A stretch of DNA of 37,838 bases. Origin: an archaeon (GTDB lineage: Archaea > Thermoplasmatota > Thermoplasmata > JAJSAE01). The notes below the pieces were generated by a model, which made no database searches, was not told the origin of the DNA, and saw only the letters and a list, made by a program, of their open reading frames with translations. Below, in pieces: positions 1 through 37,838 of the stretch. The position numbers and the translations under genes were made by a program. How positions within the stretch are numbered: the stretch's first letter is position 1; each line of letters starts with the position of its first letter. The DNA lies in contig JAJSAE010000093.1 of NCBI GenBank assembly GCA_024281315.1, forward strand, positions 1-37,838, written 5' to 3'.

Positions 1-3000
1 GTCATTTATCCAGACATTTGCTGCGTTTACCGATGCAGTATTGTTATACCATATCGTATAGGTCAGATTTGTACCGGGTAAGGCATGAGCCGCACTTACC
101 ATCTTTAGAGTGGTCAGAGCGGTTATCTCGGTGCTCACACTGTCGGAAAGACTCTCATACCCGTACTCGAGATAAACATAGTTGATGAGAATGTCTCCTT
201 CTGACGCACTATTACTAACCTGCACCGTTATAGTGAGAACATAATCTCCGGGCCCGACATTAACAAAGTGCCATGTAGTTCCGGTCCGGTTCCCTTCCGA
301 ACTGCTGTTCACAAAGGTCACATCAGACGGCAGGGTATCGTTTATCCAGACATCATCCGCAATACCGTGGCCGGTGTTATTATAGTAAATCGTGTAGTTG
401 AGGAACATCCCCGGACTCGCAACCGCATGGTCCACCGTCTTAATCAGATTAAACACAGGCCTTATTATATGGGTGACAGCGGTATCATTACCTCCGTAGT
501 ATGTAGTGAAGGGAGTGGTATAATTTGACTCCGCCGCATTCACAAGGTCCACATTGTCAGGAGTGGTCGAGAGCACGCGTACCGTTATGGTAAGGGTGTG
601 GGAACCGGGAGCAACATTCGTAAAGTGCCAGATATAAAGATTACCTGTGCGGCTCTCGTATGGCTGACTTGAGGAAAGATATGGTGCCTCAGGAGGTAGA
701 GTATCGTTTATCCATAAATCGGAAGCGATGCCGCTACCGGTATTATCGAATGTTATGGTGTAAACAAGCGTATCGCCGGGATATGCAGTAACAAGGTCAA
801 CACTCTTCTGAATAGATATAATAGGCCGTGTGACGATTGTTGATGCGGAGTCCGAACTCGGCACCATTGGCAGGCCGTTCTGGGCCGAATATTCGCATGT
901 AACCTCATTGACAAGGGCCGTTCCGTCATCCATATCTCCAACACTAACCGTTACGGTAAAGCTGTGAGGGCCGGGAGCAACAGCAGTAAAGTGCCACGAC
1001 ATTCCGGTTCTTGCTCCTTCCTCACTGCTTGTCACAAAAGTAACACCCGCGGGAAGTGTGTCATTTATCCACACATCTCCCGCCACACCGGTTCCGGTAT
1101 TGTTATAGTACAGAGTATAAACCAGAGTGCCGCCGGGATAAACCGTTGCCAGGTCCACAACCTTTGAAACCGTTATACTCGGTGCGTTCACCAGAGTGTT
1201 TGCGGAATCGTTCGATTCTTCCAGTGATACACCGGCAGTGGTAGTATAATTAAGGAATACCCAATTTGTAAGAGATGCGGATTGGGTGTCAGCTGGAATA
1301 TGCACCGTGATTGTAAGCGCATGAAGGCCGGGGGAAACATCCGTAAGGTGCCACACATAATCGGCAATCCTGTGCGGCTCGTCGCTACTGGTTACGAATG
1401 TAAGACCTGCGGGAAGAGTATCGTTTATCCATATGTCGCCCGCACTGGCATGACCGGTGTTGTTGTAATATATCGTGTAGTTAAGGTAATCTCCAGGACT
1501 TGCTGTACTCATGTTAACTACCTTCTCCACGGAAATCATCGGACGATACACCAGCGTGCTCGCACTATCCGTACTCCTCGGGCCGTTCAGACCAGTGTTC
1601 ACAAGATAGTCAAGAGAAGCCGTATTGACAAGGGTGGTGTTGTCCGCAATAGATGAGTCTATAACAGCGGTGAAGTAGAAACTGTGAAGCCCGGGAACAA
1701 TATTGTTGAAGACAAACTGTCCGGGGCTTACCATTGTTCCGCCGGCATCCGTATAATTGCCGGATAATGGTGTTAGGCCTGAAGGCAGGGTATCGTTTAT
1801 CCAGACCGTAGTAGCGACTCCCGACCCAGTGTTATTGAAATAGATGGTATAATTAAGGACATCCCCTACTGTTGCAACGGATAGATCCACCTGCTTCACA
1901 ATCTCTATAACTGGCGAAATTACAGTGGTAAGAGCCTGTGCATCGGTTCTACCATAAGAATTGCCGGCATAACTTGAATACTCACATATCACATCGTTAA
2001 TCAAAGCATCTCCGTCCAGAGCAGTGGCGGGGACCGTGAAGTTAACTGTAATATAATGACTGCCAACAGGAACATCGGTAAAGTGCCACAAAAGAACTGT
2101 AGAATCAGGAAGCGTATCATTTATCCACACATCTGCCGCAGAGAGGTTGCCTGTATTATTGTAATAGATAGTGTATGTCAGAACATCGCCAGGATACGCA
2201 GTTGTCGAACTGACAATCTTCTCAACTGTTATAATCGGCCGCACAATGGTAAATGTAGCGGTGTCGCTGGAATCCGTATTTATAAGGGGCTGGTGAGCAC
2301 TTCCCGTGTAGTTGCAGATTGCCGTGTTGGTCACTGAAACATTATCAACATTGGCAGTTACGAAAGCATAAACCTGGAAGGAATGACTTCCGGGTGTCAC
2401 ATCCGCGAAGTGCCACAAATATGCACCCCCCGTTACAGTTGGCAAAACCCCGCTGGTATCGTTGTAGTATAATAGCTGTATCGGAAGAGTATCATTTATC
2501 CACACATCGCCCGCCGCCCTGCTGCCGGTATTGTCATAAGAAATAGTATAAGCGATAATATCGCCGGGCTCCGCCTGAGGTGTCGAAACTGTTTTCTGAA
2601 CGGTAATTAGAGCACGACCCACAGTGGTAATGGCATAATCCGAGGAAGAAGGCATGGAAACCCCGCCTGCAGATGTATAGTCGCATGTAACCGTATTATT
2701 CAGTACCGTGCCATCTGCAGCAGTAGCATTTATCTGGGCCGTAATCTGGAAACTATGGGAACCGACAAGCACATTTGTGAAATGCCATGAGTAAGTGCTA
2801 CCGGAAATTGCAGGGGTTATGCCGCTGGTATTTGAGAGATATACCAAACCAGCAGGCATGGTATCATTTATCCATGCATCCGCAGCTAGGTCACTCCCTG
2901 TGTTATTGAAGTATATGGTATATGTTAGAATATCGCCAGGCTCAGCAAACGCCGTATCAACCGTCTTTGAAACCGTTATGGCCGGCGCCCTTACCCATGA

Positions 3001-6000
3001 TGTTGCTTCTGAAGAAGACTGCTGCATGAGATTGTCGGAATCATCGGTATAATTGAGGAAGACGACATTCCTCAGTTCCTGAGCGGGGGATGCGCCTGCA
3101 TCCACCCTTACAGTTATGTTAAGTGTGTTCAGGCTGTTGGCAGAGACATTGGTAAAGTGCCACCTGTAAACCTGACCGATATTACTCTCCGGGGAAACCA
3201 GAGTTGAGTTATAATAAGAAGAGTTAACGATAAAGACAACTCCATCGGGGAGCGTATCGTTTATCCACACATGGTTGGCCACAACATCCGCCGTGTTGTT
3301 GAAGTATATCGTGTAGTTGAGATATTCTCCGGCACTCACATAGGTTCTGTCGACAACCTTCGAAACAACGATTGCAGAAACGATGCTTTCTGCATAATCT
3401 GACTCACTGCCAACCTGCACGCCGTTTCCCGCAGTATAGTTGAGTACAACGGTATTGTTGAGCACGGTTCCGGAAGGGGTTCCTGAATTGACAAGTACAG
3501 TTATGTTAAAGGAATGCAAACCATTTGCAACTGCAGTGAAATTCCAGAAGTATGTGCTTCCTGAAGTGCTGTAAGTTGTTCCGCTGTCATCAGACTGGTA
3601 TGCCACATCAGCAGGCATGGTATCCATGACCATAACGGTTTGAGCGGAATCTCCGGTATTGTTAAATGAGATTGTATAAATCAGAAGAGCCCCTGGACTT
3701 ACAACGCCCTTATCAACGGTCTTATCAACCGATATAATGGGTCTGTGGATTGTGGTTGATGCGGTGTCAGAGCCGCCATCCCATACAACTCCGTTTGTGG
3801 AAGTATAGATAAGGCTCGCATTATTGGTAAGAACCGTCCCGTCATCCACGGACATATCAACCGTGCAGTTAATGAATAGTGTATTGGTGCTCAGGGCCGC
3901 AACGGTCAGATTCCAGAAATAAGTGAGACCGGACTGGCCAGTGGGCACAATTGAAGAGTTTCTGAAGGTTACACCCGCCGGAAGGAAATCAGTTATATCC
4001 ACATCCGCAGGAGAATGGCCGGTATTGTCGTACGAGATAATATATGTGAGGACATCTCCGGGATACGCATCCGTAAGGCTGACATCCTTGGTAACTGATA
4101 TTATCGGCCGGACCACAACGGTATGAGCCGTGTCGGAAGTTGTTGGATAAGAGTGGCCCCACTGGTCCACCACATCCGAGGTCACACTGTTTGTCAGGGA
4201 TTGCCCGTCGATTGCAGTGAGGTTCACGGAAACGGTAATGTTGAAACCGTGAATGCCGGGTGCGACATTGGTGAAATGCCAGGAGTATGTGGTGCCGCTT
4301 ACATTATGCGAAAGAGTGCTGTCATCGGATTGATATGCCACTCCATACGAAAGAGTATCGTTTATCCAGACATCTGAAGCAATATTGGTCCCTGTATTGT
4401 TGAAATAGATTGTATAGACCAGATTGTCTCCCGGTATGACATACTGCCTGTCAACAATCTTCTCCACCACAATATCGGGAATCGTAACCAGAGTGCTGGC
4501 CGTGTCGCTGGAGCCGGGATACTCGTGGCCGTTATCGGCGGTGTAATTAAGGGTAACATTGTTCACGAGGGTGTAGTTGTCCGGTGCGTTCAGATTCACC
4601 TGAACGGTAATTACGAAGGAGTGAGGGCCGGGCGCAACATCGCCGAAGACATACTGGTATGTGCTGCCGCTCTGGAAAGGAGTCTGGCCGCTGGTATCAT
4701 TGACATATGTAACATAATCCGGCAGCGTATCGTTAATCCAGACGGAAGATGCGTTTGCGGAACCGGTGTTATTAAAGAAGATCGTGTAATTGAGGTACTG
4801 CCCCTGACCTACCGTAAGGTGATCAACAACCTTTTGAACCTGTGTAACGGAAGATAAGACCTGTGTAACGGCGGTATCGTTTCCTCCGCTGTAGGGGGTC
4901 CCGCTGAGCTGTGCCGTGTAATTCATGAAGGCCGTGTTATTGAGCCATGTGCCATTGACAACAGAATCCAACACCCTGGCCCTCACGGTAATCTGGTTAT
5001 CCGAATAACCGGATGCCGTCAGATTGAAGTAGAGGGTCTGACCCGAAACCCCGGATGCGGACGAGTCAATATAGGTAACTCCGACCGGCAGAACATCGGT
5101 TATATTGACGGCGCATGAATCACTGCCGCTGTTGTTATAATAGAGAGTATAGGTTAATATGTCTCCTTGAAGTGCCGTGCTTCTGTCAACTGTTTTGGAG
5201 ACGCTCACAATCGGAATGCTGACAACCGTATCCGCAGAGTCGTTGTTATGCCATGAGTAACCGTTAGCCACCTCATAGTCAAGGGAAACATTGTTTATCA
5301 GATGTTCCCCGTCCGTAGCAGAAGGCATGACCTGAACGCTAACCCAGAACCAGTGCACACCCGGTGCGACATCTGTGAAATGCCAGGTATAGGTAGGCCA
5401 GACTCCCGTATATGTGCTGGCATTAGTATCATTGAAAGAAACATCTGTGGGGAATGTATCATTTATCCAGACATGTGTCGCATTCGTACTGCCGGTATTG
5501 TTGTAGTATATGGTGTAGTTGAGGGTGGTGTTATGGCCGGCCACAGGTGCGGAAACCGTTTTTATAACGATTATTTCAGGCGATGATATAAGCGTGTCGG
5601 CAGTATCGGAAACGGTCCATGTGTAGCCATTCAATACGGAGTAATCGAGAGCCACGGAGTTCGTAAGAAGGGCCCCATCGTAAACCGTATCATTAACGCG
5701 AACGGTAACGGTTATCTGGTAGTTTCCCGGAGCGAGATTGGAGTAATACCAGACATAATCGCCTATCCTGTTGGTCTCGTCGCTACTGTTAAGGAATGTC
5801 AATCCGTCCGGAATGATGTCCGTTATCCATACGGAAGAGGCATAAGCGCTCCCCGTATTATTGAAGTAGATAACATAGGAATAGGTATCGTTGACAAGAG
5901 CATTTGCAGGGCCGACTTTCTCCACGGAGATAATCGGGCGCTGGATAAGGGTGGTCGCGTTATCGCTCACCTGCGGCATGGGAATTCCATCAACGGATGC

Positions 6001-6305
6001 ATAATCACATGTAACATTATTAACAAGAATGGTTCCGTCCGAGGTTGTATCGTTAACTCTCACTGAGATGGTGAAGTTGTAGTTTCCCCTCTGAACATTG
6101 GAGAAATGCCAGTAGTAGGTCAGTCCGATGTTAGTATCGGGAGTTACGCTGGAACCCATGAATTCAACGCCTGCCGGAAGGGTGTCATTTATCCAGACAT
6201 CACCGGCAGTCCCCCCTCCGTTATCGTACTCAATGGTATAGGTGAGGAAGTCCATAGGATTTGCGACCAGCCGATCCACACTCTTATCAAGAGTTATGTG
6301 GGGCG
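1..6305 (-). repeat. Tandem DUF11 repeat array, 17 complete copies plus one cut by the window edge
   Basis: On the minus strand a recurring core reading Y-T-I-x-Y-x-N-T-G...V-W-I-N-D-T-L-P recurs about every 323-388 bases (108-129 residues). The WINDT-equivalent sites begin near 1, 331, 703, 1058, 1419, 1789, 2112, 2487, 2859, 3247, 3618, 3985, 4348, 4724, 5089, 5453, 5812 and 6179. Each copy continues with a WHFTNVxPGxHxFTITVxV-like strand and a VNNVTxxY segment, which is the DUF11 conserved repeat pattern. Copies are diverged in DNA, so this is an old array rather than a recent expansion. The copies at 3618, 3985 and 5089 have lost the WIND core. Confidence 0.9.
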
Positions 6306-9300
6306 CCTCCAGAGTGACATTGCACATTGAGCCGCCGTTGGCAGGAATGATGACCGTGCTGTTCGCACCGTGTTCGTTACCGGATGTAGCCTCCACGAGC
6401 ACATCTTCGCCGCCCTCATAGTAGGTCAGGTCAACCTGATATCTCCCGAGGGAGTCGCTGACCTGATAGAAGGAGTAGTTAAATCCGCCGGCAGTGTAAT
6501 TCACCCACACATCCGCACCGGGAACAACAGTATGGTTAAGACGGAGAATATATCCGTATATGGGATAGGGGTCGTTAACCGCAGTCGCATTGAGAATCAC
6601 AGGGTCCGGCTGGGAAGCATAGGTTCCCGTGTTGGTCCCGGCCAGGTCGTACGGAGTTCCGTCCTTTGCAGTAATATAGTAGGAAATGGTGTAATTCCCG
6701 CCTGCAGGATCAAGTTTAATATACCCTCTCCACGAGCCGTTAAGCCTGTCTCCGGCCGTGAGGTTCATGGGGATGTCATAATAGGAAGTGTCGTTCCAGT
6801 TCTTATAATGCAGAGTTACCGAATCAACATAGACATTATCGCTCACCTGCGCATCAACTCTCAGAAGGGTCCCGGATTCGTTAGTCATGTTGCTGTGAAG
6901 AATTGTCGGGGGCGTGTAGTCGGCGGTGACCTGTTCTTCGAGGGAGTAGGCAATTTCTTTTCCGGGCCATTCCGTCGCGGAAATCAGGTATCTGTAGGTC
7001 GTCCCGTTGACCGCAGATGTATCGTTATAATAATTATTCGTTGTTTGGCCGATATAAGCGGTAGTATAGGCATAGTTCGCCTGCTGGCCAGCGCGTGTAA
7101 AATATGAGGTGCGATATATTCTGTAAGCATAGGCGGTACTGCTGCTTTCCCAAGTGAGATTTACGGCATTCCCATTCTGACCAAGATTAACTGCGGAGAA
7201 GTTCACGGCAGCGGTCGGATTATCTCCTGCAAAAGTCCTGTTCATCGTAACATTTGCCTTCGGGAAATCACTTAGAGTGGTGTCCGCTTCGCCGTAATTG
7301 ACACCGTCCGTAGCAAAGAGATGGATGTTATCCCCGCTGACGCCGTACAGATCAATTCTGTAGTTGCTGTCGGCACCGGCAAGCGTATTGTTCCATGTGG
7401 TGTTCGTAGAGAGATCACTTGTTCTCAGATTTTTAGCCACGACAATCGCGCCTGTCACGGGAGTTACACCATCGGCCGCAAACACATAGCCTCTGAGAAG
7501 GCCGTCCGGCGGCGGGTCCGCCCTTGTGCCTCCGGTGTATGCTTCCATATCAAAGGATGAATCCGAGGTGTCGCCCATTCCGTTCCAGTTGACATAATGA
7601 ACATATACATCCGCAACATCGGCAGAGGTCATGCCCAGTTCCGCAAGAGAAAGCCCAACCTCGGTTCTGTTCATGTTGGAAGCCGCCGAAATCGTTCCGG
7701 AATTTGTCCAAGACCACAGACTCGGGTCCGAGCCGGTAAATTGCATGAGGGTTCGTGAGGTCAGGGTTCCGTATATGCCGGATAGCTTAATCATGTAATC
7801 CGCGCCGATGCCGCCGATTGTATATCCGGTTGACACATTCCTGTCAGAATCAATAAAGAACATCATGCTGCTCTCGCCCGTAATTTCCTCTTTTGGAACC
7901 CGCTGGAGTGCCGCATCCCGAGGCGCTTTGAAATTAAAGTTAGATACCTGTGTTTGAGGGGCAGGTTCTGCTGTATCCTTGGTAGTAGAACGGGTGACCG
8001 GGGGCACATAGGGAGTATTTACTTCCGGTACGGAGGTCCCGTGGAATATATCCGCGGTAACTCCCGCATAAAGGAAGGCACTGCCGCCCTGATTCACTGC
8101 GCTGTATGATGTCAGGTCCATATAAAGGGCTTCGGGAGATGTGGCCGGTGTTCCGTCCTTGTTCTGAGTATCGCTGGCCGGCTCATGTATAAGAGGAGCA
8201 AAAGCCCAATCCGAGAAGCCCCCGTCCACCACCATACCGGTCGGTGCCTCCAGAACATAGAAGTTCATCACATCCGAGAGTTCCGGATAAGCTATACCCG
8301 GGCTTGCAGCCGCCGAAGCAAGGCGCAGGCCGATGGTTTGTCCTCTCTCGGATTGAGGTGTATCAAGAGTTACAGAGAGATGAAGCGTGGAATTCGCCTC
8401 TATATTCAACGGCGGGTTAAGACGGACCGTTATGCCGTCGCCGTCAACAACACCAGTTCCTATTGACTGACCGTCCCTGAGAACGCCGAGAGAAAAGGCA
8501 GCCATGTCAGCGGTGCCAGTGGTTGTAAAATGAAGAGATGAAAGACTGGATGGGAATGAAAGTGTGGTGACGGCAAGGTCAAGAACGGTATTCTGCGCGC
8601 CCGTAATTACCTGAGTTGGATGAGCGACAGAGGATTCTATGTACATTGACCCACCGACATTACTTACCGCATAATCGGAGTGGTCCTGATTGCCCTGCGT
8701 GTCGGATGTGAAAAACATCACGGAAACCATGGGGGTTTCGTTGAGTTGAAGAAATTCCAGAGACATCCTGACCTCCATCTCAGAGCCTAAGGAATATGGG
8801 GTGGCAATCACGCCTGCACTCTCGAAACCGGCCCAATCGTAGTGATTATTTCCGTTAAAGGCATAAACGGATGTTCCGGTAACCGAGCCATCGTGACCGT
8901 CCACTTTTATCATGTAATCCGCACCGAAGTTCATCAAGGCATACCCTGTGCTGGAATCACTATCGGTGTCAATAAATATTCTTGTAACATCTCCTCGTTG
9001 GTCTCCGAACTGCGAACCGGTTACTCGCGTGTAGAAGTAAATGTTCCGAAAGTCGCTGACAACCTTCGTTTCCTCTATATTCACATTAGGGTTATACGGC
9101 TCGTCCGTAAGAGAATCATGATAAGAGGTTATGTTCTGCCAATCTCCGAACTGGCCGTCGGGAGATATTATTTCTCTGGGGGCCTGCGGAATGGGCATCA
9201 GGAACGGAATTGCAGCGGATAATAAGAGGACAAACACAAGGCCGATAACGGCATATGTGCTCCAGTCAAAGGTTTTCGGCGGATATCTCACCTTCAGCGG

Positions 9301-11025
9301 CTTTGGTTCCTCTATTTCTTCCTCCTCGGGTTCCGAAACTTCAGCTTTCAATATATCCACAAAGAATACATTGCCGCATACATTGCAGCGCGCAAGCCCG
9401 CTATCACTGACATCAAAGTCACTCTCTCCACAAACGGGACAGGAAATCTCCGCTTCCGTAACCGCGAACACATTGCCGCAATCGTCACATATCGCAAGAC
9501 CTTCATCATTAACATGATAGTTTCCAGAACCGCAGGCAGGACAGGAGACCAGGCCCTTCTCGGCAGTTTCCTCCGTAATCTCCTCCTGAACTTCTTCCTC
9601 TTCTTCAATTTCTTGTTCTGGTTCGAGATCAACCTCTTCTTCCACTTCCTCCGATTCCAATTCAATTGCATTGATATCAAGTTTTTCAAGAGGCGCAAAA
9701 CATATTCTGCATGTGCTGGAATCGGGCTGATTGAGACCCCCGCAAGAGGGACATCTGACCATAGTCGTAAGGTCGGTCCAGCAGTTCTTGCACATGACAT
9801 CATCTTCCACTATAGGCGAGCCGCATACCGGACATATTAGCCCGGAAGATTTGACTGCAGCCGCTTCCTGCGGTGAAGTTGATTCATCCCGGGGGACTTC
9901 ATCGGGTTCTTCACCACCCGTCTCCGCTTCCACAACTTTCTCGGCCTTCTTTTCGGGTGCGCCATTCAACTCGCCACCACAGACAAGACAAACAGAGGAG
10001 CCAATCGGATTATGAGCGCCGCAAACAGGACATTCCATTTCATCTCCGTTGAACTTTTCTCCACATACTGAACATATCTTCACATCAATCGGCACATCCG
10101 CGCCGCAGAATTCACACACCTTCAATTCCTGTTCCTCTTTATCTTCCTCGTCCTCAACATCCTCAGAAACCTCAGATGAAGCTTCCGGAGGTTCTTCTTC
10201 GATAATAAGGTCTTCCTCGTCCGAGTCCTCCTCATGAGTTTCTTCAGGCATCTCTTCATCCATAACAACATTCTCGTCAATAATATCTTCCGCCAGAATA
10301 TCCTGAGGTTCAGCCGCATCAGAGGGGGGTTCCTCATCATCAGACTCTTCCTCGGAAGCCTTAACAGGAGCTGCCTCATCTTCCACAAGCATCCCCTCTA
10401 TTAACTCCGACTGCGTATCCGCATCACTTTCCTCCTCATTCGAAATTTCCTCCTGCAATTGTTCAGGTTCTTCGGACTCAACGGCAGAGAGAGCGGAATC
10501 CTTGCCCATCGAAAGAAGTTCTGCTCCACATATAGCACACTCGGTACTGCCCGGCGGGTTAGATGCCCCACATATTGGGCACTCGGTGTCCTTTTTCGTT
10601 TGGTCGAGAAGGGGCTCCTCCGCAGGCGTTTCGGCTTCAACAGGCACATCCGGTTCAATATCTGATGCCTTATCAACATCCTCCGAAAAACTCTCCGTAA
10701 CAGGTATTTCCGCACCGCAAATCAGACATTCGCTAGTGCCTGCGGGATTTTCCGCACCGCATACAGGGCATTCAACAGAATTGTTCTCATTCAAATTAAT
10801 CTCCTCCTCGATTTCATCCGAAACAGGTGTATCTTCGGAATTTATCTCTTCTTCCGGCTCAACATCGTCAAGATTGTTACCTTCTTCATGGGGGATTTCC
10901 GCGCCACACACGCGGCATTCCACCGCTCCGACCTCATTCAATGCCCCACAAACAGGGCATTCTACCTCTGAAGCGACAGTTTTTTTCTCATTCCCATCTC
11001 CGGCATCACTGCGTCGTTTACTCAT
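1..11025 (-). CDS. Giant membrane-spanning protein: nine N-terminal zinc ribbons, one TM segment, external DUF11 repeat array (partial, runs off left edge)
   Basis: The frame is open from ATG at 11025 to base 1 (3675 codons, no stop), so the C terminus is missing. An in-frame TAG lies about ten codons upstream. Residues 22-551 hold nine paired CxxC motifs (about 22-45, 84-107, 146-168, 302-325, 331-352, 396-416, 422-446, 493-518, 528-551), most like CPVCG...CxICG, separated by Glu/Asp-rich linkers. A basic stretch (KPLKVRYPPK) precedes a TM segment at about 588-612, which predicts an N-in, C-out protein. Outside are two CBM9/DOMON-like domains (about 616-790 and 932-1162; both carry an IDxDxxxSTGY...GADYMIK pattern), a carboxypeptidase-regulatory-like domain (1176-1246), an Fn3-like domain (1266-1360), an Ig-like domain (1369-1475), a second regulatory-like domain (1482-1572), then DUF11 repeats from about 1574 onward. 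Only a weak SD is visible. The function is unknown; I infer a cell-surface stalk or adhesin, perhaps signalling through the zinc-ribbon tail. Confidence 0.9.
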   Translation of the reverse strand, partial: MSKRRSDAGDGNEKKTVASEVECPVCGALNEVGAVECRVCGAEIPHEEGNNLDDVEPEEEINSEDTPVSDEIEEEINLNENNSVECPVCGAENPAGTSECLICGAEIPVTESFSEDVDKASDIEPDVPVEAETPAEEPLLDQTKKDTECPICGASNPPGSTECAICGAELLSMGKDSALSAVESEEPEQLQEEISNEEESDADTQSELIEGMLVEDEAAPVKASEEESDDEEPPSDAAEPQDILAEDIIDENVVMDEEMPEETHEEDSDEEDLIIEEEPPEASSEVSEDVEDEEDKEEQELKVCEFCGADVPIDVKICSVCGEKFNGDEMECPVCGAHNPIGSSVCLVCGGELNGAPEKKAEKVVEAETGGEEPDEVPRDESTSPQEAAAVKSSGLICPVCGSPIVEDDVMCKNCWTDLTTMVRCPSCGGLNQPDSSTCRICFAPLEKLDINAIELESEEVEEEVDLEPEQEIEEEEEVQEEITEETAEKGLVSCPACGSGNYHVNDEGLAICDDCGNVFAVTEAEISCPVCGESDFDVSDSGLARCNVCGNVFFVDILKAEVSEPEEEEIEEPKPLKVRYPPKTFDWSTYAVIGLVFVLLLSAAIPFLMPIPQAPREIISPDGQFGDWQNITSYHDSLTDEPYNPNVNIEETKVVSDFRNIYFYTRVTGSQFGDQRGDVTRIFIDTDSDSSTGYALMNFGADYMIKVDGHDGSVTGTSVYAFNGNNHYDWAGFESAGVIATPYSLGSEMEVRMSLEFLQLNETPMVSVMFFTSDTQGNQDHSDYAVSNVGGSMYIESSVAHPTQVITGAQNTVLDLAVTTLSFPSSLSSLHFTTTGTADMAAFSLGVLRDGQSIGTGVVDGDGITVRLNPPLNIEANSTLHLSVTLDTPQSERGQTIGLRLASAAASPGIAYPELSDVMNFYVLEAPTGMVVDGGFSDWAFAPLIHEPASDTQNKDGTPATSPEALYMDLTSYSAVNQGGSAFLYAGVTADIFHGTSVPEVNTPYVPPVTRSTTKDTAEPAPQTQVSNFNFKAPRDAALQRVPKEEITGESSMMFFIDSDRNVSTGYTIGGIGADYMIKLSGIYGTLTSRTLMQFTGSDPSLWSWTNSGTISAASNMNRTEVGLSLAELGMTSADVADVYVHYVNWNGMGDTSDSSFDMEAYTGGTRADPPPDGLLRGYVFAADGVTPVTGAIVVAKNLRTSDLSTNTTWNNTLAGADSNYRIDLYGVSGDNIHLFATDGVNYGEADTTLSDFPKANVTMNRTFAGDNPTAAVNFSAVNLGQNGNAVNLTWESSSTAYAYRIYRTSYFTRAGQQANYAYTTAYIGQTTNNYYNDTSAVNGTTYRYLISATEWPGKEIAYSLEEQVTADYTPPTILHSNMTNESGTLLRVDAQVSDNVYVDSVTLHYKNWNDTSYYDIPMNLTAGDRLNGSWRGYIKLDPAGGNYTISYYITAKDGTPYDLAGTNTGTYASQPDPVILNATAVNDPYPIYGYILRLNHTVVPGADVWVNYTAGGFNYSFYQVSDSLGRYQVDLTYYEGGEDVLVEATSGNEHGANSTVIIPANGGSMCNVTLEAPHITLDKSVDRLVANPMDFLTYTIEYDNGGGTAGDVWINDTLPAGVEFMGSSVTPDTNIGLTYYWHFSNVQRGNYNFTISVRVNDTTSDGTILVNNVTCDYASVDGIPMPQVSDNATTLIQRPIISVEKVGPANALVNDTYSYVIYFNNTGSAYASSVWITDIIPDGLTFLNSSDETNRIGDYVWYYSNLAPGNYQITVTVRVNDTVYDGALLTNSVALDYSVLNGYTWTVSDTADTLISSPEIIVIKTVSAPVAGHNTTLNYTIYYNNTGSTNATHVWINDTFPTDVSFNDTNASTYTGVWPTYTWHFTDVAPGVHWFWVSVQVMPSATDGEHLINNVSLDYEVANGYSWHNNDSADTVVSIPIVSVSKTVDRSTALQGDILTYTLYYNNSGSDSCAVNITDVLPVGVTYIDSSASGVSGQTLYFNLTASGYSDNQITVRARVLDSVVNGTWLNNTAFMNYTAQLSGTPYSGGNDTAVTQVLSSVTQVQKVVDHLTVGQGQYLNYTIFFNNTGSANASSVWINDTLPDYVTYVNDTSGQTPFQSGSTYQYVFGDVAPGPHSFVITVQVNLNAPDNYTLVNNVTLNYTADNGHEYPGSSDTASTLVTIPDIVVEKIVDRQYVIPGDNLVYTIYFNNTGTNIASDVWINDTLSYGVAYQSDDSTLSHNVSGTTYSWHFTNVAPGIHGFNITVSVNLTAIDGQSLTNSVTSDVVDQWGHSYPTTSDTAHTVVVRPIISVTKDVSLTDAYPGDVLTYIISYDNTGHSPADVDITDFLPAGVTFRNSSIVPTGQSGLTYFWNLTVAALSTNTLFINCTVDMSVDDGTVLTNNASLIYTSTNGVVWDGGSDTASTTIHRPIISVDKTVDKGVVSPGALLIYTISFNNTGDSAQTVMVMDTMPADVAYQSDDSGTTYSTSGSTYFWNFTAVANGLHSFNITVLVNSGTPSGTVLNNTVVLNYTAGNGVQVGSESDYAESIVSAIVVSKVVDRTYVSAGEYLNYTIYFNNTADVVANHVWINDTLPDGVVFIVNSSYYNSTLVSPESNIGQVYRWHFTNVSANSLNTLNITVRVDAGASPAQELRNVVFLNYTDDSDNLMQQSSSEATSWVRAPAITVSKTVDTAFAEPGDILTYTIYFNNTGSDLAADAWINDTMPAGLVYLSNTSGITPAISGSTYSWHFTNVLVGSHSFQITAQINATAADGTVLNNTVTCDYTSAGGVSMPSSSDYAITTVGRALITVQKTVSTPQAEPGDIIAYTISYDNTGSRAAGDVWINDTLPIQLLYYNDTSGVLPTVTGGAYLWHFADVTPGSHSFQVYAFVTANVDNVSVTNTAICNYTGSAHQPLINTDSSDTATFTIVRPIITVEKIVSSTTAYPGDVLTYTIYYNNTGNLSAADVWINDTLPDSTVLLWHFTDVPVGSHYITVNFTVPATALDGDALINDVICEYSSYAGNSYGRTDAQALTTVISPVIEIVKQVDLSVATVGDVLNYTIYFNNTGSGVATTVWINDTLPSGLTPLSGNYTDAGGTMVSPGQFVFNNIVPGLHSFYFTAVIDSSIADNTTLVNTASLDYLVNTGLNGPRSTDSASTLVYRPMISVEKVVNMSTASPGDYLNYTIYYNNTGHASAGDIWINDTLPAGLTFVTSSDEPHRIADYVWHLTDVSPGLHALTITVHIPADTQSASLTNWVFLNYTTTAGVSLEESNDSANTLVNAPSITVSKVVDLATVYPGGTLVYTLYYNNTGTGVAGDVWINDTLPAGVTFVTSSEEGARTGMSWHFTAVAPGPHSFTVTVSVGDMDDGTALVNEVTCEYSAQNGLPMVPSSDSASTIVTRPIISIQKSVDLVTAYPGDTLVYTITFDNTGSGIASDLWINDTLPPEAPYLSSSQPYESRTGNLYIWHFTNVAPGSHTLTITVRVLSTTPDNVDLVNAAESNYTTPFTTYYGGNDTAVTHIIRPVFNLIKTVDHAVASPGMFLNYTIYYNNTGHGIADDVWINDTLPSDVTFVNSSSEGNRTGTTWHFVNVGPGDYVLTITVQVSNSASEGDILINYVYLEYGYESLSDSVSTEITALTTLKMVSAAHALPGTNLTYTIWYNNTASVNAANVWIND

Positions 11026-11067
11026 GCGTATCCATCCGTTAAGCGTAGATGACTACCTATACCCTTA

Positions 11068-11081
11068 CCGGTATATTAAGG
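11068..11081 (-). promoter_or_regulatory. TATA-type promoter of the giant DUF11 protein
   Basis: The minus strand reads CCTTAATATACCGG, centred about 50 bases upstream of the ATG at 11025. This predicts transcription starting near 11050 and a leader of about 25 bases. It follows an oligo-T tract, so the giant gene may be transcribed separately from the two surface genes upstream. A second, weaker TATA-like string (GGGTATAGG) lies near 11056-11064. Confidence 0.55.
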
Positions 11082-11117
11082 TTACTGAGGGGCCACTCTT
11101 ACCCATCTGATAATCCA

Positions 11118-11144
11118 GCAAAAAATAAAAGAATAAAGAAAGGG
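11118..11144 (-). terminator. Oligo-T terminator after the 1148-aa surface gene
   Basis: Just after the stop at 11162 the minus strand is a T-rich run (CCCCTTTCTTTATTC then TTTTATTTTTTG) without a strong hairpin. Archaeal RNA polymerase terminates at such oligo-T runs. It separates this gene from the next promoter at 11068-11081. Confidence 0.6.
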
Positions 11145-11161
11145 GTTTGTTTGGTTTCCCA

Positions 11162-14100
11162 TCAGTTCTGGACACTGTAGGTCATGGTTCCGCCAGCAGG
11201 GACATACAGCCAGAAGCCAGTCGCAGGAAGCATGATGCTAATCGCATAGTTCCGCGCATCCGTCGGCTGATTGAAGTTATAGACATATGTGTCATACTTC
11301 TGTGTTCCGACATCCCAGTAGGAGACATACCACGCAACGCCAGGCCACGGCTGACCGGGAGTTCCTGCGCTGTATGTCACATAGGAACCTGCGCCCGCAA
11401 CACCCGGATTGACATTGGCCTCAAAGTCGACCGCACCGTTTCCGGTGAAGTTGTGCGCTATGCCTATCATGTTCCAGCCGGCATAGAGATTCTTCGTAAA
11501 TGTTCCGGTGGTTGTCGTGTAGTTGTTACCCTGTATCTGGACAATTCCGAAGCCCTGATCCACATAGACCCAGTACGCCGAACCAACTGTTAGATTGAAA
11601 TCCACACCGCCACTTCCATAGATATAGGAATCATAGGTGCTTGGGGTAGAGCCGGTTCTGTTGGCAATGGTTATGTCGGTGAGGGTTACTCCCAGACCAG
11701 TAGCTACGCTGTCTATGATAGCGGTAATCTCCGAAGCGGAGTCACTCGAAGCAACTGGAACTACCGGTACCGAGCATATATGCCAGCCAGGTTGACTCAG
11801 ATCCCATGTGAACTGCAGCCCGGACACCTCAACGGTGATGTTGTCCCACCACTGACCTGCTTCCGGATAGATAGCGGGCGGGGTAAGGTCATTTCCGATA
11901 TCCGTTATGTTCAGATAGTGGAAGCCAACTGTTATCAGGGTAACCTGTCCTGCCGATGCCTGACCGTCTCCGACCGCTCCGCCGACACCGTCAAATACAA
12001 GGTCTGCCGGAAGAACTACACTGGGATCCGTATCGTTCGTCGTGATGTTAACGGTTCCGTAGTAACCGGGTGCAATCACGCCGTTCGCATCGTATATGGT
12101 GTACTGCACATTGAAACCGGTGCCGCTTGATTCCAGAGGATAGAACGGCGGATTTGTCGGGTCGGTAAAGTTCAATCTGGACGGGATACCGAAGGTCACA
12201 TTGACCATGGAACCACCGTTTGCCGCAACGATTGTTGTGGTGTTGATGTTGTACCTTGCCGCAAGGCCGGTATCGGACGCATTCACAGTAATAGTGCCGC
12301 CATCGGTATAGTTGTTCAGGTCTACCTGATATCTTCCGAGGGAGTCGGTGGTAACGGTTAAGGTGTCCGTAGCGCCGGACGACGAGTTAACCCACGAGAC
12401 ATCCACATTTGCAAAGTTGTATGCGGCACCGTCGCAGAGCAGCGGGTTATATACACCAGCGTTTCCGTTATACAGATATACATACCCATAGACCGGGTAC
12501 GGATCTGCAAGAGATGTGGCGGAGGCAGTTATCGTATAGATAGGTCCGGTTGCAGCATTGGGAATGACATCCGAGGCATCGACATAGTAGCTGATTGTAG
12601 TGCCGTCAGCCTGAGCGGGTATGGCACCATACCATCTGCCGCCGACATACTTCACTGTGTTGAATGCGCCATTGCTGTCGTATGTCATTGCAACGGTATA
12701 TGTGTTGGTCCAGCTGTCGTTGGTCCACGACATTATAACGGTTGTGTTGTCGATATCGCTCGTATAGTTCGCATCATCGATGTCAACATACACATCTATG
12801 GCCTGTTCAGCTGCAACGGTCGCGCCATCACTGGGCAGAACATACGCAAATGTCGGAGCGCTGGTATCCTGCTCCGCATAGCTTACGGAAGCGGAGCCTA
12901 TGTTACCATCACTGCCAAAGACAAACACGGTGTATGTACCGGTTGCCCAGTAATCTGTGTCATAGGTTACAGTAACATTCTCTATAGGCGAATCAAATGT
13001 GCCGTCATCCGCAGCCAGAGAGACATTATCATACACTACTGCGCCGCTCGGGGCAATCACGGTATATGTCGCACTGACTATGTTGGAGCCGCCGGTTGTG
13101 GAATCATCAACGGTTGCTGTAACCGTCTGGATTGCACCGCCCTCGAGTGGGGCAATAACGCTGTTTATCGTAACCACAGGCGACAGGGAATCTGCAGCTG
13201 TTGTAAAGCTCCATGTGTATGCGGTCTGAGCGTTGCCGGCAACATCCTGTGCGGCATCAACGGTAAGAGTAACACTGTCACCGAGAGCCCAATCCGCATG
13301 AGTCCATGTGAATGTATCATTAGCAACATTGGTTGTGCTCCATACACCTGCTGTGTATGTTACAACGGTACCAGCAGTCTGTGTGAGAGTCGGTGTAACG
13401 GTTGTATCCATGCTCTCTCCAAACACAACAACCACATCGGTTGTAACCGCAACGCCTGTAGCCGCATCGGCCGGTGTTGTGCTGGTCACGGTCGGGGCTG
13501 TGCCGTCATAGATATAGGGTGTCGCTTCCGGTGCATCGCCGCTAACTGGAGCGACCTCGCCATCAGCAACAGCTGTCCAGCCATAGGTGCCGTCTGCCGG
13601 TATGGTCCACGCATAAGAACCGTCTATGGTCGCATCGCTGCCGATAAGGGTCCAGGTCGTACCGCCATCGGTGGTATAGTACAGGTCAACGGATGTTGTG
13701 CCCGTGTCATTGGTGTATGTGATGGTTATACTGGCAACATTGGATGATGATGCGGTGGTGGGTCCAGTCGCTGTCGCATTATGAGCTGTGACAAGGGGAT
13801 ACTCATCCGTGAGTATTACACCACTAGTCACGGCACCGCCGGAAACGGTATCGGAATATGTGTTGTTATACCACATATCCGCCGGGGGTGCTATTCCGCC
13901 GCCGTCATCCCAATAGCCCCAGATGTCCACACTATACACATCGCCATCCGCGACAGTATAATATGTATTAGTGGAACTGTTGAAAGCGTTGTCACCGGTA
14001 AACCCGACATAGCCGTTCCCCGCATCATCCAGAAGACTCATGGGGTAACAGACCGTCCCGGGACCGGTTATATTCAGAATATAAAGCATATAATTCTGAA

Positions 14101-14608
14101 TTGTAGTGGTGGGTCTGTCCTGAGGCTGATAGGACGGATCTGGATTTGCTGCGGAAGCGGTTCCCGTGTTCATGGTTGATGCGCTTGCGGTGGTGGTTGC
14201 GTCAGGATAGTATATAAAATCCGTAGGGGTTGCGGGGTCGCTCAACTTCAGCCTCCAATAATAGGTGGTTATTGGATTCAATAGGTTGCATGTAACCCTA
14301 TACGCACCACTGACGAGATTGTCTTGGGTGGTTGTATATACTCCCACATCTCCGGCACCGGGTGCGAAATCAGCGGTCGTACCGACCTCTACTTCCGCAT
14401 CCACAGCCATATTGGCCACGCCTGCTATAACAAACTGGGCAGGCCAAGGATCTGTAACCAGAGGCGGCCAGAGATATGTTACAGTAGGTACTGTAGCAGG
14501 CTCTGGGGCCTCCGTATTCGCTTTCGAAGGTGCGGGCATCGCTGCAAAGACGGTTAATACCATCAGTAGGGCGACGGCGAACACCATTATCTTCTTCATA
14601 TTGTTCAT
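11162..14608 (-). CDS. Secreted multi-domain surface protein (Big_5/SbsA-like, Ig-like, C-terminal GWN-type domain), 1148 aa
   Basis: The start at 14608 is supported by an SD (GGAGGAGAG) about six bases upstream. Residues 1 to about 30 are a signal peptide (MNNMKKIMVFAVALLMVL, then a small-residue cleavage region). Later come a module at about 274-366 (TATGPT...DGSYAWTIPADGTYGW), an SbsA/Big_5-like domain at about 370-470 (TSTTPADAATGVAV, GESMD), Ig-like domains to about 700, and a carboxypeptidase-regulatory-like domain at about 703-808 (ADPYPVYGYV...DSLGRYQVDL). The C-terminal region, about 933-1148, carries the GWHICSVP and AGWNMIGIA patterns seen in archaeal secreted proteins. No C-terminal anchor is visible, so the protein may be released or held by other envelope proteins. 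Several modules also occur in the two neighbouring genes. It is Thr, Val and Asp rich with many N-x-T sequons. The precise role is unknown. Confidence 0.9.
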   Translation of the reverse strand: MNNMKKIMVFAVALLMVLTVFAAMPAPSKANTEAPEPATVPTVTYLWPPLVTDPWPAQFVIAGVANMAVDAEVEVGTTADFAPGAGDVGVYTTTQDNLVSGAYRVTCNLLNPITTYYWRLKLSDPATPTDFIYYPDATTTASASTMNTGTASAANPDPSYQPQDRPTTTIQNYMLYILNITGPGTVCYPMSLLDDAGNGYVGFTGDNAFNSSTNTYYTVADGDVYSVDIWGYWDDGGGIAPPADMWYNNTYSDTVSGGAVTSGVILTDEYPLVTAHNATATGPTTASSSNVASITITYTNDTGTTSVDLYYTTDGGTTWTLIGSDATIDGSYAWTIPADGTYGWTAVADGEVAPVSGDAPEATPYIYDGTAPTVTSTTPADAATGVAVTTDVVVVFGESMDTTVTPTLTQTAGTVVTYTAGVWSTTNVANDTFTWTHADWALGDSVTLTVDAAQDVAGNAQTAYTWSFTTAADSLSPVVTINSVIAPLEGGAIQTVTATVDDSTTGGSNIVSATYTVIAPSGAVVYDNVSLAADDGTFDSPIENVTVTYDTDYWATGTYTVFVFGSDGNIGSASVSYAEQDTSAPTFAYVLPSDGATVAAEQAIDVYVDIDDANYTSDIDNTTVIMSWTNDSWTNTYTVAMTYDSNGAFNTVKYVGGRWYGAIPAQADGTTISYYVDASDVIPNAATGPIYTITASATSLADPYPVYGYVYLYNGNAGVYNPLLCDGAAYNFANVDVSWVNSSSGATDTLTVTTDSLGRYQVDLNNYTDGGTITVNASDTGLAARYNINTTTIVAANGGSMVNVTFGIPSRLNFTDPTNPPFYPLESSGTGFNVQYTIYDANGVIAPGYYGTVNITTNDTDPSVVLPADLVFDGVGGAVGDGQASAGQVTLITVGFHYLNITDIGNDLTPPAIYPEAGQWWDNITVEVSGLQFTWDLSQPGWHICSVPVVPVASSDSASEITAIIDSVATGLGVTLTDITIANRTGSTPSTYDSYIYGSGGVDFNLTVGSAYWVYVDQGFGIVQIQGNNYTTTTGTFTKNLYAGWNMIGIAHNFTGNGAVDFEANVNPGVAGAGSYVTYSAGTPGQPWPGVAWYVSYWDVGTQKYDTYVYNFNQPTDARNYAISIMLPATGFWLYVPAGGTMTYSVQN

Positions 14609-14685
14609 TTTTCTCTCCTCCTTTCTGTCTTTCTATTTTTCTTATTCTGGTTCGTTGCTCTTCATTAAATGAAAAGGAAATGGGT

Positions 14686-17610
14686 TTATGACGGCGTATA
14701 TGCCGCAGGCGGGGTTGCGATAGACCCAGCGGTGATGAACACCATGTAGCCCTCATACTGTTCGAGAGTGAAATCATTGGTCCAACCAAACGGCCCAGGA
14801 GTTGCTGTAATCCAGCCTTGACCCGTCGGGTCGTACCGAGAGATAGACTCCACGGTTCCAGAAGCAAGCCCCAATTGTGTCTCTATGTCCGAGGCGAGAG
14901 TGGAAGCGGTCGTCAGCGTGGAGAATATCGGCACACCGATCAGTGTTCCCTGATTATACAAGTTCACGGTCACAGCAGTGCTGAGAGGCGTTCCCTGAGG
15001 GGTGTAATATGCAGGCGGGGTTGCTATGGTGCCGGCTGTGATGAAGATCATATAGCCCTCTCCGTTCACCAGAGAGAAATCGTTAGTCCAGCCGAAGGGA
15101 CCAGGAGTTGCTGTAATCCAGCCTTGACCTGTCGGGTCATAGCGAGAAATGGACTCCACGGTTCCGGTAGCAAAGCCCAGCTGTGTTTCTATATCTGCTG
15201 CAAGAGTTGAAGCGGTCCAAGCAAGTGCAGTAATGTCTGTTGTAAAGGTCACCAGATTGTTCTGATTGTAGAGGGGCCACTGAACCGCGGTTGCGGCGGA
15301 GGCATCATAAGGTCCGGCTTCTGCGGCATCTCCACTCGCCGGTGCAACATCGTCCGTTGCATTAGCAAACCAGTAGTATGTGCCTGCAGCAGGGACCGTG
15401 AAGGCAAACGAGCCGTCAACGGTAGTATCAACGCCGGCCTGTACCCATGTCGCATTGCTGTCATTGGAATACCAGATAGTTACTGCGGCAGGTGTGCCTG
15501 TGTATGTGTAGGTTATCGTGACATCAAGGCCGCCGCTTCCTGTTGGTCCCGTTGCTGTTGCAGTGTATGCAACGGTGGTGAAGTTAAAGGTAATATCACC
15601 ACTAAGTGCGTTACCGGCTAGGTCAACAAAGCCGCCGCCGGTCAGGTCCACTGTATACAGAGTGTTACTGGTTAGAGCCGTATAGGTTGCATTATACCAC
15701 AGTCCATCAGCGCTCCAGCTCCATGTGGCACCGGGTAGGGTTGTGGTCACGGTAACCGCCGCGGCTGTATCCATCGTCTCGCTGAACTGGATGGAATATG
15801 TTCCGGCAGCGGTAGCCACATCAACAGCGCCATCTACGGGTGTCGTGCTTATCACTGTGGGTGCGGTTGTGTCAACTATTGTGGTTGCATCGTAAGCCGC
15901 AGGATCCGCTTCAACATTGCTAGCATTATCGGTGGCAACGCTGTAGAAGTAGTATGTGCCATCCGCAGGTGCGGTGAAGCTATAGCTCCAGGTTGTACCG
16001 CTGACATAGGTCATGGCAACAGAGTTGGTATAGGGAATGCTATCTACAGTGTCCCAATAAAGTGTAACACTGGCGACACCGCTGGTAGCATCGGTTGCGG
16101 TTGCGGTCACTGTGAATGTCAAAGCGGTCTCGTAAGCAGGCAGTGCATCCACACTTGAAGTGGGAAGACTCGTATCTATCGTTGTAGTTGCGTCATAAGC
16201 CGCCGGGTCCGCCTCAACATTGGTAGCGTTATCCGTGGCAATGGTGTAGAAGTAGTATGTGCTGCCGTCCGTACCGGTGAAACTGTAGGTCCAGCTCGTG
16301 CCCCCTGCATAAGTCATGGCAGCCGAGCTGGTATAGGGTATCGGTGTGGCGCTGGTTGACCAGTAGAGTGTGACGCCAGCCAAGCCGCTGCCCACATCGC
16401 TTGCCGTTGCTGAGACAGTAAATGTAGTGGACGATTCATAAGTGGGGAGTGCATCGGCACTCGAAACCGGCGCTGTTGCGTCTATCGTTGTAGTTGCGTC
16501 ATAGGCGGCAGGGTCAGCTTCGACATTACCGGCAACATCGGTTGCAACGGTGTAGAAGTAGTATGTCGTGCCATCGGTTCCAGTGAAATCATAGGTCCAA
16601 CTGCTACCTGTGACATTGTCGCCACTGACATAGGTCATTGCGACAGAGTTACCGTATGGTATGCTATCGACCGTATCCCAGTAGAGCGTAACACTCGCAA
16701 CACCGGTGGCGTTTCCGCTGGTGTTATCGTCGCTTGCTGTTGCGGTCACGGTAAATGTGGTTGATGTCTCATAGGTAGGAAGCGCATCGACACTTGAAGT
16801 CGGTGCAATCCTATCCGTTGCTGTTCCAACCACAAAATCAACGGAGCAGTCATTCGTATCCTGACCAACCGGACTCCTGTATATCTCCTGACCAAGGCCA
16901 GGCGCAACTGCGTCGCCCATTATCGTGTTGTCCGGGATGATGCTCTGTGTGCCGAACTCCACCCTGTCCACAATCTTTCCGGTGGTGGTGAAATTCAGTT
17001 TAACCTCATCGCCGCCGGTGTTAAAGTAGGTGGATGTAAGTTCCACATAGGCGAAATCACCGGCCGCTACCGTTCCGCTCAGAGCAACGACGGAGGACAC
17101 ATATTGGCTATCGTCTTTCTCGAGCTGATAGGTAGAGAGATCAACGGCGGCCGTGGTCGGGTTGTATATATAAAGATACTGGTTTGCGTTCCCGTCGTTG
17201 GGCTGCGTCACAATCCTATCTATCTTCAGCATATCTGGCTGTGTCGTATCAACAGTAAGATCACCTGTTATGTTGCTGCCGGATATGAATACATCGGTCT
17301 CAGCGGCAAAAGAGTCGCCAATCATGTATGTAATCACATCTCCATTCAGACCACCTTCTTTAATAGTGGTGGTATCTACATCGTCACCGCTAACATCGAT
17401 AACGAAGTTCCCAGAGGCGTCACTGGTATTCGAACCGTATTGAACGCCATCTATCCACGCAGTAACCACTGTGTTTGCTGTTGTTGTTCCTGTCCTCTCA
17501 AAAGGCTGTATAGGCACGGCACTCGTAAGAGGCGTAAAAAGCATCGTAAGCATCAACACTACGATTACTACGCTCGCTCCCATATTCATTTTCTTCTTCA
17601 TTTCGTTCAT
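14686..17610 (-). CDS. Secreted surface protein with lamin-tail-like domain, three tandem Ig-like copies and a duplicated C-terminal domain, 974 aa
   Basis: The first ATG of the frame (17628) lies within the SD itself (GGAGGAGGAG), so the start is taken at 17610 (MNEMKKKMNMGAS), followed by a hydrophobic signal segment ending near SAVP. Residues about 128-217 resemble a lamin-tail domain (QYLYIYNPTTAAVDLSTYQL). Three Ig-like copies of about 105 residues span about 267-580, each with a DALPxYExxxTFTV start and a YYFYxxATD...NVEADPAAYDAT end. An SbsA/Big_5-like domain (580-675; FSETMD), a TATGPT module (675-770), and two near-identical C-terminal domains (775-875 and 875-974) follow. There is no C-terminal membrane anchor. 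It is the first gene of the left surface block; 77 bases separate it from the next gene, without a clear promoter, so the two are probably co-transcribed. Confidence 0.9.
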   Translation of the reverse strand: MNEMKKKMNMGASVVIVVLMLTMLFTPLTSAVPIQPFERTGTTTANTVVTAWIDGVQYGSNTSDASGNFVIDVSGDDVDTTTIKEGGLNGDVITYMIGDSFAAETDVFISGSNITGDLTVDTTQPDMLKIDRIVTQPNDGNANQYLYIYNPTTAAVDLSTYQLEKDDSQYVSSVVALSGTVAAGDFAYVELTSTYFNTGGDEVKLNFTTTGKIVDRVEFGTQSIIPDNTIMGDAVAPGLGQEIYRSPVGQDTNDCSVDFVVGTATDRIAPTSSVDALPTYETSTTFTVTATASDDNTSGNATGVASVTLYWDTVDSIPYGNSVAMTYVSGDNVTGSSWTYDFTGTDGTTYYFYTVATDVAGNVEADPAAYDATTTIDATAPVSSADALPTYESSTTFTVSATASDVGSGLAGVTLYWSTSATPIPYTSSAAMTYAGGTSWTYSFTGTDGSTYYFYTIATDNATNVEADPAAYDATTTIDTSLPTSSVDALPAYETALTFTVTATATDATSGVASVTLYWDTVDSIPYTNSVAMTYVSGTTWSYSFTAPADGTYYFYSVATDNASNVEADPAAYDATTIVDTTAPTVISTTPVDGAVDVATAAGTYSIQFSETMDTAAAVTVTTTLPGATWSWSADGLWYNATYTALTSNTLYTVDLTGGGFVDLAGNALSGDITFNFTTVAYTATATGPTGSGGLDVTITYTYTGTPAAVTIWYSNDSNATWVQAGVDTTVDGSFAFTVPAAGTYYWFANATDDVAPASGDAAEAGPYDASAATAVQWPLYNQNNLVTFTTDITALAWTASTLAADIETQLGFATGTVESISRYDPTGQGWITATPGPFGWTNDFSLVNGEGYMIFITAGTIATPPAYYTPQGTPLSTAVTVNLYNQGTLIGVPIFSTLTTASTLASDIETQLGLASGTVESISRYDPTGQGWITATPGPFGWTNDFTLEQYEGYMVFITAGSIATPPAAYTPS
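14690..15260 (-). repeat. Direct duplication encoding the two C-terminal domains of the 974-aa surface protein
   Basis: The stretches around 14760-14870 and 15080-15190 are nearly identical in DNA. Both encode a run starting TVESISRYDPTGQGW and ending FGWTNDF, flanked by ADIETQLG before and GEGYM/YEGYM with IFITAG/VFITAG after. The high DNA identity, compared with the diverged Ig copies upstream, points to a recent duplication or gene conversion. Confidence 0.85.
15870..16810 (-). repeat. Three tandem Ig-like domain repeats in the 974-aa surface protein
   Basis: Three copies of about 300-330 bases start near 16810, 16480 and 16170 on the minus strand. Each encodes SSxDALPxYExxxTFTV, then SVTLYW or GVTLYW, then YYFYxxATD and EADPAAYDATT. 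The first copy has a longer internal loop (DDNTSGNATGV). Confidence 0.85.
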
Positions 17611-17625
17611 ATTATTCTCCTCCTC

Positions 17626-17640
17626 CATGTTTTAAACATG
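17626..17640. repeat. Short palindrome just upstream of the SD of the 974-aa surface gene
   Basis: CATGTTTTAAACATG is a seven-base perfect inverted repeat around one central base. It sits in the predicted leader, directly before the GGAGGAGGAG SD on the minus strand, and could form a small hairpin near the ribosome-binding site. Confidence 0.5.
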
Positions 17641-17656
17641 CAGTTCCTCAGGAAAT

Positions 17657-17724
17657 CCTTTGCACTCCTCTTTGTAAAAGCGTGCATGACGCGGATATAT
17701 TTAAGGTTTTTCTTTGTGCAAAGG
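17657..17724. promoter_or_regulatory. Nine-base inverted repeats flanking the TATA box of the surface-gene promoter
   Basis: CCTTTGCAC at 17657-17665 and GTGCAAAGG at 17716-17724 are exact reverse complements separated by 50 bases. The TATA box at 17691-17706 lies between them. The right arm is also part of a local inverted repeat (CTTTG-TG-CAAAG, 17712-17723). The layout fits a pair of operator half-sites, but this is inferred from position only. Confidence 0.4.
17691..17706 (-). promoter_or_regulatory. Proximal TATA-type promoter of the 974-aa surface gene
   Basis: The minus strand reads CCTTAAATATATCCGC. A start about 25 bases downstream, near 17675, would give a leader of about 65 bases carrying the palindrome at 17626-17640 and the SD. 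Confidence 0.6.
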
Positions 17725-17751
17725 CGTCCATGATTTCCGATATTTCATTTG

Positions 17752-17765
17752 GGTATATATACTCA
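17752..17765 (-). promoter_or_regulatory. Possible distal TATA box for the surface gene block
   Basis: The minus strand reads GAGTATATATACCC, about 60 bases upstream of the proximal TATA box, in the gap after prs. It may be an alternative promoter. The gap 17611-17790 contains this element, the proximal promoter and the inverted repeats, and no convincing gene. Confidence 0.35.
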
Positions 17766-17790
17766 TTGGTGCAAGTCTCGAACATAAAGC

Positions 17791-18660
17791 CTATTCGCTG
17801 ACATCGGAAAGAAATGCGGTTAAGTCCCTGGAGATAGCCGGAGCCACGGAAATGGCCGACCTCTTGCTCTCCAGAGTGTCGCACGAGTAAACGGCATTGC
17901 AAACTCTGAGCCTCTCCATTGCGTTAGCGGAAAAGAGGCCGTGCGTGCACACAGCGATGACACTTGCCGCACCCTGAGACTTCAACTGCTCCGCCGCCGT
18001 GGCAATGGTTCCTCCGGTGGAGATTATGTCGTCCACTATGGCAACCTTCATACCGCTCACATCCAGGTTTTTAGGAGCAATCCGCACATTCGAGCCGTCG
18101 ATTCTGATCTTCTCCAGATGGTCCCACTGGCAGCCCACGACTTCCGCGGCAGTCTTTGCTCTCTCCACCGCTCCTTTATCCGGGGCAATCACCATCTCTA
18201 TCCCCTCCCGTTTGAGGAAGTTACCTATCTCATACATGCTGGACACATGAATAACAGGAACGCTGAAGTAGTCTATAAGCAGCTTGGAGTGCACATCCAC
18301 CAGAACAACGGCATCGCTCTGCATCTCTATCATTCTGGCCACCGCCCTTGCGCTCACAGCCTCCCCCTTCTGGAAGGGCCTATCCTGTCGCGCATACCCG
18401 TAATACGGCACCACGGTTATAATCCGGCGAACACCCATCTCCCTCAATGCATCCTGAATGAGAAGGAGTTCAACGAGTTTTTCATCGGGATGTGTGGTCT
18501 GTACGAGAACAACATCCTCGCCCTTCAGGTCATCCAGAATGCGGACATACGCATCCCCGTCGGGAAACCGTCTTATCTCTATCTGCGCGAGTTTTATCCC
18601 CATCTCCGCAGCCAGTGCGGCCGATAGGGCCTTTGATGCCGAGCCTCCTACTATAAACAT
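17791..18660 (-). CDS. prs: Ribose-phosphate pyrophosphokinase (PRPP synthetase), archaeal type
   Basis: The enzyme makes phosphoribosyl pyrophosphate from ribose 5-phosphate and ATP, the precursor of nucleotides, histidine and tryptophan, in the cytosol. The 289 residues match the usual archaeal length of about 285. RRFPDGDAYVRI near residue 30 and the PYYGYARQDRPFQKGEAVSA region at about 85-105 are the catalytic and ATP-binding loop. VDVHS near 140 and the PRPP-binding loop VAIVDDIISTGGTIA near 205-219 are intact. The start ATG at 18660 has an SD (AAGGTG) five bases upstream and a TATA box about 37 bases upstream. It diverges from herA. Confidence 0.97.
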   Translation of the reverse strand: MFIVGGSASKALSAALAAEMGIKLAQIEIRRFPDGDAYVRILDDLKGEDVVLVQTTHPDEKLVELLLIQDALREMGVRRIITVVPYYGYARQDRPFQKGEAVSARAVARMIEMQSDAVVLVDVHSKLLIDYFSVPVIHVSSMYEIGNFLKREGIEMVIAPDKGAVERAKTAAEVVGCQWDHLEKIRIDGSNVRIAPKNLDVSGMKVAIVDDIISTGGTIATAAEQLKSQGAASVIAVCTHGLFSANAMERLRVCNAVYSCDTLESKRSAISVAPAISRDLTAFLSDVSE

Positions 18661-18690
18661 AAGAACACCTTGGCGCCCATATATGAAATA

Positions 18691-18701
18691 TACATATATA
18701 G
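18691..18701 (-). promoter_or_regulatory. TATA box of prs in the divergent prs-herA gap
   Basis: The minus strand reads CTATATATGTA, centred about 37 bases from the prs ATG, giving a leader of about 12 bases that contains the AAGGTG SD. The surrounding AT-rich block (18679-18707) could also serve the plus-strand herA gene. Confidence 0.5.
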
Positions 18702-18748
18702 TTTATTGAAGGAGAGAGGGACCGACCGTAAACGGAAGTCTTTTATCT

Positions 18749-20308
18749 GTGAAAGTCTATGCCCTCCGTGATGGGATGCATATGATGGAAAGCGCCGAAG
18801 AAGAAATCAGTATGGAAAATAAGGCCGGAGAAGATGAGAGCCAGCACGCCGATGCAGTGGGTATAATCTTCGGGAATGTGGGCAGTAACGAGTTCAGATT
18901 TCTGGTGTCCGGCCATGTGGAAAAGACGGATTATGTGAAGGTTCAGCACGACGACTGCGGATGGGTCCTCGGCCAGGTGATGAACATCGAGCGAAAAACA
19001 GACCTTTCCATGGAGAGGGCCAGCCTTCTTCTGGAAGGAGGAAACATAAAAATAGACGAGAAAATTCCCGCCCTCGTAAGGGTGGTGGGATACAGGGACG
19101 ACAGAAGCATTTTACAGGTGCCGAGAACCCCGTTCAGAGCAGGGGCACCGGTTTTCAAGGCGGACGACGGGCTTATAAAAAACATAATCGGTCTGAAGGA
19201 CTACACGGAAACCGGCGCATACATCGGCCTGCTGAAGGGGCATGACATAAGGGTTGAGATAGACATAAACTCCATGGTGCAGAAGCATCTGAGTGTTCTG
19301 GCCAAGACCGGCGCGGGAAAGAGCTATGTTACAGGCGTCCTCATCGAGGAGCTCATGAAGCACAAAGCAACGGTGGTCATCATAGACCCCCACGGAGAAT
19401 ACAGCTCCATGAAGCATGAAGGGAAAGCGGATGACAACCCGCACAGGGATTTCGAGGTTACACCAAGAGATTATGCGGACAGAATAAAAGAGTTCGCCAC
19501 CGACCTGACGATAAATCCGGATGCAAATCCGCTGAAATTCACCCTTAAAAACATGAATGCAAGAGAGCTTCTGGAGCTCACCCGTATAAAAAGCGACAGG
19601 AAGGCAAATAATTCCCTTAAAAAAGCGATGGAAATGCTGCTCACGGCCAATCCCAACTTCGGCATAGCCGATATAATCCGGGTTCTGGAGGCGGATGAAG
19701 AGAACAACAACGCCGCACTCGTTGCAGAGTTGGAATACCTGAACGACAGCGGAATATTCGCCGAGAGAGGGACAAAAATAACCGAGATCGTCGAGGAGGG
19801 GAAGACATCCATAATAAACCTCAAGGGCACACCACCGGAGATCCAGGAACTCATTGTCAACAGGATTTCCACGGCATTCTTCGAGCTGAGAAAAGCAGGC
19901 AAAATACCGCCACTAATGATGATTGTTGAGGAGGCGCACAACTACTGCCCGCAGCAGGGACAGGTGGCCACATCCAGAATAATGAAGACAATCGCCGGAG
20001 AGGGGAGAAAGTTCGGCCTCGGTCTGGGAATAATCACACAGCGGCCCGCAAAGGTGGACAAGAATGTTTTGAGCCAGTGCAACACCCAGATAATTCTCAA
20101 GGTTACCAATCCCATAGACCTGAAGGCCATTACATCATCGGTTGAAGGGCTTACCGGGAACATGGAAGATGAGATTCAGACGCTCCCCATAGGCACCGCT
20201 CTGGTCATGGGCGGAAACATATCCATGCCGCTGTTCGTGGAGGTCAGGCCAAGGGAAACAAAGCACGGCGGAGAATCTGTGGAGATAATTCCCACCACGA
20301 GAGTTTAA
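18749..20308 (+). CDS. herA: HerA-family ATPase (DNA double-strand translocase/helicase)
   Basis: HerA is a hexameric FtsK/HerA-superfamily motor that acts with the NurA nuclease in DNA end resection. Here the N-terminal HAS-barrel-like region spans about residues 35-140. Walker A is AKTGAGKS near 186-193, with DPHGEY after it, and Walker B is MMIVEEAHNY near 390. GRKFGLGLGIITQRP and NTQIILKVTNP follow, including the arginine expected near the end of the core, and the C terminus has the typical LPIGTALVMGG...PLFVEVRPRE. The start is uncertain: GTG at 18749 is the first possible codon, but ATGs at 18776, 18785 or 18812 would give an equally complete domain and none has a good SD. No nurA lies in the window. 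It is followed after 16 bases by the DUF357 gene. Confidence 0.92.
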   Translation: MKVYALRDGMHMMESAEEEISMENKAGEDESQHADAVGIIFGNVGSNEFRFLVSGHVEKTDYVKVQHDDCGWVLGQVMNIERKTDLSMERASLLLEGGNIKIDEKIPALVRVVGYRDDRSILQVPRTPFRAGAPVFKADDGLIKNIIGLKDYTETGAYIGLLKGHDIRVEIDINSMVQKHLSVLAKTGAGKSYVTGVLIEELMKHKATVVIIDPHGEYSSMKHEGKADDNPHRDFEVTPRDYADRIKEFATDLTINPDANPLKFTLKNMNARELLELTRIKSDRKANNSLKKAMEMLLTANPNFGIADIIRVLEADEENNNAALVAELEYLNDSGIFAERGTKITEIVEEGKTSIINLKGTPPEIQELIVNRISTAFFELRKAGKIPPLMMIVEEAHNYCPQQGQVATSRIMKTIAGEGRKFGLGLGIITQRPAKVDKNVLSQCNTQIILKVTNPIDLKAITSSVEGLTGNMEDEIQTLPIGTALVMGGNISMPLFVEVRPRETKHGGESVEIIPTTRV

Positions 20309-20324
20309 ACGGAGCGAGGAGAGT

Positions 20325-20636
20325 ATGACAGGGGAAAATAAGGTAAAGGACCGAATCACGCAGGAGAAAATAGAGAGGTATCTATCAATTACGAAAGAGG
20401 CATTGGAAAAACTGAAAATCACGGCACCCGAACGCTCCTTTAACAGAAAAATGGCCGATGATTTCCTGAATATGGCCACCTCATATTACAGCGACGCAGC
20501 GCACTTCTACGAGACAGGGGATTATATCAACGCCTTCGCATCGGTAAACTACGCACACGGCTGGCTGGACTGCGGGGCAAGGATAGGGCTGTTTGATGTG
20601 GGAGAGGATGACAGACTGTTCACGCTCTACGAGTAA
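20325..20636 (+). CDS. DUF357 family protein, 103 aa
   Basis: This small helical protein matches the archaeal DUF357 pattern: KIERYLSITKEALEKL near the start, then MATSYYSDAAHFYETGDYINAF and NYAHGWLDCGARIGLFDVG toward the end. Length is normal for the family. The ATG has a strong SD (GAGCGAGGAGAG) and lies 16 bases after herA, so the two are probably one transcript. The biochemical function of the family is not known. The last ten bases overlap the end of the convergent mut7C gene. Confidence 0.9.
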   Translation: MTGENKVKDRITQEKIERYLSITKEALEKLKITAPERSFNRKMADDFLNMATSYYSDAAHFYETGDYINAFASVNYAHGWLDCGARIGLFDVGEDDRLFTLYE

Positions 20637-21124
20637 TTTCTCTCGTCCACCGAAATTCCCCATTTCCTCAGCCGCTCGATGATTTTCGGCCAGTGGCTTC
20701 CTTTCCAGTAGTACCTGCCGCACGAAGGACAGTGCCAGAATTTCACGGAATTTTTAAGGCTTCCTTCCGGCACCATCCCGCTCATCTCCGCTTCCTCTTT
20801 TGAAATACCCTCAAGGACAGACCCGCAGTGGGGGCATCTGGTAAAAAGACAGGCCGCATCTATCTCCACATAATCCAGCAGTTGAAATATTTGATTGTCA
20901 AGTGAGTCCGAATCCAGCAAAATAACCCGGAGGTCCGCGCGCAATGCCCTCCCTGCGAGCAGTTTATCCCGCGTGAGGAGCATTCGCCCTCCTTCCTTCT
21001 TCAATATATTCAGAATGCCGTCGTCCGCCATACTGTTATCTGATAGAAGAACATCATATCCCATTATTCTCAGCCATCTTGCAAGGCTTCCGAGCATAGC
21101 ATCCGCAAAGAACGAAGGCCGCAT
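20627..21124 (-). CDS. Mut7-C family RNase-like protein (PIN-like fold plus zinc ribbon)
   Basis: The 165 residues fit Mut7-C (formerly DUF82), a PIN-like putative ribonuclease domain fused to a zinc ribbon. FFADAMLGSLARWLRIMGYDV at the N terminus holds the first acidic residue of the PIN-like core, and LLTRDKLLAGRA near 55-65 and VILLDSDSLDNQ near 70-80 hold later ones. Two CxxC pairs follow, RCPHCG near 95 and HCPSCGRYYWKGSHW near 130-145, completing the zinc ribbon. The ATG at 21124 lies four bases after the arfC stop and uses an SD (AAGGAGAG) inside the end of arfC, so the two form an operon. The substrate is unknown. Confidence 0.92.
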   Translation of the reverse strand: MRPSFFADAMLGSLARWLRIMGYDVLLSDNSMADDGILNILKKEGGRMLLTRDKLLAGRALRADLRVILLDSDSLDNQIFQLLDYVEIDAACLFTRCPHCGSVLEGISKEEAEMSGMVPEGSLKNSVKFWHCPSCGRYYWKGSHWPKIIERLRKWGISVDERNYS

Positions 21125-21128
21125 GTCT

Positions 21129-21782
21129 TCAATCTCTCCTTACGGGCCTGTATCTGTGCAGCACACCATTGCCCAGCCTCTCTACAGATACCAGTTCAAG
21201 GCGGACGGCATCTTCCCCGGAAAAAGAGGAAAAACCAGCGGTAATTGTGGGCCCATCTCCTCCCAAAAGTATGCTGCCGTAGTAGATATCCAGTTCGTCA
21301 AACAGACCTTCCTTCACAAATGAGCCGATTACCGTGCTTCCTCCTTCCACCATGAGCCTTCTAAGACCTCTCTCATGCAGTTTTATCAGGAGGCGAGAAA
21401 TATCCACACGATTTCTGCCGCATCTTATATTCTCTGCATTCTCAAATTCGGTAGTGCATTCCTCGGCCGTAACGATCAGCGTGGGTGCCGCTCCGTTGAG
21501 AACCTGCGCGTCAATCGGCGTTCTTCCGTGAGAATCAAGGACCACTCGGACGGGGTGTCTGGCATCTCCATCTATGTACTTCTCCTTGACCGTTAGTTTC
21601 GGGTCGTCCTTCAGAACCGTGCCTATCCCGACAAGAACGGCATCCACCCTGTTCCTGAGCCTGTGGACTCTGGCAATATCCTCTTCCGAAGAGATACGGA
21701 GCTGTTTTCCGTCTGCCAGTGCAAGCCTCCCGTCCGCAGAGGCGGCACAGTTTATTATTATCTCGGGCCTGTTCCCTGCCAT
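21129..21782 (-). CDS. arfC: 2,5-diamino-6-ribosylamino-4(3H)-pyrimidinone 5'-phosphate reductase (riboflavin pathway)
   Basis: This is the archaeal/fungal-type reductase (RIB7/ArfC, RibD C-terminal fold) that reduces the ribosyl side chain to ribityl with NAD(P)H on the way to riboflavin and the deazaflavin precursors. The 217 residues match the stand-alone archaeal form, without a deaminase domain. Diagnostic stretches are INCAASADGRLAL at the N terminus, RNRVDAVLVGIGTVLKDDPKLTV near 42-64, HPVRVVLDSHGRTP near 75-90, and RRLMVEGGSTVIGSF near 140-155, which forms part of the nucleotide-binding site. A TATA box lies 24 bases upstream of the ATG and there is no well-spaced SD, so the transcript is probably leaderless. 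Confidence 0.93.
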   Translation of the reverse strand: MAGNRPEIIINCAASADGRLALADGKQLRISSEEDIARVHRLRNRVDAVLVGIGTVLKDDPKLTVKEKYIDGDARHPVRVVLDSHGRTPIDAQVLNGAAPTLIVTAEECTTEFENAENIRCGRNRVDISRLLIKLHERGLRRLMVEGGSTVIGSFVKEGLFDELDIYYGSILLGGDGPTITAGFSSFSGEDAVRLELVSVERLGNGVLHRYRPVRRD

Positions 21783-21798
21783 GAAAGGAGATGGCGTT

Positions 21799-21813
21799 CC
21801 TTATTAAAAAAGG
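21799..21813 (-). promoter_or_regulatory. TATA-type promoter of arfC-mut7C
   Basis: The minus strand reads CCTTTTTTAATAAGG, centred 24 bases upstream of the arfC ATG. At this distance transcription would begin at or next to the start codon. Confidence 0.65.
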
Positions 21814-21835
21814 TATGGTGAAAATCAGACGGTAA

Positions 21836-21847
21836 CACTTTTAAACC
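21836..21847 (+). promoter_or_regulatory. TATA-type promoter of the PAC2 gene
   Basis: The plus strand reads CACTTTTAAACC, centred about 25 bases upstream of the ATG at 21867, again predicting a leaderless transcript. No SD is visible before this ATG. Confidence 0.6.
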
Positions 21848-21866
21848 ACCTCTCCATTTACTGCTC

Positions 21867-22640
21867 ATGGCCCCTGATTCACCGGATGTTCAGATATACG
21901 AACTCAAAAGAATGGACCTGAAGGGAGCGACCGTAATAGACGGCTTCCCCAGCGTCGGCCTCGTCAGTTCCATAGCGGCGAACTACATCATAAACGCCCT
22001 GAAACTGGAACAGGTTGCCATAATGGACTCTCCCTACTTCCCCACCGTATCGCTGATAAGGGATTCCCGACCATACAATCCCGTGAGAATCTATGCGAGT
22101 CAGAAGAAAGGGCCGAGCAACGAGCAGATTGTCGTATTCATATCCGAATTTCAGCCGCCTCCTAATCTCATCAAACCGATTGCCAGCGCAATTCTCGACT
22201 GGAGTCAGGACCAGAGGTGCTCTCTCCTCGTATCACCCGAAGGACTGGTTCTCGATATTGAAGACGAGGAGCAGGAAGAAGCGGAGGAGGTCTACGGAAT
22301 CGCGAGCACCGACCGCAGCAGAGGTATTCTCGATGATGCCGGCATAAGCGGCTTCGAAGAAGGAGTGATTACCGGAGTTGCCGGTGTTCTCCTGAATGAA
22401 GGGAAGAGACGGGACTTCGATGTCATAACGCTTCTGGCCGAGGCCCACCCAGACTACCCGGACGCAAGGGCGGCCGGAAACATCATAAAACTTCTTGACA
22501 AAATGTTCCTTCACATAGACATAAACGCCCAGCCACTCTTTGCAGAGGCGGAGAAAATAGAGAACGAGATAAAGAGCATTAACAAGGCAGCGTCACCGCA
22601 GGATAGAAAAAGCAGCCCCAACAGCTCCATGTACATCTGA
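21867..22640 (+). CDS. PAC2 family protein (proteasome-assembly-chaperone-like)
   Basis: The 257 residues match the archaeal PAC2/COG2047-type family, related to eukaryotic proteasome assembly chaperone 2. Conserved features are VIDGFPSVGLVSSIAANYII near 20-40, the VAIMDSPYFPTVSLI stretch near 50-64, and the GVITGVAGVLLNEGKRRDFDVITLLAEAHPDYPDARAA region near 170-210. An acidic insertion (DIEDEEQEEAEE) lies near 130-142. Family members have been linked to the archaeal proteasome, but activity is not established for this one. It ends two bases from the stop of convergent rtcA. Confidence 0.9.
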   Translation: MAPDSPDVQIYELKRMDLKGATVIDGFPSVGLVSSIAANYIINALKLEQVAIMDSPYFPTVSLIRDSRPYNPVRIYASQKKGPSNEQIVVFISEFQPPPNLIKPIASAILDWSQDQRCSLLVSPEGLVLDIEDEEQEEAEEVYGIASTDRSRGILDDAGISGFEEGVITGVAGVLLNEGKRRDFDVITLLAEAHPDYPDARAAGNIIKLLDKMFLHIDINAQPLFAEAEKIENEIKSINKAASPQDRKSSPNSSMYI

Positions 22641-22642
22641 TA

Positions 22643-23710
22643 TTAGACGGAGATATGCCACAACCCGGCCTTTTTTTCCCTTACAAAAGACAACTGTGTT
22701 ATTTTTTCTATTAGGCTCATGGTTGTAAGGGTATGGCAAGTCAGTTCTCTCACCGAGAATGAAGAATGCTTTTTGTTCTTTATCCTGGCCATGGCCATGT
22801 AGATAAGTATCTGGTCTCCGGTGTGTATGTCAACCGAAGCGCCGCTTTGGAACTCCGCAAGGAATGATTCTGCGATATCTTCCCCGATACGCTCGGCTGA
22901 CACCCCTTTCTTACCGATGGAGAAACTTCCGATATGACGCCCGCCGCCATGCCATACACCCGCGGAAACACCGGGAGACTGCGTTCTCGGCACTGCTACA
23001 CTACAACCTATCTGCCGGCACATATCCTCTGGAGATTCAATATTCCATTCCACAGGGATTCCTTTTTCTGATAGGAGAGAGCTTGTAGATTCCATAAGCC
23101 GCTTTCCAACATGGGCCGGGAGGCCAGAAATGTGAAGCCTTCCGAATATGTCCCTCTCCTCCAGTGGTTTAATGGGATTTATGCCTGCGAATTCCGAAGG
23201 GGAGACACACAGATTCACAAGCCCGCCCCCCTTCGGATAGTAACCCCTTCTCTCAACAGACAGTCCCACTTCCGCTCCTGCATCACGAAGAATCGGTAAT
23301 AGAACCTCTTTCGTGTGGTCAAGGGGAGGGGACCATGCCACATCCGTACCGCCCTTAATGGAAGCGAAGAACCTCTTTCCTGAAAAAACCATCACTGGCA
23401 GGAGCGCCTGAATAATGAGCGATATGCTCCCCGCAGTTCCCGTATCTATTTGGAACTCTCCGCCGGAAATCGTGCCCGGCGAGAATTCTACAGCGGTGGA
23501 ACCGATGGCATCACCCCTCAGGGAAGCGGAAGATATGGAAGAAACCGCACGAAGAGCCGCAAGATGAGAGGGCTTTAACCCGGGTTTCGGACGCCCCGCC
23601 CGTATATTCTCAATTCTTACCGGAACATCCAGAAGAGACGATAGTGCGAGAGTGACACGGAGTATCTGACCGCCCCCTTCACCCTGAGAACCGTCTATGA
23701 CAAGAGTCAG
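22643..23710 (-). CDS. rtcA: RNA 3'-terminal phosphate cyclase, with non-canonical or disrupted start
   Basis: RtcA converts RNA 3'-phosphates to 2',3'-cyclic phosphates using ATP and a covalent His-AMP. The frame shows the conserved N terminus VIDGSQGEGGGQILR, then PGLKPSHLAALRAV, TGTAGSISLIIQALLP, KGGTDVAWSPPLDH, RRGYYPKGGG and the C-terminal HTGDQILIYMAMA; the adenylation His is expected in the HTGDQ motif. The 355-aa length is normal. The frame has no ATG, GTG or TTG before the conserved N terminus; the in-frame stop upstream is followed by TTT TCT CTG ACT CTT GTC ATA GAC. I place the start at the CTG at 23710, seven bases after a GGTGAT SD. The alternative is GTG at 23720, overlapping the upstream stop as GTGA, with one extra T in the following T4 run. 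The next in-frame standard start, near 23398, would delete the conserved N-terminal 100 residues. Confidence 0.88.
   Translation of the reverse strand: MTLVIDGSQGEGGGQILRVTLALSSLLDVPVRIENIRAGRPKPGLKPSHLAALRAVSSISSASLRGDAIGSTAVEFSPGTISGGEFQIDTGTAGSISLIIQALLPVMVFSGKRFFASIKGGTDVAWSPPLDHTKEVLLPILRDAGAEVGLSVERRGYYPKGGGLVNLCVSPSEFAGINPIKPLEERDIFGRLHISGLPAHVGKRLMESTSSLLSEKGIPVEWNIESPEDMCRQIGCSVAVPRTQSPGVSAGVWHGGGRHIGSFSIGKKGVSAERIGEDIAESFLAEFQSGASVDIHTGDQILIYMAMARIKNKKHSSFSVRELTCHTLTTMSLIEKITQLSFVREKKAGLWHISV
22671..22677 (+). terminator. Oligo-T terminator of the PAC2 gene, placed inside the 3' end of rtcA
   Basis: T7 at 22671-22677 and T6 at 22702-22707 follow the PAC2 stop by 30-70 bases on the plus strand. 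Because PAC2 and rtcA converge with a two-base gap, these signals fall inside rtcA, where they read as Lys-rich codons on the other strand. Confidence 0.45.
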
Positions 23711-23716
23711 AGAAAA

Positions 23717-25447
23717 TCACCCCATAAGAATGTAGATACGCCCTTCCGGAGCATCGGGGTGGCCGGACGAAAATATGACAGACCTTTGGTTTATCAGAGA
23801 AGAGAAGGCGGCTTTTTGGACTTTTACAGGGGAGGAGGGATGCATCTGGGCCCCCCATGTTGTCCATGAGTCTTCAAGCAATATGAATGGAGAATTCACC
23901 GGTTTGTGGTATTTCAACTTCCACGGCACGGACTTACTGTGCGACACATTATTGTAATCCCTCATGATGTCTCCAAGTCTCTGGTCCGTTCCGACAGGTG
24001 TGCAGTTGGCGGATTTCGCCCAGTCTATTGCGCTGACCTCATACTCATAGGTAACATTCTGAACACCGAATAGTTCCACTGTATCATATCCCAGAGGTAC
24101 CGTGGCGGCAAGAAGGATGACCACTGCGGCAAACAGTGCGAAGGCCGCGGGTATCCCAACCCTGAGCGATTGCTTGCTTTCATTCGTAAAGAAGTATCTT
24201 TTCAGGACGGCATAAAGGAATGTAACACCTATGCCAAGAGAGATTGCGGTTGCGAAATCCATGAAGTTATAACTTCGATATAGGATCTCCTGAGAGAATA
24301 CATCAAGCCCTCTTACCAGAGAATAGGTTATTGGAACGAAGGTTCCCACATAGATTGCGGCCACCATAGGAAGATATTTGTTTCTGTATCTCTGCATAAT
24401 CGAGAGGCCGAGAAGTGAGAACAGGATGAGGATTACATATGGAACCGCCGTCGCCAGAAGAGCCGAAGATGTGTTTATCGTACCTGCAAACACCAGTTTT
24501 CTGGAATTCAGGAGAAAAGCCCCGAGGGCAATGACAAGCGCAATGACCTTCCAGTCCATGATGTATCGGAAGAGAGACTTTCCTCCGGCGGAATACGACC
24601 TCTTCATGAATCGTATGTAAATCAGGAACCAGATGAGAGCCACGGAGAGGAATAGAACCATTTCATTGATATTGAACGCCTTACCGTAGTAGTCCTGCAT
24701 GCTCACCCAAAAGTAGTAGAGGAGAGATATGAAGCCGATAAGAGGTATCCCTATAATGTCCATCAACAGATGCCTGAGTCTGAGCTTCCCGGCATCGAAA
24801 AGTCTTATGGTATCCCATGAGAGCATGAGAATGAGAAATATCTGAAGCATCAGTGTGCTGCGATAGTGAACGAAGGTTATGAATATGAGGACTAAACAGA
24901 GTAAAATGCGCTTTCGGATATCCTCCCTCCCCATATACAGATACAGCCCGACAGGTATTAGGAGGAGGCCCAGCGATTCCTTCATTATGGAGCCGGTAAG
25001 AAACGAAAAGAGGCCGTTAAAAGCAAGAAACAGTGCGGCAGTGACGGAGGCGGTGATGTTTCTGGTGAATCTCGAAACAAAGTAGAAGACAAACGGAGGT
25101 ATGCTGGCGGTTATGAATGGGAGCATATACTGCTCCGCATAAAGGGGAGAGATTCCGGTTATAAGGGAGAACTCCGACAGCAGCATTGGAAAGAAGGGGG
25201 TCTTCTGGTTATAGGCAATACCGTACATTGAAGAATTTAGAGACCAGTGCCCGGAGGAGATTATCCCGTCGGAAACACCCGCCATGGAGAAACCGTCTAT
25301 GTTGTAAGGAAGAGGGGAAAGAAACAGAGGGATCCAGCGGATAAGAAGAGTTATTAGGTAGAGAACGAGCATGTAAGCAAGCATGTGGCGGCCGGAAAAT
25401 CTGCCAGTAGAGGGGAGTGCGAGTTTTTTGTCCGTATCAAGGCTCAT
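23717..25447 (-). CDS. Polytopic membrane protein, GT-C glycosyltransferase-like, 576 aa
   Basis: About 11-13 hydrophobic segments fill residues 24-455, then about 120 residues lie outside the membrane (from YDTVELFGVQN to the end). The first external loop has PLPYNIDGFSMAG, an Asp in the place where GT-C lipid-sugar-dependent glycosyltransferases keep a catalytic acid, and a later loop has AYNQKTPFFPMLLSEF, also GT-C-like. The C-terminal part includes AIDWAKSANCTPVGTDQRLGD. I do not recognise a specific family. A glycosyltransferase acting on envelope glycans is the best guess; a non-enzymatic membrane protein cannot be excluded. Its ATG overlaps the stop of the permease gene upstream (ATGA). 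Confidence 0.85.
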   Translation of the reverse strand: MSLDTDKKLALPSTGRFSGRHMLAYMLVLYLITLLIRWIPLFLSPLPYNIDGFSMAGVSDGIISSGHWSLNSSMYGIAYNQKTPFFPMLLSEFSLITGISPLYAEQYMLPFITASIPPFVFYFVSRFTRNITASVTAALFLAFNGLFSFLTGSIMKESLGLLLIPVGLYLYMGREDIRKRILLCLVLIFITFVHYRSTLMLQIFLILMLSWDTIRLFDAGKLRLRHLLMDIIGIPLIGFISLLYYFWVSMQDYYGKAFNINEMVLFLSVALIWFLIYIRFMKRSYSAGGKSLFRYIMDWKVIALVIALGAFLLNSRKLVFAGTINTSSALLATAVPYVILILFSLLGLSIMQRYRNKYLPMVAAIYVGTFVPITYSLVRGLDVFSQEILYRSYNFMDFATAISLGIGVTFLYAVLKRYFFTNESKQSLRVGIPAAFALFAAVVILLAATVPLGYDTVELFGVQNVTYEYEVSAIDWAKSANCTPVGTDQRLGDIMRDYNNVSHSKSVPWKLKYHKPVNSPFILLEDSWTTWGAQMHPSSPVKVQKAAFSSLINQRSVIFSSGHPDAPEGRIYILMG

Positions 25448-26670
25448 ATATCTGCCCCCAGAATCTCGCTGATATCCGCCTTTTCAGTCGGTTTCTTCTC
25501 CACCTCAAAACCGGCTATAAGCCGAGAAGGGCTTACGCGCATTATGGACTCGGTAACAAAGAGACCGGACATGGACGAAACGAGGACCATTCCCGCAAAC
25601 ATCCAGAAAAACATGGAGAGAGTTATTACCGGGCGCATGGTCTGGCCGAAGACAACGATGAGACCGGAAGACGAAACCAGATTTACCACAAGAAAACCGG
25701 CGAGCAGGGCAACAAATGCCGACAGGGATGAAAGAAGAACCGATTCTCTCAGAATAATAAGGCGTATCTTCATGTTACTGGCACCTATGGCCCTCAGAAT
25801 TCCTATCTCTCTCCTTCTGTCGAATATGGCACGGGAAAGAATGGAGAACGAGCCGATGAATGTGAGAGAGGCATCCAGAATTATGAAACCCAGAACGGCC
25901 ACTTCCACACTGGATGAGGCACGCTGTGCAAATATTCCCATATGGCTGGCGTTAGTCGTTTTAAACGCAGCTTCATCAGAGTAGCGTAACATAAGGTTCA
26001 TGGCAACCGTTTCTTCATAGGTCATATTCGTATTGGTCGTGGTCACATGCGAGCCGGAACCCACGGCAACGGTATAATTCTGATTTCGGAGTGCACTGGA
26101 AATGGTGGTGATGTTTCCGTCGAGAACCCTTATAACCTGATATGTTCCCTTGGGCTTGCCTGCCATTTCTCTGATTATATCGGTGGGCAGAAGGATTTCA
26201 TCGTCCGCCGGGCCGCCCGAAACAAATACACCGGTAATCGTACCTTCGTAAAGAGAAGGAGAGGCGGAACCGGGAATTACTATTTTATCACCGACATCAA
26301 GACCGCTTCGCCTCTGAAACGAACTGCCAATGAGAACAAATGTATTACCAGATACATTGCCCTTAAGCAAGGATGCACCCTCGACCTTCAGAAAAGAAAC
26401 GGGGTCAACTCCTCTTACCGTCACGGGCATGCCGTCCACCACACAAAACAGGAATATCTCCGGGCTCACCGTATAATTCATACCCCTGATAAGGGAAACC
26501 ACGCTGGAGTTTATCGGCTTGTCCGCTTCGACCGTGCTCATAACAACCACATTCGGCCCTTCGAATACATCCTGAGGAGTGGTCTCCACCGCAGTCAGAA
26601 TCGGAATAGTGGAGGTAAATACGAGAATACTCAGCATCAGGCCCACGGCGGCCCGCCATTTTATTATCAC
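25444..26670 (-). CDS. ABC transporter permease, FtsX/MacB-like, 408 aa
   Basis: One N-terminal TM segment (about residues 8-27), a large external domain (about 28-250) and three C-terminal TM segments (about 255-375) give the FtsX/MacB permease layout. RRREIGILRAIGASNMKIRLIILRES near 288-312 is the conserved cytoplasmic coupling segment that contacts the ATPase. The start is GTG at 26670, overlapping the stop of the previous permease as GTGA. The C terminus is acidic (KKPTEKADISEILGADI). With its neighbour it likely forms a heterodimeric permease using the divergently encoded ATPase at 27820-28626. Such systems move lipoproteins, peptides or lipids, or transmit mechanical signals; the substrate is unknown. 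Confidence 0.92.
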   Translation of the reverse strand: MIIKWRAAVGLMLSILVFTSTIPILTAVETTPQDVFEGPNVVVMSTVEADKPINSSVVSLIRGMNYTVSPEIFLFCVVDGMPVTVRGVDPVSFLKVEGASLLKGNVSGNTFVLIGSSFQRRSGLDVGDKIVIPGSASPSLYEGTITGVFVSGGPADDEILLPTDIIREMAGKPKGTYQVIRVLDGNITTISSALRNQNYTVAVGSGSHVTTTNTNMTYEETVAMNLMLRYSDEAAFKTTNASHMGIFAQRASSSVEVAVLGFIILDASLTFIGSFSILSRAIFDRRREIGILRAIGASNMKIRLIILRESVLLSSLSAFVALLAGFLVVNLVSSSGLIVVFGQTMRPVITLSMFFWMFAGMVLVSSMSGLFVTESIMRVSPSRLIAGFEVEKKPTEKADISEILGADI

Positions 26671-27716
26671 ACTGACGCACCTCCGTTACGGGAGGCCATA
26701 AATGAGGGAATCAGGCCGCCTATAAAAGCTGAGAGAAGAGAAGCGGCAAGAGGCATTGCTATGGAAAAAAGCGTTACCTGAGGATAAATAAAACTGTATA
26801 TGCCGAAGAACGAGGCCGTGGAGGTTATTGCATTGGCCCCTATAAAACCCAGTGAGACCCCTATGACCGCTCCGCTCAGCCCTATGAAAAGAGATTGAAG
26901 GATAAAGATGGACATCACGGATGCACGAGCTGCCCCCAGATGTCTGAGAATGCGTATGTCGGCCCTGCGGGAAGAAACCTCTATGCTCATGATGCTGTAA
27001 ACGATGAGAACGATAATCAGGGAGGAGGAAAAGACAATCAGCGAAAGGTCCGCCTCAACCTGCTTTACACCGCCCGTGAAGAAATCACCGAGGCTTACGA
27101 GAGGCACAATATTGTAGCCGTTCTCTCTGAACATATCCATATCTTCCCGCACCTCTCCGGAAAGAATGAAAAAGGAGGTATTGTTCCGCAGCTCGGGGGC
27201 CAGACGAATGATCAATGATTCGGAACACATGAGCCACCTGTCAGGAAAAACGGAGGACCTGTATGTACCGTTCAGATTCCCATCTGTCGTATGATTGCCG
27301 GATTTGAGAATAATGTCAGGGGAGTCGAAGGATATGGGGAAATCCACCCCCGCAATTATATCATCCCCCGGAACAACAGACATTCCAAGGAGTTTTTCCG
27401 TGTCGTTTACCGAGAAAAGGTAGGTAGTCATGCTGTATTGGGGGAGATAAACCTCAATCATTTTTACGGAAGAGAATGAGCCGCTTATGTTCCTTTCCAC
27501 AGAGAGAGGTATCAGACTATCGGAGAGGGAGGGGGCGTTAATCACAGCGACCGGTCCGTCCTGAAATATGCTGGAGAACTGGGAGGTCCCTGCTTCGAGT
27601 CCGGCAACCATTGAGAGGGTTCCGGTGAGATACATCACGGCAACCGCAACACCCAGTATGGATGCATATACCCTTCTGCTGGTCTGAAGACCCAGTTTTG
27701 CCATTATTGCATTCAT
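26667..27716 (-). CDS. ABC transporter permease, FtsX/MacB-like, 349 aa
   Basis: TM1 covers about residues 16-37, then an external domain runs to about 225 and three TM segments lie between about 229 and 340. SSRRADIRILRHLGAARASVMSIFILQS near 248-275 is the coupling segment shared with the partner permease. The ATG at 27716 has a strong SD (GAGGTGA) six bases upstream. It is the first gene of a tight minus-strand chain of four whose stops and starts overlap or nearly touch, divergent from the ATPase gene. Confidence 0.92.
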   Translation of the reverse strand: MNAIMAKLGLQTSRRVYASILGVAVAVMYLTGTLSMVAGLEAGTSQFSSIFQDGPVAVINAPSLSDSLIPLSVERNISGSFSSVKMIEVYLPQYSMTTYLFSVNDTEKLLGMSVVPGDDIIAGVDFPISFDSPDIILKSGNHTTDGNLNGTYRSSVFPDRWLMCSESLIIRLAPELRNNTSFFILSGEVREDMDMFRENGYNIVPLVSLGDFFTGGVKQVEADLSLIVFSSSLIIVLIVYSIMSIEVSSRRADIRILRHLGAARASVMSIFILQSLFIGLSGAVIGVSLGFIGANAITSTASFFGIYSFIYPQVTLFSIAMPLAASLLSAFIGGLIPSFMASRNGGASV

Positions 27717-27819
27717 GACTCACCTCGTCTTGGGATAAATTACTTATGTAAGTTCCGTTTTCGGAGGAGATAAAGAGCAGGTATTTATAGATATATCGGT
27801 GAGACAGGAGAATGAATGC

Positions 27820-28626
27820 ATGGATAGGAATGCGGTAGAAATAAAGGATGTCTGGAAGAGCTATGACGGGAAACATTATGTTCTCAGGGGAATTGATCTG
27901 GAGATTCCTGCCAAAGATATGGTACTTATAAGAGGAAGGTCTGGAACGGGAAAGAGCACCCTCCTGAACCTCATAAGCTGCGTAGACACACCTACAAAAG
28001 GAGAGGTAATTATCGAAGGACAGAGTACCGAAAGCATGAGCCAGAAAGAACTGGCATACCTCCGATTACACCGCATCGGAATCGTCTTTCAGGCCCATAA
28101 TCTTCTGTCGGATCTCACCGTATTCGAGAATATAATGCTCCCTCTTAGTATTGCCAAAAGCAAACTGGCAGAGATAAGAGTAAAGGAACTGCTAGCAACA
28201 TTCGAACTTCAGTACATTTCGGACAACAAACCGGATGAAATAAGCGGAGGAGAGGAGCAGAGAGTGGCAATTGCAAGGGCCATGGCAAACAATCCCTCCA
28301 TACTGCTGGCCGACGAGCCGACAGCGTCTCTGGACATGAAAAACTCCGAAAATGTTCTGGAAACCTTCCGCAAGGTAAACAGAGAGTTCGAGACCACCGT
28401 CATAATCTCCTCTCACGACCCGCTGGTGGATTCCTATGTGCCCAAGACCTATTATATGAGAGAAGGGAAACTCTTCATGGAAAAGAGAGGTGTTTGTGCG
28501 GCATGCGGAGAGGCCATTATTGATAAAAATTACATGATATGCTCCTCCTGCGGCGCCACTTATCACAGGGAATGCGGATACAAACTTGAAAGTTGCGTGA
28601 TATGCGGAAAGAAGAGGGGAGAATGA
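27820..28626 (+). CDS. ABC transporter ATP-binding protein with C-terminal C4HC3 RING/PHD-like zinc domain
   Basis: The LolD/MacB-type ATPase core spans about residues 5-222: Walker A GRSGTGKST near 39-47, Q-loop VFQAHN near 88, signature SGGEEQ near 141, Walker B ILLADEPT near 160-167, and H-loop SSHDP near 197. Residues about 225-266 add a cysteine-rich tail reading CAAC, then CSSC, YHREC and CVIC, a C4HC3 order like prokaryotic RING or PHD fingers; typical LolD-class ATPases lack it. GTG at 27799 opens the frame but overlaps the SD region; ATG at 27820 with AGGAGA nine bases upstream is preferred. It is the natural ATPase for the two divergent FtsX-type permeases. Its stop overlaps the next gene (ATGA). 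Confidence 0.93.
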   Translation: MDRNAVEIKDVWKSYDGKHYVLRGIDLEIPAKDMVLIRGRSGTGKSTLLNLISCVDTPTKGEVIIEGQSTESMSQKELAYLRLHRIGIVFQAHNLLSDLTVFENIMLPLSIAKSKLAEIRVKELLATFELQYISDNKPDEISGGEEQRVAIARAMANNPSILLADEPTASLDMKNSENVLETFRKVNREFETTVIISSHDPLVDSYVPKTYYMREGKLFMEKRGVCAACGEAIIDKNYMICSSCGATYHRECGYKLESCVICGKKRGE

Positions 28627-29573
28627 TGGGATGGAAAAGGGATGCGGATATTGGTTTATGCAGCGTTCTTATGGCAATTTTCGTTCTCACGGTATCCTAT
28701 ATGCCAGACGGCAGCCTGATTCGCTTTGCTCTTGCAATCCCGGCAATGTTTCTGGTTCCGGGCTATCTATTCCTCTCTGTCCTCTGGCCGGAAGGAAATA
28801 TGCCGACGGAGGAAAAAATCGCGTTGAGTGTGGCCATGAGCCTGATAGTGGATGTTGCTGCCGGTCTCGCACTGAGTATTCTTGCATGGATTTCCCTCGC
28901 CACGGTGATGACCGCACTGCTGTGCACCGAGGCTTCAATGATAGCAATCGTCATATATCTCAGAAGCCGGCATACGATGGAAATCGGTGATGAAGAAATT
29001 GGAGAGAACGGGAGCGGGGGTACGAACCTCACCGGGAATTTTGTGGCAAAACTCCCTGTCGTGCTTCTGGTATTTGCGCTCATCGGGGCATCTGCAGCAG
29101 TTATTCCCTATTACAATCAGGGAACGGAAACAGATGCCGGATTCAGCAACCTCTATGTCCTCGATAAAAACCGAACGGTTAAAGACCTCCCGAAAGAAAT
29201 AGAATACAATCAAACCGCGGAGGTTATCGTGGGCGTTTTGTGCATGGAAAAAGAGAGCGCGAAATACCATATTCGCATATGGTTCAGCAATGAAAGCAGG
29301 GAGAATAATAACGCATCAATCAATATTACTCTCGAAGAGGGAAACTTCACATTGACCCACGGCGAGAAGAAAGAATTCAATATATCGATGTCACCTGCGG
29401 AGATAGATCGGATGATGATAGAAGCCAACGGCAATAATAGCAACGATTCTTTCGCCAACGCCAGCAGCATGTCTCATTTTAACAGCACATACAGAATAGG
29501 TGCATCCCTTGACATCGGAAGGGATGGAACAACAGAGAATACAATATGGCTCAGGGTCACTGTTAACGAATGA
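28623..29573 (+). CDS. DUF1616 family membrane protein, 316 aa
   Basis: Four hydrophobic segments (about residues 10-28, 33-55, 68-100, 140-162) and a C-terminal external domain (about 163-316) match DUF1616, an archaeal membrane family. IPAMFLVPGYLFLSVLWP near 40-57 and EEKIALSVAMSLIVD near 65-80 are the recognisable family stretches. The external part is rich in N-x-S/T sequons, as expected for a glycosylated archaeal envelope protein. TTG at 28593 and ATG at 28602 open the frame earlier, but ATG at 28623 has an SD (GAGGGGAGA) and overlaps the ATPase stop as ATGA, so it is preferred. The function of the family is unknown. Its 3' end overlaps the convergent MFS gene by 11 bases. Confidence 0.9.
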   Translation: MMGWKRDADIGLCSVLMAIFVLTVSYMPDGSLIRFALAIPAMFLVPGYLFLSVLWPEGNMPTEEKIALSVAMSLIVDVAAGLALSILAWISLATVMTALLCTEASMIAIVIYLRSRHTMEIGDEEIGENGSGGTNLTGNFVAKLPVVLLVFALIGASAAVIPYYNQGTETDAGFSNLYVLDKNRTVKDLPKEIEYNQTAEVIVGVLCMEKESAKYHIRIWFSNESRENNNASINITLEEGNFTLTHGEKKEFNISMSPAEIDRMMIEANGNNSNDSFANASSMSHFNSTYRIGASLDIGRDGTTENTIWLRVTVNE

Positions 29574-30774
29574 TGGAGGAGAGTTTTTGTTTCAGTTGAA
29601 AGCGCTCCATCAAAACAAAACGAATTATCAGCAGCATGGCAAGGCTTATGAGAGCCGCAGAGAGATATACAAGGTACATAGGTGCATTTTCACTCCCCAC
29701 GATAACAATAAGAATCAGCCCGCCTGTTTCCGCAATGAAAGAACCGAACCCCAGAGCAAAAGAATACAGGCCCATGGTAGCACCGTAACTCTCCTCGGGA
29801 GACGCATCAGCCATGAGAGCGAGAGCGGCAGGTATGAATGCTCCGACTCCTATGCCGCATAAGACAAGTAGGCCAAGAATAAGTGGCTTTCCGGCGACGA
29901 TCTGATCCATGAAAAAAAGGAGAAGAAGAACGACCCCGAATATGCTCATTACGCCATAATACATCACCGGAAGTCTGCCCACTCTGTCCGAGAGTATGCC
30001 CCAGAGCGGTTGAAGAAGGCCAAGAATCATTCCGGCCGCACCGAACAGGAGGCCAATGTGCAGGTCTCCCATGCCGCCCTCCTTCAGAATTCTGGGAACA
30101 TATGTGATGGCAAGACCAAGGAGTGTCGAGATTATAAGCCATATGGGAAAGAAATAACCGATCTCCTTTATCCTAAACACCTCTTTCAAGCGGGAAAAAT
30201 CTATGTACTTTTCATTTGCAGAGGAGGCGGATTTCGCCTTGGAATCAGTGTATGCAAATATATGAAGGATAGCCGCCGAGAATACGAGTATTCCGCTTAC
30301 CACAAAGAAAGAAAGATTCATGCCTATATAATGATGAATAAGGCTTGCGAAAACAGGGCCGAGAATATAGCCGGAGAATGTAGCATAGTCATAAAGACCC
30401 ATCTGCCGCCCTCTGTCCTCGGGATGGGCGTGGTCAGCTATCATCGCCACTGCGGGAGCCACCGTCGCAGCGGCACCGATGCCGTGAATACCGTGCAGAG
30501 CGGCAAGGTACCATACATTGTTGGAAATTGAATAAAGGGCAACGGCTATGGCCGCCAGAGCTGTCCCGAAGACAATTACTCTTTTCCTCCCTATCCTATC
30601 GCTGACCATGCCGAACATATTTGCAGTAGCCATCTCCGCAAACGGATACGGAACCGCCACTATGGCAACACCCAACAGTCCGGAGTAGGAGCCTTCGGAT
30701 GGGATATACCATGCAAGAAGGAGAAGGAGCGAGGCAAAAGCGAACCTGAGAAAGAAGGTGGACACATATAACAC
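29563..30774 (-). CDS. Major facilitator superfamily transporter, 403 aa or slightly longer
   Basis: Twelve TM segments are visible in two six-helix halves. The MFS motif A appears in the first half as GMVSDRIGRKRVIV and again in the second as GILSDRVGRLPVM. RGRQMGLYDYATFSGYILGPVFA in the middle of the first half is typical of drug/metabolite H+-antiporter MFS members. The substrate cannot be told. The listed GTG start at 30774 has no good SD. The frame stays open upstream, and a CTG at 30819, nine bases after AAGGAG and four bases after the stop of the P-type ATPase gene, would add a basic N terminus (LFSSGRRIKTHRHLT) that suits an MFS cytoplasmic end. It lies downstream of the P-type ATPase in the same direction. 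Confidence 0.92.
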   Translation of the reverse strand: MLYVSTFFLRFAFASLLLLLAWYIPSEGSYSGLLGVAIVAVPYPFAEMATANMFGMVSDRIGRKRVIVFGTALAAIAVALYSISNNVWYLAALHGIHGIGAAATVAPAVAMIADHAHPEDRGRQMGLYDYATFSGYILGPVFASLIHHYIGMNLSFFVVSGILVFSAAILHIFAYTDSKAKSASSANEKYIDFSRLKEVFRIKEIGYFFPIWLIISTLLGLAITYVPRILKEGGMGDLHIGLLFGAAGMILGLLQPLWGILSDRVGRLPVMYYGVMSIFGVVLLLLFFMDQIVAGKPLILGLLVLCGIGVGAFIPAALALMADASPEESYGATMGLYSFALGFGSFIAETGGLILIVIVGSENAPMYLVYLSAALISLAMLLIIRFVLMERFQLKQKLSSIIR

Positions 30775-30823
30775 GGTCAGATGCCTGTGCGTCTTTATCC
30801 TTCTGCCGCTGGAAAACAGGGTT

Positions 30824-33625
30824 TCACACTCCTTCGTATTTATTCATTCTTTCTTTGACTGCCTTCAACAGTTCAATAATTATAAACACACTGCTTGACA
30901 CCCCTATTACAATTAACCAATCTACGGCATCAAGAGGGACGGTTCGGAATATGGCAGATACGGGGGGAATATAGAGAACAGCGGCCTGAAGAAGGATGGA
31001 TATTGCCATGGCGGCCAGTAGTTTTTTGTTGCGAAGCGGGCCGACACTGAAAAAAGTATGTCTGAACGAGCGCGCGGAGAGAACATAGAACATCTGGAAC
31101 ATTACCACGGTGGTAAATGCAACAGTTCTTGCCTTGGTGATTCCCACCTCACCCGTACCCCATTCGGTTATTTCAAGCCAAAATGTAAAGAGGGTTCCTA
31201 TGGCAATTATTCCCCCCACAAGAGCGATTCTCATAAACATCTCTCGTGTAATCGGCCGTTCGTCCGGGCGGCGGGGCGGTCTCTGCATAAGATCATTATC
31301 CGGAGGGTCAACACCGAGTGCGAGGGCAGGGAGTCCGTCGGTCACCAGATTCATCCAGAGAATCTGTATGGGGAGAAGGAAGGGCATCATTTCGGGAGAG
31401 ACAAATATCATGGTTGCGAGGAACATTGTCATAACCTCTCCGCTGTTGCACGACAGTAGATAATTTACAAACTTCCTTATATTATCATAAATTGCACGCC
31501 CCTCTTCTATAGCATGAACAATGGATGCGAAGTTATCGTCCAGAAGTACCATGTCCGCAGCCTCCTTGGTAACATCCGTGCCGGTTATGCCCATGGCAAT
31601 CCCTATGTCCGCCTTTTTCAGAGCAGGGGCATCATTCACACCATCACCTGTCATAGCCACAATCTCGCCTCTTTCCTTCAAAGCGGAGACTATCCGCCTC
31701 TTGTGTTCCGGCGATACTCGCGCATAAACCCTGATATCCCCCACCACATCATATAGTTCCTTATCATCCATTTGGTCAAGTTCGACTCCGGTTAGAGAGA
31801 TTGGCCTCGTTGTGCGGCCTTCCTTCCCGATTATACCCATCATCTCTGCTATGGATTCTGCTGTCAACTGATGGTCGCCCGTTATCATAACCACCCTGAT
31901 TCCGGCCTGCTGTGCCTCTTTGATAGCTTCCATCGCATCCGGACGCGGAGGGTCCATAATACCCACAAGTCCCAGAAACACCAGATCGGTCTCAAGCGCC
32001 GCGGAAGCCTTCTCCGGGGACATGGACGAGAGGGCGGCGGCAAGTTCCGGTTTAATGGTTTTTCTCGCAAAGGAGAGAGTACGAAGGGAGCGGGAGGCCA
32101 TGAGTTGTGCGGATGCCAGAATTTCGTCCCGAGCACTGTCTGTCACCTCTATAGGACCGGAATCGGTCATTATCCTGCCGCAGCGGGAAAGAAGCCGCTC
32201 TGGAGCACCCTTCACATGCGCAATGTAAGAACCGTCCGGACTCCTGTTCACCGTGCACATCATCTTTCTGGAGGAATCGAAGGATATTTCGAATATTCTG
32301 GAATTCTTTTCAAGCAGGGCCTCGGGGGAGATGCCGAGTTTTCTGGCCAGGACATGTATACTCCCTTCGGTCACGGTTCCGCTTATCTCCCATCTCCCAT
32401 CGCTTTCGGAGAGATGTGCATCGCTACATATCACACCGGTTTCCACCATCTGATACAGCAATGTATCACCATCTGCTCCTTCAAAACCCTCCGAAAAAAT
32501 AACCGTCCTATCATCGTCTCGAACCTCGCCTCTCGGCTCAAATCCCTCTCCCGTTACGGAGTAATGAGTGGCGGGTGTCTGCACCTTCACCACTGTCATC
32601 TCTCCTTTTGTCAGGGTTCCGGTCTTATCCGTGCAAATAACCGTAGCGCTGCCAAGAGCTTCCACCGCAGGAAGTTTTCTCAGCAGAGCGTTTCGGCGCA
32701 CCATTCTCTGAAGTCCGAGAGCAAGGCTTATCGTAACCACTGCGGGGAGGCCTTCCGGTATGGCGGCCACGGCAAGACTTACCGCTGTCAGGAACATCTC
32801 CATCGCATCAATACCTTGAATAAGACCGAACAAAAAGATTGCAACCGATATGCCGAGTATCGCCATGGCGATCTGCTTCCCCATCGCATCAAGTTTTACC
32901 TGAAGCGGTGTGGGCTCAGACGGCTCCTGCAGCATTCCGGCAATCTTCCCCATCACTGTATGTTCCCCAGTTTCCACAACACATCCTGCCCCTCTTCCAT
33001 AGGTAACGATAGTTCCGGAAAATATCATATTTTTCCTATCCCCAAGATAAGCAACCTCCGGTAAAACGACAGCGGGATCCTTGGTAACCTCTCTCGATTC
33101 ACCTGTAAGAGATGCTTCGTTCACCCGGAGATTTATCGCTTCCACAAGGCGTATGTCGGCAGGAACCTTTCCTCCTGCCTTCAAAAGAACAATGTCGCCG
33201 GGAACCAGAAGAGACGAATCGATGACCGTTACCTTTCCCCCGCGAATAACCTCCGCTCTGGGAGATGACATGGCTCTCAGTGCCTGAAGGGATTTCTCCG
33301 CCCTGTATTCCTGAAAAAAACCGAATATCGCATTGACCACCACAATAATTCCTATGACAATAGCATCATACCACTCCTCAACCGTTCCCCTGTGATAACC
33401 GATGAAAGCGGAAACCAGCGCAGCGATTATCAGGACGATAACCATTATGTCCTTGAACTGAGAGAGAAATATCTTCATGGGAGAGATTGGCTCGGCCTCG
33501 GGAAGCACATTTCTTCCGTACTTTTCGAGGCGCAGAAGGGCTTCATCCTCGGGAATGCCCGCATTAACATCGGTCTCCAACGCAGAGAGAGTTTGTTCGG
33601 CGGGCATCGTGTGCCAGGTGGCCAT
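30824..33625 (-). CDS. P-type cation-transporting ATPase, SERCA-like (P2A, probably calcium)
   Basis: This is an ATP-driven ion pump of 933 residues. The N-terminal cation ATPase domain includes HTMPAEQTLSAL. The actuator loop has LTGESREV. The phosphorylation motif DKTGTLT is near residue 333, KGAPERLL lies in the nucleotide-binding domain, and GDGVNDAPALKKADIGIAMG is near 658. Cation-site residues resemble calcium pumps: AAIPEGLP in M4, NSGEV in M5 and NLVTDGLPALALG in M6. ATG at 33625 is chosen over 33715 because a TATA box lies 24 bases upstream of it, predicting a leaderless mRNA, and the family N terminus starts here. Calcium specificity is inferred from the M4-M6 residues. Confidence 0.94.
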   Translation of the reverse strand: MATWHTMPAEQTLSALETDVNAGIPEDEALLRLEKYGRNVLPEAEPISPMKIFLSQFKDIMVIVLIIAALVSAFIGYHRGTVEEWYDAIVIGIIVVVNAIFGFFQEYRAEKSLQALRAMSSPRAEVIRGGKVTVIDSSLLVPGDIVLLKAGGKVPADIRLVEAINLRVNEASLTGESREVTKDPAVVLPEVAYLGDRKNMIFSGTIVTYGRGAGCVVETGEHTVMGKIAGMLQEPSEPTPLQVKLDAMGKQIAMAILGISVAIFLFGLIQGIDAMEMFLTAVSLAVAAIPEGLPAVVTISLALGLQRMVRRNALLRKLPAVEALGSATVICTDKTGTLTKGEMTVVKVQTPATHYSVTGEGFEPRGEVRDDDRTVIFSEGFEGADGDTLLYQMVETGVICSDAHLSESDGRWEISGTVTEGSIHVLARKLGISPEALLEKNSRIFEISFDSSRKMMCTVNRSPDGSYIAHVKGAPERLLSRCGRIMTDSGPIEVTDSARDEILASAQLMASRSLRTLSFARKTIKPELAAALSSMSPEKASAALETDLVFLGLVGIMDPPRPDAMEAIKEAQQAGIRVVMITGDHQLTAESIAEMMGIIGKEGRTTRPISLTGVELDQMDDKELYDVVGDIRVYARVSPEHKRRIVSALKERGEIVAMTGDGVNDAPALKKADIGIAMGITGTDVTKEAADMVLLDDNFASIVHAIEEGRAIYDNIRKFVNYLLSCNSGEVMTMFLATMIFVSPEMMPFLLPIQILWMNLVTDGLPALALGVDPPDNDLMQRPPRRPDERPITREMFMRIALVGGIIAIGTLFTFWLEITEWGTGEVGITKARTVAFTTVVMFQMFYVLSARSFRHTFFSVGPLRNKKLLAAMAISILLQAAVLYIPPVSAIFRTVPLDAVDWLIVIGVSSSVFIIIELLKAVKERMNKYEGV

Positions 33626-33643
33626 GAGGTGGGAATAAAAAGC

Positions 33644-33655
33644 CCTTATTAAAGG
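33644..33655 (-). promoter_or_regulatory. TATA-type promoter of the P-type ATPase gene
   Basis: The minus strand reads CCTTTAATAAGG, centred 24 bases upstream of the ATG at 33625, so the transcript should be leaderless. It is nearly palindromic and resembles the arfC promoter element. Confidence 0.65.
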
Positions 33656-33784
33656 TTTTATGTCATAGCAGGAAAAAACAGAATGTGGAAGAAACGGCAT
33701 ATTACGACGACACAAGCATAATTTTACACCAGATGCAACTATGAAAATCAGACAGGATAATCATTTTAGATTTTTTCATCGTAT

Positions 33785-33797
33785 CCTTAAATAAAGG
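33785..33797 (+). promoter_or_regulatory. TATA-type promoter of the 1225-aa surface gene
   Basis: The plus strand reads CCTTAAATAAAGG. A start about 25 bases downstream, near 33815, would give a leader of nearly 60 bases with a small hairpin and an SD. Confidence 0.6.
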
Positions 33798-33828
33798 AGT
33801 TGCAACGCTCCTATAATTGAAAGGAAAA

Positions 33829-33843
33829 CGCACGAAAGGTGCG
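33829..33843 (+). repeat. Small hairpin in the leader of the 1225-aa surface gene
   Basis: CGCAC-GAAAG-GTGCG forms a five-base-pair stem with a five-base loop, about 20 bases before the SD. It might affect mRNA stability. A weaker GGAG...CTCC pairing lies at 33796-33811. The rest of the gap 33626-33873 shows the two divergent promoters and no gene. Confidence 0.4.
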
Positions 33844-33873
33844 CATCATAAATAAAAGAAAAAGGTGACAAAA

Positions 33874-36800
33874 ATGAGAGAGAAAATAGGAATAATAATA
33901 GTCGGTCTTCTGCTTCTTATGGGAACTATAGCAGTAGTGCCGGCAAATGCGAATACTGCTGCGAATAGTCCTGCGGCAGTAGATAGGATAATGGATATTA
34001 CAACCATGGAAGACAGCGTATACTACCTTAACCTGACTCCGATATTCGGAGAGGATTGGGCGAGCATGGATGTCAGCAACACGGAACATCTTGATGTGGA
34101 GGTCGTTGGGAACGAGGCAACTATACTTCTGGAACCGGACTGGAACGGAGGCGAAAGTTTCCTGATGACAGCAACATACTACTCTGTGAACCCCCCGCCG
34201 GATAACACCATAAATAGTGTCTCCACATACACCGTTCAGATAAACATGTATGTAAGAGCGGTGAACGATGCCCCGTATCTCAAACAGGATGCTCCTTCAT
34301 ACTACAGGGTTTACGGAGACGGCACTACCTTTGCGAACCTCTACGATGTATTCGGAGATATAGACACCTCTTCTCTTACATTCGAAGTAAGCAGCTCGAA
34401 CCCCAATGTCATCCCATCTCTGATAGACGGCAACTTACAGCTGACTAGCATGCCCGGCTATTACGGAATCTCCGATCTAAATCTGAGTGCCTCCGACGGA
34501 GAATACACCATATCATATCAGGTAGATATCTTTACCACTCCGGATCACAACATAACATTGGACGAAGACAACTTTATGATAGCCCCCCTAAGCGATTATA
34601 TGCCTGACGGCTGGTACAAACTCGATGTTGTCGGAACACAGGGAATAGACGCTTATTACGACGACAACGATGGCATAATTGTAGTGACTACGGAAGAGAA
34701 CTGGAACGGAGAAGGGACCGTGGAACTGACCGGATATTATTACTCCGTCTCGCCTCCGCCGGGCGATGAAACCATACTGTCCGAAGGGATAAAAGTTGTG
34801 GATATACCTACGACCGCAATGCCGGTAAATGATCCGCCTTACCTTAAACAGGGGATAAACAGCCATATAAATTTCAATGAAGACACAAAATTGACACTAA
34901 ATCTCTATGACTATTTTGGAGATGTAGATAATGATGTTCTCCAGTTCTCCGCTGTTTCCAGCACACCGGCAGTTTCGGTAAGCACAGGAGCTGACGGCAC
35001 GATAAGCCTTACACCTGCACACAACTGGGACGGGCAGTTTAGTCTTGAAATAACGGCTAGCGACGGAGAATACAGCACGGAAATGCCTATCGTACTCAAT
35101 GTTGCACCGGCTCCAGATGTATATCTTAACGAAGATGGACAGGCCAACATAGACCTGACCCAATACTTTAATGCAGGATGGATAAGTATGAGCGCACAGA
35201 CAGATAACAACATATCCGTAACCATTGATGGAAACAGCGCTATATTTATTCCCGCAGCCAACTGGAACGGAGAGGAGAACATAACCTTCTGGGCCACATA
35301 CTACAACGGGTTACAACCGTATTCCTCACAGAATACCGTTCAGCCGGACTTGCCACCCTACTATCATACAACATCCAAAATAGCAGATATTAGCGTGGCT
35401 CCGGTCAATGACGCACCCTTCGTGAAAAACTCATTCCCCTCGTATATGGAGATGTCCGAGGACGGAGTAATCACTGCGAATCTCTATGACTACTTCGGGG
35501 ATGTGGACAACTCGGAACTTCAGTTCACCGCCACCAGCACAGTGGGGCATGTTTCCTTCGCAATAGACCAAAACGGAGAGATGACCGTCGAACCGGAAGC
35601 GAACTGGTCCGGCTATACCGACATAATAGTCTCGGCATTTGACGGAGAATTCGTCACCAGCGCCGTTGCAACAATGGCGGTATCACCATCTCCAGATGTG
35701 ATAACGAAAGAGGATACACCTGCGGTGATTAACCTAACGGACTACTTCGAGCCGGGATGGATATCTGCCAGTATAAGCGCAAACAGAGGCCATGTTGATG
35801 CTATGATTGACAAAGGCAACGGAAGCGTTGTGCTGAGTCCAAAACTGAACTGGAATGGCTATACTACCCTTGAAATAAGCGTCACATATCCGAACTACCC
35901 CATTATAAGTGGGAGTGGCCCACTGTCCGCCCCGGGCTACATTACGGTTTCCAAGCTGATCGAGATAGTGGTAGAACCGGTAAACGACCCACCCATCCAG
36001 ATAGCAGCACTGCCGGACCTTTCCACCAATGAAGACACAAGCATAACTCTGGACCTCAACAATTACTTCTCAGATGTGGATTCGCCTCTCTCATTCAACA
36101 TAACGGCAGGAGCAGGTCTCAGCACAGCCATCGACGAAAACACAGGGATTCTGGCAATAACGCCCCTTTCAAACTGGAACGGAGATACAAATTTAAGCAT
36201 AGCGGTCAGCGACGGGCAGTACAACATAGATGTGGAAAAGCCACTTATAGTGAGGCCGGTAAACGACGCCCCGATACAGCTCGCTGCGCTTCCGGAATTC
36301 CAGATGGATGAAGACGGGGTTATGACCATCGATATGAACAACTACTTCTCAGATGTGGATTCACCCCTGAACTTCACCGCAGAACCAAACGGTCCATTCA
36401 GCGTATCGGTAAACGAGAGCGGATTTACAACGATAACGCCCGCTGCGAACTGGAACGGCCAGACATCAATGAATCTCACCGTATCTGACGGAGAGTTCAG
36501 CATCGCAGAACCGGTGAAACTGGACATAAAAGCGGTGAATGACGCACCTGTCGAGGTTGCGAGCCTGCCGACACTTGAGTTTAACGAGGACGGCATTGCA
36601 TTCATAGACCTGAACAACTACTTCGAAGACATTGATTCCACACTCATCTTCTCAGTCACGGCCGGGGAGGGCCTCCACGCAAGCGTATCTTCGGTGAACC
36701 ATATGCTCAGAGTGACCTCGGATAGGAACTGGAACGGAAACTCGGATATAAAAATCACTGTAACAGACGGAGAGTTCAATATAGTATCTACCGAAAAAAT

Positions 36801-37551
36801 AAATGTTCTGTCTGTTGACGATGCGCCTACCGTATTGAAAAACCCGAGAATGCTTAAAGGTATGGAAGACAGCATTATCACGCTTGACCTTGACGACTAC
36901 TTCGACGATGTGGACTCACCTCTGACATACAGCTGGAATGCTCCCGAGAGCCTGAGCCTGAGCATGGACCCGGAATCACATGTGGTTACCATCACCCCCA
37001 AGAGTAACTGGTATGGAAATGCAGATATAGCCTTCACGGCCACGGACGGAACCTATTCCGCCACCATACAGCCCAGAGTCAGCATAAAGAATGTCGAAGA
37101 CGCTCCGATAGCACTTGAATCGGGAAAAGTCTTTAAAGGAATGGGGAACCAGATAATAACAGTGGACCTTTCCACCCTATTCAGCGACCCGGACGCAGAC
37201 CCTCTGACATATACTGTTACTTCCGCTGACGGAACTACGATACCATTCACCGTAGATCAGCAGAGGCATACTCTCTCCATAACTGTCCCGAAAAACGCGC
37301 AGGGAACATTCGGTCTGAAAGTGACGGCAAGTGACGGAGAAAAGACAGCAAGTACGGACATCTATGCACTTGTTATGCCACAGTCGTCCGGCGGCACCGG
37401 GGGAACCGAAGCTGGAGTGAGCCCGGCGGTGAGTGACGAAGCGGTGATGGCTCTTGCAATAGTCTCTTCGGCAGCCCTTATCGGAATGCTGACATACCAT
37501 ACCTATCAGTACAGAAAATATGGGAACAAAAAGAAAGATGCGATGCTCTGA
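33874..37551 (+). CDS. Membrane-anchored surface protein with about 12 cadherin/Ig-like modules, 1225 aa
   Basis: The GTG at 33865 lies within the SD (AAAGGTGA), so ATG at 33874 is taken as the start; residues 1 to about 26 form a signal peptide ending PANA. About 12 beta-sandwich modules follow, each with NEDT/DEDG, then NLYDYF or DLNNYF plus GDVD or SDVDS, then ANWNG and SDGEY, and VNDAP at the junctions. This is the tandem-95/cadherin-like repeat type of bacterial and archaeal adhesins, where acidic D-x-D/NDAP residues often bind calcium. A C-terminal TM segment (about 1188-1210) and a basic tail (YRKYGNKKKDAML) anchor it outward. It diverges from the P-type ATPase. An adhesin or envelope structural role is inferred. 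Confidence 0.92.
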   Translation: MREKIGIIIVGLLLLMGTIAVVPANANTAANSPAAVDRIMDITTMEDSVYYLNLTPIFGEDWASMDVSNTEHLDVEVVGNEATILLEPDWNGGESFLMTATYYSVNPPPDNTINSVSTYTVQINMYVRAVNDAPYLKQDAPSYYRVYGDGTTFANLYDVFGDIDTSSLTFEVSSSNPNVIPSLIDGNLQLTSMPGYYGISDLNLSASDGEYTISYQVDIFTTPDHNITLDEDNFMIAPLSDYMPDGWYKLDVVGTQGIDAYYDDNDGIIVVTTEENWNGEGTVELTGYYYSVSPPPGDETILSEGIKVVDIPTTAMPVNDPPYLKQGINSHINFNEDTKLTLNLYDYFGDVDNDVLQFSAVSSTPAVSVSTGADGTISLTPAHNWDGQFSLEITASDGEYSTEMPIVLNVAPAPDVYLNEDGQANIDLTQYFNAGWISMSAQTDNNISVTIDGNSAIFIPAANWNGEENITFWATYYNGLQPYSSQNTVQPDLPPYYHTTSKIADISVAPVNDAPFVKNSFPSYMEMSEDGVITANLYDYFGDVDNSELQFTATSTVGHVSFAIDQNGEMTVEPEANWSGYTDIIVSAFDGEFVTSAVATMAVSPSPDVITKEDTPAVINLTDYFEPGWISASISANRGHVDAMIDKGNGSVVLSPKLNWNGYTTLEISVTYPNYPIISGSGPLSAPGYITVSKLIEIVVEPVNDPPIQIAALPDLSTNEDTSITLDLNNYFSDVDSPLSFNITAGAGLSTAIDENTGILAITPLSNWNGDTNLSIAVSDGQYNIDVEKPLIVRPVNDAPIQLAALPEFQMDEDGVMTIDMNNYFSDVDSPLNFTAEPNGPFSVSVNESGFTTITPAANWNGQTSMNLTVSDGEFSIAEPVKLDIKAVNDAPVEVASLPTLEFNEDGIAFIDLNNYFEDIDSTLIFSVTAGEGLHASVSSVNHMLRVTSDRNWNGNSDIKITVTDGEFNIVSTEKINVLSVDDAPTVLKNPRMLKGMEDSIITLDLDDYFDDVDSPLTYSWNAPESLSLSMDPESHVVTITPKSNWYGNADIAFTATDGTYSATIQPRVSIKNVEDAPIALESGKVFKGMGNQIITVDLSTLFSDPDADPLTYTVTSADGTTIPFTVDQQRHTLSITVPKNAQGTFGLKVTASDGEKTASTDIYALVMPQSSGGTGGTEAGVSPAVSDEAVMALAIVSSAALIGMLTYHTYQYRKYGNKKKDAML

Positions 37552-37580
37552 AAAGGAAAAACCCTTTCATTTTTTATTTT
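37552..37580 (+). terminator. Terminator of the 1225-aa surface gene
   Basis: Directly after the stop, AAAGG (37552-37556) can pair with CCTTT (37563-37567), followed by a T-rich run (CATTTTTTATTTT). Hairpin plus oligo-T suggests efficient termination. Confidence 0.6.
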
Positions 37581-37591
37581 GATAATCAACA

Positions 37592-37838
37592 ATGGAAATC
37601 AAGGACGATTTTTGCCTGCTCATCATATATGAAGGGACGGGACAAATAGACATACGGGTGAAAGAAGATATGTATGCGAACCGGAATCCACGGAACTACC
37701 TGCAAGACATAAAAAATAGTGTGACGAGCATGGTTCCAGAGGATGCACTGGAAGAAAGAAACATATTAACTGTTATTGGAATAGGAGCATATCTTCTTTC
37801 GTTCATACTCCCGGTCGCTGCTGGCACCACAGGAATGA
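37592..37838 (+). CDS. Unrecognised protein with a TM segment, N-terminal part only (runs off right edge)
   Basis: An open frame of 82 codons runs from ATG at 37592 to the window end without a stop. It reads MEIKDDFCLLIIYEGTGQ at the start, a charged middle (VKEDMYANRNPRNYLQDI), and a hydrophobic segment near residues 58-78 (ILTVIGIGAYLLSFILPVA) that looks like a membrane helix. No SD precedes the ATG. It could be the start of a small membrane or envelope protein; I recognise no family from this fragment. Confidence 0.6.
   Translation, partial: MEIKDDFCLLIIYEGTGQIDIRVKEDMYANRNPRNYLQDIKNSVTSMVPEDALEERNILTVIGIGAYLLSFILPVAAGTTGM

Follow-up and report, generated by a model that had tools for sequence, protein, structure and literature searches.

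The window, a contig of 37,838 nucleotides from a Thermoplasmata archaeon, carries on its minus strand a giant gene whose product is predicted to join nine cytosolic zinc ribbons through one membrane helix to two CBM9-like modules and a DUF11 array, in this order from the N terminus. The frame runs from 11025 to 1 without a stop codon anywhere in its 3675 codons, and the contig part alone includes more than 3,000 external residues beyond the helix. We lean towards reading the protein as a doubly membrane-attached stalk, probably stiffened by isopeptide bonds, with the zinc-ribbon head acting as a protein-docking platform in the cytosol. A TATA-like element upstream of the ATG is possibly the giant gene's own promoter. 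The gene and its parts are listed below.

11072..11079, minus strand: TATA-like TTAATATA, pattern only, beginning 54 nt upstream of the ATG
1..11025, minus strand: giant surface-protein gene, 3675 codons open in the contig, exits at base 1
10906..10959, minus strand: zinc ribbon 1, residues 23-40
10717..10770, minus strand: zinc ribbon 2, residues 86-103
10528..10581, minus strand: zinc ribbon 3, residues 149-166
10063..10116, minus strand: zinc ribbon 4, residues 304-321
9979..10032, minus strand: zinc ribbon 5, residues 332-349
9781..9834, minus strand: zinc ribbon 6, residues 398-415, conserved Trp directly after, kept in orthologues
9700..9753, minus strand: zinc ribbon 7, residues 425-442, kept in orthologues
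9478..9543, minus strand: zinc ribbon 8, residues 495-516, longer x14 loop
9376..9441, minus strand: zinc ribbon 9, residues 529-550, longer x14 loop, single ribbon here in orthologues
9199..9264, minus strand: the only membrane helix, residues 588-609, flanked N-terminally by basic residues
8626..9168, minus strand: CBM9/glucodextranase-C-like beta-sandwich 1, about residues 620-800, conserved family-wide
7561..8238, minus strand: CBM9-like module 2, about residues 930-1155, by signature only
1..6312, minus strand: DUF11 array, starting at residue 1572; K, D and N never vary among the 15 repeats aligned

The initial annotation had proposed a single gene for the zinc ribbons, the helix and the external repeats, a proposal that separate genes or an assembly break between the parts would undo, and had asked whether the fusion recurs in other archaea. 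Of the 400 genomes sampled from the class, eight show the fused architecture; these are the window's own and seven from three other families, which makes four families in all. When contigs were searched with nothing but the window sequence, no relative came up, and three orthologues then served as query. Uninterrupted orthologue frames are present in G011:C38 (5292 codons), G022:C27 (JACRNV010000037.1; 6792) and G041:C35 (6304), and the orthologues of G057 (JAGLQE010000046.1), G065, G087 and G108 are cut by contig ends. The orthologues show the same order of ribbons, helix, two CBM9-like modules and DUF11 array as the window. As the same fusion occurs in unbroken frames of other genomes and the gene order is conserved, head and stalk are, to judge from these sequences, one genuinely fused gene, which contradicts a division into separate genes. 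An assembly or frame artefact was rejected because other assemblies carry the same fusion uninterrupted, and the joining of two genes by a missed stop was rejected because the frame has no stop codon and the orthologues agree.

In the conserved order, prs and two genes for secreted proteins precede the giant gene, and one or two more genes for secreted proteins and then proS follow it. In the window, the part upstream of the giant consists of the following genes.

11162..14608, minus strand: secreted Big_5 protein, directly upstream of the giant, conserved neighbour
14686..17628, minus strand: secreted Big_5/LTD protein, conserved neighbour
17791..18660, minus strand: prs (ribose-phosphate pyrophosphokinase), flanking the locus in G041 too

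In G041, prs is followed by homologues of the 14686-17628 and 11162-14608 proteins, the giant, a homologue of C57:5132-8485 and proS, and G011 and G022 keep the same order from the two secreted genes through proS, with proS 56-58% identical. Elsewhere in the window, positions 33865-37551 at the contig's other end encode a secreted cadherin-like protein of 1228 residues (Cadherin_5/Big_9) with a signal peptide and a C-terminal transmembrane helix. Positions 27799-28626 encode an ABC transporter ATPase that has a RING/C1-like zinc module at its C terminus (Prok-RING_1, below cut-off at 24.1 bits), neighboured by FtsX-type permeases and a DUF1616 protein.

The 3' end of the gene, whose recovery had been suggested initially, lies very probably on contig C57 of the same genome. 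An open frame of 507 codons enters this contig (L056:8983-10503, minus strand), continues the DUF11 repeats and ends in IPEFSSMLVLLGVFLIVVVLHRRRKQN, and the module at its C terminus can be aligned to the last part of the G011, G022 and G041 proteins. No direct overlap was found between the ends of C57 and C79, the contig of the window, and the assignment is based on conserved gene order and homology. The place in the repeat where the sequence breaks off suggests a gap of about 50 residues or more between the two contigs, possibly with further repeats in it, and the complete protein would then have a length of about 4,200 residues or more.

In nearly every complete member of the family, the C-terminal tail consists of PEF or PEY, then a hydrophobic stretch and basic residues. 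Against the PEF-CTERM model TIGR03024 (cut-off 23), the tails of G011 (24.7 bits), G022 (27.5 bits) and L105 score above the cut-off, and those of G041 (17.5 bits) and of the window's own protein (11.8 bits) below it. The genome of the window contains two archaeosortase genes (C45:58957-59796 and C60:8744-9313; PF09721 above cut-off). The family is present in 57 of 64 genomes with a sortase versus 43 of 336 others, these being raw counts over 400 genomes, many of them incomplete, that ignore kinship. The PEF-CTERM-like tail is thus probably processed by archaeosortase, and would probably give the stalk a second membrane attachment point.

The initial annotation had the helix lead to a giant external DUF11 array. 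The long array is indeed present, but it starts only near residue 1572, behind the two CBM9-like modules. DUF11 (PF01345) scores 482 bits over about 17 stretches in the Pfam scan, and TIGR01451 counts 18. Lys10, Asp43 and Asn98 are invariant in 15 of 15 aligned repeats, and in the full set of 18 they are present in 18, 17 and 17 repeats, respectively. In addition, the isopeptide model TIGR04226 reaches 71.3 bits (cut-off 30), and the Lys and Asp align in PDB relatives. Each DUF11 domain is therefore probably stiffened by a Lys-Asn isopeptide bond. The first outer domain gave a structure model with a pLDDT of 88.4. Its top-ranking Foldseek matches are carbohydrate-binding proteins, among them CBM9 1i82, Sas6, glucodextranase 1ug9 and the Nxr subunit 7b04; 4jpq was also found. 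The E value is 6.5e-4, but the TM-scores are low, at 0.32-0.50. The likeness to CBM9, glucodextranase C-terminal and DOMON-like sandwiches (4jpq, 1i82, 1ug9, 7b04) appears at the level of the fold, and the domain has a signature of its own, DG.F..W ... D.D....TGY....G.GAD. The second module shares the signature of the first (DG.F.DW ... D.D....TGY....GAD). A Pfam scan of the window's copy gave no match, a weak match to Glucodextran_C appeared in 4 of 27 relatives, and a PDB sequence search with the core returned nothing useful.

The topology was predicted from several features. The sole strong hydrophobic stretch spans residues 588-612, as initially annotated, and two separate structure predictions place one helix at 588-609. 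The flank charges on the head side are +2, +1 and +4, versus -1 outside, and the head has no signal peptide at its N terminus. Within the head, N-x-S/T sequons occur once (shuffle mean 2.5), whereas the outer part has 116 against a mean of 50 (maximum 66 of 500 shuffles), and its non-repeat portion 24 against a mean of 12 (maximum 21 of 300 shuffles); part of the outer excess stems from conserved repeat motifs (NNTG, INDT). The same bias is seen in G011 (head 0, outer part 186 versus mean 83) and G022 (head 0, outer part 268 versus mean 98). Together with the cytosolic domain types predicted in the heads of paralogues, the missing signal peptide, basic head side and sequon bias provide good, albeit indirect, support for an N terminus inside and a stalk outside, and contradict the opposite orientation.

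The head itself confirms the nine CxxC...CxxC motifs with acidic linkers that had been noted in the first 551 residues. Residues 23-550 contain 18 CxxC motifs, which form nine pairs and hence nine ribbons, seven with CxxC-x10-CxxC spacing and ribbons 8 and 9 with x14, while the remaining 3,100 residues contain only 8 Cys; chance cannot produce nine ribbons followed by a Cys-poor region of 3,000 residues. The DZR profile (PF12773) passed its curated cut-off in the Pfam scan with 64.8 bits versus 27.3. Residues 1-580 carry a net charge of about -138 and 29% Asp plus Glu, with very acidic linkers and ribbons that are individually neutral to acidic; in the structure model, the ribbons have a pLDDT of about 70-86 and the linkers below 50. 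Nine ribbons are found in this genome only, orthologues with a complete head having 5-7, and the number varies in the region of ribbons 1-5. By comparison, a C..CW ribbon pair and the last ribbon before the helix are strictly kept across the four families. A PDB sequence search with the head returned only ribbons at chance level.

Zinc ribbons also occur in other membrane proteins. About 8 to 17 ribbons with acidic linkers were seen in L011:1781-4993 (C38), L009:3217-6984 (C45), L216:3072-7103 (G041:C14) and L215:5068-7713 (G011:C18), of which the G011 and G041 proteins have the C..CW ribbon pair in common with the window protein. Two proteins of mirror-image order, L010:1358-7834 (C44 of the window's own genome, G000) and L218:3-5075 (G018:C10), have CARDB repeats outside, one transmembrane helix near the end and three C-terminal cytosolic zinc ribbons. 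Such ribbon tails on unrelated CARDB stalks, with opposite polarity and in two genomes, suggest that a cytosolic ribbon domain on a stalk is useful in itself, and independently support the view that heads of this kind are under selection.

The window protein belongs to a wider family, which we defined by the helix and the first outer, CBM9-like domain (alignment A1, 27 rows). This core is present in 25 of 41 relatives and in 100 of the 400 genomes of the class; the largest genome, G025, has about 21 matches at E below 1e-10, and three or more additional copies lie in the genome of the window (C37, C1, C73), besides one on C54 that is cut at the helix. The named matches are MAGs of Thermoplasmata and Euryarchaeota. 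Among 25 heads scanned, 17 contain zinc ribbons, 11 TPR and 6 HHH_5, and single members carry SAP (L100:5648-6919), a winged HTH (L130:8804-9415) or a KaiC ATPase (L119:1719-3224), all predicted cytosolic domain types; some paralogues are without a ribbon. GLTNG-type repeats lie just inside the membrane in most paralogues and are absent from the window's orthologue group. These GLTNG or NGLTNG pentads before the transmembrane helix reach up to about 50 pattern matches (L098, L100, L101, L108, L115, L125 and others). Separately, L060:3690-8165 (G000:C98) encodes an isoleucyl-tRNA synthetase-like frame with C-terminal HhH, zinc ribbon, HhH, zinc ribbon and DUF835.

In the interpretation that we favour, the signal-anchor helix would insert the protein with its N terminus inside, so that the head stays in the cytosol. 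The two membrane-proximal CBM9-like modules would probably bind glycans or a glycosylated coat. A long stalk would be formed by some 18 or more DUF11 domains, each probably stiffened, and the PEF-CTERM-type tail would fasten its distal end to the membrane again. The ribbons, as beads on an acidic string, appear better suited to multivalent docking of a protein partner than to DNA binding, and through such docking something in the cell interior may anchor the stalk or set its position. The protein would work in adhesion or in the coat, within the surface-protein locus between prs and proS. The variable number of ribbons 1-5 counts against specific docking. The same variability (5-9), and the paralogues that have no ribbon, would fit a head that is inert ballast, its zinc knots and acidic linkers only fixing the orientation and resisting extraction of a heavily loaded stalk; since orientation would need only a positively charged flank, and the C..CW pair and last ribbon are strictly kept across four families, we regard this as decidedly improbable.

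The single-pass design and conserved head would also agree with an outside-in receptor, an idea raised in the initial annotation, in which binding to or pulling on the stalk alters the ribbon head and signals to a cytosolic partner, and the winged HTH, KaiC ATPase or TPR heads of paralogues resemble regulatory outputs. However, the Pfam scan of the window protein found no enzymatic or classical signalling domain, linkers modelled as disordered are poor at passing on a conformational change, and two membrane attachments would blunt tension, so that we consider a receptor unlikely. That the family heads hold DNA or RNA-protein complexes at the membrane seems quite unlikely to us, even though the HhH, SAP, winged-HTH and zinc-ribbon heads keep the idea open for the family and the ribbons match best, in structure, those found in TFS4, ribosomal proteins and RNA polymerase. 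These matches are weak, short and generic, the same Pfam scan found neither HhH nor SAP in the window head, and ribbons of neutral to acidic charge set in strongly acidic linkers (net charge about -140) argue against DNA or RNA binding by this member. Finally, nine potential zinc sites in one head might suggest a metal buffer or zinc sensor at the membrane. Structural ribbons usually hold zinc too tightly for sensing, and with a ribbon spacing of the structural kind and no metal transporter in the conserved locus, such a function is highly improbable.

Proteins with comparable ingredients are known. In Staphylococcus TcaA and Bacillus YvbJ and YdjG, the ribbons are predicted to be cytosolic, followed by one transmembrane helix and an outer part. 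They thus resemble the window protein in having N-terminal zinc ribbon(s), one membrane helix and an extracellular part, but differ in having one or two ribbons and small NTF2/TcaA-type outer domains, without DUF11, a CBM9-like core or a sorting tail. TcaA has been described as a zinc-ribbon protein (PMC10611510), and YdjG as two zinc ribbons plus a transmembrane helix (PMC11237479). Pfam and NCBIfam scans found no TcaA or NTF2-like outer domains in the window protein. With archaeal and bacterial DUF11 surface proteins (PF01345/TIGR01451) it shares the long array, the conserved Lys, Asp and Asn and secretion, whereas a cytosolic multi-zinc-ribbon head is not described for them in the open-access literature searched, in line with the initial annotation, which knew of no characterised example. 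Like PEF-CTERM archaeosortase substrates (TIGR03024), it has a P-E-F motif, a hydrophobic stretch, a basic end and an archaeosortase in the genome; in contrast to their cleaved signal peptide, it has an internal signal anchor preceded by a cytosolic head at the N-terminal end, and its tail scores below the TIGR03024 cut-off. Searches of the open-access literature turned up no described counterpart, either for this combination or for the family. Hence the ingredients are known, namely bacterial ribbon-transmembrane proteins and archaeal DUF11 and PEF-CTERM proteins, while the combination and the family are apparently undescribed, as far as such a search can indicate absence.

Little is known of how archaeal surface coats are attached to the inside of the cell. 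In the class sampled here, one genome in four carries stalks with defined cytosolic heads and sorting tails, and the window protein is in addition part of a conserved locus. It is tempting to speculate, if with considerable doubt, that a class-wide family of Thermoplasmata stalks with interchangeable heads (zinc ribbons, HhH, SAP, winged HTH, KaiC, TPR) forms a physical link between the coat and nucleic-acid or regulatory machinery inside the cell, with no separate signalling chain in between. The family makes both the inside partner and the attachment of the coat experimentally addressable, and its core provides a profile by which hundreds of giant surface proteins, at present matched by DUF11 alone or not at all, may be found and named.
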